Position numbers and translations under genes: made by a program
The notes under the pieces: model-generated
Told to the model about the DNA's origin: nothing
Databases searched by the model: none
Seen by the model: the letters and a program-made list of their open reading frames with translations, nothing else
Origin: Heterotrichella gracilis
Lineage: Eukaryota > Sar > Xanthophyceae > Tribonematales > Xanthonemataceae
DNA: 64,000 bases
NCBI GenBank assembly: GCA_032358255.1
Contig: JAULBX010019522.1
Span: 18,308 to 82,307, forward strand
Direction: 5' to 3'
Shown here: piece by piece, positions 1-64,000 of the stretch
Layout: each line of letters starts with the position of its first letter
Numbering within the stretch: position 1 is the first letter of the stretch

Positions 1-91
1 GGGTGAACACAGCCGTTTGGGACAAAGTGATTGTGACGAGGCCCTTTGCGGTTTGCTGCCGAGACTCACTGCTGGGTGTCCCTGTGTGCAG

Positions 92-3000
92 ACCATGCAG
101 TGCTCGGCCTTCCTTGCTGGAGCCCTGAAGAGCAAGCTCATCAAGTACGCTTCACTGACACTGTGCACTACATTCCGCAACTTTTCCTAAAAGTTACCGC
201 CACAGAAAGCACCCGCAGTTGCCACACAGAATGCACCCACCGCCCCGCCCGTTATAGGGTTTAGGGGCTAAGGGTCTAGGGCACGGTAAGAAGGTACCTC
301 TAATACCTGTTAGAGCGGTCCACCCTAGGTAGTACAGGCCCCCTCGTGTAGCATTTTAACTTGAGGCAGTTCTTCATGTGTGCACTTGGGGGGTGCAACC
401 CACCAAAACCTCTGTCCACCCAGTCACACACATCCCACCCATACTCTGCCCCTGGCCCACCTCCCCACAACCGCCACCACCACCCACAGGCGCGTGCTCA
501 TCATCGCTTAACTCTAAATCCTAAACCTCAAACCCCATCCGCAGGCGCGCCCTCATCATCGCCCCCAAGACCCTGCTGGCCCACTGGGTGAAGGAGCTTG
601 CGGTGTGCGGGCTGAGGGGGAGCGTGTACGAGTACTATGGGAGCAACACAAACGAGAGGTGGGAGTGGGCAGTGTGTGTGTTTTTGCGTCAGGGCACAAA
701 GCCAGGTACCAAATTTGGTACATCAGACGTGTGAGGTAAAATGGCTGGCTATACCGGTTTCGGCCCCGCCACGGGGCCTCATCAGTAGCCTTTGAAATGC
801 AAGATCTGGGTGCCCCGAAAGGCATCTGAGAATTTCTACTGATGGGATACGAACCTGAGACCTTCCACCGCGAGGGTGTCCGATCGTACCACTGGATCAG
901 TGGGGTTATCATCACTGTATCGGGAGTAATTAATTTCCGATATATGGTTTTTACCTCACGAATTTAGCGTTGGGGGTGCACTCCCTCAGCGCCAAAGCTG
1001 ACCGCTCCCAGGTCGGACTTTTGGTCCCCACCTGGTCACCAAGGGATTTCGGCTAAGCACCGTTCCCAGATGAGAAACAAACACAGAATTTCAAGGGAAA
1101 AACATACACAAATAAAAAGCATTTCGGTAGTGTGCCCTGAAAATTTAGTCTTTAGTGCTGCTGACCACATATGGCATGGTGCTGCACAACATGCCCGTAA
1201 TAGCGGACCATGCTTTTTTGTCACTAAATCGTCAACTGTGGAATTGCAAAACATGCCCATCAAAATTGGATCAACCAATTGTTCACGCAAGAAAAGAACT
1301 CTTCTACTTTGTCAACCCTTTGCACCCAGCGATTGTCCGCTGGAGGAATGCTGCATTTCCCCCCTCATTACTGATAATATGTAATAATTACCCTCCCAGG
1401 GATTGTGCGCTGGGGATGCTCTTCAAGCACGGCGGTGTGCTGCTGACCACCTACGGCATGGTGCTGCACAACGTGGGCAGCCTGTCAGACAGGGCTATGT
1501 ACAACAGGTGGAGCAGGGACAAGGGGGGGGAGCTGGTGTGGGACTGGATGGTGCTGGATGAGGTGGGTGGGGTGTGTGGGAGTGGTGGGTGTGGAGGTGA
1601 TGGGGGGTGGGGGGTGGTTATGGATGGCGCTCGATGAGGTGGGGTGGTGGGGGCGGAGCTGGTGTGTGACCGGGTGCTGTTGGATTGTGGTGGTTCAACT
1701 GCCTGCACTTCCTGGGTACACTCTCCGTTCCCTCAGCTTTGTGGAATGTGCATCCATGGATTTCTGCACATTGAACGCCAAATTCCATTTGACCCCAAAA
1801 TTGACCCTTCCCTCACATGCGCCTTTTGATCTCTCCCCCCCTGCCATTCCCTCCCCAGGGCCACAAGGTGAAGAACCCCAAAACCCAGCTTGTGCAGAAG
1901 CTGGTGCGCATCCCCGTGGGGGTGCGCCTGGTCATCACCGGGACTCCAATCCAGAACAACCTCATGGAGATGCACACGCTGTTCGACTTTGCAAACCCGG
2001 TAGGGCAAGAACCCTAAACGTTGTTGGCCAAAACCCTAAACCATTTTTCCACCGACTTTGCAAACCCGGTAGGGCAACAACCCTTCACCTTGAGTTTTAG
2101 GCCTGGACCTAGGATGAACAAACAAAGATCCCGTAGATAAAAAACCCAAATTGACTGCTAGTGCAGAAGCTGGTGGACTCGAGGACTCGAGGACTCCCAT
2201 TTAGAACAGCCTGATAATAATGCACATGCTCGGATTTACCACATTCAATTCCCATATCTGATTACATCCAATTTCTGGTCGAATCCCAGGGCCTGCTTGG
2301 GGATGCGCGTGACTTCAAGGTCTCTTTTGAGAAGCCCATCACTCGCGGGAACGACCGGCATGCCCCGCAGCGTGTGCAGGCAGTGGGGGCGGGGCGGGCC
2401 GATCAGCTAAGACGCACCATCGCTCCCTTCTTCCTGCGCAGGGAGAAGAAGGAGGTGCTGGGGGGAGGCAGGTGGGTGGTGGTGGTGGTGGTGGTGGCGG
2501 TGGTGTGAGGCGGGGGGGCAGGTGGGCGGTGGTGGTGGTGGTGCCTGGTGGTGTTATAAACACCTAGCCTGATTGGATTAGTTTGGGTCTGGCAGTGCCC
2601 TGGTAGATCATCGTCTGTGGAATACCCTAGTCATGTTTCTGCTGCGGCTCACCATCGCGCCCTCTTTCCTGCGGAGAGGAAGGAGGGGGTGCTGCGGGGA
2701 GGGAGGGGGAGGGGGCATGCAGTCTGATAGCATTGAAGCAGAGTGTTACCCGGCGCTGTGCATAACATCCACACCCCCCCATCCACCCACATTTTCCCTC
2801 CCCGTTATGTAGCACCACAACCCCCACCCTTGCGGTAGGCGGCATCGACCCCCCACCTACTGCCGGGGCTCCTCATGCCTCCTCCTCCTCCGCCCCCCGG
2901 CCCCAAGCCATGGGCCACAAGAACGACCTCATTGTGTGGCTGCGCCTCAAGCCCATGCAGCAGCGCATCTACCAGGTGCGTGGGGGAACCAAACTTAAAC

Positions 3001-6000
3001 CCTAAACCCTAAACCTTTAACCCTACACAAACCATGAGCCACAAGAACGACCTTGTCGTGTGGCTGCGATTCAAACGCATGCAGCAGCGCATCTACCAGG
3101 TGAAAGGGAACCAGACATAAAACCCTAAACCCTTAGCCCTACATCGCAAGGCGTGTGGCAACCGATTGGTCGGCCGATCAGTGCGGCCATGGGCATGCAA
3201 CCCTGTGCACCACTGGTTAATTGTGGCGTGTTTTCCATCCACTCACCGCCACCCTGCAGGCGTTCCTTTCCTCCGATGCCGTCAAGGCTGCCCTCAACCG
3301 CACCAAATCCGCACTTGCTGCGCTCACTGTGCTCAAGAAGGTGTGCGATCACCCAGCACTGCTCAGTGGGAGGGCTGCGCGCCTGGTGGTGGCGGGAGGT
3401 GGGTGGGTGGTTGGGGGGGGGATGCGGGGGCGATGATGAGCTCAACCAGTCGTGCGCACTGTGAACACCTGCAGTTTTTTTATGGCTTGATTGTTGTTTA
3501 TTATGTACATCTTTTAATTGATATTTTAGATGTGGGTTTTCATCCTGCAGAAGTACACGCAGGTCTGCGCTCAGCCTGGCTCAGCCTCGCCAGTTGATTA
3601 TGTCCTGGCGTTGCTCATACCATTCTAAACCATGATGTTGAAATCACAAACCTGAAGCCCTACGCCCGCTCACTACCCGGACTCCCACCCCCCCCAATGC
3701 AGCCAAAAAGAAGGCGGCGCGCGGCAAGGGGGGAGGCCATTACAGCGATGAAGACGAGGAGGAAATCGACACCGACAGTGACAGCAGTGGGGATTCGGGG
3801 TGGCACCAAGGAGGGGGCCAGCGGGGTGGTGCAGGGGGGGCACCGTCAGGGTGGCCCAAAGGGGAGGAAGGGGAGGAGAGCGACGCCGCGTGGGCTGAGT
3901 GGGCTGAGGCAGGGGGGGTGGAGGAGCAGCTGCTGGGGGAGTTGCGGCAGAGGGGTGGGTGGTGGGGAGGGAGTGGGAAGGGAAGGGTGGTGGTGGGGGG
4001 GGTGTGGTATTTGAAAATAATGCATGAATCCTAAACCCTAAATCTAAATTCTACACCAAGGCCTCCCTGCACCTTGAATCTGGAGCCCCGCTCTGGTACA
4101 TGCCTGCGCCCTAAACCCTAAAACCTTTACACCCCCTGCAGGCGCCGATGCCTCCTGCAAAACCGCGTTTGTGCTTTCCCTGCTGACTGACCTGGTGGGG
4201 CGGGGCCACCGCACGCTCATAATCAGCCAGAGCCGCCTCTTCCTGCCCTCATCCCAACCCTTGATGCCCTCCCTAAACCCTGATGACCTAACCCAACATG
4301 CTCAAAAACCCTGCAGGTGCCGATGCCTCCTGCAAGACCGCCTTTGTGCTTTCCCTGCTGACTGATCTAGTGGGGCGGGGCCATCGCACCCTCATCTTCA
4401 GCCAGAGCCGCCTGATGCTGGATGTGCTTGAGGCTGCGGTGGGGGTGCGGGGGTGGCGCTGCCTGCGCATCGACGGGGGGGTGGCCAGTGCAGAGGAGCG
4501 GCAGGTGGGTGGTGGCGGTGGTGGTGGGGGGTGGGGGCTGCCTGCTCATAGGCAAGGGGGTGGCTGGTAGGGAGGAGTGGGTGGTGGTTGTGTGGCGAGT
4601 TCAATGTGGTGAGAATTGGGTGGATGCTGGATTAGAGCGGGGGCGCGCTGCATTTTTCTTGGCCTCTGCATATCTCCCCTCCCAATACCACACATTTTCA
4701 ACGAGGGTGCGTTGCTTTTCTTTTTCTTAGCCTCTGCATATGTATATGCCCACATTTACCCTCCCCTCTACCCTTGCAGGCGCGTGTGCAGCGGTTCCCA
4801 ACCGCCCCCTCCATATGCCCCCAATTCAGTTTTAAGCCCCAACATATTCAACCGCCTTTTCTTCCTTGCAGGCGCGCGTGCAGCGGTTCCAGACCGATTC
4901 CTCCATCCCCCTGTTCCTGCTGACCACACAAGTGGGGGGCCTGGGCCTGACCCTCACAGCCGCAGACAGGTGCGTGCATGGTGGTGGATGGTGGGTGGAG
5001 GCGTGGGAAGGGGGCATGTGAGAAGTGGCGGTGGTGGTGGTGGTGGTAGCAGTGGTGGTGGTGGTGGTGGGTAGTGTCCCCTCTATATCCCCCTGTTCCT
5101 GCTCACCACACAAGTGGGGGGCCTGGGCCTGACCTTGACGGCGGCGGACAGGTGGGTGCATGCTGGTGGGTGGTGGGTGGAGGCGTGGGGAGGGTGCATG
5201 TGCGGTTAATGTGAGAAGTGGAGGTGGTGGTGGTGGTGGTAGTGGTAGTGGTGGTGGTGGTGGTGGTGGGTAGTGTCCCCTCTATCCCGTTGTTCGTGCT
5301 CACTACTCAACTGGGGGGCCTGGGCCTGACCCTGACGGCGGCAGACAGGTGGGTGCGGGGTGGTGGGGCTGGGGATGAGGATGGGGTGGGTGGTGGTGGT
5401 GGCTGCCGTGGCTGCCATGTGCTCTTGTGAGTGGCGGTGGTGGTTTAGATGGTGGTGGTGGGGGGTTGGTAGTGGTGTGTGTGACAACAGGTTTTCCCTT
5501 GCAATGCCCTGGAATTAAACTGAATTAACAACACATTAGGCTACGCTGGTTGGGACATTTAGGACGTTTATCAGACAATAGGGTTCCTAAATGTCTGATG
5601 TTTGGTAGGGTAGAGGGGGCAAAGGGGGTAGGTAAGCCAAGGGCCACATGGGCTGACTTACTCCAGCAGGACCAAAGTCGCGTGGGATCAATGAGTGGTT
5701 CAAACAGTGCCAGGATAGAGCTGCGTGGCGCCGCATATGCAAGACCGACTGCTAATTTGGTTGTATTGCTGGAATGCATGTAACTAACTAACTAACTAAC
5801 AATCAACACATTTTACCTCCCCTTGCAGGGTGATCATAATTGACCCCTCGTGGAACCCGTCCAATGACAACCAGAGCGTGGACAGGGCGTACCGCATAGG
5901 ACAAACCAGGTGCGCAAAACCCTGAACTCTGGATACCAAAACCCTAAACGCGTGCGTATACAGTTCGTACACATATGGCAAACCAGGTGCGCAAAACCCT

Positions 6001-9000
6001 AAAACCCTGGACTCGTATACCCCAAAAGGAGTACGTGTACAGGGCGTACGCGTTGGGAAACCAGGTGCGCAAAACCCTTACCCCTGGACAGCTGAACCCT
6101 AAAGGAGTAAGTATACGCGGCGTACTGGAGTGGCCAAACCAAGTGCACAAACCCCTACATACGCCAGAGCGTACCGGTTGCCCTTGTCACAACCATCCAT
6201 CCAAAAGTGGAGGTTTACAAAAACCCTAAGAACCCTACTCCCTCTTTCAGGGACGTGGTTGTATACCGGCTGATCACGTGTGGCACTGTTGAAGAGAAGA
6301 CCCATGGCCCTTGGCAAAACCCTAATTGGGTCATTGTAAACCCTTAACAGAGTGTGAAAGAACTCGAGCCCTTATTGTGGATTAGAAAACCCCTAGAAGC
6401 ATTCAAATATTTCCATTATAATCACTCCATTATAACCACAAAGCCCTAAGAATTCTACTCCTCCATTCAGGGATGTTGTTGTGTACCGGCTGATCACGTG
6501 TGGGACTGTTGAGGAGAAGATCTACCGGCGCCAGGTGTTCAAGGGGGGCCTGTCAAAGAGCGGGACGGAGGAGGGGGTGCAATTCAAGTACTTTGGGTAC
6601 TCGGTGAGTCTCGGGTGGAGGGTGGAAATATTACGAGAATGACACTTCATTTAAGATGCGTGTTTGCAGACAGGGGGGAAGGGCACGCAGGCGTAGGGTT
6701 TAGGATTGAGAAAAAACGTGTGTTATACTTGGGTGGCAGAGTAGGAGGCGGGATATACAACTACAGGGTGGGGGCTGCTTGCTGTTTAATGGGCTGGAGC
6801 AGCGCTTGTTGAGTGTTTCGCGGACTTGGTGAAGCAGGGTGGAAAAGAATGGGTTGTTTGGATGGTTTGTTTTGATGTGCAGGTGCCTGTTGTGCCTCAG
6901 CTTTTCTCCAGAATTTATGCCCCAAACCCTATGCAGGAGCTGGCTGACTCCTCCAGGGTTTCCCTTTGCCACCCTGAACTCTATGACCAAACCTTAAACC
7001 CCATGCAGGACCTGGCTGACCTCTTTAGGGTTTCCCCCGAGGGACTGCTGCGCTCCGCCACCCCGCGCCAGCTCCATGCCCAGCACTCCTAAACCCTAAC
7101 CCCCCTACCCCAAACCCTGTGCAGGATTTGGCTGACCTTTTTAGGGTTTCCCCGGAGGACCTGCTGCGCTCCGCCACCCAGCGCCAGCTCCATGCCCAGC
7201 ACGCAAGCCAGCGGGTGGCATCGCCTGAGGTAGTGGAACACATCGCGTTCCTGGAGGGGCAGGAGGGGTGCGCAGGTGCGCCGGGAAACCCTAAAACCCT
7301 ACTAATGGGTGCACCCTGAAACCCTGTGTAGGCGTGAGTGACCACAACCTGCTCTTCACCCTAAACCCTAAGCCCTTATGATGATACACCCTAAACCCTG
7401 AACCCTTATGATGATACACCATAATCCCTGCTGAAGGGTACACTAAAACCCTGTGCAGGTGTGAGCGACCACGACCTCCTCTTCACGCAGCAAGCTCCTC
7501 CAGACCCCGACTGTGAGGAAAGCGACCACGTCCACATCCCACCCGCTCGCAGCTCGAACCAGCATTACGGTGCGCTGGCCGGGGCTCAACCCTGTGTTGG
7601 TTAGTTGCTGCAAAGCTGCTAGATGAGCGGTCCACGGTAGATGCACAGTCCTGTGCAGCGTTGCACACCCGTGTACGCCTTGCGCCACCAGTTCCGCCTT
7701 CGACCCTAAACCCTAAATGCAGCAAATGCCACTGCAAAGCCGCCCGCTCACATCCCCAGCCGTGCTCAAGTGGCGAGGCAGGGCACTGGCATTCCATCAC
7801 CATCCACCATCCACGGCTAAGGACCCCTATTTCTTTGGCTCAGGCTCCGGTGTTCCAAAACCATCCACGGCTAATGACCCCTGTTTCTTTGGTCGCATTC
7901 CCAAACCATTCACAGCTAATGACCTGTGTTCCTTTCGCCACAGCCGGAGCCGACTTGCTGCCATTCTATAACCCTAAACCCTAAATCATTTAAGATTAAT
8001 GACCTGTGTTTCAGCCTAAACAATTTAAGAGTAATGACCTGTGTTTCACTCCCCGCAGCTGGAGCCGACATGCTGGCCGATGCCTTTGCGCGCTCGGTCA
8101 ACCTGGTGCCGCCAGGTGGCGCCAAGCAGCGCTTGGACCCGGTAGCAGAGGGGCACAGGTAGGGACTCGATGGAAACCCTAAACCGCTGCTCTAGGTGTA
8201 GGCCCGCCGCCTGGCATCGCTTGGACCCAGCATGAGCCTAAACCGTACAACCTAAATTTGGGGTTTCCATGGGTTCCTATATGCTGCCTATACCTTACAA
8301 CCTAGATTTGGGCATGCCGCAATACACCGCAATACAATAATTTTGTACAGTTTATTGTTACTTTGCAGTATTGACTGCAGGATGTCTTTACTGTGTGCGG
8401 GACACAGTTGGCCCGACTGGCTGAGGTTGAGCATTCTCCTGCCAAACGTGCCATGGCAGCTAAACCCTTAACTGAGACCTGTTGCGCCAGGAGACCCTGA
8501 TCCCTAAATTCTGCGCACGGGATGGAAACTTGCCGCCCACGGCGTGTAAGTTTCCAGTGCCCTGTGTATTTGCAAAGCAGTGCTCTGCGCACTCAAACCA
8601 CCAACACCTAGTTGTTCCTGTGTGCAGGACACAGGCGGCGCGCCTGGCGGAGCTTGAGCGGTCCCTTGCCAAGCAGCGTGGCATGGCAGCCAACAGGAAG
8701 CTGGTGGAGCAGCTGCCGGACAAGGGGGAAAAGATACGGGGCACGATAGAGACGCTGGAGGTGGGTGCTGTGGAGGGTGAAGGGTTTGAGCTAGGGTTTT
8801 GAGCTAGGGGTGAGGGGTGGCAGAGGGTAGGCCCGTGTCTAGTACCCATTGTATCAAGCCATTACCTTACCCTCGTCTTAGCCTTACGTTGTGCGGCTAA
8901 CCCTTCGCCTGTCACCCCTTGGCTGTCCAGGCGGAGGTGTCAATCTCTGAATTACCTAAAGGGTATTACCCCACACGTCAAACCTAACCCAACCCTTTTT

Positions 9001-10057
9001 GGCTCGCCTGGTTTATGCATTAACACCCCTGCTATTACCCTTACCCTCTGCGGCGAACCCTCACCCAACCCTCCGTTGCTCACCAGGCGGAGGTGGCATT
9101 GCTACAGAGCCAGCTGGCGGCAGCTGGTGGTGGTGGTGGTGGTGGTGGTGGTGTGGATGTGGGGCGCCAGCAGCCACCATCCACCACTGGTGGCAGCACC
9201 ACCGCCACAGCCACCACCACTGCCGTCACCCCCACTGGAACCACCACCAGCACCAGGCATAGTGCTGCCCCCACGTCCACCACCACCACTCGCACCCCCC
9301 CCACTACCACCACCACCACCACGCACACCGCCCCCACTATTACCACAACCCGCACCGGCACAACCAGCACCACCACCACCGCCGCCCCCTCTACCACCAC
9401 CACCACCACGCACATCCGCCCCACCACCACCCGCTCCGGCACGACCACCACCACCAGCAGCACCGGCACCACCCCCACCGCCACCACCACCACCAGCAGC
9501 AGTACCACCAGCAGCAGGACGGCGGCTGAACAGAGGGGGGCAAGGGTAGTGGGTGGATCAAACCTGGAACCTCTCACGAGGGGATCCAACCCGGGACCTT
9601 ATGCGTCCACAGCAGGTGCTGCCCATGCTAATACACATGCGGATGGGCGGGGCAGGCGGCCGCTGGCAGAGGCCAATCAGCGCGAGGTGGATCCACCTGG
9701 GTCGAGTGCCGCCAGGTGTCAGGCACTGGGTGCGGGCGAGGTGGCGCATGCCGCGGGGAAGTATAATAAGGTTTTGGAGAAGTACCGGCGGGAGAAGGAG
9801 CTGGGGTTTCCCAAGGGCAACAAGGATGAGGTGCGTGCAAAACCTCAATCTGGAAACTCTAAAGATGACAGGATGGAAGTGTGCACACAGCTTTGAACAC
9901 TAATACGGTAGGCTAGATTGAGACCCCTCCCTTGTGCATAGGTGTTCCGACCCTTACCCTCTCTCCTCCTGCGCAGCTCAAGGCCGCCCTGCTGGCCTAC
10001 CACAACCACCTGCAGTCACTGAAGCAGCGGGAGGCGGTGCCAGGGGGGAGTACCTGA
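92..10057 (+). CDS. CHR24: SNF2-family DNA-dependent ATPase, CHR24/ERCC6L-like (5' end outside window)
   Basis: ATP-driven DNA translocase or chromatin remodeller of the plant CHR24 / animal ERCC6L type, nuclear by family. Eighteen phase-consistent exons: 92-144, 545-658, 1400-1562, 1859-1999, 2290-2470, 2813-2975, 3260-3398, 3703-3954, 4317-4503, 4872-4969, 5829-5909, 6471-6603, 7125-7275, 7459-7569, 8059-8158, 8628-8760, 9087-9830, 9977-10057 (TGA), about 1007 residues. The first codon is the Thr of Walker A (GKT). Motifs seen: RALIIAPKTLLAHW (Ia), LDEGH (II, split by an intron; DEGH as in CHR24), TGTPIQNN (III), TLIFSQSRLMLDVLE (IV), TTQVGGLGLTLTAADR (V), QSVDRAYRIGQTR (VI). An acidic linker (SDEDEEEIDTDSD) lies before motif IV. 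The C-terminal exon 9087-9830 carries a Thr/Gly-rich insert unlike the family and then a basic helix (KVLEKYRREKEL). Start codon and upstream exons are outside the window. The 9087-9830 exon may hide an unseen intron. Confidence 0.93.
747..790 (-). ncRNA. Type I hammerhead ribozyme (self-cleaving RNA) candidate
   Basis: Reading the minus strand from 790: stem I strand GGCTA (790-786), core CTGATGA (785-779), stem II GGCCCC (778-773) with loop GTGGC and GGGGCC (767-762), core GAAA (761-758), then CCGGTA (757-752) and the second stem I strand TAGCC (751-747). All core bases match the hammerhead consensus and the 6-bp stem II is perfect. Stem III would be the self-complementary ACCGGT, too short for a hairpin but able to pair between two molecules, as in double hammerheads of retroelements. 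The cleavage triplet would be GUA, between 752 and 751. It lies antisense in the second intron of the CHR24 gene. Confidence 0.72.
747..915 (-). mobile_element. tRNA-derived SINE-like element carrying the hammerhead
   Basis: On the minus strand about 55 bases upstream of the ribozyme is a tRNA-like stretch (plus 845-910). An A-box-like TGATCCAGTGG lies inside a D-arm with a perfect GATC/GATC stem. About 35 bases on is a B-box-like GGTTCGTATCC, one mismatch from GGTTCGANTCC. The spacing fits an internal Pol III promoter. The anticodon and acceptor stems are not well formed, so this is not a functional tRNA gene. The ends of the element are not defined, and no target duplication or tail was seen. 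Confidence 0.5.
1155..1352 (+). repeat. Decayed copies of CHR24 exon 3 inside the preceding intron
   Basis: 1155-1190 repeats exon positions 1436-1471 (codons for VLLTTYGMVLHN) with few changes and then degenerates. 1325-1352 repeats the acceptor and start of the same exon (CCCAGCGATTGTCCGCTGG against CCCAGGGATTGTGCGCTGG at about 1394). Neither copy has a usable frame. The rest of intron 659-1399 holds the SINE-like element and nothing else recognised. Confidence 0.75.
2010..2230 (+). repeat. Decayed copies of CHR24 exon 4 in the following intron
   Basis: 2054-2075 repeats the end of the exon and its donor (GACTTTGCAAACCCGGTAGG), right after telomere-like AAACCCTAAACC. 2160-2230 repeats an internal part (GTGCAGAAGCTGGTG...ACTCCCATTTAGAACAGCCT), with a small internal GACTCGAG triplication and stop codons. 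Both read as fragments of the neighbouring exon in the same orientation. Confidence 0.75.
2640..2710 (+). repeat. Decayed copy of the end of CHR24 exon 5
   Basis: This stretch repeats positions about 2408-2470 (codons for RRTIAPFFLRREKKEVLG): CACCATCGCGCCCTCTTTCC followed by a gapped, G-rich match. It lies in the same orientation in the intron just downstream of the exon it resembles. Confidence 0.7.
2996..3125 (+). repeat. Near-complete copy of the CHR24 exon 6 tail flanked by telomere-like repeats
   Basis: 3030-3103 repeats 2907-2978, including the ATG GGC CAC AAG AAC GAC start and the CATCTACCAGGTG donor, at roughly 85-90% identity. It is preceded (2996-3025) and followed (3117-3130) by AACCCTAAACCCTAAA-type sequence. 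The unit is exon edge, donor, telomere-like repeat, exon edge, donor, telomere-like repeat. Confidence 0.82.
4137..4240 (+). repeat. Upstream copy of the start of CHR24 exon 9
   Basis: 4137-4235 repeats the acceptor and first about 95 bases of exon 4317-4503 (GCCGATGCCTCCTGCAA...), still open in frame and with its own CTGCAG acceptor. Telomere-like CTAAACCCTAAA precedes it (4020-4125). It could act as an alternative acceptor, but the family alignment needs only the downstream copy. Confidence 0.8.
4770..5350 (+). repeat. Multiple copies of the motif V exon (CHR24 exon 10) with GGT microsatellites
   Basis: The true exon is 4872-4969. Upstream, about 4775-4815 repeats its acceptor and first bases (GCGCGTGTGCAGCGGTTCC). 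Downstream, 5085-5152 and 5283-5348 each repeat its last about 65 bases, including the GCCTGGGCCTGACC core of motif V and the GACAGGTGG donor. The copies are separated by (GGT)n-rich spacers. One exon is therefore flanked by partial copies of both its edges. Confidence 0.85.
5538..5803 (+). mobile_element. 5'-truncated non-LTR retrotransposon 3' end with (CTAA)n tail and 9-bp target duplication
   Basis: The stretch translates in frame to the C-terminus of a LINE reverse-transcriptase ORF (LRWLGHLGRL, then GVGKPRATWADLL), ending GMLLECM-like and stop. It is followed by a CTAACTAACTAAC tail. The 9-bp word CAACACATT occurs at 5529-5537 just before it and at 5804-5812 just after the tail, the expected target-site duplication. 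It sits in the intron between the motif V and motif VI exons of CHR24, in the same orientation. A second fragment of the family is at 52258-52350. Confidence 0.82.
5956..6310 (+). repeat. Copies of CHR24 exon 11 end and exon 12 start with telomere-like repeats
   Basis: Around 5956-6000, 6030-6075 and 6112-6150, parts of the exon 11 tail (codons for RAYRIGQTR) and its donor recur (GGGCGTACGCGTTGGGAAAC, CCAGGTGCGCAAAACCCT), each followed by CCCTAAA-like sequence. At 6245-6305 the acceptor and start of exon 12 (GACGTGGTTGTATACCGGCT) is repeated 229 bases ahead of the exon used, then diverges and acquires stops. Confidence 0.78.
6925..7095 (+). repeat. Two upstream copies of the start of CHR24 exon 13
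   Basis: The exon begins GATTTGGCTGACCTTTTTAG at 7125. Shorter or altered copies start at about 6936 (GGAGCTGGCTGACTCCTCC) and 7008 (GACCTGGCTGACCTCTTTAG). The second runs about 80 bases to CATGCCCAGCAC before a stop and CCTAAACCCTAA. Each copy has a TGCAG acceptor. Confidence 0.8.
7328..7445 (+). repeat. Upstream copy of the start of CHR24 exon 14 and tandem telomere-like spacer
   Basis: 7331-7360 repeats the exon start (GCGTGAGTGACCACAACCTG; codons for VSDHNLLF) with a TGTAG acceptor. Two similar spacers containing CACCCTAAACCCT and CCTTATGATGATACACC (7358-7425) follow before the exon at 7459. Confidence 0.75.
7800..8057 (+). repeat. Tandem copies of the intron end and exon 15 start
   Basis: Phrases of the type ATCCACGGCTAATGACC followed by TGTTTCTTTGG recur at about 7810, 7862, 7905, 7995 and 8025. 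One copy (7918-7965) includes an acceptor and exon start (CACAGCCGGAGCCGACTTGC) matching the true exon at 8059. CCCTAAACCCTAAA lies at 7971-7987. Confidence 0.72.
8190..8475 (+). repeat. Copies of exon 15 tail and exon 16 start
   Basis: 8200-8232 resembles exon 15 positions 8108-8140 (GCCTGGCATCGCTTGGACCC). 8394-8465 resembles the acceptor and first about 70 bases of exon 16 at 8621-8695 (GGACACAGTTGGCCCGACTG), with indels and stops. A further short copy, of the exon 17 start (CCAGGCGGAGGTGTCAATCT), is at 8926-8945. Confidence 0.7.
9123..9535 (+). repeat. GGT/CCA triplet low-complexity tract inside the CHR24 C-terminal exon
   Basis: A (GGT)10 run at about 9123-9155 is followed by nearly 350 bases of CCACCA-type sequence. 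In the gene frame it encodes Gly then a Thr/Ser-rich tract. The other forward frame is Pro-rich and the antisense frames Val- or Gly-rich, all open. These are by-products of triplet composition, not extra genes. Confidence 0.85.
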
Positions 10058-11799
10058 CTCACTGGGAAGGGGATAGCCCTAGTGCCTGCAACCAAGAACC
10101 CTCAACGGGGCAAGCCTGTTTTTAAGTATAAGGCGGAACAGTTCGCCAATCCAGCTGGCCTTCAGCGACCATCTGCAGTCATTCAATGATTCAGTCATTT
10201 AAATTGAAGCAGCGGGAGGCGGTGCAAGGGGGGGGTAACTGACTTGCCAAGCATGGGAGGAAGAGACGCTCAGCACGAGTAGTGGGGTTTATCAAACCTG
10301 CTGAGTGTAAATTGGATACCCTAGGTTGTGGTACAGGCTGGCAGTATACTAGAGGGGCAGCCGCATGAGATCTCAGCGTATTTACAGAGGCCGCCAGTTT
10401 GAAACATTCAAGCGCCGCAGCTGGACAATAGCTGGACCTTAGCATAGGGTAGAGGTCGTGCTGCAGGGAACGGAGGAACCAGACCCTATGGTGCGGACAG
10501 TGCTGCAGCGGGGCAGCATCGGGACCCTAGCATAGTGTAGTGTCAGGGACAGCAGCAAGGGCAAGTGACTGTTAGTGCCACAGCGCATGCGCAAACCCCT
10601 GGCGGCATCAATGGGCGAGCGAATAACTACAACAATTGTAACACAAAACAGTTGCTATCTTGGTGTCACCTGGGAAAATCCCCAGGGGTTCCGAATTGAC
10701 AATATTGTTTGTTAAACGTGCAGGAAAATCCCCTGCACGTTTCTAGTTAATACTTCGGTAAATCATGTCCACTGAAGTTCAACCAGGTCCTGTTGATCAT
10801 GACAGACAAGTGTCATAATACTAGTACTGTCATAATTATTATGCACCGACTCGCAGTGCAGTTACTGTAATACTCAGAATGCTTCCTATGATACATTGTC
10901 ATTGGCATGCTGTGCAGACCACCTGCCCAAATTTGACAAGTACTTGGGTTGGTAACTGTCAATTAATGTGATGGATGACTCAGAGTATAGTACTATAGAC
11001 TGAGTGTCTGCTTTAAGCTAAGTTAGGCTGGCCGCAGAGACAGCTGTAATTAATTACATTCACTTCAGGGATAAAAACTTCTACACAGTAGACTGCGTGG
11101 AGTTGACTGATCAGTTTGCAAAGCATCAATTGAGTTCGTGGCACTGAAGACCTGTCTACTCCTGGCAAGTTGAGAGCGAGTCACGCTGATGCTTCATTGA
11201 TTCAATTGACGAAAAATTAACGGAGATTTGGCTACAGCAGATGGCACCATGCAGGGCTTGATCAACTCCACCCCGAGGGACAAACTGTGACCCTCAAAAT
11301 GTCATTTTGGATCACGAGGACAGGCGTACATCGTAATGTGGATGCAACCCTGCTGTTTATTTATTCCTACTATGCTTCTGTAGCGCGCCATCCCAGGGAG
11401 TGACTGCCCTTAGGGCTAGCTATGGCTTATTGCACGGATGCAGAAATAGAGGCGCAAGTGCGTCAATCAATTGTCATGTGGCGCCACAATGATTGGCAAC
11501 GTGACAGCGTGGCGTCAATGCAGCGACAGTCACTGAGGCTGCTGCAAGGGAAAAATCTGCGCTCATTTATTGTTCCAAACAGTGGATTCAAAACAGGCAC
11601 GCGGCCACAAAGGCACACTACTGCCCAAAATTTAGCTGAAATCTACTCCCCATTTATAACAGTACAACGATGAGAAACCCGCTACATTGAATCCCACCCT
11701 TACAGCAAGTGGAATATAGAACAATTATCCAGACACCTCTTGCTCACAGTGTGGGAGGGAAGCCTCGCTCCCCTCCCCAGCGCCTCTGCTCATGAGCGC
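10058..11799. other. Intergenic region (convergent gene ends) with twin hairpins
   Basis: No gene supported. 10204-10245 is a second copy of the CHR24 last-exon end and stop (GAAGCAGCGGGAGGCGGTGC). Two hairpins with the same AAAATC loop lie at 10669-10686 (CCTGGG/CCCAGG) and 10714-10742 (AAACGTGCAGG/CCTGCACGTTT). An 83-codon ORF at 11422-11673 has no recognisable similarity and is not called. Confidence 0.7.
10669..10742. other. Pair of stem-loops sharing one loop sequence
   Basis: Hairpin 1: CCTGGG (10669-10674) pairs with CCCAGG (10681-10686). Hairpin 2: AAACGTGCAGG (10714-10724) pairs with CCTGCACGTTT (10732-10742). Both enclose the same G-AAAATC-C loop although the stems differ. Function unknown. 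Confidence 0.7.
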
Positions 11800-13507
11800 T
11801 CACCCCTTGGCATTGCTGTACTTGCATGCCTTGATCCCTGAGCTGCCGTAGTTCACCAAGACCCCCTTGGGCCCGCATGCAGTGCACCCCCTGCGGGCAT
11901 CACAAGAGGCGCAGCCCAGCTTCACACGGCACTCGTTGCAGCTGTTGTACCCTAGAGGGTCTGCGAAGTAGCCGGTCTTGCACTTGGTGCAGGTCGTGCG
12001 GCTGTTGCACTTGCCGGCGCAGTTGGCGCACGAGGCGCAGGTGCCGTCCCCGTTGGTGGCGCTGTTGGGCAGGCACTGCTGGCAGATCTTGAAGTTGTTT
12101 TCGCCGATGTAGGCCACCTGGCAGCCGCCCCAGGGGCTCCTGTGGGAGGGGACGGGGAGGGGGGGTAACAGGGGAGGGCTTCGGGGGTGGCGCGCAGGTG
12201 GAGGGGAGGGGGTAGCAAGGAGGGCAAGGAAGGAGCGACGCAGTAGAAAAGATACATAGGGTTTTGAGCGCGGCTGTGCAGGAAATTACCCTTGAGGGTC
12301 TGGGATGCGCTTGAGACCACTGGGGTGCAGCACTGACAACATGACCCACACTTTTGACAGTTTGGAAAGGGCTGTTTGCTGCGGGGTAATCAGAGGGTGC
12401 TGTCCATTTGCAAACAAAGGGTCCAGCAAATGCAAGTGCTGCACAGCGTCCAGCAGAAAGGGGGAGGCGCTGTTTCAGGTTTAGCAAAGTGCCTTAGGGT
12501 GTTCATGTTGCAGGACAGCAGCACAACGTCAACCCTAATTCCCAAACTCCAAATACTGAATAATGATACACAATATTACATGCACTAGCCATCGGTGAAT
12601 GGAACGCACAGCAGGACCCTGCATTGGAGGAGGTTTAGGGTTTAGGGTTTAGCTTGGCTGCAGTCTCACCGAGGGGTACGAGGGGTGATAGTGCAGAACT
12701 GAAACACATGTGGCTGAAAACCCTAAACCTTACATGGTTCTGTCAACACTCACCCTCCTCGCTTGATGCACGTGGACGTCCCATAGGTGTTTGCGGTGTA
12801 GCTGCCTTGGAAGAGCACGAAGCCTGAGTTACATGCAGTGCACCCATTCGCCCCGCAGGTCTTGCAGTGGGCTGCGGTGCAGGTGGTGCACGTGCTGGCG
12901 CCCTTGAACCGGAACTGGCCCTTGGGGCAGGCTCCCGGGATCTTGTAGCACTTTTTGGAGCTCAGGAGGTCGGAGGTGCTCCAGAGGTAGTAGCCGTTGT
13001 CGCACGTCTTGCAGCCCAGCACGTCGCAGGAGTTGCAGTGGCTGCTCCACTTGGCGCAGCCGGCTGCACTGACCCCTGCAGGGAAGAAAAGGAAAGTGGT
13101 TTGAGGTTTCGGGGAGGGCCGCGCAAATATATGCGGGGCGGTGGAATGTGGTTGGCTACGCGACTGGGCTGGTGAGCAGTGCAGGGGTGGTGATGCACGA
13201 ATGGAGGGCAGGTGAATGGAATAGGTGGAAGGCCTGAAGGCTAGTACGTTGCGGGGTTCCAAAAGGATTGAACTAGTATTCAAATAAACTGTTATAGCAG
13301 CCACATCTCGCCAATGCCCAAACGTGGTTGCCCAACACCAAGTGCACGCACGGATGCATGCATGCACGAAGGTCAGCGGCAGTGGGGCACATGTGTACAT
13401 GTTGCAGTAGCCTTGTCGACAACACCGACCATAGGCCGTGGTAATCACCCACCTGAAGCCACGAACACCAGCAGCACTGCTGCCAGCACCACAAATCGTG
13501 CCCTCAT
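11800..13507 (-). CDS. Secreted cysteine-rich (furin-like repeat) protein
   Basis: Three exons: 13507-13453, 13075-12754, 12139-11800, phases matching at both junctions, 238 residues, stop TGA. The ATG opens a clean signal peptide (MRARFVVLAAVLLVFVASG). The mature part is almost wholly CxxC-type repeats: HCNSCDVLGCKTC, TCTTCTAAHCKTC, CTACNSGFVL, QQCLPNSATNGDGTCASC, TKCKTGYF, GCASCDARRGCTAC. This is the pattern of furin-like or growth-factor-receptor Cys-rich repeats, common in secreted and surface proteins of protists. There is no membrane segment after the signal, so it is probably extracellular and disulphide-rich. Exact family and role are not recognised. It is divergent from, but 3.9 kb away from, the other minus-strand secreted gene. 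Confidence 0.78.
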
Positions 13508-15507
13508 CGTGTCGGAGTTCTGGACACCGCTTGACCTAGCTGGGTGTGTGATCCTCGGCTCAATTCGCAACCACACCTGGCTCAATGCGCAGTTTGAAGC
13601 TAGGGACGATCAATTACCTGCAGAACAACGCGGGAGCTGCAATGTGGGGTACTGGTTTGCAGAGATAAGGTTGCTGGGACGGGTGCGTGCCAGAAGGCTG
13701 GGGAGGGCGGAGTGGGAATGGTGGGCTACAGCCGGTGCAGAGGACTGATATGCAAGTGATACTGCTTTGCTGCGCCAACTGGTATGAAAATGCAGCCCGC
13801 GGATACAGAAAGAACAGCTTGCAATGTACACAAGGTAATTGCACGTTGCAAAAAGCACGCGTGGTCCCGCGAGTCCCTATTCCCGCCGACGCGCCGCGGC
13901 GCCGCCGTTTGCGGCGCGACCCGCGGGGGTCCCGCAGGATCCTGCATCTCGTTGTGCGAATTCACTGCTGTACAGATAGGCTGGCTGTATCATCAGAGGT
14001 TCTGCCAAATCGTAGACAGGGCTACGTCTCACGCGTCATATATGTATGCACCGTTTGCTATCTGCCCTCGCGCCCGTATCGTGCGAGAGGGGGTTTGCTA
14101 TCTGCGACCAGGTACAGCACTCCCCGACAAGGTACAGCAGGAGGATAGCCTCCCTGTTTGGCCTAGCCCACTTTTGGGCCACTACAATGCGTGGGCGGAA
14201 CACCCAACCGTGTGATTACCACAAGCGGCAACCTAACACTTTGCTGTGAACCCTAGGCCAGTGTCTCACTTGCTGGCACCAGGCTATGCCAAGTGGTGCC
14301 CGGGGATGCAATTGGGCAAACATAGGCAACTGTCCCAACCAAACCCCCCTTCAGCAACCCTTGCAGGCACAGTTTACCAACTCAACCTGACCTGGTTTAC
14401 ATTAAATAGCTATTGGGGTTGAAACCGTACCAGTCACACAGATGAGACTGGTTAGTGGCTGATTAATCCCAGTGGCTTGCTTCAGGCTGTGTTCTGGCTT
14501 TTAGGGTTTAGGGCTTGGGATGACACGACATGGGCAGGCCACGAGGCATTACAATTACAAGACGCCGACTCTGCTTGGCAGTGTGTATGTATGACAGTGT
14601 ACTTGCTGGTGTGCAGGGTGGTGAGCATATATTGTGTTGAGCTGAAGGGGTGACAGTACCCTGAGCAATGGAGTCTCGTAAGTGTAGAACCCAGCTACAC
14701 ACGCAACAGCGCTTGAACCCAGCCTAGTACCTGTGTGCTGGTGGGTGCGGAAAGGTTGGCTTGTGCTGGAGGGGATCCCAGGTATCATAGGCAACAATTA
14801 ATAACAGCCCGTTGCGCTTCCTAATTAGTTGTAACCTCCCTTAATTCGCGGTGGAAGGGTTTTGCCACGCCATTGGGTGCAATCTGGAGTGCGCGTTTGA
14901 TACGCTATGGGCTAAATGGATGCACAGCGGCAATTATAAGAAGTTGCAAATATGTGCGGCACAGGGGTGGCACCGATTGAACTTCAGTGCTGTGCACCTG
15001 TGGACCAAGAACATGCAAGCAATCAAAGTTAGATAAAGTACCAATTCCTAGGCCAGCATTTGCACTACATCATACATAAGAGACTGGGCTTCCGTGCATT
15101 TGGGTGGGCCGCTCCCGCAGTTGGTCAGTGATAGTAAGCCAGGCCTAGCTTCACTGTGCATGTCGCATCAACAACAAAGTGAACGTAGTACATGCTATGT
15201 TAGTTGGATTAATTACGCATGTATACAGGCTGCCAGTGCTGGCTATGCTGGCCACTTGAAGTTCACGCCTTGAATTCAGCCCTTCGTGAATTCAGCCCTT
15301 TGAAGGGCTCAATTACTACGTACAGGTGTATGATCGTATGATTAAACCCGACAATGCTGAAATCATTGGCAGCAGTGCAAACTGAGTGTTGTATACCAGT
15401 ACTGGGTGCCACCATAATAGTGTTATAAAATCCAGTATTAGACCTGTGTGCACACAATGCAGCTGCCAAGACGCATTACTGCCAGCGGCTAGCGCTGTGC
15501 CACAGCT

Positions 15508-15692
15508 GTGTTTAGCATAGTTCACACTCATGCTAAACACCATCATTCATAATAATGGCCATTATTGTAAATAATGTGAACACATCAAGTAGTGCCGCAC
15601 ATTTGTGACAGGTGAGCCATAAACCACCATAAGACAATTTGATCCAAAGCTTGATTCGCTCCGAGCACTGTATCACCGTATGATACGGTGAT
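15508..15692. other. Cluster of perfect short inverted repeats
   Basis: GTGTTTAGCAT (15508-15518) pairs with ATGCTAAACAC (15530-15540). AATAATGGCCATTATT is a 16-bp palindrome at 15551-15566. ATCACCGTA (15672-15680) pairs with TACGGTGAT (15684-15692) across a 3-base loop. Function unknown. Confidence 0.75.
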
Positions 15693-16344
15693 CCCCACAT
15701 TCCATTAAACCTGGCAGGCCAGCCAATTAAAGATGACCCTTGCAAATATTACAAAATTGTTTGCACCTTGAAAAACCTTGTCGGTTACTGTTCAGGCTGT
15801 GCAGTCTCGCCTGTGCATGCAATATTGAAAACAATGGAAAGCAGCCACCCTCTTTGGATACTGTAAATCTGTAACCACGTGGCCTCATTTGGAAAAAAGT
15901 GCAGGGAATTTTTGATGTAAACCATTGCTCACCAGCCCCAACAGAAAGGGCGGCGGTTTATTGACAAGCCAGCAACGCTCTGTTCAACATTGCTGAACGC
16001 TCTGTTCAAAACCATTGAATGCTGTGTTGCAAGGCGACTTATTAAGTGCAGCATTGCCATGCGTACAGCCAAAAAGCAGTACCAAGCAATGACACTGCAG
16101 GTCAAACGCACACATTCAAAATCACATGCTGCCAGGCTCTAAAAATGCCTTCAAATTGTTTGCATATATGCATGCTCATGTGACAGATATGCTCTAACAA
16201 AGCTGACGATGCACTCTGCCCCAGCTGTAAAGCATGGCCGTGCTTATTCGATATCTCTCTGCAACTGGAAAACATGTAAACAGTGCAAATGCAAACAGTG
16301 CAATTAGTGCAATCCGATGCTGTCCTCAGGAAGTGCTCAAAAAC

Positions 16345-16368
16345 CACGCGCGCCCTGGAGCGCGCGTG
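16345..16368. other. GC-rich hairpin
   Basis: CACGCGCGC (16345-16353), loop CCTGGA, GCGCGCGTG (16360-16368): a perfect 9-bp stem in non-coding sequence. No U-run follows, so no terminator call is made. Confidence 0.7.
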
Positions 16369-17111
16369 AAGCGATGCATGCATTGGGTTATTGCAATAAC
16401 ACCTTTGCTGGTTGCCAATGCATCATCTGCCTTTGGCTGGAGCCATACATGTGTGTGAGGGCGCATGGCCAGGGTACCAAGCGTGCGCTCGGTAGTAATG
16501 CAGAAAAGGGTGAAACGGTGTCTGCCATGCATAGCCACACCATGAGTTAAAACCCTAGGTTAGGGTCGCGATGGCGCATGGGCTAGAAGCGAAAAACCCA
16601 ATGGCTTTCAACAAATACATTGTGTATGTTCAAAACCTGACCCCTCATGAAAAAACAACAATGTTCAACAAGTGCGTATCAACAAAAGCTGTAAACCCCT
16701 CCCAAGTGCTTCAGGGTTAAAAAACCGGAAACCCTACACCCTAAACAGTGCGTCAGTTGCTGGTCTGCCCTTTCCATTTTTGTAAGCGTGCCCCGCCCTC
16801 CCTGTCCAAAACAGGAATCCCCTCAGTTGTGGACATTGATGAGCGCAAGGTGAATGCTGCCTCCTCCCCTGTCCTCCCCTACTTCCCCCCCTGTCTTCCC
16901 CTCCTCCCCGCACACCCCCAGTGGGCTCCACCAGCACCATCCCCTTGCTAGGGCAGCTACCCCCCCTGCTCCCTCCTTGAACTGAGAGAGCATATCTGCT
17001 ATATACTTACTCGACCCCACCTGCCCCCCCACCCCACCATCCCACCCACCATCTCCAAGCTCCCAAGGTGCCCCACCTCTGCGAAAAGTGGGGAGGGAAC
17101 CCCGCCCCCTC

Positions 17112-17325
17112 TACAAGCTGTCCAGGTTGAGTGTGGTGCTGTGGGGACTGGATGTTGACCGTCACAACAGCGTTGGAGGTCCATTGCAGGCGGGTGCCAA
17201 AGTTTAGGCTTTAGGGTTTTACGCCCGAAACCCTGCTCCTACAAGCTGTCCAGGTTGAGTGTGGTGTCTGTGGGGGACTGGATGTTGGCCGTCACAACAG
17301 CGTCGGAGGTCCATTGCAGGTGGGT
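17112..17325 (-). repeat. Two extra copies of the CAP-gene last exon end, with telomere-like linkers
   Basis: The last exon tail (17369-17452; codons for LQWTSNAVVTANI to NLDSL and stop) recurs at about 17237-17322, nearly identical, and at 17115-17190, with a frame-shifting indel. The linkers contain TTTAGGGTTTAGGGTTTTACG and CCCGAAACCCTG. The gene model stops in the first copy (TAG at 17369-17371). Confidence 0.88.
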
Positions 17326-17368
17326 GCCAAAGTTTAGGGTTTAGGGTTTTACGCCCGAAACCCTGCTC

Positions 17369-20300
17369 CTACAAGCTGTCCAGGTTAAGTGTGGTGTCTG
17401 TGGGGGACTGGATGTTGGCCGTCACAACAGCGTTGGAGGTCCATTGCAGGCGGGTGCCAAAGCTGCACACCACGTAGAGCAGGGCAGAGTTGGGGAGGGA
17501 AGGATAGGCCCCCTTGCACCCAATGGAGGCGCCGCACCCAACTGCAGAATGCACAGAGACATGGCTGTTGGCAAGGGGGCGGGATTTGTAGGTTATTGTG
17601 AGGCAAGCTTTAAGTGTGGGTAAGTAGAGTTGGGGAGGGAAGGGTAGGCCCCTTGCAGCCACTGGAGGCATCTATCCAACTGCAAACTCTATGGGAAAAT
17701 ACCGGGGAAATGTTGGTGGCAGAGAGGCAAGGGTCCATCTTGAGAAAGCCTATTATTGAGGATTTAATGTTTGGAGCTTGGGGTTTGGGTAGCGCCTACC
17801 TCCCAGGTGGGTGTTCCAGACCATCTTGGCAAAGTTTAGGGTGTAGGTTTCAGGATGAAGGGTTTGGGTGCCGCCTACCTCCCAGGTGGGTGTTCCAGAT
17901 CATCTTGGCAAAGTTCTGCACGTTCCGGTAGTTATTATCCGTGAATGGGGTCGGCGAGAAGGTGTATTGGGCGCGGTTCTTGTACCAGGTGCGGGGGGCG
18001 TCCGCACACGAGGCGTCATACACATCTGTCGCGGTTGTGTTGGCCACGTAGATGATCTGGTCGGCGTCGCCTCGAGCTGCAAACACGGGTTAGGGTTTAG
18101 GGTTTAGGGTGCAATTTTAGTAGGCCATGGTTGTGTTGGCCACGTAGATGATGTGGTCAGCATCGCCTCGAGCTGCACACATGGATTAGGGTTTAGGGTT
18201 TAGGGTGCAAATTTAGTAGGCTATGGTTGTGTTGGCCACGTAGATGATCTGGTCAGCATCGCCTCGAACTGCACACGTGGGGGTTTTAGGGTTTAGGGTT
18301 TGAGATGTGAGCATGGCGGTTCAGGGTCCAGGATTTGAGGTGCACACATGGGGTTTGGGTTTAGGGTTTGGTGTTTAGGGCGATGCGCATGTGAGGCAAG
18401 TTGGTGCAGGCACTGCCTGGCAGGAGGGGCAAAGTAGAACCCTTGGGTAGGGTTTGGGGTGTCGGGTTTAGGATTTGAGCTGGCGCCTATCATCGAAGTT
18501 GGGGTGATGTCGGTCACATAGGTGATTTGTTCACTTAGATGATTTGGTCATCTAACTTGGATGACTTGGTGACATAGCTGATTTAGTCGTTATATGATTT
18601 GGTAATCAGATGATTTCGTAACTTAGATGATGTGATCACATGCATGATTTGGCCGCTTAAATGATTTGGTCACTTAGATGATTGATCACATGGATGATTT
18701 GGCCACTTAAATGATTTGGTCGCTTAGATGATGTGATCAGAAAGATGATTTGGTCAAATAGTTGATTTGGTACAATTGTTTAAAGCCCAGTTGGTGGCTG
18801 TGGTGGCAACGCTTAAGGGTTACAAAACCCTACTAGGGTAAGCGCTGCGCCCAGGGTTTGGGGCAAACACTGCGCCCTGGTGGCTGCTTTGATGCAAGGG
18901 GATGCGACGCAAGGGTTTACATGTGTAGGGTTTGAAGTAGATTACCCACCTGGGTCCATGCCAGGGGAGGTCGAGCACGTGGTTGCCAAGGTCGCAGCCC
19001 AGTTGGTGGCTGTGTTGGCAAGGCTGACGGTCCAGAAGGTGCGCTGGGAGTTGTGGTTGGCCCTCGCGACGTCTATCAGGCCCCAGGTCAGGCGCAGGTC
19101 GCTGCACACCCCTGCGTAGGGTTTTGAGGGACCAGTTTAGGGTCTTGCTTACGCCTTGTAGGGTTGTCGAGAACCAGGTTTGGGATTGGGAGCCTCAATG
19201 ACGCACCACGTCAGGTGCAGGTTGCTGCACATCCTTGCTTAGGGTTTTAGAAACCAGCTCAGGGTTTAGAAACCAGCATGTAGGGTCTCTAGGAATCAGA
19301 ATAGGATTTGGCAACAATGATCGAGCTCCAAGCCCTCGCCTGGTGCAGGTTGCTGCAAAACACGGGTACAAACCCTAGAAACCCTAGAAGGATGGCCCTA
19401 GAAACCCTACTAGGGTCTCACGCAGGCGCCCACCTGATGTGACAGCCATGGCCGGCGGTGGTGGTGCGGGTGGCCCCCCTCCCCCACTGGAGGGGGTGGC
19501 GGGTGGCGGTGGGGACTGGGCTTTGGGTGGTGGTGGGGAATGGGTTATTGGCGGCGGTGGGGAGTTGTTGGCGGTGGGGGGTGGGGACTGTGTTGCATCT
19601 GGTGGTGGGCTGTCGGCTGGGGGGGCATCGGGGGGCGGTGGGGATTCGGTGCCAGCCTGCATGGGTGGTTGTGGTAGTTGTAGTGGGTGGAGGATGGGGG
19701 ATAAGGGGGCGCCTCTGGATGCATGGATGGTACAAAACCATCGGGAAACAGGATTATCTGCAACTGGAACGGGCAATAGCCAAGCACATGTGTACGGGGC
19801 CATGCTCGCAGGTATGCTGTCGGGGCCTTTTCGTGCATGGATACAAACCCTTGGTTAGGGCATTGCAAACACCCACCGGTGGGGGTGACTGGCGGGGCGG
19901 TGGGGGTGGGCGCGATGGCCGGGGCGGTGATGGTGGTGAGGGTGGTGGTGATGGCTCATAGTCTTCGTAGTAGTAGTAGTGGGGTGGTGGTGGTGGTGGC
20001 GGGGGTTGAGGGGGCCGGTGGCGCCATTTGGGTGGGGGAGGCGGTTGTACCGCTGGTGGTGGTGACTGCAGCACCAGTGGTGGGGGTGACTGCAGCACTG
20101 GTGGTGGTGGGGGGGGCTGGCTGGTGGAGGTGGGGGTGCTGCTCCTTGGTGGGGGGTGTGGCGGGGGGTTGGACTTGCGGGCCAGCGGTGGGGGGCGGCG
20201 CGACGGGTGGGGTGGGGGGTGCCTTTTGGTGGGCGGCGGTGGGTGTTTTTTGGTGGGGAGAGGTGGGCGCCGTTTGGTGGGTGGTGGTGGGCGTTTGTTG

Positions 20301-22643
20301 GTGGGTGGTGGGCGCTTTTTAGTAGGGGGTGGGGGGCGTTTCTTGGTGGGTGGTGGTGGGTGTTTCTTGGTGGGCGGGGGTGGGTGTTTGTTGGTGGGCA
20401 GAGGGGGGGGTTTGTTGTTGGGGGGTGGGGGGTGGTTCTTGTGGACCGGGGGGGGGTGCTTCTTAGCCGAGGGTGGGAGGTGCTTCTTGGTGGATGGCGG
20501 GGGGTGCTTCGCAGAAGGTGTCCTCCCAACTGCAGGAAAGCACAACGGGGTTCAGCTTGATTAAGGCAGCATTTTTATCATGGGGACAACGCTAGCTAGC
20601 TGCACCAAGGGCCTGCCAAAAGCCCTTGGGATTCAGGGCTTAGGGTATAGGACACTCCTAGCTAGCTGCACTGAGGGGCTGTCATGCTGTGCAATGCCGC
20701 TAGCACTAGAAGCAATCACTGCTGTACAGGGATACCCACATACCAGTTGCTCCACGTCATCAACCCTAAAAAGCCTAAAATACCAAACCCTAAACCCCAG
20801 CCGCACCTGATGCCAGGTATGCCAGGCACATGGACAGCACAGTGGTTTGCTCATCCTACAGCATCTCGGGCCGGAAGGTGTACCCACATACCACGTTGCC
20901 ACGTCATAAACCCTAACTCCTCAACAGAAACCCTAGACCCCAAAGGTGCACACACACGCCATTGGTGTCATGTCAATAACCCTAAACCCTAATCGTGGTC
21001 TCCTGCCGCACCTGATGCAAGGCACATGGACAGAACAGCGGTTTGCTCATCCCACGGCATCTCAGGCCAGAAGGGAAACCCTAAACACCATCTTGTAACG
21101 TAAGCCACCCCTAAATGCAGTACCCTCGGCCCTACACACCATGTTGTCATGTTGCAAACCAAACCCTAGCCGCACCTGATGCCAGGCACATGGACAGAAC
21201 AGCGGTTTGCTCATCCCACAGCATCTCGGGCCGGAAGGTGTACCCACACACGATCCCCGTGCACCCGCGCACCGGGAACTGCACAAAGAACTGCCTCTCC
21301 TTCACCGCGGGGTTGATGAGCGCTAGGATGGCACGCGAGGTGTCCCTGAAGCAGTCCTCGGTCAAGCACAGGCAGCCCCAGAATAGGGAGGTGGTTTGGG
21401 CGGTGGCAAAGGTGGGCGGCTGCACAGGTGGGAAGGTTGGGGTTGGGCGCTTGGGGCAGGGGGGTCTGGCGCTTTCCAGAAGGTTTGCGCAGTGGTAGAG
21501 GGTTTAGGGTTTAGGGTTTGAAGGGTGTCCGTGAAGCAGTCCTCGGTGAGGCACAGGCAGCCCCAGAACAGGGAGGTGGTCTGGGCGGTGGCGCAGGTGG
21601 GCGGCTGCGCAGGTGGGGAGGCTAGGGTCGGTGGCATGCGCTGGTATGAAATGCCACAAGCAAGGATTTTGGCCATTTTCCAGTAGGGTCGCGCTGTGGT
21701 TCAGGGTTAAGAGCATGAGGTTTTGAGCCACACACCAGCAGCGTCACGCACTAGCTGTAGCTTTAGGGTTAGGAGCTAGAGCCTAGGGTTTAGGGTTTTA
21801 GGTCACGTACCAGCAGCGTCACGCAGTGGTTTCGCAGGTAGCTGTATGCCCAGAACCTGGCTTGCTGCATGTTGGGCATGGCGTAGATGCTGCATCCCTC
21901 CCCGCCTGCAGGCAACAGAGTGCACGTCAGCAAGTGACACAGGCAACAACCTACACCTAACCCTACTTTCAAATCTTGTGTGCACGGAGCACGGCAGTGA
22001 TGCTACACCCTCCCCGTCGGCTAGGCACATGCGAGTCCACCTCATAAGTAGGGTTTAGGGTTGCTTGCACCCGCACTTGAATTCATAAACCACAGCACAG
22101 ACCCCCTTCATCGTACACCAGGCGTGCGCCCACATACAACACCATTTCAGGGCTTAGGGTTTGCCCACCTTGTAGCATGAGCCAGTATGTCTACCCATTG
22201 GCAGCTTAGGGTGTAGTGTCTAGGGTTTGGGGTCTACCTTGCAGCATGAGCCAGTACGTCCATCCATTGGCAGGCGCCTTGAGGGCAGGAGCGGGTGAGC
22301 TGGCATTGCATGGACCCACCTGAAGAGACACAGCTGGCGCATATATACAAAGAGGGGGTTTGCATGGAAGCAGCAACTAGGGTCCCACATGGATACACAG
22401 ATAACAAGGCCATGATCCTAGCCCCTAAATACACCCATGCACCATCAACATGCGCACCAGGAGCGCCGCCAGCAACATGCGTGCAGTTAAAACTAAACCC
22501 TGAACCCTAAAGCCTAAACCCTAAACACTACACATGCGCACCAGGAGCGCCGCCAACACCGCAAGGATGATGACCCGCCATCGCCTGCCAGGGGCTGCTG
22601 TGGCGCCGCCACTTGGACAGGTAGCGAAGGGTATTCGCGCCAT
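17369..22643 (-). CDS. Membrane-anchored proline-rich protein with C-terminal CAP/SCP domain
   Basis: Nine exons: 22643-22534, 22299-22238, 21905-21811, 21419-21176, 20529-19877, 19656-19434, 19111-18950, 18076-17879, 17541-17369. All phases agree, 639 residues. The N-terminus has a basic-flanked hydrophobic signal anchor (RRWRVIILAVLAALLVRI). Residues about 40-170 form an unrecognised Cys-rich domain (GWTYWLMLQ, FWGCLCLTEDC, VRGCTGIVCGY). Residues 171-460 are a Pro/Lys then Ser-Pro(n) stalk, like hydroxyproline-rich wall proteins. Residues about 463-615 fit a CAP (SCP/PR-1) domain: ARANHN, LANTATNWAATLATTC, then WYKNRAQY, NFAKMIWNTH and VGCG, YVVCSF. The usual CAP His/Glu cavity residues appear changed (GENL-like site reads DQII, GHFTQ-like site reads VQNFA). 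Probably a cell-wall or matrix protein. Confidence 0.82.
17600..17690 (-). repeat. Copy of the CAP-gene last exon start in the preceding intron
   Basis: It repeats about 80 bases of 17470-17550 (AGAGTTGGGGAGGGAAGG, then GGCCCCTTGCA and a CCAACTGCA acceptor), with small gaps. It lies in the intron before the exon used. Confidence 0.75.
17795..17850 (-). repeat. Copy of the CAP-gene exon 8 end and donor
   Basis: CGCCTACCTCCCAGGTGGGT and CATCTTGGCAAAGTTTAGGG at 17791-17840 repeat 17872-17915. The copy breaks off into TTTAGGG-like sequence exactly where the exon would continue. Confidence 0.8.
18110..18300 (-). repeat. Two copies of the CAP-gene exon 8 start with acceptor, separated by TTTAGGG repeats
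   Basis: TTGTGTTGGCCACGTAGATG followed by ATCTGGTCAGCATCGCCTCG-type sequence occurs at 18129-18178 and 18224-18272 as well as in the exon (18034-18080). Each copy keeps the acceptor (GAGCTGCA on +) and is followed by TTAGGGTTTAGGGTTTAGGG. A three-copy tandem array of about 95 bases. Confidence 0.88.
18495..18785. repeat. Degenerate minisatellite of about 16-bp units (GATGATTTGGTCACTTA)
   Basis: Roughly 16 imperfect units of TAGATGATTTGGTCACT fill the middle of the intron between exons 7 and 8 of the CAP gene. The unit resembles GTAGATGATCTGGTC inside exon 8, which suggests it grew from one of the exon-edge copies next to it. Confidence 0.78.
20640..21075 (-). repeat. Copies of the CAP-gene exon 4 end and donor with telomere-like repeats
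   Basis: Donor-side copies of exon 21419-21176 occur at 20802-20890 and 21005-21072 (CACATGGACAGAACAGCGG, TTTGCTCATCCCAC), with flanking CAAACCCTAAACCCC. Shorter pieces (ATACCCACATACCA) occur at about 20725. Here the heptamers run opposite to most others in the gene. Confidence 0.82.
21495..21620 (-). repeat. Copy of the CAP-gene exon 4 start and acceptor
   Basis: 21527-21615 repeats 21341-21430 (GTCCCTGAAGCAGTCCTCGG-type, then CAGGCAGCCCCAGAA, then GTGGGCGGCTGC), preceded by TTTAGGGTTTAGGGTTTG at 21500-21518. Acceptor and frame are preserved. Confidence 0.85.
22165..22235 (-). repeat. Copy of the CAP-gene exon 2 end, linked by TTTAGGG
   Basis: 22170-22204 repeats 22238-22272 (GCATGAGCCAGTATGTCTAC against GCATGAGCCAGTACGTCCAT). 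CTTAGGGTGTAGTGTCTAGG joins the two. Confidence 0.8.
22437..22530 (-). repeat. Copy of the CAP-gene exon 1 end, linked by CCCTAAA repeats
   Basis: CATGCGCACCAGGAGCGCCG occurs at 22449 and again in the exon at 22533. Between them lies AACCCTAAAGCCTAAACCC. Confidence 0.8.
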
Positions 22644-24942
22644 GGTTGGTTACAGAGAAACCCTTCAGCTGAGCGTCCTGCTGGCAGGTGTTACCCTAGG
22701 GTCCAGCGTGGTGGCAACTGGCTGAAACCCTAAGGAAGGGTTTCCCCACCCGGTATGGGTGGGAGACCGCAGACGAGCGTTTCGGTAGCTGCGCCTGCTG
22801 AGCCAGGCCTGGTGCCAGGTTCCAGACCCTTCACAAGGGTATTGATCCAGCTGGGCGAGAGGCAGGCAAAACAAACCGGAGCACTGCCTGCGATTGATGT
22901 AGACCCTAGATTAGGGTATCAGGCTGCATGCACGCAAGCCATCGCTTGGTTATCGGTCCTGCGCCGGCAGTGAGCGAGGTTGTGGTGACCAGCATGGGTG
23001 TTTGGTAGGGTTTTGGGAGGGTTTTATGTGGGTGCTTGGGGATGGTTGAGGGGAGAACGCACACTGTACCTAGGGCAGGTAAAATGTATCCCAGATATGG
23101 ACAGGGTAATTAACAATCTAGATGCCTGTACTGCTTTGCTGACGACATCCGTGTCAATTCGGTCAGTTTGGACCAAACTGCATGCATATGCATCCAAGCA
23201 TTTCTTTAGACGTACCACCACCTTTGTAACCTATGCTGGTCACCAGTAAAGACTTAATTTAGTAACAGCCAACGACAAGCAGTTGCAAGAGAGTGGCTCG
23301 TTGAACGGTTCGGGGTACATTGCGATAGGCAAGACCTCGCAGGTTGGTACAACCTAATCCGGAACAGGTATTGTCAGGGCGTCCCGTGCTTCAAGCAAAT
23401 TAACAGGACTGGGATAGGCTGTGCTGATAAAACTGACTAGAAGACCTTATGCGTGTGTGCCGGCTTTTGTAAACTCCTTTCGTAAGTGTGCTAGCGAGAT
23501 TACTGAGCAGATGTCGCCCACCAAGAATCACGAGAATGCGTTTCGAAGGGCGCAAACAGACCTTTGCCATTCCCAATCAGAAGAGACTACCAGACGAACT
23601 AGCCAAAGTGTCAAGTCCCAGGTGGATCCCTTTGGCCCAGTTTGCGTTATGGCAGTGCTGTAGCAGGCGACCATGCATGTGGTTTTGGCGGGGGAAAAGG
23701 GGTCCGGGTTCAAAAGTTCCCAAGCTCTTACAGTAGAGGCTGAGCGTACCTGGATGTTCGCAAGCTGAAATCCCTCTTGTACGTGAAGTATCTAGCGGTT
23801 TCTTATATCTACAGGCTGCCCTAGCTGGGCTTGTCCTCGATACGTACAACAGCTGTGCAGACGCGCCCACATGTGGCGGTGTGGGGGGCAATTCACGAGA
23901 GTTCGGCAAGCAGCAGCCAAGTCTGGAGTGCAGAATACCACGCTGTCGACATGTGTTGCCATGCCCGAGTGTTTGGCGTGCGAAAGCTGGCAAAAGCAGG
24001 CAAAACAAGGCCTTCACCAAACAACCCGCTGCAACACCGGCTGCGCGGCGGCCTTGTGACGGGCGGCGGCGTGCCCCCCAGCGATGCAGCGCATCTGGGT
24101 CCGCCGAGTCACCCCGCTCCTGCCGCGCGTAAAGTGCCAAATTTTGGCACTTTTGTCATGCCTCCGTGGAACTTTTGATCACATGGGCAGGCCATGTACT
24201 GCACTTGATCCTACATGCACCATAGCATTGCGACAAGCAAGCACTTGGACATGGTGGCTGTGTCCCGTTGTATATTTGTGGTTATGGCCCACACAGAAGT
24301 GGTGCTTTTGGCTGATTTTAAGCAAATCTTCATGTGATGGCTGGAATCTGGACCGCGCGCGCACCAAAAGCGCAGACTTGTCAGCCAAGGGTGCATCATA
24401 TCACGACAGGCGGACTCAGCTGTGTCACGCCCCACCCATCGCGTCACCAAATCACGACAAGCTGGTCCCCCATTGGCCGCCAGAGTGGCAGCATGCTGAC
24501 GTGTCAGCACCACAGAGTGGACTACGCTGACATGGCAGATACGTAGATAGTGATCGTCTCCGACCGCGTTCCCCGGCGTTGCCCGGCGCTGCGCGGCTCC
24601 CCGGCATATTATCATGCCCAAATCCCATGAACAAATTGCGGTACGGGCCGCTGGGGATGCGAGCCCTTGCCCCGCCGCAAGCTGCGGCGCTTGTGCACCA
24701 AGTGCTCTGTTTCTCAGGCAGCTATATAAGCGACCGCACTCTGCCACACCCAACACAAACCAGTTTGCTTGCCTAGTTCGACACACCTGCTCAAACCTCA
24801 CCGCGCTGCCCTTGCCGGTACCCCTGTGATCTGTTACACTAAAGCTTTTAGCTGCTGCACACTCTCTGCTGCCCTCATCGGCAACGCGGGAGACTTGTAG
24901 CACACTGCCGTTCCCTGCAACAACACTGGCAAAGTGAGCGCC
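22644..24942. other. Divergent promoter region between the two proline-rich protein genes
   Basis: 2.3 kb, no gene supported. It contains a 23-base perfect palindrome (24131-24153), a 16-base palindrome with a TGACGTG core (24494-24509), a GC-rich block (24035-24125) and a TATA box (24724). ORFs of up to 251 codons on both strands show no recognisable domain. Confidence 0.6.
24724..24731 (+). promoter_or_regulatory. TATA box of the modular Cys-rich wall-protein gene
   Basis: TATATAAG in the context AGCTATATAAGCGACC, 212 bases before the ATG at 24943. With a start about 30 bases downstream the 5' leader would be near 190 bases. Confidence 0.6.
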
Positions 24943-27900
24943 ATGGCGTCTCCAAGGCGGCTGCAAAGCCGGGCGGTACTCGCCTGTCTCTCCTTGCTCC
25001 TGGGCGCGCAGTTTGCTGGTGAGTGATCTGACTAGCGGTACTGCACCAATTCGAACCGGTCAACCCCAGCATTGCACACCAGCACCTGGGTGACCAACTC
25101 CTTGCACAGCAGTAGGATGCCGTGGAATGTATGTATCTTGCTCCCATGTTTTCGCTGACTAGCAGCTCTTCCCCCAGCCCCTTGGGCGCCTGGTAGTTGC
25201 ATGCATACATGCCCCGCTGGCTGCCCCCAATCCGACACACATTGAGCATGCAACTGCAGTAACTTTCACCGACACAACCCCGTAAACAACTGCGAATGCA
25301 CCCAAGCTACCCCTGGATGCACGCGGTGCCACTTGCTGCACGATGTGACAATGCAATTGTGTGCCAAGCACTGTGTACCGGCTCACCCCATGTCACTGAC
25401 TTGCGCCCCCACACTCGCAGCTGCTGCCTACTTTGATGCCGTGGGCTGCTACGACTCCGCTAGCATCGCGGGTGCTGACGTGTTGCACGGCTCCCTCACC
25501 CAGGTCACCGTCGCCTCCCAGGAGGAGTGCTTCAACATTGCTAGCGGCCTCGGAGTGACCGTTGCCAACCCGTGAGTACTTGTGTCCCTATTCCGCAATG
25601 CACCGACTTGTGCTGCATGTGCTGCGCGCCTAGCACGAAATATCGCAACCTCTGCCTTTGCTTCGCTCTCACTGAGTCTCAGCTGCATGCAAAACAACTG
25701 CGCACGTGCTGTTGCACCGTCAACTACGCCAACTGGCCAATCAACCCTCGAGCTCGATCCAGTGCACCACATACACCACACCCACACTTGCTCACAGTAC
25801 TCACAGCCCGTTTTCTGCCACCCTTGCAGGTACTTCGCTCTCAGCTCCACAGGCGGCGTCATCACGTGCACATACGGCTCAGACACGCTGGCCACCAGCC
25901 CAGTCCTTGCCACCGACCCATCCATGTGCCAGGGCACCCCTTGCTACACAGTCGACTTCCCCACCGCCACCTGCGGTGCCGCCAGCGACGCCACGATCTT
26001 CTTTGTGTTCAAGAGGTTCGAAGGTGAGACCCTCCTAACCTGCAGTGCATAAATATTCGCCAGGGCTTCCTCAAAGTACTGCCCCAATTGCCTGTTGCAC
26101 TCGTTCCCAATGCTGCCTGCTATGCTGCGCCAGTGTCTCTCTGCGACTGTAGCATTGTTCCTGTCATTCCTGTCAAGCTGAGTTGATGCTTGAGCAAACA
26201 GTTGCCCACTTACAAGAACAGGAAGTGACAACGCGACGTTCCCTCCTGTGCAGATGTGGTTGCCTCCCCTCCATCCCCCCCTCCATCCCCCTTCGCCTCC
26301 ATCTCCACCAGTGAGTGCCACAACCACCCCCTACCGTACTTACCTTGCCTGAATAGCACCTGCACCCTTTTATCTGCCCTTGTGCCTCCAGCTCTGTCAT
26401 TCTAGCCTTCTCACACGCTTGCACAATCCTGAGTGACCTGTAAACTGACACACACCATCGCCTACATCGCCCTTGCAATTGCTGCATTTACCTGGAGTGC
26501 ATCTCTTGCCCACCCACACACCCACTTCCTGCCTGCACCACCACCCTGACTCCCAGCCCTATACAGACCCCCCTTCTCACCCCCACCCCAACCCCCTTTC
26601 AGGCGACCGCTGCCTGCTCTTTAACGACGGCACCGCCGACTACTACTCTGTTGTCACCACCACCAACTGCGAGTGCTTCAACGTGTGCGCTGCTGACACC
26701 AACTGTGCCTACCGCGTCAACTGCCCAGCCGGATCTTCCCTCAAGAACTGCAACACCTACGACCGCATCGGCTCAGGCGACACCTCCCACCGCAACTGCG
26801 CGCCACCACCATGTGAGTGGCTAGAGTGGCAATACCCTTGCCGAGTGTTGAGACACCCTCCCCTGTGGGCTTGAGACACCCTCCCCTGTGCACCCTTGCA
26901 ACCAATGTCATTGTGTGATTTGTGTGCCTGCCTGAGCTAATCCTAAACCCTAAACCCTAAAACCCTAAGACTGCGGTCCTGCCTGGTGCTCGGTATTGCG
27001 TGCCATAGACACCCACCCAGGGTATTGTCATGTGACTCCCACATCCCCACTGACCCTCCCCTCTCTTCTCCTGCAGCCCCTCCCTCCCCCTCTCCCCCTC
27101 CCCCCTCCCCATCGCCCCACTCCCCCCCACCACCACCACTCGACAACAACTATGCCACCGCTGACCGCTGCTGGACATTCAGCAAGAACTCCATCGGATC
27201 AGACTCCTGGATCAGCACCATTGAATCCACCAATGCTCCCAACCCCGCATGCGACTGCTACCACTCCTGCCTGGACGACATCGCTGCGTGCAGGTAAGAA
27301 ACCCTAGAAACCCTGATCAGGTTGCTGTCTATGCTGTTAGGCTGGTTACCATAATGACCTAATGATGTGACTGATGATGCCCTTGGTACCCCTGTATACC
27401 CTAACCAGCACCTAATTAACCTCACAATACACACACGTATGCATGTGCTCAAGTCCGCCACTTCTATGCAGCCAACACCCTGACCAAATCCTAAGCAAAC
27501 CCTAAGCAAACCCTAACAGTATACATTTGTCGTTCCCAGGTTCCGCCGCTTCTGTGCCAAGGGTGTCTCCCAGAAGGCATGCCAACTGATTGGGCTGACC
27601 GCTGATGTCAACATGGCCGGTTCCTGCCCAGCCCCACCATCCCCACCACCGTCCCCATCCCCACCACCACCACCATCCCCCTCCCCACCAGTCTTTGCCC
27701 TTTCTGGTATGTTGCACCATCGCACTGCCATTATTTTTGTCACCGCCGTCCCTGCCTACACTAGCTGCATGCAGCAAGCATTTGCCCTTGTAAAATATTT
27801 GCCCTTTGCTCTGACGCACACACCCTTGCCTCCTCCCCTGCCATTTGCTCATCGCGTGTATTTCAAAAATAAATACCCTAGGGGTTTCCACTGTCACAAA

Positions 27901-30406
27901 CCCTTTCCCTCCTGCCCTGCAGCCGGCACCTGCTACATGTTCAGCGCCCCCGGCACCGCCGCCACCGTCGCCACCGTCTCCCCCGCCACCTCATGCGAGT
28001 GCTCGGATGCCTGCGTGGCAGCCTCAGACTGCAACTACCGCCGCTACTGCCCCATTGGCATGATGCCCCGTGACTGCGCCCTTGTCTCCCTGCGCCGCGA
28101 CTACGACAACACTGGAGCCAACTGCCCCGCCCCACCAAGTAAGTGAAAACCTAATACCCTGGCCTGCCCACTTTGAGTGCACATGTGTCCTGCATGCCCT
28201 TATCTTGGGTTGTTTAGGGACTGCATGTTGCCGGATGCCCCACAGCCATATTAGACTATTGAGATATTTGGCGCCATAGCCCTTCCATTGTACCCAAATG
28301 CGCACCTGCCACCACCAAGACATTCACTCTTCTCATCCCTCTTGCAGGCCCTCCCCCCTCCCCCTCCCCTCCCCCACCCCCACCATCCCCCCCACCACCC
28401 GCCATGTACCAGCGCTGCAACCTCTTCGACGTCAACCAAGGCCTCATCACCTCGGTGGATGTTACGACCTCCGGAGCGACCATCGGATTCTCCTGCCAGT
28501 GCATGGCTGAGTGCGCCAACCTCGACGCTTGCGAGTACCGCTCATTCTGCGACGCCACCACCAATGACAAGGACTGCATGCGCAAGACCCTGGTGCCAGT
28601 GGCTTCCTCCACCGGAGCTAACTGCCAGAGCCCCCCCTGTGAGTTTGTTACCTTAAAACCCTTGATCAGGGCTCTGGATTGTGTTATGTGTGTGCATGCG
28701 TATGCCTGGATTGTGCTGCTTGCTGCAAGGTGCTATACCTGACCTGTGCCTATGTCCCAATATGTATTATATTATAAATATGCACCTGTATATCCTGTTC
28801 TGAAATCTTCCTATCGACCAGATGCTTACCCCTCCCCTTTTTGCTTGCAGCCCCTCCTCCCCCCTCCCCCAGCCCGCCACCAAGGGGCAAGCAGGCCAAT
28901 GGCTGGGGCAACCGCTGCGTGATGTACGACATCAAGGCAAAGAACTACCTCACAACCATCATGACCACCGTGGCCGCAACCCAAGATTCCTACAAGTGCT
29001 TGTAAGTTCCAAACCCTAAACCCTGTGCTGCATGGTGGCACCATGTGCTAAACCCCAGACTAGGTACCATGTGCTAGACCCTAGACTTGTACCATGTGGT
29101 GCGCAAACCTGGAACAGGCAGGACAGTAGTCGCTTGCTGTCCCCCATCCCCGCCTCTCACTGCTCCCCTCCCCGTTCCACAGGTGCTACAACACCTGCGC
29201 TGCTGACCCCAACTGCGTGAGCCGCCGCTACTGCGATGACACCACCACCTCAACAGCCTGCACAGCTTCACCCTCCTATGGGGATCAGGACACCACCAAC
29301 TCTGTCTGCCCAGCGCCACCACCATCCCCACCACCAAACGCCAGCCCACCCCCACCCCCACCATCCCCACCCCTCATCGACCCCAACCTGTACAGCAAGC
29401 ACGGTACGTGTTCTAACCCCCCTGTGCTGTTGTAAACCCTTTGAAGGGTCGCAAGTGGCCAAATTGCTTCACTTGTTCCTCCCTTTATCCGCGCAGTTTC
29501 ATCAGCCCACCTCTGCCTAATTGCGCCCCTTTCTGTTTATCATGTGTCCTAAAACATTACTGATTACATTCCCAATCGGCCCCCACCAACCCCGCTTGCA
29601 CCGTTGTATTGCCTCCCCACTCACCCTCCTGCTCCCCGCCTTGCAGATGACACCTGCTACCTCTACACCTCCAACGTGGGTGGCGTGGCCTCACTCATCT
29701 CAGTTACAGCTAACCCATCCACTACATGCGACTGCTACAAGGCATGCTTGGATGACGACAGGTGCAACTACAGGAAGTTCTGCTCAAGCTCAATTGCTGG
29801 CGCCGACGATGCTGCCCAGCGCAAGGCCTGCGCCGTCACCACCCTGCAGTACGCATTTGACAGCACTGGCGCCAACTGCGATGCCTCTCCACGTACGTCC
29901 TGTCCCCTACCTCCCCTCACCTTTGCAGCTGTGGCCTCATTATTCTTCCAGCTGTGCCATGCATTTGCCTTCTGTTTGCCTTGTATGAATCTAACTTCAT
30001 ATAACTGCAGTGATGCATGGTGCACGCCAATCACCATCCTACCCTGCAATTAATACATACTCTCCTGGCTGATTATGCTGACCCTTTTCTTTCCTTCCCT
30101 GCAGCTCCCCCTGTCCAGTCCCCATCCCCCCCTGCCACCCCCCCACCCCCACCACTCCAGTACCGCGGCTCCCAGTGCTTCCAGTACACCGCCATCGGCA
30201 TCACCATCAACTCCTTCTACAAGCAGACCACCCTGGACATCTGCTCCTGCCAGCAGGCATGCAACAACGACGCCAACTGCTTCGGCTACAAGGCATGCGT
30301 GTCCAAGGATGGCGTGGTGTCTGGCGCAGCGTGCGACATTGTCAAGATCCGGGCCTTCAATGATGTGTCAGGCACTGGATGCTCAGCTTCCCGCCGCCTG
30401 CTGTAG
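24943..30406 (+). CDS. Secreted multi-module Cys-rich protein with Ser-Pro(n) linkers
   Basis: Thirteen exons: 24943-25018, 25421-25571, 25830-26023, 26254-26310, 26603-26812, 27077-27293, 27540-27706, 27923-28138, 28348-28638, 28851-29001, 29183-29403, 29647-29892, 30105-30406 (TAG). Every junction is in phase, 832 residues. The signal peptide (VLACLSLLLGAQFA) is followed by an N-terminal domain (GCYDSAS, EECFNIASGL). Then come seven related modules of about 60-70 residues with the theme RC..F, NCECFNVCAADTNCAYR, C...C, TGANC. They resemble PAN/Apple or WSC-type Cys-rich domains. Linkers are SPPPPSP-type, as in hydroxyproline-rich wall glycoproteins. Linker and module borders sit on phase 1 introns, so modules can be duplicated without breaking frame. 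Likely an extracellular wall or adhesive protein; ligand unknown. Confidence 0.88.
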
Positions 30407-33400
30407 AGTCACCTCAGGTCTGAGTACTGTCGCATATGGTATTCTGGGATTCTGCATGCAATTGTGGGGATCCGGCTAGACTGTTTGCGTGCTATTTTTT
30501 TCTGTCAATTTGCCGTGAGGCGGCAAGATTTGGACCAAGTGAAAATAGTTTCGCATTTACCCTTCCAGTGCCCTTACACAATTTTTTCCTTGTGATCCCT
30601 TGTGATCTGGTGCCTGTTCCAATCCCAATACGTTTGCCTTGATCCAGCACATATAGCAAGTATTTGCCATGTGGTTTGGCACAACCAATAAACAGATGAT
30701 GTGCATTGATGTTTTCCTTATCTATATGCAACATGAAGTGGCAAATGTTGCAGATAGTGGAGTGTTGTTTGAGGCCCATTTCCCAATAAAGCGGCATCTT
30801 TTGCGCAGCGCGTTCATTCCCAGTTGGAACGACGCCTATTTCCCTCGACGTTATGATAATCAGCCTTGCATTGCAGGCTGCCTGATCATTTGCCCACCTC
30901 AGCACCTTTGACAACAAAAGGTTTTTGCAACTGGTTTTCACAGTTCAGCCAAGTAGGTACACAGCCTGCCCATAGCTCGGGTAGCACCATCTTCAGATAT
31001 AAACCCCCTGTTTTTTCAATAGTCTGATAGGGTTCAATACATTTAAAGGGATGACCATGTGGTTCCTCGTGTTTCACTAGTACCCAGTGGTAGAGTAGTG
31101 TTCATTCTGTTGTTTGGCAGCCGCAGCCTTTGCAAGTAGCATTGCATTTGCAAGGCGTGCCGCTTTTTATTCTGAGCACAAGTTTGAGTTCGGTCCATCT
31201 AAAGTCAGTTCCTTTGAGCTACTTTGCAAGATGTACTCAGCTAATAAACATTTAGGCCAGCCATTTTGTGGCCCGCAATTTTGTGCTAGCAGCTGCTCAA
31301 CACGCCATTTGATGTGACAGCAACGCTGTAAATAAAACCACTTGCTATCTTTGAAAGACACAACGTTGTGTACACATTGTGACAATTTTGGCTTGGCAGC
31401 TGTGCCATGGCGGCTTAGTTCTATAAGCCCAAGGGCCTGCTCAGTCTGCAACTGCATCTGATATCATATTTGAATTCATTATATTTGAATTCATTCTTTG
31501 ATATCATATATGCGGCATTGAATTCCTGGGTGGGGCATGCAACGTGATGACTATATGCCGTCTCCTGCTGACACAAAGTTACAGCTTTGCCACAACCATG
31601 ATGGTTGCAATTGGTATGTCAACCCTAAGGGTCTTGGCAAAATTGACGGATCATCCATGCACATGCAATACCGGTCAGTAATGTTTATACCATGCCTAAT
31701 TTTAAAAATGTGGTCTGGTGTAATACTGCTGGATGATCATTTGACACATTAAGCCTGGCATATGCCAGTCCATTAGCAATATGTACATATGTATTCCACG
31801 CGCGTCGCGCTGGGCGCCCAGAGTAGCACAGATCAAGTCAAATAGAGTCGACCGTCGGCACATGGATGCTGTGGGCGTGTATGCATTATAATCATGCCCC
31901 AGATGGAAAAAGACCTACTAGTAACCTGTGAGTCACTCCAGCAGGCCAAGGACCACTGCCTCCTCACCAGCACCGCAGCAGGACCAATCATGACTATATA
32001 GGCTAATAGCTAGATAGTATCCGCATGCAGATTCGCCGTTAGCATATTGGCCTTGCCACACAGCACCACAGTGCCTGCATGGCACTGATATTGCAGGCAG
32101 CAACCAGAGCCACGCTGGGAAGCCCCAGGTAGGTTGCATACCCCTGGCAGGCGTGGCGGTGCGTGGCGGCACCTGGTCCACTGGCAGGGATGGCAGAGTA
32201 GGCAGAGTGCACGCCAGAAGCTGCAGCGATGATTTGACACCCGTAGAAACAGCAAAAGCACTCAGTGTGTGTGGTCGCAGATAGAGCCTTTGCAGTGAAT
32301 GCTTCTGCTGAATTGAATGACCAGCCCAGTAAATAATACATGCTTTTCCCCCAGCCCCCCCCTTCCTCTTCTCCTACTTCACCCTCTTCATTCACTTGTT
32401 ATTTCATCGGATACATTCAATTTCCAAGTCAGTATAAGCGCTAGCAAATAATTCATACCTTTTATGCCAGTCTGTACCCCTCCCCCAACCCCCCTCTCTT
32501 CATCCACTTCATTCACTTCAAACTTGGGCTAAAAGAAAAAAAATCAATTCTCAGGTTAAATGGTCCCCTCCCTCCAACCCACTGTAGCGCCTTGCTTTGG
32601 AAGCCCTACCTTCAAAATTCAAAAGACGTGTCTAGGGTTGGCTGTGAGCGTACACAAACCTAAACCCGAAACCCCTGCAGGGGCAGACCCTAATATTTTG
32701 AGTCCTGCGGGTGCAAACCCAGATCCTAGAATAAAGAGTGCGGGCGTACGCAACCCTAAACCCTAAAACCCTGCGCTAGTAATCCATAAGCCTTGCGCAC
32801 TCAACCTGAAAGGTGAACTTTAAATCGGTTAGCGTACACAACCCTAGGCCTAATCCTGCGGGGATAAACCCTGAAGCTCTAAACCCTAAAAAATAGTCTC
32901 TTTATTGTGCGGGTGGATAACTCTACCCTACAGCCCCGCAAGAGCACATCATACATGTAAACTCTCAAGTTCGGTACCCTGAGCCTAAACAATCTGGGGG
33001 AGACCTCTGCATGGACTACCCTGAAGTGTTGTATCAACGTGGTTGCTTTATGGGTGAACAGGCAAGGTAGGCGAAACAGGTTTGGGGAGTACAGAACCAG
33101 AAGTCCAAAGCAACTTGAAAACCTGATAACATACCTGAAAAAGGCAGAAACGTTGATCTCAGTACAGTATACCTCCACTTGCGGCAATGAATTCCGCCAA
33201 CTTTGATGCTTGGCGGAGTTGGGGAACCATACTACAGTCTAATTGTGTTTGTTGCTGGCAGCATGGTCGCGACGCAATTTGCCCCAAGGAAGTGACGGGA
33301 TGCACTGCTCTCGCAAGCAATTGGGCTGCGTGAGTGGCACATAGGTAAAGGTTGCTCGCTTGCACTATTCAGGTCACAAGCGTCCAAACAAGCAGATGCA

Positions 33401-33728
33401 TGCATGCCCAATTCGGTCGACAACTCGGTCGGCAATTCGGTCAGCATATATGTAGATGCTTACTCTCTTTTAACGGTAGAGTGTACCAAACCGAATCTAG
33501 TTTACCGGGACATGCATGGTGCTGTGTTGCCGCTGACTTTTGCAGCACACACTACCCAGTACTGCAGCTGCCTACCTTTACATCTAGACTAGCCATGAAC
33601 ATAGAGCCAGCAAAACGTCTCTTCCAATCAACCAAAAAACTTCCTAACCCATTTTTACTTTCACTGTAAGGTGCTCAGTAAGCCAGCGCCCAACTAGCCC
33701 ATCGAACTAGGCGGACCCAGCAGCAGCC
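30407..33728. other. Intergenic region, no gene supported
   Basis: AATAAA words at 30687 and 30786 could serve 3'-end formation of the upstream gene. TTTGAATTCATTATATTTG-type tandem sequence lies at 31465-31500. Telomere-like CCCTAAACCCTAAA occurs around 32755-32890. A pyrimidine-rich pair (CCCCCTTCCTCTTC / CCCCCCTCTCTTC) at about 32350 and 32490 suggests a 140-base duplication. No ORF shows a recognisable domain. Confidence 0.55.
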
Positions 33729-36700
33729 ATGGTTCCCAGCTGCAGGCGTATAATACTGCTTGCTTATGCCCTCCTTCCCTTCCTCTTCCTCCTTCGCCTA
33801 GCCACTTGCAACGTGGAGCCCTTCCATAACTACAGGCAGCACTCCATGCGGACACTGGCGCGCATCAGCAGGGCCAGGAAACACCACGTGATGCTCTACA
33901 TATCAGTGCCTTCGCACTCTTGGGAGCGCAGGTAGATTTGAATAGGTGGTTGAGTTAGCCAAGGAGGTTTGCCAATTTTTCCTGCCACTTGGCACAGCCC
34001 ATAAAGCAGTAATGGCCAGTAATGGTGATACAGTTACAAGTATTGATATAGCTGCGCCAAGTGATACATGAAGGGGACTCATTATGCCAGACGGTCCTGA
34101 TGTTACTGGAAGAACGGTTGTGGAAGGTGTTGATGATACACTGGTCATGGCAGCTGTGCCTGAAAGTAAATGTTTCTTGGTGCATCTGCCTAGTTTGTGG
34201 CCACCAGATGTGTATACTCTGCTGGCCAACCAGGCCAACTTAGCCAACCTATCTACCTACCGAGCATACCTAGCGGGGCCAATGAACTGCATGTGCACAT
34301 AGTCAACCTATGAAGGGTGATGAATTTGAATAGCCATTTATTCTTATTATATTTTTCTAAGGGCAATTTGTTTTATCCTTACTTTTGATGGGAAACAATA
34401 TTATTTCTAGACTAAACATCAGGCTGTTGTTTTTTTCATCTTGGCCAATGAAAGCAAGCATCGTTGATCATACATTTTTTGGCTAAAAATGTTTGATTTG
34501 TACGTTTTTGTGCCCATGTATTTTTATGCTTATCAACCTTCATATGTCGACCATTGGGGGTGCATTCCGGTGCATTCATCCGGTGCCACCACGATGGCCT
34601 CATGTGCTCAAATTCTGCATAGCCATGCTCATACCCCTGCCAATCTGAGACTCTTGCGGTCGGCCGCGTCAGCAAAGAACGTTACCAATCATACCCCCTG
34701 CAAAGGACCTTTCAATAACCTCGTCCTTACCCTGAACCCTAAATCTTACACTCTAATCCTTCTGTACTGCTCCTGCTAGGGCTGCCATCCGGTCCACCTG
34801 GCTGTACAATCGCTCCACACACCTACCCCACTATGCGCTGCGATTCCTCGTCTCCCCTGGGGATCCTGTGCATGAGGAGGAGGCCTGTGAAGATGACCTG
34901 GCATTGGTTGATCCTCAGTTTGCAACTGGTAGCGGTAACCACTCAGTTATAGCGCACAAGATCATCTATGGCTTCTGGTGCGCGGTGACACATGCATGCA
35001 TTTGCTTTGTGCCGGCCTAGCAGGCCCGGGTGTTTGTGTGGTGTACCAAAGCTCTACCCCAATGTTGATGGGGCTCTGTCACTGCATGTGGGTGGAATAA
35101 GGCAGTACTCTACAGGAATTTACGAGAGATACTATTTTGGCAAGGGCAATTCTTGCATAGTTGAATAATCTGTGAAAATAAGCGAAAACAACTGCCATTT
35201 AGGGTGTTATAGGTGTTTGCATTGACAATGTAGACAATGCCGGCACCACACAACTGGTTGACAGCCACCTATGGCGCCACACATACCATCTGGTTGACAC
35301 CCATCAGAAGTATAAAATGATGGCTCATGAGCACGCAAATGACTGACATGGGCACCTTCAGTACCCAACGGTGATCAAAGCATAGGAACTTTTGCTGACC
35401 AGTGTTCAATGACCACATTTAGGGTAAATAAGGCTATGTGCATTACACTACCTGCAATGATCATTTCAAGAACGACATGAAATACTTGAAAGAGTTCAGC
35501 ATACTATTCCACTTTGATTACAATGTAAATACGCAAAGGCTTTGAAAAGTTCGTACGCAAGGTCAAAATGCCCACTGTCTTTGTGCAATGCAATGCCTCC
35601 AAAACTTTGTGGTACACCACTTGCAGGTATGCCTATCATCATTTTGATTTTGATTTCTATATCCAAGCGGACGATGACTCCATTATCAATATGGGTCCTA
35701 TGCTGCACATGCTCCAGACCATGATAAAGCCAGAGGATGCTCGAAGGCTGTACATGGGCGTTCCTTTAATACGCCAAGGTGCGGACCATGAAAATTTGGA
35801 ACTCCTTGGAACGAAACCTTTTTGACAAACCCCGACTACCCTGTCCAGGGCCCCGACTACCCGGGTTACGTGATCACAGAATGTCATAGCTGCCTGAAAC
35901 AAATGCAAGCTGTCTCTGACCAGGTGCATTGGGTAAAGGTAACTAACTAGCAGCCCATACGGTGTTGCGCCTCCCTCTGCGTACTCTGCGCCTTTTCCCT
36001 GTTACCCTACTCAACATAAAGACATGATGCATAGGTGGCAGCTTATTTTTGACTAATCTGGCATATGCTGTTTGTGCCCCAACCCAGCTCCAAACCTTGT
36101 TTTTAATTTGGTACCTTCATAGTTGGGACGCTAGGGTCACGTTTACCCTTTTGATGATCCATGTCTTTTGGGCGCATAAGACACCATCCCAAGAAAGGAT
36201 GGTGATAACAGACTCTGAAAGTTATTGACTTGCCCGATTTTCCTGCGGTATCGCTTTTTTCCGGGAAGATGTCGACCAGCGTCATATCTGAAGTCGAAAT
36301 AAAATTCTGCCGGTAGTGTGTAATATGTACCGTGTAGTGGGTAGTGGTAGAAGTGGGTAGCATTGCCCGACAGGTCTGTGTAGGTTGCCACAAAGCAGCC
36401 ATAGCTTTAGCAAATTCCATTACTTCCATAACTTCCATGTGCAGCAGTTTGCGCACTTCCAATCTACCCATTCTCAGGAAGGCATGCAAGATCGCAAATG
36501 AATCACATTTGCATCTATGTCTATGTATGGACAAATTCAAAATGAAATCTTTGAGTTTCCTGACAGTCTAAATCCAGAAATTAAAATCCAGAAAGTGCCC
36601 AACTTGACAGAACGTTAATAGAACTCTCCAAATGCAGTTTTTAAACAAGTAATTAGTACACAATGCATGACCAAACCCCGCAGCTTATACAACTCCATTT

Positions 36701-37840
36701 ACTCCATTGTGTCTCACATGCTTCATTTTCCCTTTCCCACAGCCGTCGAGGGGGGTCACCTAGGAGACCCCGAAACCAAAGCATATGGTATCGACGTCTA
36801 CCCGCCCTACCATGGAGGTCCAGGTCTAGCGCTGGGCGTAGATGTGGTGCGGTATCTGGTGTTTGCAGATGCAAGCATTGGGCTGAAATTCATGGGCTAT
36901 GGTGACAGCACCCTGGGCTTGTGGCTCACCGGAATGAATATCGCAATGCAGAGCTTCCCCCTGACGTGAGTATAGAGTGCGGGAGGGTTTCCAGGGTTTT
37001 AAGATGGCAATACAGGGTTGCGGAATGTGTGGGAGTCCGATGATGGTGTAGGTGATGCAGTGCTGAACCCCGGCTGCTGGGTGAGACATTTATATCAAGA
37101 TAAATGGCCGAGGTTTAAAAATTGTAGATTATGGGACAAGACAGCCAGACAATTGTGAATTGAAACCCCCTGCTGTCTTGCTGCTGTGCAAGGCTGCATT
37201 TTGTTTTTTTTACGGTAGAGGCATTGGCTCAAGAAGCTTGGTTGGAGTAGTTTGAGTTTGTTGAGTGTATGGAGTGGTCGGTTTAGACAGTCATCTAAAA
37301 TCTCTCTATGTGATACTAGTGGTACATGGAATTCGGATAAGGTATAGCATCTTTTGGCAACATCTGGCTGGTAGCTTCGAAGTAGTAAATGAGACTAAAG
37401 TACACCAACTGAATTAACTGAATGGCACTTTGTGTAGTGCATGTAGGATAAGAATAATTAATTAGAAGGGTATAGCCAGCGTAATTGGCTGTGCGTCGTA
37501 TACATGCTGAAGTTTCCCGTAAGGTAGACAAGTGGGCTTTGGACAAGGGCACCCAAACTGTGCATGTTGCTTTACTTGTTTTATGGTTACAAGGCTTTGC
37601 TAACTATGCCAACACCAACTATTGGCGCATCCCCACAGGCACTACCAAGACGTCAACTGGCACAACATCAAGACGTGGACCATCACTGCTGATTCTTTCT
37701 GTGGACGTGATGCGTATGTGCTGATGCACCCATTCAAGGATCCTGGCGACATGCTACAGTACAAAAAGTGGATGACATGCGGTTTGCATGATGACCCCTT
37801 GGATACCTTGGAAAGGACTGCTAGCTCGCCTGATGAATAA
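33729..37840 (+). CDS. GT31-family beta-1,3-galactosyltransferase-like protein
   Basis: Type II Golgi glycosyltransferase adding a beta-1,3-linked hexose (Gal or GlcNAc by family). Exons: 33729-33931, 34780-34984, 35550-35778, 36743-36965, 37639-37840 (TAA), 353 residues with consistent phases. The N-terminus is a signal anchor (RRIILLAYALLPFLFLLRL). GT31 marks: ERRAAIRSTW, then FYIQADDDSIIN (the DXD metal site), MGVPLIRQ, and YPPYHGGPGLALGVDVVRYL. The usual EDV..G motif near the end reads GDSTLGLWLTG. The stretch between IIYGFW and the DDD motif is short for the family, and the junction 34984/35550 is the least certain; a missed small exon is possible. First of five co-oriented glycan-type genes. 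Confidence 0.8.
36208..36290 (+). repeat. Dispersed repeat, copy 1
   Basis: CAGACTCT, ATTGACTTGCCC, TTTTCCTGCGGT and AGATGTCGACC blocks recur in the same order at 46437-46530. It lies in the long third intron of the GT31 gene. No coding potential recognised. Confidence 0.6.
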
Positions 37841-39655
37841 GAACGCACATCGTACAATTAAACATATTTAAAGTATTAGTTGACAGATGCAGAGTGAATG
37901 AACTAATCTCACTGGGCCCCAAAGTTAGTTTAGTTAGTTACAAGACAGCCGTAGTGACCCAAAGCTATCTCATGTAAAATTGTGTACCGGGTACTGCCGG
38001 CGTGGACTACCTTGGGGCAGGCAGGGATGTTGTAAAATAATATCAACTGTGAAGTCAACTCTCCTTATCTTCAATAGTGTGAACAAGGACATTTTTTGGT
38101 TTGTAGTCAACATGGATCAGCTCGTCTATTAGATTTGTGTTTTGTTGTCGGCCCTGTACAGAAACGTTTTGTTGGCGTTGCTAGAAGCAACAATTAGTGT
38201 ATGTAGTTAGTGTAGTACTTTAATTCTCAACAAATACATGTGCCTCAATCTGATGTATAACTAGTGTAGCTACTTAAATTTTAACATACGTGGTTTTGGG
38301 ACTAAATGTTAACATAGCATGAGAAACTACATTGAATATGGCAAAATAAGTTTAATTGCTACCAAATATATATGTTCTGCTATACATATAGATTGTGCTA
38401 CCAAAAATATAGATTTATTAATGCGTTTCTAAATTGCATATGTCAGGCATCGGGAAACATTGACATATGATGTCCAATATATGCCAATGTTTGAATGTAG
38501 TATACCTTCCTACGCATGCGTCCAAAAGTATTAATGTGCCAGGTAGCCTTTGATTTCGAATTGTTCTCTACTTCACCCGCCTAACCCGTCTTTGGATGGT
38601 TCAGAATCTGCGCATTAACCTTAAACCCTCCAAGGAAAGCAGGCCCCTTCGTCACAATACTGTATAAGCAGTATCTACAGTGACACATAAATGTGACGTA
38701 TAATTGGAGTGACATTTGCATTGCTCTGGCAGTAATAATGTGGCTGCCATAATTGCAATAACTCATAAATGCACATATAATTGTTTTTTTTGAAATGGCA
38801 CAGTGTGTATAAACAATATTGCAAACCTCAAGCGGCTGGAGACGAAAAGCATACTGCCAACTTTGTATTATTTAAAATTATGTGGCCTGCGATATTGGTC
38901 TGCTTTGCTGTACTGGGCATTTTCAATATTTCCCCCCCTTAATTCCTACAGGAGGACTTTAAAATATCACCGGATATATATTTATCAAAGTCGTCCTGAT
39001 TGATCAGTCGTCCTGAATATTCTACCTCGATTGGGGGCAGTTTTCTTAAATGCTGTCGACGTCGAATCCCCAGTCCCCGATTCGCGTACACGGCACACAA
39101 ACGAAAAGTTTTTGATAGCCTTCACAGCATTTCTTCACACTACTATACCCGGGTACCCGGGTCGAGGTCATCTTAAGTGACCAAACGCATGTATACACCC
39201 ATAGCAAACCCATGCATGTATACAGAGTCAAATCCTGTGGATGCATGTGCCACAATTCGTACTACTTGAAGTTCCAGGGGAATTCACATGCACGTCTGAA
39301 GCTTAGGTTTGAGCTGAGAGCTGGGTGATAGCTAGGGAAGGAAGAGCTAGCGTTCAAGTGGTCAACCGACTCCACCGAACCAAAGGTGGGCCAAGGCCCC
39401 CTTGCCAGTACATCACACATAGCCAACTAGTGTGTCTTGCCCACCCCGTGGCCCACCACCAACAACCCTCGACTCCGTTCTCATGGCAGCACCCACCAGG
39501 CCTCCTTGGCCCTTGGCTGTCTGGGTGTGCATTCTGGCTGCACTTTTATCTCTTAATTTTATTTTTTCTTAAAGAAAAAAAATAGCAAAAATAAAAATAT
39601 TTAGTGAAATAGCATCTTGAAGTTTTTGTTGAATAGTTATTTGAGCGTAAGATAG
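37841..39655. other. Intergenic AT-rich region
   Basis: No gene supported. ACCCGGGT is doubled at 39147-39162. An ATG at 39483 opens a hydrophobic peptide (RPPWPLAVWVCILAALLSL), which could be the missing signal-anchor exon of the GT90 gene, but no donor gives a convincing join. Confidence 0.5.
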
Positions 39656-42600
39656 AGTTTTTAATTTTTGGACCCTACCGGGGCCTGTGGTGGCGGACGA
39701 TATCGATGTGAGATGTCAGGAGTGGTGGGTGCTGGCAGAGTTCAACAAGGACTGGATACGCATGACTGACTGCACCAGCTGTGAGCACCGAAGCGCCGCT
39801 CTTATGTGGTTGCTGCACGAGGCGCACAGGTACGTACAGCCACCGTGTAGATGCTTGCGTGGGCCGCTGCATTGGGTTTTATGGGCCGCCGCTGAGGTGC
39901 ACTGTTCACTTGTCCTTTTACGGGGAATACCATACTGACACCAATCTTTTGACTTTGTTCATCTACAGGTTTGTTGTCCTGAACTTTCTAGAAGACTTGT
40001 TCTTACGTGCAAGTACCTAGCTGTTCACCACCAAGCTTGACAACACGTTGCACTCACTGACCCACTACCCAACACTGCACTCTTTAACCCCACCCTCCAC
40101 GCCCAATCCCCACGCACATCCTTGCAGTGCAGCCATGCAAACCCTCAACCCGGAGATCAGCAGGGTTGCAATCAACTTGGCAGACAAACCCCCCAGCTCT
40201 TGTCCCTGGCCAGACCGAACCTGCTTCTCCTCTTCTTGCAAACGCAACACCACCGATCCAATCCAGTCGTGTGATCGAGCCTTCCCGGACTTTGCGTTCT
40301 ACTCCTGGCCAGAGACAGGTGCGGCGCATATAATTTGGCGCTTAAAACCCTTGTATGGCAAATAGTATTGCCAGATACAACTCTAGCATGGCGTGTAATA
40401 ACCTAGCGCGGCGCATAAACCCTTGTGTGGCCTTGTAGATCCCTAGAGGCAGGCCTGGCTTGGCGCGGCGCCTAAGTTCCAAGCATAGGGCGTGAAGCCT
40501 TATTACAACTTATAAAACCCCTTGCGCATCACATAAAACCCTAGTGCGGCACATGAAACTTTAGTGCGACCCATAAGTCCCCTGGAACGGCGTATAAAAT
40601 TGTAAGGGTCGTGAAACCTCAGCAGCGCATAAACCCTGCATGGCCAAAAAAACCTCATTGTGGAGCATACAGTGGCCAGCCGAGGTGATGTCCCAGTGCG
40701 GCGGGTGCAAAAGTAGCAAAAGTTGAAGGCTGCGTACCCACAGCCCCAGTGGAGGATGAAGCTGCATATACTGCATACCATTCAACCCAGCAACGCTCTC
40801 GTTATTGGCAGCATCAGAGTATCCTTAGCCACTCCTATGGCATACACTCTTAGTGATTAGGCAAGCCATACATATGAATTGTAGTCCGGGTCTTTATAAT
40901 TGTCTTGGATTGGGTGTTGTGGATTTTGGATTGGGTGCTATGGATTGTCTTGGATTGGTGTGGGTGGTGGGATCAGGGTGCATTGGATCCAGGCAGATTG
41001 CGTCTGGATGGTGGATTGGGGGTCACCAGGAAGGGCAGCAACATAAGCAACATTGGGATGCTGGATTGAATCGTGTGTAGGTCTAGTAGGTCGTTCAATG
41101 CCTAGTAAATGTATGGGTTGTCACATGTCAGGCGTGAACATGTGACAGAAACAAGACTCGCAATGTCACCATATACACCATATCACTGAGGCATGCCACT
41201 ATTGTCACTGAACCGCGTGAATACACGAGTCAGGTTCAAACCCAACTAGATTTGTTTTGGCGGGATATGGGGATTTTTCTACCCTCAACCCTTAATTGCA
41301 CCCTCATTCCTCCTGGCTTTTCAATCTACACCATACACTCTCAATTTCGCCCCAATGTCTATAGGCATGGTCAACCTGCAGAACACATCTCAGCTTCACT
41401 CTAGCTCATATAAGCATGTACAACTTACATCGCACACCCTGAGCTTTTGCCTAATCCCATAGGCATGTTCAACCTGCAACACACCCTTAACCTTATACAC
41501 AAGAAGAGCGATGAGCCGCCGAAGCATGACCGTGCGTTTTGGATAGGAGTGAAAACACATGCTGTGCGGGAAGTACTGGCGAGCTTGGTAAGGATATGCG
41601 GAGAACCACTAGACACTGCAATGCTTTACAATATAAAAAAAATGATTATTTTGGATCTTTTAATGGAGTATGCATGGGAGACGCACCGCGCGAGGGTGAT
41701 GTTGGAGCGCTTAGTGAGAGTACTCAGAAGCAGAAGGGCTTTAATATATCACATAGTGATAGCGTATATCAAAACCCTCCTGTCAGAACCACTCGTGCAG
41801 TCTGCAAATTTGCTACCGACCTGCTAGTCCTTTTTGGTATTTCTTAAACATGAATACTCCTGTGACTCCTGTAACATAAGAGTGGAGACGCACCTCGGGT
41901 GCTCCACGGACCCCTGAGCAAAGACCACGTTGCCCCCCCTCATCCAGCTGTGAGGGGGCATATATGGACCACTGATTGAGACCTATACTCGTATTTTGGG
42001 GCCCATGTATCCTTATTCTTACTTTCTCTCGGAAGATGCTTGTGCTTAGGCTGGACTTGGCTGGTATATACGAAATTACCTTTTCCCGAAATAATACATT
42101 TTACCTCAGTTTCTCTGAGCTGCCAGCTAACAAGGCCTCATGCTTTCATTGTACCTCGGTATTTGAGCTCAAGTTGTATAAAATGTGCCCATAAATGCTG
42201 AGACTTGCGCCCCTTAATAGGTCAACCTCTTTGGTCTCATGCAATGCAGGCGCTCCACCGTCCCAATTTGCTTGAATGTGTGCTCATGAAATGGCAGGGA
42301 CAAGGGAAGGGAAGTGTGTTTGTGAGCCTGGAGGATCACGGGGAGTGGGTGACATTAGTGGACGTGCGAGGCAATGGGTACAGCGCGCGACTCAAGTACC
42401 TGGTATACCTGGCACACTTCGACAGGCCTTTATTCGTGCAGGTGGGTTGGGTGTGGGCGGAGGGTATGAGCAGGGTTTGGGTGCGGTGATGGAGGATCAG
42501 TCCATTAGTGGATGTGTGAGGCAATGGTACAGCATGCTGCTGAAGTACCTGGCGCATTTCAATAGGCCGCTGCTTGTGCGGGTATGTTGGAAGTTGGTGA

Positions 42601-45600
42601 AGGGTTTGGGTGGCACCTGGATAGGAATTCGGTCCAGTAATCTACATTGTGATTATACCACTTCCTGTGCAGGTGGCCAGGGTGTTGGGTTTGGGTGGAC
42701 TGGGATTAGGGTTGATTTGGGTAGGGTTTTGGTGGATGAATAGGCTTTGCTGGTACACAATTGGGAGGGGCCGGGGATAGGGTTGACTGGACTTTTGAAG
42801 GACTCGTGCAAGGAATATCCTTCTTCTCGTTTCATCTACCACTCTAACGCTTAATTGCAATGTACTGCTCCATGACTTTGTCGCGATGGTTGCGAATATT
42901 CATCCATGTTCACTTTTTTGTACACGGTACCATAAAATATGCGCAATAGCATGACACCATCATATATCACGTCGCAACGTCCAGTGTACTGCTCTGGTCT
43001 TCTAGCTCTACTGCTCATGTTGCTCATTATGCTCATGCATTCAGTGTCCCCCTACAGGAGCGAGAACTTTGGGACTGGGGTGGTGCACGACTTAACCCCA
43101 ACGAACATTACATCCCAGTCAAAGAGGTGCGGGTCACACCCCATACGCTCTATAGGTGCACACGCACTCATAGGGCACATGATTACCCATTGAAAATACC
43201 TTGGGTATTCTAATATAACGCGTTATAGCAGGGTACCAATATGATCTCTCACGAGGGTACGTACTTCCAAGGAGAGTGGGTATAAAACACGTACTTCCAA
43301 GGAGAGTGGGTAAAAAACACGACTACACAAGTAGGCTTATTCAAGTTGCTTCCAGGTGCTCAACAGTGGGAAATGTTGTGAATGATAAGCCTAGAGGCAC
43401 TTTATGAGTCACTAATGCTAGCAGCGCTGCGATGCCTCATCTATAGGCCTGTGGCGTACTACATTGGCGGGAATCCGGATCAAAGGCACCTATAGATTGC
43501 CTGGGGGGTTCTAGAGCGTGAAGCAAGTATTAGTTGGCTGTCTGTGGCCACAGGGTAACTTTCAGGGTGAGTAGGTTGAGAAATCCGGTAGGCCCACTGT
43601 GGCTTGCTGTGGCACACATTAGCCCTATGTCTGCTGTTATGTATGTGTTTATGCTATTTCTGCTGTTTCCCTCATCTCTCCAATTTCCTCATTTTCTGCT
43701 CTTTCCCTCATTTCTCCTATCTCTCGTATTTATGCTACTTCTGCTATTTATACTATTTCTCCTGTTTCCCTCATTTTTCGTCTTTCTCGTAACTCTGCTC
43801 ATTCTCCTATTTCTCCTCAGGGTTTTCCCTAGTATTTCTCCTAACTTGGCTTTTTTATTTTTTTTTTGGCTCTTGAAAGTTCAAGAGCCAAAAGAGAGTT
43901 CAAGTTGAAGTATTGCACCCTCCAAGTAAAGTCGTAAGTACATTTGTATCTCGAGACAACATCGTTTTTCATGAAAAAAACTGAAGTCGTTCGTAATGCT
44001 TCCTCAGTTGTATGTTCGTCAATGCACGGTGAGGTCACTGGCATGTGAACGGAAACTGGACATAGACGAACCTCCGATGAGTCCGGACTCCGATGAGTCC
44101 GGAATATCTGTGCTATTTGTATACAGGTTGGAACACTGACTCACAACGTGCAAACTAACTGAACCCCTGATTGCCAGGATTGGGACTTTCGAGAAATACG
44201 AGATATGGCAGAAATAGCAAAAAAGTAGAGAAATGACAGAAGTAGGGGAAATAGGAGAAACAGGAGAAATGAGGGAAGTAGTGGTAATAAGAGAAATGGA
44301 TACAGGAGAAATATAAATACGAGAAAGCAGGAACGTACAGAAAATTCTGAGTATGCCTATTCCTTTTAAGAGGTAGAAATGTACCCTCTTTCAGAAAGCA
44401 GGAAACAGCAGAAATATTTGTGAGCACTTCTACACTTTCTATTTTTTTGCAATAAGCCTCTATTTCTATGCTATTTTTTCCATATTTCAGAAATACAAAA
44501 GTATACCTCGGTTGTTTGTGCACGCTGAGGCAGCAATAATGGGAGTGGCTGCTGCAAAATCATCAGTGAATTGCTGTGCGCCAAATGTGGCAGAATACGG
44601 GCACTATGACTTTTAATAAAATGCTAGCAATGAAATATTGGACAAGCATGGTATTGGCATTTTTGGCCTTTGTCCGAGGGCCTCATCATGTACCTTGCCG
44701 AATAGATGTCAACTAAGTCCTTGAAATTCAGGAAGAAGAGTGAACCTAGTAAAAAGTGAAGGGGTGTTCTTTGGCAGTGAAAATCATGCTCAAAGTGTGA
44801 ATTCAACCAGCCAGAGCTATGAAATCAGCAAATTAATGAGTGAAATTAACAAATTCCTTAATTTTATATTGTAATTTAAATATATAGCAAAATAAAGCTG
44901 TTAAATACTTTATTACAATATTTACAAGATTTTATTTGACAGTCACATTCAGGGAGCCAACCCGGGCTCGCGAGACTGTTGGAGGCGCTTAAAGAAGTCA
45001 CCCCGCTCACTAAAAAGTCTGTGAATTAAGGGAGCCACCTTGGCCCCACATTTATTATTGACCAGAATAAATTTTATAATTGTTTACCGGGGTTGGGTTC
45101 ACCTCACCTTGTGGCCATCATTCACTCTGGACATGAAATACATTTTTGTTTCCAGGCCCAGCCACCCCTCCCCCCCCAAGTTTCAGCCTTCACTTTACTC
45201 AATCATTCCACTTTGGAAAACAAATAGCATTTCTTTCACAGGCCAGACCCCCCTGAGCCTGGAAAAGAAATTGTGTTTCGTTTCCAGGTTGAAGGACTGA
45301 ACGAAGTGAAGGGTTGAATTAGGGGGTTGGGCGGGTTACCCTGAGTGAGTGAAAGTGGAGTGGTGAATAAGGCTGCATGTGCAAGAACTTTATAAATACA
45401 CTGTGAACTGCATGAATTCAAATTGATATCGTTGGGAGGATAAGACCTTGTTTGTATACTGTCACCTTGCCAATGTTCCCCGACTCAGAGATGGGAGCTA
45501 GCATCCCTCTGCGCTAAAACTCTGCGCTGCCCAAACCGCTGCTTTGGAGGATCCTTCATTTAAGCCAACCGACGGCCATCAAAAATAACCACAAAAGCAT

Positions 45601-46139
45601 TTGCCTTGTGAGCGGCTCCTGATTAAATGACGCACAGAAGTGCGCCCAGCTGGGCCCATTCAGAGATGCTACCCCGCTATTATATTAGCTTACCTGTTAT
45701 ACCTGTAATGTACTAAATGTACATTGCAGTGCAGTCAAAGAGATGCATGTGCCTTAGTAACTTAGTACATGCCTTATGCTACCTACGCACTGGCACACAT
45801 GCGGCACACAATGCACACATTTTTTATTCCAAATTATCCAAACGCTCTGTGCACAGCAAATATGTTTTGGATAGGGCTGCATATGCCAGGGGGTCTAGGG
45901 GACTTTCTTAATCTTTGTGTGACTTGTACATACAGTCCTTTTGTAGTTTAGGCACATGTGCATGTTTGGCGCAGGATTTGTCGGACCTCATTGAGAAGCT
46001 GGAATGGTGGCGCAAGCACACGGATGAGGCGCTGGAGATGACGCAAAGACGATTAGGGCTGGCGCACTCACTACTCGCCCCCCAAGGGGCGGTTGACCAC
46101 ATAATCACCCTAGTATTTCGACCCAGCAACGGGTTTTAA
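39656..46139 (+). CDS. GT90 / CAP10-domain glycosyltransferase (POGLUT-like), start exon unresolved
   Basis: Family members move glucose or xylose onto proteins or polysaccharides in the secretory pathway. Exons supported: about 39656-39829, 39969-40006, 40133-40318, 41463-41587, 42250-42441, 43058-43126, 45975-46139 (TAA). Recognised CAP10 order: PDFAFYSWPETG; KHDRAFWIGVKTHAVREVL; VDVRGNGYSARLKYL (donor-binding signature); LNPNEHYIPVKE; DLSDLIEKLEWWRKH, with exons 4-7 joined in phase 0. The N-terminal signal or anchor is not placed; an ATG at 39483 is a candidate. The donor of exon 2 could be 40006 or 40012. The C-terminus is read to the first stop and may be spliced further. The last intron is 2.85 kb and full of repeats. 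Confidence 0.83.
41361..41393 (+). repeat. Copy of a GT90 exon start in the preceding intron
   Basis: ATAGGCATGGTCAACCTGCA at 41361 repeats ATAGGCATGTTCAACCTGCA at 41459, including the ATAG acceptor, then diverges. Same pattern as in the CHR24 and CAP genes. Confidence 0.8.
42505..42592 (+). repeat. Copy of the GT90 donor-binding exon end
   Basis: TTAGTGGATGTGTGAGGCAA through CATTTCAATAGGCCGCTG and its donor repeat 42354-42447 (codons for VDVRGNGYSARLKYLVYLAH). A lost base breaks the frame of RGNGYS. It is separated from the true exon by about 60 bases. Confidence 0.85.
43261..43320 (+). repeat. Two-copy 30-bp tandem repeat
   Basis: The units 43261-43290 and 43291-43320 begin GTACTTCCAAGGAGAGTGGG and differ at one base. 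Confidence 0.9.
43660..44340. repeat. Large imperfect fold-back in the GT90 last intron
   Basis: 43660-43840 is a pyrimidine-rich array (TTTCCCTCATTTCTCCTAT units). 44190-44340 is the matching purine-rich array (GAGAAATGAGGGAAG), so the arms can pair. Between them is a tight hairpin, TTGGCTCTTGAA (43866-43877) with TTCAAGAGCCAA (43880-43891). Confidence 0.65.
44640..44710 (-). repeat. Degenerate hammerhead-like repeat
   Basis: On the minus strand GGTA, CATGATGAGGCC, a loop, GGCC, AAAAATGCC and TACC follow the order of the ribozyme at 747-790, but core bases are changed (CTGATGA to CATGATGA, GAAA to AAAA). Probably an inactive relative. Confidence 0.45.
44925..45060 (-). mobile_element. 3' end fragment of the AATAAA-tailed LINE family
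   Basis: GGGAGCCAACCCGGG, GACTGTTGGAGG and a CACCTCGCTTACTAA-like block match the 3' end of the LINE at 58205-60545 in the same orientation. It lies in the last GT90 intron. Confidence 0.75.
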
Positions 46140-46436
46140 GTTGTCTTGACCATATTTCAGTACACTGTCAGCCTCGTATGTTACGCAACTGTAGCAACAG
46201 CCTTAACTGATTCTCATTCCTGATGACGTTGGAGACTGTGGACCAAGCAGCCCTATTGCATATCACGGGGTACGTATTTGGAATCCCTAATTACATATAC
46301 ATGAAGGGATCACAATTGAAGTGGATGCTGAAAAGCTCCATATACTCTTACTTGCGTGACTCAGGGCCATTATCATCCTTATTGTGATTCGCGTCATTCG
46401 GGCACATTCGACGTCAGACTCTCACCAAAATTGACG

Positions 46437-46530
46437 TCAGACTCTCACCAAAATTGACATGCCCAACTTTCCTGCGGTGTCACAGTGTCACTGGTTTTTC
46501 GATGAGATGTCAACCATCGTCATCTATTAT
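46437..46530 (+). repeat. Dispersed repeat, copy 2
   Basis: It shares ordered blocks CAGACTCT, ATTGACATGCCC, TTTCCTGCGGTGTC and GAGATGTCAACC with 36208-36290. The element type is not recognised. Confidence 0.6.
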
Positions 46531-46554
46531 GGAAAAAAAGAAGACTTTGGGCAG

Positions 46555-46620
46555 ATTTATTTGACAGTCACATTCCCTTGGCTCCCTACCCGGGCTCACC
46601 CGACAAAATAAATCTTGTAA
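46555..46620. mobile_element. Two LINE 3' ends fused head to head
   Basis: ATTTATTTGACAGTCACATT matches the minus-oriented 3' end at about 44930. Directly after it, TTGGCTCCCTACCCGGGCT with AAATAAATCTTG matches the plus-oriented 3' end of the same family (compare 55690-55715). Confidence 0.6.
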
Positions 46621-47067
46621 AAAATATATACATTGTTATTGTCATCAGCTGAGCTGGGCTGGCCTGGCCACACCCTGGCCCAGGGCCTGGGCGAGATCGA
46701 TAGCCAGTCACAAAGTTCAGGCCAAGTTGTCGTGAACTTCGTGGCCCGGAAAGTGGAAGTTGTGATGGCTTGTGGCGGTTGTGATCAAAGCTTTTTGTGA
46801 CTGGCTGTCGCCAGGGTGGCTGACAAGATGTGATCAAGGTGTTGTGGCTGGTTGTGGCTGGTTGTGGCTGGTTGTGACCGCCACACTGTTTGTGGCCGGT
46901 CACCAAAACTTTTGGCAAAAGGTGCACATTGAGGTCGTGACGGGCTGTGGTTGGTTGTGGCACCAACACTTTGCTGCGCTATAGCTAAGTAAACCGTTCG
47001 GGCTGACCTTGAAGGTGCTGCTTCGGCTGGCTCATGCATGTTAGGGATTTGGTGAAAACCCCCTCAC

Positions 47068-49629
47068 ATGGCTCCTCGTGGCTTGCCAATACTTGTAACA
47101 GCTGGCGGATCGCTGCGTTCCCACCTTATTTTTGCAGCGATAGGCATTGTGCTGGGTCTGCTGGGCGGAGGAAATGGGCAGCACCTACACAACTCCACAG
47201 CACCCAGAGGAGAACGAGGAAGGGAGCAAGGGGCTCACGGAAGTCTGGACAGTTGTAGAATGCTGTCAAGATCTGGACTTCCTTTGGCGCTACGTAAGTT
47301 TGCTGGTGCATAGTACTGTCACCGGAATATGCATGCAACTGTGAAGCAAGTCATGTTTCGTCCAAACTATCCAAACAGGAATTCAAAAACGCACAAAGCA
47401 CGTCTTTTGCACTATCCTGCAGGTTTGGACCCCTGCCATGGCGCCAGAGGTGGGCAGCGAGTCGCATGCCTGTGCGCAAACACGCCCATCGGTTCATTCC
47501 AGCTGGACCTGCACAAGCAGGGCCACGCGGGGGCGTGGTGCCTTGGCGGCGGTAATGGGGAATACGTGGATTGCGGCAGCAACCTCAAATTCGACCAAAA
47601 GACGGGCACATGCACAGATAGTCACGTGCCAGGTGGGTGTTCCACCTGCAGCCTTGTACACCCTACCATGCCCACCACTTGCTGTCCTCCATGCCTGTGC
47701 GCTCGCAGTGGCCTGCTGTGCACATGCCTCAAGCCAAAGACCCAGGACCCATGTCACCCACCCGCTGGCTTGGCCCATCAACCGTGAAAAAAACCCTAGG
47801 GTGTCACACTTTCAGTGCTGCACTCTTGCAGCTGCACCCTACTTGTTCTAACTTGTTCCAGAGGCTTACAACCTTTACTAACTGGATTATGCAGACAGCT
47901 GTGATGCCATGGACATGGTCCACAGCCTGGTGAGCCACTCCCAGGGGTGCCAGCCGCGCGATACACACTTTGGGCCAAACTCGGACCTCATCCCCTACCA
48001 CCAGTACATCACGGGGTTCACAAAGTGGCAGGACCCGGAGACAGCGCTGGTGGCTGCCAAGGCTTTCCTGGTCAGCCAGAATATGACTGTCGCCCGGCTA
48101 TGGATATGGACAACGCCTGAGGAGGTGCGCCACCCGTTGATGGCTGGTACGCATGGTCATAAACGGAGTTTTCTGTGAGCATTTCTGGCAGACTATAAAC
48201 TCCTGCTACAGTATGGTTCCTTTCCACTACTTCAAACCTCTTGATTGCATAAGATGCATAGTGGGCAGACTCCGCCATGTTTGACCCTATTCGTGAGCTA
48301 TGTCATTTGGGTACATTTTGCCTCTTGCCGGGAAAATGCAAATACAGATACTGAAAGGTTACAACGTGCTGGATTTACCTGAGTTGTCAAAGGTTTTCGG
48401 CAAGGGTGAGAATGAAGTGGTATGTAATTTTCAAATAAACCTGAATAAACCACTACAAAAACAACGGCAGCCATATTGGATTTATGAAATTGCAACATGT
48501 TGTTTGCTTCATGCTGATCACAGAAATGTTTTCACCTATTAAAATAATTGAAATCCTTTATTATTTCGGGGACTTAGACGAGCAGAAATTAATGTATGAC
48601 AATATTCTCTCGCTTGCCGGGAAAATGAAACACACCAGGAAAATCCAGCATGCCTTGAACATTCAGAATCTGTAATGATTGTTTCCGGCAAGGACGCAAA
48701 TGTCCCTGTAGGATATAGATCATAAAAGAGTCAAATCCCAAGTCTCCCCACTATGCATAAGATGCTGAAGTCAATTTATACATCCTTCATCACGATGGTG
48801 ATGGATGCCGATCCTTGCCTGAGCGGCACTGATCCCTAAGATTTATCACCCTCATGCATTTTGTGTTGTTGCAATCCAGGTGGAGGTGCTGGCCAGTTTG
48901 CCCCTTTTCCAGCGCTTCCCTGATCTGCTGTCAGCGCGTGCCTTCGACTACATTGAGCAGAAGCAGGGCACTCCCCTTGAAAACGACACATTCCTGGGTC
49001 AGGAGCGGGTGTGGGAGCAGATGCCTATCGGGACATTCTCTGACATCGTCCGCGCGCTGCTGCTGCACAACTATGGTGGGGTGTGGATGGACACCGATTC
49101 GGTCCTGCTGCGTGATATGGTACCTCTGCTTCACACGGGGTTCCAGTTCATACCCAGCTGGCCAAATGGCGGGCTCAACAGCCACGTTCTCAGCATCCAC
49201 AAGGGTTCACCCCTGGCCAAGCGCGTGCTCACCTCCATACTCCTCTTTCCCTACAACCGCTGGGATTCGTGGCCAGCCAACAGCACAGCTTATCCTCCCC
49301 TGCAACACTGGGCGTACAATGACCCACTGTACGCTTATGTGCACAAGCACAACAATGACGGGGATGGCGCAGATACCCTAATCACCCTCCCCATGACATG
49401 GTTTGACCCCACGTGGACGGAGTGCGCGGGTTTGAGCATTGACGCCGCTTTTGGCATCAACTCTGCCCAGCTGGTTGATTTTCACCAGTTCTACGGCAAC
49501 TACGTGTACCATGCACGCTATCCCACCTACCAGCACGACGGAGCGAGGCAGCCCAAGCGGAACAGTGTGTTGGAGGTAGTGCTCAAGCGGGTGGAGGCGC
49601 AGCTGGTGGGGGTGGGGCAAGGGCGGTGA
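47068..49629 (+). CDS. DXD-motif glycosyltransferase, GT32-like (Gly_transf_sug)
   Basis: Golgi-type transferase of the OCH1 / alpha-1,4-Gal/GlcNAc transferase superfamily; substrate unknown. Exons: 47068-47293, 47423-47632, 47895-48124, 48880-49629 (TGA), consistent phases, 471 residues. A signal anchor (SHLIFAAIGIVLGLLGG) is near the N-terminus, then a Cys-containing stem domain (DPCHG, CLCANTPIGSFQL, GAWCLGGGNGEYVDCG). The catalytic part holds ARLWIWTTPEE, LENDTFLGQ and the family signature DIVRALLLHNYGGVWMDTDS with the DTD metal site. The stem domain somewhat resembles a lectin-like or Cys-rich module and may bind glycans; this is inference. Third of the co-oriented glycan genes. Confidence 0.86.
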
Positions 49630-51263
49630 GGGGGAACGCAGTCCCGTACCCGTTGTTTCATAACAAATTTGGGCCTCATCAGTTACAAATATCAATTGAG
49701 CACCATATCTTTTAGTATTGAAAGACAATTAAATTTCTTGTAAAAGGTATCAATTGGAGGGAAAATTTATTACATATACTTTACTGGTATTTAGGTAATT
49801 GTGGGGCAAGTTTAGCTATTTTAGCCCAATTGATTTGAGCGATCGCATTTTACTGTACATTGGAATACTCTGAACGGTTGAAAGCCTGGTTGATTTATTT
49901 GGTGCCTTCAACAATGTTGGCCCTGCGGCAGTCTCAAAACTGGCCAAACAAAGTTGCAAAACATCAAGGAGGCCCGCTGGGAGGCCCGCGCTGCCGGGAA
50001 TATGCATAACAGGCGAACACATACTTGGTTGCAAGCACACTACGCACACCTACCATATCTGCTGCATCTACTGCATCAACTCACCCTGACCCTGCGATAA
50101 AAGAATATAAATGGTGAAAAGGGCTGGCCTAACCATTCAGCAGCTGTAGTAGGGGTAGTAGGTGCCAACAATGTATATGTATATTGCAGTCATTTAAAAC
50201 TTTGCAAAATTTGCAAAAGTAATACGTGGTTATGTGGCACAAAAAGCAGCAATCCCCGCACCCGCACCTGCCACACATACCACCTTGCCATAACACCCAC
50301 AGCGTATACGGTATTGATTTGCCTCCCGCCCTCCCATACGCCCTGTAATACGCACTTCCCAGGGGACTATTATAACTGGGTACGGGGAGGTATCATAATA
50401 AAAAGTGAATTAATCGATTTAAATGTTGATTAAATCGAGTTAAAAATGGATTAAGTCAATTAATTTAATATGTACTCAAATGCCTGCACTCGAGTGCCTG
50501 CAGCGGAAATCCCAAAAGTAAAGCCTGGAAGGGTTGCCGATTTATTTGCGGGATTCTTTAATTTGTTAGCGATGAAAAGATGGTTGCAGAAGACTATTTG
50601 CGGGAGTTGGGTTGTTAACACGGGCGATACGCCTTTCCATGTTCACAGAAAGTGGGCTACGCTGCTGGCTACGCTGCAGCGGGAGGCGTCAAGGAACTGT
50701 GTCAATGGTGCAGCACTCGTAGCGAGGGGAGATATAGCGGGATACAATTGCTGGCACTTTTTATGCGTCGTCGTAGCAAGTCGGGCGGCAAGGTGCGAAC
50801 TAGTAACTCAGTGGTCTCCTTATCCAGCAGGATCTTACCGAGTCTCATCTAGCTCGTGAATCGATGTGACCTTGCAATGCATGCATATACCATCACTTTG
50901 AACAATTCGAACAGGACTTCGACAATTCGTATACAACTAGAACTTGCTAGAAAGTAATCTTCCTTATCTGCCTACCCACTGAATTGCACCTGGTCCTACT
51001 GCTAGTTGGAAATTGCACTGGACGACAATGCCTGTGTACTTGTCCCCGCTACAATTTGCAGGTTTGGCACCGACGGCGGTATGTTCGAAGGCACCTCCCA
51101 TCGGAATGGTGGAAGTTTGCAAGTCGACTAAATATTTCCACCAACTGAAAATGTGTTTCAGGGAACAGCTACTTGCTATCTAGGTGCACTGCTATAAGTA
51201 GAAGCCCACAACCTCAGCAAGGTTGTCTCTTGCTGTCCCCACCCCTGCTGGGTGCACCCCACG
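49630..51263. other. Intergenic region with a hammerhead-like remnant
   Basis: Directly after the GT32-like stop, the minus strand of 49645-49692 reads AACTGATGAGGCCC, then ATGAAACAACGGG: both hammerhead cores, but the 3' arm of stem II is lost. ATTAAATCGAGTTAA-type short repeats lie at 50405-50470. A 129-codon ORF at 50470-50859 has no recognisable domain and is not called. Confidence 0.5.
51193..51200 (+). promoter_or_regulatory. TATA-like box of the methyltransferase gene
   Basis: TATAAGTA, 71 bases before the ATG at 51264, giving a leader of roughly 40 bases. Confidence 0.45.
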
Positions 51264-53670
51264 ATGCCAACGTTTAACCATGTGAAGCAATTGCTGCTCA
51301 TGTTGATGGTGGAGTTGGCTGTGCCAGGTAAGCCACAGTCACTGTGAAGAAAGACAGTATAATGCTTTCTGAAGGCAAGCACAATAGTAAGACCAGCCTG
51401 CCCTTATAAGGAAAGAAAAGCCTGCCAATTGTCGACAAGCACGCATGACGTAGGATTGCACAGTATACATCGGCACCCACATAAGGCACTGCACTTTTTT
51501 AACACAAAATGTACAAAACAAATAGATAAGTTTTTGCCAGAACTATATGTCATTCCCAATTTGTTCAGCTTTTCCCTTGAAGCCAATCATCCAAGGACCT
51601 ACTGGGCCTTGGTACTTTTTTACAAGTCCACAACATACCTTGTACTGGTTTGCATTTTCAAGGTTACAGCCCACGTGCTAAAGATTAGCAAGTATCCACA
51701 CACTGCAGGCCTTGCCAACCGTGGCATGTACCACAGAGACGCCACCCGTGGGTGCTGGACCGCCTCCGGCATGGCGCCTGGCCCCTGCCCCACCAACTTC
51801 ACCCGTCAGGAGCTGCCCAACGACCTGCCCATGTTCCTGCCCCAGGCTGAGATCGTGCAGGCGGCCCTGTCGGAGGTGCTGGCTGCGCATGGGGATCTGC
51901 GTTCCATTTCCGTGACAGACATGTGGAGCTACAGGCCACAGGTGGGGTAATGGGCAGGCATCCGGATTGAAGTTGAGTCAAACCGGCCACATATGTGGCA
52001 AAGCAGTCGGAGGACTTGCATGAACCACATTTATCATGGCCAGGTGACGCTGATACACCGGTTTCTACTATGTATAGCTGTAGGCCACTGGACGTGGGGT
52101 TGAATCACCACTACTTGGCAGGAGGAATTGATTAAGTGATTGCACACACTGTATACCGTATCCGGCTAAATCCGGCTAGATGCTTACCTCTAAAAGCAAA
52201 CATGGGCCAACCCAGCATTTTATGTTTATAGGGTTAGCAATGTTTTATTTCACGGTGCCAGGAAAGAGCTGCTTGGCACTGCATATGCAAGACTGACTGC
52301 TACTATGGCTCTTTTGCTGGAATGCGGGTAACCACCTAACTAATATTGTTAAAATAACAGCAATATTTTATAAAGGGATCTGCAACTCCATCAATCCTAA
52401 ATCACACTTGTGATTAATAGACTTCAAAGTCCAAACCCCAAACCCTAACCCATGCAGGTTGACTACTATACGCGCCTCGCCACCAATCCTGCAGTCAAGG
52501 TAGTGTGCGAGGTGGGCGTCTGGGCGGGGCGCTCCTCCACCATCTGGCTGGCCTCAAACCCCACCACCAAGCTGTACCAGTTCAGTCTGGTGCCCGATGG
52601 CTTTGGGCCGCACGCCATCCAGTTCCTGCGCGACTCATTCCCAGGGAGATTCTTCATGCACGAGGGCCTTAGCGAGAATATCATACCCGCCTTTATGCGC
52701 GAGCATACCTCCCCGGAGGGCCGCTACACCGGGCCGGTGTGCGATATAGTGCACATCGATGGGGACCACAGCTACATGGGTGGGCGGAACGACATCGCCA
52801 ACCTGGTGCCCATGATGGCCTGCCACACCCTGGTGGTGATGGACGATGTGTGCGACCTGGACCACTGCCACTGCCAGCGAGTGGCGGACCACAGCGTGGC
52901 CTGCGATCCAGGCATCAGCCTGCAGGAGGCCGTAGAGGCTGGGGTGCTGCAGGTGGTGCCTTGTGAACCATAAACCCTACAGCTTGAAAGCCTAGACAGC
53001 CTGCAGGAGGGGCTGGAGGCTGTCAAGTCACAGTTGAAATCTAGGGATTCAAACTACTTTGTATTCTCGAAAAATAATACGCAATACTACGTATTTCTGC
53101 CCTTGTCTGAATAACGTACGCATTTTCACATGATAATACGTTGAATGAATACTAAATTGAATTAAATGAAAGAAAACAAAATTGTTTTTTTTTTCTCCAG
53201 CTGTGAAACAAGTAGGGGTTGCCAAATGAGTTGTGGTGTGGGCTTTTCCATGTGGTGTGGTATGGTGTTGTTCTTTGTCTGGTTAAGAAATTTATGTATT
53301 TTTACGTATGTACGTATTGCGTACTGCTTATCACGTATTCCGTAGCATGAAAATCCCTTGTGAATTCTAATACTCTTTGAGGGATTTATATGCAATATAT
53401 ATACCAGATATGTATTTATGCTCGCTTTTATTCCTCATGCAGGTTGTGGATTCGTTCTACAACCCCTTGGGTGTTTCAGTGGATGACCACTGGGGAGTGG
53501 CAGAGTACAGCAAGGGGTGGGTGGTGACGCGGCCAGTGTGCAAGGAGGGCCGGGTGGCACCCATGCCCGCCCAGCCGCTATATGACGGGGAACGCATTGC
53601 GCAGTGGAAGGAGCACATGGTGCGCAACCACCTGGTGAAGGAGGTGCGCGACAGGGCGGCGCAGGGGTGA
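51264..53670 (+). CDS. Secretory-pathway class I SAM methyltransferase (Methyltransf_24-like)
   Basis: Predicted to transfer a methyl group from S-adenosylmethionine; the acceptor is not known. Exons: 51264-51327, 51709-51941, 52458-52952, 53443-53670 (TGA), all in phase, 339 residues. The short hydrophobic N-terminus (VKQLLLMLMVELAVPG) looks like a signal peptide. Methyltransferase marks: VVCEVGVWAGRSS (motif I, SAM loop), DIVHIDGDHSYMGGRNDI and TLVVMDDVCD. Its position among four glycosyltransferases suggests an O-methylated sugar as product, which is inference from context. Phase 0 introns, one with CCCAAACCCTAACCC just before its acceptor. Confidence 0.76.
52258..52350 (+). mobile_element. 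3' fragment of the (CTAA)n-tailed LINE family
   Basis: GCATATGCAAGACTGACTGC and TTTTGCTGGAATGCGGGTAA match 5725-5783 (GCATATGCAAGACCGACTGC), and the stretch ends in ACCTAACTAATA. In frame it reads LLGTAYARLTA, LLLECG, stop. It lies in an intron of the methyltransferase gene. Confidence 0.75.
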
Positions 53671-53784
53671 CTACATGGCGCAACATGGATAGGCTCACAG
53701 GAACTGCGCGCACATTCATATTTCAATGCAAATTGGACGTAAACTATGTTTTTATTGTCGTTTTACTACACTGCGCCATGTGGC

Positions 53785-55720
53785 TAGGCTTGTTGGTTGG
53801 AAAGCTGTATGCAACGATCCCAGATCAGCGACTCAGCACATGGGCCAAAAACACGGGTATTAGAGCGAAGGGACAGGCCAGGTTTCAAGAAAGCGTTTAG
53901 GACAACGGATAATGTGTTCATCCTTTGGTAACAGACAAGGCTCTCTAGGCTCGCATAAGCGTGATAAATTGTACGCGTGTTTTGTTGATTTAAAAAAACG
54001 CGTTTGATACAGTTCCCAGGGCGCAGCTTTGGGGACACCTCCATCAGCTGGGTATTCGAGGCACTTTCCTGAGCGCGCTAATTAGCATGTACAGAAATGT
54101 ACAGGCATGTGTGCAGGCACCTACGGAGGGCCTTGCGCCCTTGTCCCATCGCTCATTAGGGGTTAGCAAGGTTGCCCGTTGTAACCCACTTTCTTTGGAT
54201 TGTATATTGATTTGCTTGAATCATTATTCGTGCGCAATATCCACATGACACACGCCCCGGAGCTGGATGGGGTGCAAATCGCTTGCCTGCTATATGCCGA
54301 TGACATTGTCATCCTCTCACGCGCACCTATTGGACTACAAGCATCTTTGGACATGCTCCACGCCTTTTGTGACAGGCAAGGTTTGACAGTGAACTTGAAA
54401 AAGACACAGGTGGTAGCGTTCAACGATTGCAGTCATCTAGCCAATTACATGGCTAGTGAACAGTTTCAGTACATGGGCACCCAGCTAGATAAAGTAAGGC
54501 AGACTATAAGGCCGCTGTAGAGGTATTAGCAGTGGCTGCTAGGAAAGCCGTATTTGGTATGATGCGCGGGTGTGCAATGATGGGCATAACAGTAATTTGA
54601 AATGCCAGTTATTTGATACCTTGTATTTACCAGTGCTTTCATGCGGCTGTGAGGTGTGGGGTACGTACCTAGCGTACGCTAGGTACGCAGTACATGCAGT
54701 CAGGCTGTGGGACACTTGAAAAGGTGCACAAGGTATTTTACGCAAATTGCTAGGGGTCAAGATAGTCAGGATCTCTCCTACAAAAGTTATGGTATACAGT
54801 GAAGCTGGCCGGCTATCCTTACAGTGTGTGTGGAAGAACCACATTTTACAGTATTACAACCGCATGGTGGGTTTTCTGGAAACGTATTATTAAGGGCAGC
54901 ATATCAATGGGTTAGACGGCAGCGCGCAGTGAAGCACTCATGAACAGCACAGCTACATCAGTGGGTTATACGAATGGAGCTGAAGGATCCGGCGCCAGGC
55001 CCTGGGTTGGAGTGACTGAGGCAGGGGACCACAGGCAGGGCGGCTGCAGCTCCTTGGCCTGGTCCACCGAAACTCAATGAGAGCACACGCACCCCCAGGC
55101 ACATGGTTTCAGACCCCTCCCTGGGGAATTGGTTGATGTCAGCGCGTTAGCAAGCCAGTCTTGTGGCACAACTGACCCAAGACCCAGCTCGGAAGCGCTA
55201 CAGATTGAGGAGCTAACGGAAACAGCGAGGCTGTCATACTTGAGGTCAAAACACAGTCAATGCGAGTAGGAAAATTATTCAGTGTGTTAGCATACACGTG
55301 GGTGATTGGGGGTCAATGTAGTCAATGGTAAAATATTTGACTAGGGACTTATGCACAAGCCATAGGGTTAAGTTAGCCAGGTTTAGGCTGGGTGCCCATG
55401 ATCTTGATGTTTAAACAGGTAGATGAAGGCACGTAGAGTAGGAGCATAGGTTGTGCCAGTACTGCACTGTAGTTGGACAGCATCATGTTGAAGATGGACA
55501 TCACTTTATTTTGAATGTCCATATACCACGAGAAACATTTCATGCTTGTTATGCTTGTTATGATATTTCGAGGAACTTGTTTAGCTTTTTGGGTAGTTAA
55601 TGTGGGGCCAATGAGGCTTCAATAATTCACCTAATTTTTAACAGGGGGGTGACTTTATCAAGCACCTCCAACAGTCTTACAAGCCCGGGTTGGCTCCCTG
55701 ACTGGTAAATAAATAAAAAA
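53785..55720 (+). mobile_element. Decayed non-LTR retrotransposon (LINE), 5'-truncated, plus strand
   Basis: Fragments in shifting frames follow a LINE reverse transcriptase: YATIPDQRLSTWAKN, ALISMYRNVQACVQAP, then LLYADDIVILSR with the catalytic YADD at 54293-54304, and GLTVNLKKTQVVAFN. Further on are traces of the C-terminal part (GCEVWGT; AYQWVRRQ). The 3' end resembles the copy at 58205 (CTCCAACAGTCTTACAAGCC, GGTTGGCTCCCTGACTGG) and ends in AAATAAATAAAAAAA. Endonuclease domain absent. Not functional. Confidence 0.82.
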
Positions 55721-56204
55721 ATCGCTCAAAGGGGCTTGTTGAAATCTGGGGGCCTTTTTGGGGTTGGCTGGACTTGGCTTAGAATGTTTTGGAGGTGGCT
55801 ACTGAAGCCTTGTGTGCACGTGGAGTGGCTTTTGCCACCGGATCTGCATGGCTTTCGCCACGTCAGTATTTCCGAATTTCAAAAGTGGAGCCGTATGCTT
55901 ACCAAGTGAATTTAATAGCGCTATTAAAGGGAATTTAATAGCGCTAGCGTTGTTTACCGGTTGCAGCTTGTTTTAAACTGACAGTAGGTGTCGACGCCGA
56001 CAAGTTTTGAAGCCCTCTGCCTTAGGTACTGTTATTCAACTTCAGGGACACTACCAGGCTAAACCAGGCCAACAGGCTTCCTAGGCTTAATTGCAACCAA
56101 TCGGGGCTAGCCACACGCACAGCTCATCATTATCACGATCATGACGTTGTCGACCTAGTTTGTAGGAGCTGAACGCTGGCAGCACGTCCGTTGCGTAGGT
56201 AGCG
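55721..56204. other. Short intergenic region before the GT11-like gene
   Basis: No gene seen. GGAATTTAATAGCGCTA-type direct repeats occur at about 55905-55945. Confidence 0.55.
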
Positions 56205-59200
56205 ATGTTAGCTGGCACCAAGTTTTGCCCGCAGGTGGCCCTTTCGCTGGTGTTGAGCTGTTGCTTCTGCCTAACAGCAGCACAGCCCTTCCGAGCGTCC
56301 GTGTGCCCAAAGAGCATCGAGGTCATAGTGAAGGACCACCTGCGTGTCGAGGATTACCACGGAGACCCGAACTACGATGGGGGCCGTGCCGACATGTTTC
56401 GTGGTTGGACCCCGCAGGTATTGACACCCACAAAGTAATCAACGTCGAAGCATATGCATGCATGCCATATTCCCAAACCACGCATACCCGGGGGAAACAA
56501 AACAGCGGAAACGTATATAGCTTGAAAAGGGCCCTCCATGCATGTTGTTATACTTGTGAACAGTCCCGGGAGGTTTCTTGCATGCAAGGAGGACTTTGAA
56601 ACGAGAATAAAGATTAATAAAGGCATGCAGTCCCTATTATAAACTTCTGCAGCGACACAGCCACATGAGCAGGCTGTACAGACATAAGCATGATGCCTGT
56701 CCTGGCACTGCTTTAGCATTATAACACCATCACTGCACTGGCGGTGCCATCGCAACCCTAAACACACAACTCCAGGTCAGCCCATGTGGCCACCTGGGAC
56801 TGCGAAATAGCCCAGCCCCATACAACAAGGTGGACACAGATGTTGTGAACAGTGACCGCTTAGCCTGGCAGGCGAGCTTGCGTAGTGCACCATGTGTAGC
56901 ATCAGCATGGCTCAGGCGGTGGTAAGTGCCGCATCTAGGCAGACATCATCAGTAAACACGGTAAACTTGTGAACCACTTCCACCACTCGATCATCTAAAA
57001 CGATACGAGGCGCCTACGAGGCTGCTCTTCTGCAGCTTTCGCCACTACCAATATTTGAGTCTTAGGATCACTAACTTCTATTCAACCGTACTTCATAATT
57101 TTTTTAAGAAACATCAGAACCACTTTTCCAACGCAGCAGCCACACACCAGCCTGGCATTTAAAGGAGGCTCAGAGTCGTGCGTGTGTGTCAGCCACTAAA
57201 TCGAACAACAGTTGGGTCAAGACACAACACTGGCTAAAAACCAGTGCAGGTGGAAAGCATCTAAAAAAGCATACACAAGACACGTCGTGTCAAGGTGCAG
57301 TTCCCTTAGCAACGTCCTAGCAAGTATCAGCACTCCTGTGTAACAGCACTTGCCACGCAGTTTATTCATCACCCAAGGCAGACACGTGGTCGAGTGTTCA
57401 GCAATTGATTAGCTCCCACTGGGCCTAAACCCACACTGGGCATCAAGCAACCGCCTCTCAACCCAATCCCTCATTCGGTGCAGCAAAACATATTAAAGCA
57501 AGTCCCTTTCCTGCTACACTCGATAAATTGCTACCCTTATAGTTATTGCATAACTGTCTTGCTTCTTCAAAGGGGCCCTAGAGCCCCTGGTCCAGGGCCA
57601 CGACCAGGGCAGCCTGAACAGGCGGGCCAAGCAGCCAGTGCAGCCAGTGGCACACTTCTGGACCACCAGCTTTCACCTACTGAGCATAAGAAGTTATCCG
57701 ACTGCTGACGTTTTTTTCTTCTTCAAACATTTCACCGCTGCAAGCATCCGGGTGGTCTTCCTAAGCCTGCCAAATCAGTGTTATCCTCCATGACCATAGC
57801 CACACGTGGGTTCACTGAATCTGTCCCATCCACCGCCTACGCACACATTCAACACCTCGCTGCAGTGCTCTGTGGAACTTCCCCATATGCATGTGGGTAT
57901 GCATATGCAAGGTCAGACGCAGGCGCTCATAGGCCTTCTGCAGTTGTTGCAGCTTCTTGAACAGCAAGAGGTGGTTATGTTCTCAGCTGCCAATCAAGCT
58001 CATCAACCTGGCTGTTAAGCCAAGCTTGCATATCTGCACCCAGGCTCTTGCGAGTCGAACTCATCAAGCGCCTGTAGGCCTAGTTGTCTGGGATGCCTTC
58101 TCCCGGTGCATGACAGGCAGGCTGTCTGGTTGTCTGGTATGAGCGCTTTGAAGGTACCGGACATGGCTGTGGTTCCACATGTGACTGAGCGGAGGCATTC
58201 TTTGTAAAAGTATCAAGATTTAATAAAATTAATAGTAATTTTTCAACTATTACAGGAATTTGAGACAGTCATGAGGGAGCCAACCCGGCAGACTGTTGGA
58301 GGTGTTGTTGCAAGAATTCACCTCGCTTACTAAACAACTATGAATTAGTGAGGCCAAAAGGGCTCCACTTTTGCTACTAAATATGCTAAACAAGTTTCTT
58401 TGAATGTCAATATAAAGACTCTGGTGTTGTTCTCTAATGTCCCCATAAAGAGGACAGTCGAAAAGGAAATGCATTTCATCTTCAACTTGTTGTTGTCCAA
58501 TACTGCAACTACCTGCAGCATCTATCTTGAAATGGAGTTGTTGGTCTACGCCACCTACCAAGTTCAACCTCAAACACATGGGCCCCCATTCCAAACCTAG
58601 TAATTTCTACCCTGTTTGCCTTGGAAATATTCAACGTTAAATACTGTGCGATTTCGCCCCACTCGCCACCATGTATACTGACATATGTGTGCATTTTTCT
58701 ACTTGCACCCATGGTATTAGACCTTTGATATATAACTAATGCTTTTTCAAGTAGTTCCTCGCTGTCCAGCTCCTCCATAGGTGACACAGGGGTTGCCGAG
58801 ATTGCATTCGCATCCCGGGGTTGGTCGGCTGCCGCACTGTCATGGGGCGCCCCCCCGCCCAAAGGCGAGGCCCCCATGAACTTAAGAGTGTGCGTGCTCA
58901 TATAGATTTGCCCCCGCCGAGCCGCCGCCGCCTTCCCCGTTCCCTAGTGCATCTGGTTCCCCCTGCGTCCCCATCATCATCTCCACGGTGTTGGCTGTGA
59001 CCCAGTTCTGCAGTTGTGCTGCCCACGTGTGCTTCTCTTGCTGGTGTACTGCCCATTCAAAAGCTATTACTAACAGCCTACTGCTACCAGATTGACAGAA
59101 TTCAAACATACGGTTGTGAAACTTCAAAATTTGTTTCTGCCAGTAAAATTGCAAAGGGAGTCTACCCACTTCACTAAATAACATGAAAACTGGGGTTGAA

Positions 59201-62200
59201 TTCCTGACCTGCAACAATTTTATCAAAAACATTTTCTGGACTTTTACAAGCACGTCGCAGTCTGAACTCATGTATGATGTGCCCCAAACCTCGCATCCAT
59301 ACGATAAAACCGGTCTCACTAACGTGTCAAAAAGCTGGCACTTGAGTTTTACATCGGTGATACCTAGAGATGCACACCTGCGCAACATACCAAACATTGC
59401 TTTTCTGGCCGCTACCGCTAGGGTGTCCACAGCTGCCTTCCTATGAAAGACTACACCTAAGTACACATACTGCTCAACCTTGACTAAAGGGGCGCCCATG
59501 AAGTAAAATTGTTCTTTATCTAAATACGTTGCATGGGTGGTGTTGTCGTTTGAAGACCACCACCTGCGTCTTCTTCATATTCACTGTGAGGCCTTGTGCA
59601 TTGCTGAACATGTTCAAGAGATCCAGACTACTCTGCAATCCAAATGGTGAGCGCGATAACAAACAAATATCGTCTGCGTAAAGCAAGCTAGGTATATGTG
59701 TTCCATTCAAGGATGGTGGGTGTGTATCGTGTGATTTGCTTGCCAATACAGATTCCAATAGGTCGATGTATAATCCAAACAGGCTAGGGGATAGAGGGCA
59801 ACCTTGCTTCACTCCTAATGTGCACAGGAAAGACGGTGTGAGCCCCTCCGAAGGAGTCTTCACACACGCCTTGACATTCCTGTACATGCTGATCAATGCA
59901 TTCAGCATGGCACCCCCAACTCCCAGCTTATGTAAGTGCTCCCACAGCTGGTTGCGTGGTACAGTGTCAAAGGCTTTTTGAAAGTCAACAAAGCATGCGT
60001 ACAGTTTTTCACCTCTACTACGAGCTTGGTCCATAAGGGATCTCAAGATGAACATATTATCGGTTGTGCGGAAGCCTTTCCTAAACCCCGCTTGACCTCT
60101 AGCCCGGACATTTCTGCCCAATTCGTTTCTGCCCAATTGCTTAGTCGTTGATCAAGGATAGTGGCATAATTCTTGCCTAATGCGTCTCCAACAGTGATGC
60201 CTCTGTAGTTCATTGGGTCTGCAGGGTCCCCACTTTTGAAAATGGGGTGAATAACTCCGGTGGCACAATGCTCGGGATAACCTTGTTTGAAAACCTTGTT
60301 CAACGCCATAGCTACATGTTTTCCTAAAATACTAATTGCGTCGAGCACATACTCCGTACGCATCCTGTGAACGTCAGCTGCCTTGTTGCGTTTTAAAATT
60401 TTACATATTTCTACTATTTCCATTTCTGTGATGTCAGCATTCAACTCCGTACAATCATGTGATTCACTACTGGAGTGCGTCCGCTGCACCGCAAGAGGTG
60501 CATGCCATTCTGCACCGCGGACAGCCCCGACTGGCTTACTGAGAAGTTTCTAAAACCATTGTACCATTTTTCAACATATATATTCAACATATATATTCGA
60601 CTATATATTCAAGTTTAGGTAAATTCAATATAGTTTATGTTAATCATCAGTCATTTAAACTTTGAAAGGTGCAATCCATAAATTTGGCTGAGCCAGAGAG
60701 CCTGAGCGCCCTTATAGTGTCTATAGTGTCCAAATCAGCTCTTAAAGTTTAATAATACAAGAAAATTGGGGGTGGGTGGGTCCAAGGTCTAGGAATCCAA
60801 ACAGTTGTAGGATGTTGTCTGAAGTATTTTTTTCTCCGACCCCTTGTGCTGCTCCAAATTTTTCGATAACTTTTGACTAGAACTTTTGGGCCAAGGGTAA
60901 CAAGATAATAATACGAGTATTATTTTTTTGGTATTTAAAATACGTGATACGCAATACGCGAATACGCAGTACGCGATATGTGGTATTACATTTTTTTTTA
61001 ATATACAGGGAAAAAATACGTTGAAAATGCTTTATATAAATAATACTGAACTGACCATGTTTGTGCGCCGGGCAGGCTCCTTTCAGTTGAAAACTCCATC
61101 CATTGGCCTGAATAACGTCTCACAAGGTCACACATAACCCTCAACTACCAACGTAGTACTAGTACTCAGCACAGCACAGTTTTACTGTCTCAGGGCCAAT
61201 ACCCGCCTGTAATAGAAAATGCGCAGGAATTTGATGTTTGATTCACTACAATATGCGTCCTCTTTCGTAAGCGATGGTTGCATGGAGTCTTGAAAGCCCA
61301 GCATGTAACAATATCGTGACTCCTGTGCTAAACTATGTGTTTCGAAATTATGAGTGGATTAAATGCATCAACTTGATTAATTTAAGTATTTTGTGACGTA
61401 CTTTTCACGTATTATCGGGATTAAATACATGATCACGTATTATTTTTCGGCAATATCGTTACCACCTTTGCATTCTATTTGGCATTGGCAGATATAAATA
61501 CAATACCAATTCCGTTTCCGTTGTCACGCTGCGTGCATCGCACAACGATTGCCCAATATGCAAAATAATAAACACATGCAAAACAAACAAAAAATGTGTG
61601 TGGTGCTGGCATATATAGCTCACTGATCAGGGGCGCGTTTGCGTCCATGTAACTGGGTTTATAGACGGACATGAGGTACACGAGATTTAGTCGATAATGT
61701 AGGGTATGATCTATGCGTGATCACGAGGGCATGGGTTACATGGGTGGCCTGCCTATGCAGCCATGTAGAAAACTGTTTTGCGCCTAAGCATTTCACCAGG
61801 GGTGTTAATATATAAACCAGGAACTGTTTTAGGGTTTATATATTAACACCCCTGATTTCACTTCATGAAACCTCATTAGCTTCGACTGAATCGTTGTACA
61901 TGATATCATATGCATATATGGCGTGATGGCCTTGCAAGCATCAAGTGTAGCCATTAAGAAAAAATATATATTGGTCATGCCTACCCATGATACTAACACA
62001 AAATCTACGAACAAATGCATATGTAAAGGGTTCAATCGCGCAATGCCGCTAGTTATAATAGCGACCAGCTTTACCAGCTTTTAACAAAACATTGTTCAGT
62101 TCTTGCATAGACCTCAGTTGCTTGTTAAAGGCTAGCCGCATGCAGTTGGCCACCTGTTTTGAGCGTTTCCAAAGTAAAGTGGTCAGCCATGACCTTACAT

Positions 62201-63366
62201 GTTCTCAAGGCGCACTAGGTGCAATGCCCAAGTCTTGCAGCCAGCTGCATTATCATATTACCGATATTGATTACAAACTAGCTAAACTAGCAAGGGTGCT
62301 AAACATGAGACAAAGAACGTATTCAGAACTCCCGAGCTCGCAGAGGCCAAAGGTTGCAATGCTTTGACCAGCCAATGGCCAGGATTTGTCTGCACATACT
62401 CACCTCCTTTTTTATTGTGCGCAGAAGTGCCCCGGTGGGTACACTTTCTCTATTGATGAGCCATATGGGCGCAGCGGGAACCACATCATTCAGCTAACTT
62501 GCGCGTTGTATGCCGCCAAGACGACGGGATCGAGGCTGATTCTTGATGACCCAGGAGCCTTTATGGTCAACCGCTCTGAGTGGAACTTTGCTAGCAAGGC
62601 CGATGAAATCAACCGCATTTGCTCCGAAGTGCACGTGCGCAGCAGGTTTTTCTACTTCGCTGATTGCCCACTGTGTGTACCCATGACGCGGCTGGATCAG
62701 CGGGCGCTTCTGGCGGAGCAGGTACTACCCCACTCAACCATAGCCTGGCAGCTAGTTCCTTTTGATCGCTCGTCAACGCTGGTGGTTCATATTCGGGCTG
62801 GCGATGCCATTCATCCAGACTATCTGGAAAGAATGTGGCAGCCGCCACTGGCATACTACCAACACATCATACTCAGCAGCGATGTCAATTATACAAGCGT
62901 GCTTATATTGGCAGAGGATTCCCAAAACCCCGTGGTCGAGGCACTAGAGAAGTGGAGGCCTGGCTTGGTCCGATGGACGCACGATTCCGTGTCAAATGAT
63001 ATGGCAGCCATTCTGGGCAGCAGACATTTGGTGATTGCGCGCTCGTCGTTCAGTGCCGTGCTTGCTCTCATGGCACCTGGGCTGCAGCAAATGCACTTCC
63101 CACAATGCGGTGGGGCTTTTGATTACTACCGCCTTGTTCCTGCCAACAGGCCTGGGCATCAAGAAGATATGATGTTTGCTGGTGATGATGTGTCAAAGTG
63201 TGCCGCAGTATATGTGGTTGGGTACTGCTATGACTTGCGTAAATTTGTAGAGGGTGTAGCCGGAAATTTTACGACATACCTCGAGCAGCTGTTGGAGTAC
63301 CCTGTGGCAAGTGTTACAAGGCAGAAGGTAATAGGATGTCATGTGTGGGAGCATATATCGTTTTGA
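56205..63366 (+). CDS. GT11-like (alpha-1,2-fucosyltransferase-type) protein with a 6-kb intron
   Basis: Exon 1 is 56205-56417, with a signal peptide (VALSLVLSCCFCLTAAQPF) and an acidic stem. Exon 2 starts at 62425; both sides are phase 0. Exon 2 holds GRSGNHIIQLTCALYAAKT, which resembles the GG.GNQ..Q donor loop of GT11, and TLVVHIRAGDAIH, the H.R.GD motif shared by GDP-fucose transferases. LVIARSSFSAVLALMAPG matches the later conserved part. Domain length (about 300 residues) fits. The ORF runs to TGA at 63366, but a good donor (AAG, then GTAATA) at 63327/63328 in phase 0 means a further exon is possible. The long intron contains a LINE in antisense. Donor sugar and acceptor are not proven by sequence. 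Confidence 0.7.
58205..60545 (-). mobile_element. Nearly complete LINE reverse-transcriptase ORF with frameshifts, 5'-truncated
   Basis: Minus-strand segments 60489-60100, 60136-59516, 59499-58882, 58901-58509 and 58594-58250 together cover a LINE ORF2 from the start of the RT domain to its end. RT marks: EICKILKRNKAADVHRM, AGFRKGFRTTDN, ACFVDFQKAFDTVP, LLYADDICLLSR, GLTVNMKKTQVV. The C-terminus has a zinc-knuckle-like CSIGQQQVEDEMHFLFDCP. The first shift is caused by a 14-base tandem duplication near 60115-60140 (AATTGGGCAGAAA twice). No endonuclease domain lies upstream. It sits antisense in the GT11-like gene's intron. Confidence 0.88.
61797..61854. repeat. Perfect 22-bp inverted repeat (hairpin element)
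   Basis: The arm at 61797-61818 begins CAGGGGTGTTAATATATAAA. Its exact reverse complement is 61833-61854, with a 14-base loop. It lies in the long intron of the GT11-like gene. It could be a fold-back element or the source of a short hairpin RNA. Confidence 0.9.
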
Positions 63367-64000
63367 CCTTCAATCATTGGGAGCGTTCGCAAAGCTTGAT
63401 CGTCACGGAAAAATAATGATTGGATTGCTTGATATGACCACGTCCACTAGTTATCTGATCTTTGGGGGAAGCGAAGTCCGTGCTTAGTTAAGCTTGTCTA
63501 TAGGTAGATCCCTGTTCCCACTACCTGTAAACCCTCCCAACCTGGCTTTGCGTTTCCCAGGGTTTGGTCATATCAAGCAATCCTGGATGATACAAAAAGG
63601 CTTGATTTGCTTGATTTGCTTTTTGTATCATCATGATTGCCAAATTGGATTCCAAGGAAAATTATAAGCAGTACATGCAGGTATGGTTGGTCAGATTGCT
63701 ACACATAGTTTGTTTCCTAATCTAGGATACAAGCTATGATAGTCGGTTGACCGTTGGCAACAGTTTCAAGGCTAACTGAGTTGTCGAGCATCTGCTGGCA
63801 TCTACTGGAATGTGCGCATACTTCCTGATCCTTCACCATGGCTTTCTAGCGTCTTTTTGTCCTTCAACCCCTCAGGACAGGACAGCTCCCATCATTGATA
63901 ACTTACCTGCCTTGCTTACCGCTCATTAGAAATTAATTCTCAGCATTTAGGGCCTAAAGTCCAATGCCCATCGAGGCTCCACAGCGAGTCTCACCTGCCC
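63367..64000. other. Downstream region with nested inverted repeats
   Basis: GGATTGCTTGATATGACCA (63422-63440) is the exact reverse complement of 63565-63583. A second, imperfect pair (63578-63599 with 63619-63639, sharing GATGATACAAAAAG) overlaps the right arm. A further exon of the GT11-like gene may start after CATGCAG at 63680, but this is not supported enough to call. Confidence 0.6.

Follow-up and report, generated by a model that had tools for sequence, protein, structure and literature searches.

Exon-edge copies in an SNF2-family gene

Why should the introns of a gene hold partial copies of that gene's own exon edges, many of them beside telomere-like repeats? The question arises from the window analysed here, a stretch of 64,000 nt from the photosynthetic eukaryote Heterotrichella gracilis (contig JAULBX010019522.1, positions 18,308 to 82,307), whose start truncates a gene for an SNF2-family remodeller at 95..10057 on the + strand. 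This is the CHR24-like gene of an initial annotation made from the sequence alone, and the name 'CHR24' is that annotation's label. Our home-made gene finder, which was run without RNA-seq, modelled 16 exons at 95-8802 and further + strand coding exons as far as 10057, their join being putative; the spliced model of 746 aa matches both PF00176 and PF00271. The copies in this gene, with identities to their source in brackets, and the second copy-bearing gene of the window are as follows.

1155..1193, + strand: downstream-exon type, copied from 1437-1475 (36/39); as the source lies 38 nt into the exon, no acceptor is included
2053..2092, + strand: copy of 1984-2023 (36/40), which spans the upstream exon end, the donor and the telomere-like start
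2650..2709, + strand: copy of upstream exon end 2415-2475 (50/61)
3028..3102, + strand: copy of upstream exon end and donor 2904-2978 (66/75), telomere-like sequence on both sides, tandem spacing 124
4134..4238, + strand: copy of acceptor and downstream exon start 4309-4413 (96/105)
4772..4814, + strand: copy of acceptor and downstream exon start 4864-4906 (37/43), lacking a telomere-like 6-mer in the 60 nt around it
5087..5160, + strand: first copy of exon end and donor at about 4905-4978 (67/74), spacer GGT-rich
5279..5356, + strand: second copy of exon end at about 4905-4978 (66/78), spacer GGT-rich
5966-6000, 6040-6078 and 6120-6156, + strand: copies of exon end and donor 5888-5923, spacing 77-78, telomere-like sequence present
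6246..6300, + strand: copy of acceptor and downstream exon start 6466-6520 (50/55)
6925..6964, + strand: older copy of acceptor and exon start 7113-7152 (32/40)
7004..7086, + strand: copy of acceptor and downstream exon start 7120-7202 (76/83), with CCTAAACCCTAA immediately 3'
7325..7359, + strand: copy of acceptor and downstream exon start 7452-7486 (30/35), followed by telomere-like repeats
8391..8463, + strand: copy of downstream exon start 8618-8693 (60/76)
10205..10244, + strand: copy of the coding-sequence end 10020-10059 (37/40), beyond the stop codon, non-intronic and without splice site
16337..23148, - strand: second copy-bearing gene, 5 of its 7 introns affected, e.g. at 21012-21071, 21545-21604, 18225-18267 and 17800-17836

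The initial annotation had reported exon-edge copies in at least ten introns of the SNF2-family gene, and we found them in 11 of 15; all seven of its coordinate pairs are true direct repeats by identities computed pair by pair. It had further described the copies as carrying a splice site and adjoining telomere-like repeats. Six of the seven are indeed intronic with a splice site, but the copy at 10205-10244 lies past the stop codon (10057) and repeats the end of the coding sequence; likewise, telomere-like 6-mers lie within 60 nt of four of the seven, but those at 5087, 5279 and 10205 have none, the first two being flanked by GGT-rich tracts. Among 22 pairs hand-picked in this gene, five of which are weak (scores 27-34), such a 6-mer lies within 60 nt in 15. 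Copies additional to those first reported include 2053-2092, 2650-2709, 4772-4814, 5966-6156, 6925-6964, 7325-7359 and 8391-8463, among others.

Copies recur in other genes but are scarce between them

We then examined a 288-kb sample of the genome holding 354 introns and 57 intron-bearing genes. The adjacent exon edge was repeated in the same orientation in 75/354 introns, which is no genome-wide rate since the sample over-represents SNF2 loci and loci with telomere-like tracts, and in 26/57 intron-bearing genes, confirming that the copies are real and reach past the SNF2-family gene. In this test each 60-nt exon edge was compared with its adjacent intron and a score of at least 40 was required, a level reached by the upstream exon end in 40/354 cases and by the downstream exon start in 37/354. 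The corresponding figures were 0 and 1/354 for reversed introns, 0 and 0/354 for reverse complements, and 0 and 1/1062 for introns of other genes. The same orientation originally claimed for the copies was therefore borne out, direct copies being far above the reverse-complement control. Excluded from the sample were locus L006 after training (it overlaps L005), L009 (a repeat of the window), 18/30 SNF2 loci, genes with less than 200 nt of coding sequence and introns shorter than 60 nt, whilst internal exons below 30 nt were merged into introns. Because the gene finder scores some intronic copies as exons, as seen in L049 and L053 from peptide blocks that recur, under-counting of copies is likelier than over-counting.

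The copies cluster by gene, occurring in 11/15 introns of the SNF2-family gene versus 0/11 of another gene in the window. By locus class they were found in 16/41 introns of the window, 36/100 of the 10-kb SNF2 loci, 9/71 of the small SNF2 loci, 6/19 of loci chosen for tracts, 3/31 of loci chosen for repeats and 5/92 of arbitrarily picked loci. A general tendency of this genome towards local duplication is disfavoured, as intergenic windows scored.010 for direct and.010 for inverted copies (n=3565), and duplication events there amount to.11 per kb; intergenic here means the remainder left by the gene finder, which could contain mobile elements or missed genes. An assembly artefact carries a negligible probability, the copies being diverged and spread over many contigs, with no second version of the SNF2-family gene locus in the assembly.

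Both intron ends are equally affected (44 and 41 of 85 copies). In nearly all copies, upstream-exon ends with their donor lie near the 5' end of the intron and downstream-exon starts with their acceptor near its 3' end. This layout bears on whether exon sequence duplicated in tandem gave birth to the introns themselves. A short intron in L050 (79 nt) and another in L056 (129 nt) do finish in a copy of the upstream exon, as such a birth would have it, but apart from these exceptions the expected arrangement, a 5' part derived from the downstream exon and a 3' part from the upstream exon, was absent in nearly all copies, which show the opposite layout, and we consider this origin extremely improbable. 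In the portions of PMC11782384 and PMC3443670 available to us, direct repeats at intron borders and around splice sites are tied to break repair or tandem-duplication intron gain; those repeats of 4-30 bp pair both borders or form the intron itself, whereas here a single junction is duplicated into its own intron.

The copies decay neutrally

For the analysis of decay and all later tests, 6/85 copies with an exon side below 25 nt were removed. The copies decay neutrally, with mismatches by codon position of.089/.085/.185, and are therefore neither used exons nor assembly artefacts. Functional alternative exons are disfavoured by the codon-position and indel patterns of the copies. Exon-side identity ranges from.68 to 1.00 (85 pairs), and copied donors score 4.2, compared to 7.2 for real donors and -1.0 for other intronic GTs.

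The initial annotation had described a recurring unit of exon edge, splice site and telomere-like repeat. Specificity for the exon edge is not supported, as intron-only local duplications are also present in copy-bearing genes, with few in intergenic DNA; they speak against a process aimed purely at exon-intron junctions and suggest that the exon-edge unit is in good part what stays recognisable.

The edge-to-edge spacing within the 85 pairs has a median of 127. Most pairs are separated by a non-homologous spacer, partly GGT-rich or AT-rich, and clean tandem arrays (5888-6156; L001) are a minority. The resulting order of duplicate, spacer and duplicate would also be left by small introner-like mobile elements, which would then constitute the spacer and have long target-site duplications; however, the spacers look unrelated by eye, save for telomere-like or simple sequence, and vary widely in length, making such elements highly improbable.

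Telomere-like sequence sits at the join

Six contigs start with TTTAGGG repeats, and introns carry internal tracts of this same repeat, that is, short interstitial telomeric sequences made of the species' own telomere repeat. Intronic telomere-like heptamers and triples are mostly short and imperfect, and heptamer density in introns far exceeds that in exons or intergenic DNA. For the tract tests, loci chosen for tracts were removed as well, leaving 73 copies, of which 72, 70 or 61 had sufficient sequence.

Telomere-like coverage at the exon-side breakpoint was.22, against.06-.07 at places in copy-less introns matched by distance and gene (0/1000 resamplings), and without the window it was.211 vs.063 (56 copies, 20 genes). 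Among 61 pairs, a tract occurred at the junction only in 16 and after the copy only in 1 (12 and 0 without the window). The tract is thus mostly absent from the equivalent place after the copy, as expected of filler made during repair, although in 33/61 pairs the join (20 nt) holds no telomere-like 6-mer. A heptamer lay within 60 nt of the copy in 39/73 cases, versus a fraction of.384 for windows drawn at random from copy-less introns in the same genes. Counting any tract per intron, with length matched, 39 copy-bearing introns were observed to carry one against 33.0 expected (p=0.044), or 28 against 23.6 without the window (p=0.079). The link between tract and copy therefore holds by position, whereas by mere presence per intron it is weak. 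The contrary outcome foreseen by the initial annotation, namely no excess of copies near tracts, is at odds with the breakpoint excess in the 288-kb sample.

Could the tracts have come first? Short telomere-like tracts 10-40 nt inside splice sites may be fragile and provoke tandem duplications nearby, which would make the tract the cause. Copy-less introns do hold tracts 10-40 nt inside splice sites, and in copy-less introns of the same genes tracts peak 10-50 nt inward of the 5' splice site, at.11-.13. Copy frequency follows telomere-like coverage over 37 genes (rho 0.77; 0.67 on copy-less introns only, so that these too predict it), with the proviso that GC3 and intron length also correlate and that rho may include their effects. 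Rearrangement promoted by interstitial telomeric sequences is, moreover, the subject of PMC11626172, to go by its available portions. Nevertheless, a tract inside the duplicated unit should recur after the copy, in conflict with the 16 junction-only and 1 after-only cases, and we hold this order of events to be rather unlikely.

Another possibility is slippage or unequal exchange in repeat-rich introns, with fast decay of the intron part, the tracts being common low-complexity sequence there. The clean tandem arrays, several GGT-rich spacers and the flank homology seen in 38/76 unmasked pairs (11/16 of fresher pairs vs 4/18) would fit, but masking telomere-like bases drops this homology to 17/76, the copies have too few substitutions for such complete loss of the intron flank, and common tracts leave the distance- and gene-matched breakpoint enrichment unexplained. 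This explanation thus seems unlikely.

The tracts might instead be RNA splicing signals enriched in introns for their function, with the copies incidental. Their density in introns would agree with this, as would the peak of CCCTAAA 10-40 nt ahead of the acceptor. However, tracts of the two strands reach the same density inside 5' splice sites, an outcome expected of a DNA-level process, many genes are almost free of tracts, and the enrichment sits at duplication breakpoints. An RNA-level motif as the main cause is disfavoured by the strand symmetry at the 5' end, and we rate this account as very unlikely. Pairing of a 5' TTTAGGG with a 3' CCCTAAA within one intron gave counts of 23/24/34/59, an apparent mild excess.

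A break-repair reading

We favour, with a probability of about 0.5, the reading that the copies are scars of break repair in genes, in which a staggered break yields duplicate, filler and duplicate with telomere-type processing of the ends. Nicks on either side of an exon-intron junction would produce a staggered break whose complementary overhangs measure from some tens of nt up to about 130 nt. With both overhangs filled in and the ends joined, the stretch between the nicks would be doubled in the same orientation. Telomere-type sequence may be added to the ends before or during fill-in, so that telomere-like filler would stand between the duplicates at many joins. Of the two junction copies, one would still work under selection while the other, now intronic, would decay neutrally, the outcome being a decoy exon edge with its splice site and a longer intron; arrays would stem from repeated events.

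That breaks cause the copies is what we infer from these patterns, and the enzymes would presumably be telomerase, placing repeats on 3' tips, and CST-Pol alpha, carrying out the fill-in. The common mechanism proposed by the initial annotation is upheld insofar as copies and tracts co-occur, gene by gene in the rho values above and with the tract at the breakpoint, while its telomerase is a conjecture; its order of events, telomerase filling and then tandem duplication, has no advantage, as a single event doing both fits equally. If both tips were filled, tracts in head-to-head order should be in excess, and they were not (37 GC vs 38 CG). By itself, the break model leaves the sparing of intergenic DNA and of many genes unexplained. 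A further step, tentative and open to considerable doubt, is that in this lineage breaks in a class of genes are habitually handled by the chromosome-end machinery, with telomerase extension followed by CST-Pol alpha fill-in, which leaves its scars at intron ends. Introns would then go on growing and gaining decoy splice sites from this source, and the record of break repair could be read at their ends.

One signature here joins small tandem duplications, interstitial telomere-like repeats and intron growth, and can be tested wherever close relatives have been sequenced. Introns act as a recorder of events: since the conserved exon gives the original state of each copy, breakpoints and the relative ages of copies can be worked out for each gene. 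As natural decoy splice sites, the copies are also of use for studying how the right site is chosen.

Comparison with known systems

The comparisons that follow refer to the available portions of the cited papers. CST-Pol alpha-primase fill-in of 3' overhangs yields small tandem duplications at induced breaks in mammalian cells (PMC8355091). The likeness lies in short, local, same-orientation duplications ascribed to staggered breaks and in an enzyme complex that also fills telomere ends. Our copies are likewise local same-orientation duplications of tens to about 100 bp but are seldom head-to-tail, the spacer being at most 10 nt in only 14/85 pairs; new here are the telomere-like filler at the join, the concentration in the introns of certain genes and the copying of splice junctions.

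Telomeric repeats can be inserted at breaks, sometimes with target duplication, which was recorded at 6/130 rodent, 4/25 primate and 3/66 horse interstitial telomeric loci (PMC2246262, PMC7215372). Those loci share with ours short telomere-like tracts at break sites and some target duplication. In humans, none lies in exons and 31% lie in introns, matching random insertion (same sources), whereas here the tracts are several-fold denser in introns, duplication is common and tracts sit at the joins of exon-edge copies.

Finally, strand annealing repair duplicates nearby DNA, leaves filler at breakpoints and can copy splice-site regions, human repair donors with partial exon/intron stretches numbering 4/824 (PMC2671141). 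Closely linked duplications recall our copies, and the filler-like tract at the join may correspond to the breakpoint filler; our copies differ in affecting 75/354 sampled introns, in a single orientation and with telomere-like filler.

Exon-edge copies in introns of an SNF2-family gene

The gene at 95..10057 on the forward strand of the window is predicted to encode an SNF2-family protein: its spliced model of 746 amino acids is free of stops, with matches to PF00176 and PF00271, and PDB relatives of its product include ERCC-6 and a fungal 'helicase-like protein'. The genome comprises 68.5 Mb in 903 contigs, the window being part of contig C196, and its 43 matches to PF00504 (chlorophyll-binding family) indicate a photosynthetic eukaryote. 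The telomere repeat is TTTAGGG: contigs C70, C140, C526, C609, C717 and C770 each carry a perfect (TTTAGGG)6 no more than 10 nt from their start, although at least one such run, in C640, is internal.

Introns of this gene had been described as holding copies, that is, same-orientation duplicates of the adjacent exon edge with its splice site, many of them adjoining telomere-like repeats. Indeed, all seven coordinate pairs listed in the initial annotation are real direct repeats, and six of them are intronic copies of this kind; the other lies beyond the stop codon. Telomere-like 6-mers occur within 60 nt in four of the seven but not in the rest, and in 15 of 22 hand-picked pairs from this gene (5 of the 22 being weak). 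Most pairs have a non-homologous spacer between the duplicates (10 nt or less in 14/85), making duplicate, spacer, duplicate the commonest layout, and some clean arrays occur too.

10205-10244, copy of the coding-sequence end, 3' of the stop codon and so not intronic
5888-6156, clean array
4905-5356, clean array

An intron of the same gene also holds a dispersed repeat of about 270 bp (5533-5801) with TAAC repeats at its end, present in at least 39 other genomic places at 89-96% identity (40 of 989 first-look candidates scored). At 9120-9530 the gene finder calls a minus-strand exon, probably wrongly, in an ACC/CCA-rich low-complexity stretch.

Copies are frequent in some genes and behave as neutral sequence

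With a simple gene finder trained on 43 sequences (288 kb) of the same genome we compared 60-nt exon edges with the adjacent intron in 354 introns from 57 genes. At score 40, copies were found for 40/354 upstream-exon ends and 37/354 downstream-exon starts, against 0 and 1 of 354 in reversed introns, 0 and 0 of 354 in reverse complements, and 0 and 1 of 1062 in introns of other genes. At score 36, 75/354 introns and 26/57 genes carried a copy. The spread is uneven: 11/15 introns in the SNF2-family gene, 36/100 in five 10-kb SNF2 loci elsewhere and 5/92 in eight arbitrarily picked loci. Two further genes of the window differ likewise.

16337-23148, minus strand, gene with copies in 5/7 introns (286-aa model)
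24943-30406, gene of 12 exons whose cysteine-rich repeat protein has linkers rich in proline (PPSPP)

The latter has exon-edge copies in 0/11 introns, though it lies near two genes full of them. The 286-aa model had no Pfam match; the long introns of its gene contain several intron-only duplications.

In 79 copies the mismatch rates at codon positions 1/2/3 were.089/.085/.185, 42/58 indels were of 1 nt and spacing modulo 3 was 25/28/26. This is what is expected of neutral copies paired with a constrained exon, the third-position excess because third positions change in exon and copy alike. Ungapped identity declines gradually along the exon side but steeply beyond the splice site (.82,.54 and.43 in successive 6-nt bins for upstream-edge copies, those of exon end and donor). 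Flank homology was present in 38/76 pairs, or 17/76 with telomere-like bases masked; when masked, it was present in 6/16 of the freshest and 1/18 of the oldest.

When 40-nt windows were scanned for local partners, direct ones turned up for.163/.149 of junction/exon-edge windows and for.060 of intron windows near an edge. The inner-intron rate was.128, with the copies themselves counted in that class; for inner-exon windows it was.035 and for intergenic ones.010. Inverted partners ranged from.000 to.010 across the classes. Duplication events per kb numbered 1.03 in introns of copy-bearing genes,.18 in those of copy-less genes and.11 between genes, and 19 of the 22 intron-only events away from edges and copies (40 kb) lay in copy-bearing genes. 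The process is thus genic rather than general, yet not confined to exon edges; conservation of one of the two copies keeps it visible there.

Telomere-like tracts are enriched at the join

The proposed telomere link holds by position at the breakpoint; by presence per intron there is a slight rise (length-matched p=.044; p=.079 without the window). Tract coverage in the 10-30 nt adjoining the exon-side breakpoint was.21-.22; copy-less introns gave.06-.07 at matched distance, and 0/1000 resamplings reached the observed value. In 20-nt windows of 61 pairs, a tract stood at the join, between the duplicates, in 28 and at the corresponding position beyond the copy in 13 (join only 16, after only 1, both 12, neither 32). 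Without the window, coverage was.211 vs.063 (56 copies, 20 genes) and join-only against after-only 12 to 0; without the five SNF2 loci,.236 vs.076 (36 copies) and 6 to 1. The tract resembles filler of the join more than cargo of the unit, although indels blur the corresponding position. A heptamer lay within 60 nt of 39/73 copies; for random windows in copy-less introns the fraction was.384 in copy-bearing genes and.224 in other genes.

We give roughly even odds (about 0.5) that the structure reflects repair of staggered breaks with filler. Complementary overhangs would be filled in, and end-joining would then leave the stretch between the nicks duplicated. In mammalian cells, CST-Pol alpha-primase performs overhang fill-in and also fills in telomere ends (PMC8355091), and insertion of telomeric repeats at breaks, at times duplicating the target, is known from mammals (PMC2246262, PMC7215372). 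If telomerase acted on the same 3' tips, the left unit would be followed by TTTAGGG or the right one preceded by CCCTAAA; either is compatible with the strands seen at joins in upstream-edge copies (8 C, 9 G, 1 both, 21 none), and downstream-edge copies (acceptor and exon start) have 13 C, 0 G and 21 none. The G-then-C excess among neighbouring opposite tracts predicted by two-tip filling was not seen (37 vs 38), and 33/61 pairs have no tract in the 20 nt at the join. We hold telomerase and CST as the enzymes with less confidence than repair with filler itself. The main rival reading, in which tracts already lying close to splice sites are fragile and set off the duplications, seems to us unlikely.

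Across 37 genes, copy frequency follows tract coverage (rho.77;.67 with coverage from copy-less introns alone), an effect not separated from the correlations with GC3 (.54) and intron length (.53) in 39 genes; the higher GC3 of genes with more copies hints at a tie to recombination or expression. Introns (111 kb) contain 129 CCCTAAA and 67 TTTAGGG, 40 of these heptamers coming from tract-chosen loci, exons (75 kb) 0 and 1, and intergenic sequence (89 kb) 9 and 8; at arbitrary loci the contrast is smaller (coverage.034 in introns vs.018 between genes). Over 140 introns from tract-rich genes, the two strands occur at equal density 10-40 nt inside the 5' splice site, which suggests a strand-neutral DNA process; in the last 40 nt before the 3' splice site nearly all heptamers are CCCTAAA, which may reflect avoidance of TTTAG/GG, a ready-made acceptor.

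Each ingredient of the finding is known. Small tandem duplications (PMC8355091) and telomeric repeats (PMC2246262, PMC7215372) at breaks are on record, as are intron borders with short direct repeats (PMC11782384); repair-mediated nearby copies seldom take in splice sites (partial exon/intron donors 4/824; PMC2671141). For the combination of these, common in introns of some genes and scarce between genes, we found no description in the open-access papers searched.

Copied splice sites as decoys

Splice dinucleotides are kept in 35/44 upstream-edge and 29/41 downstream-edge copies. Copied donors score 4.2 (real 7.2, other GT -1.0) and copied acceptors 3.1 (real 6.9, other -1.3), and on these scores the copied sites are putative decoys. 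At two loci elsewhere in the genome, the 3' ends of a 79-nt intron (L050) and a 129-nt intron (L056) each duplicate the upstream exon, and the copy itself provides the CAG acceptor, as would be expected if the intron boundaries arose through tandem duplication.
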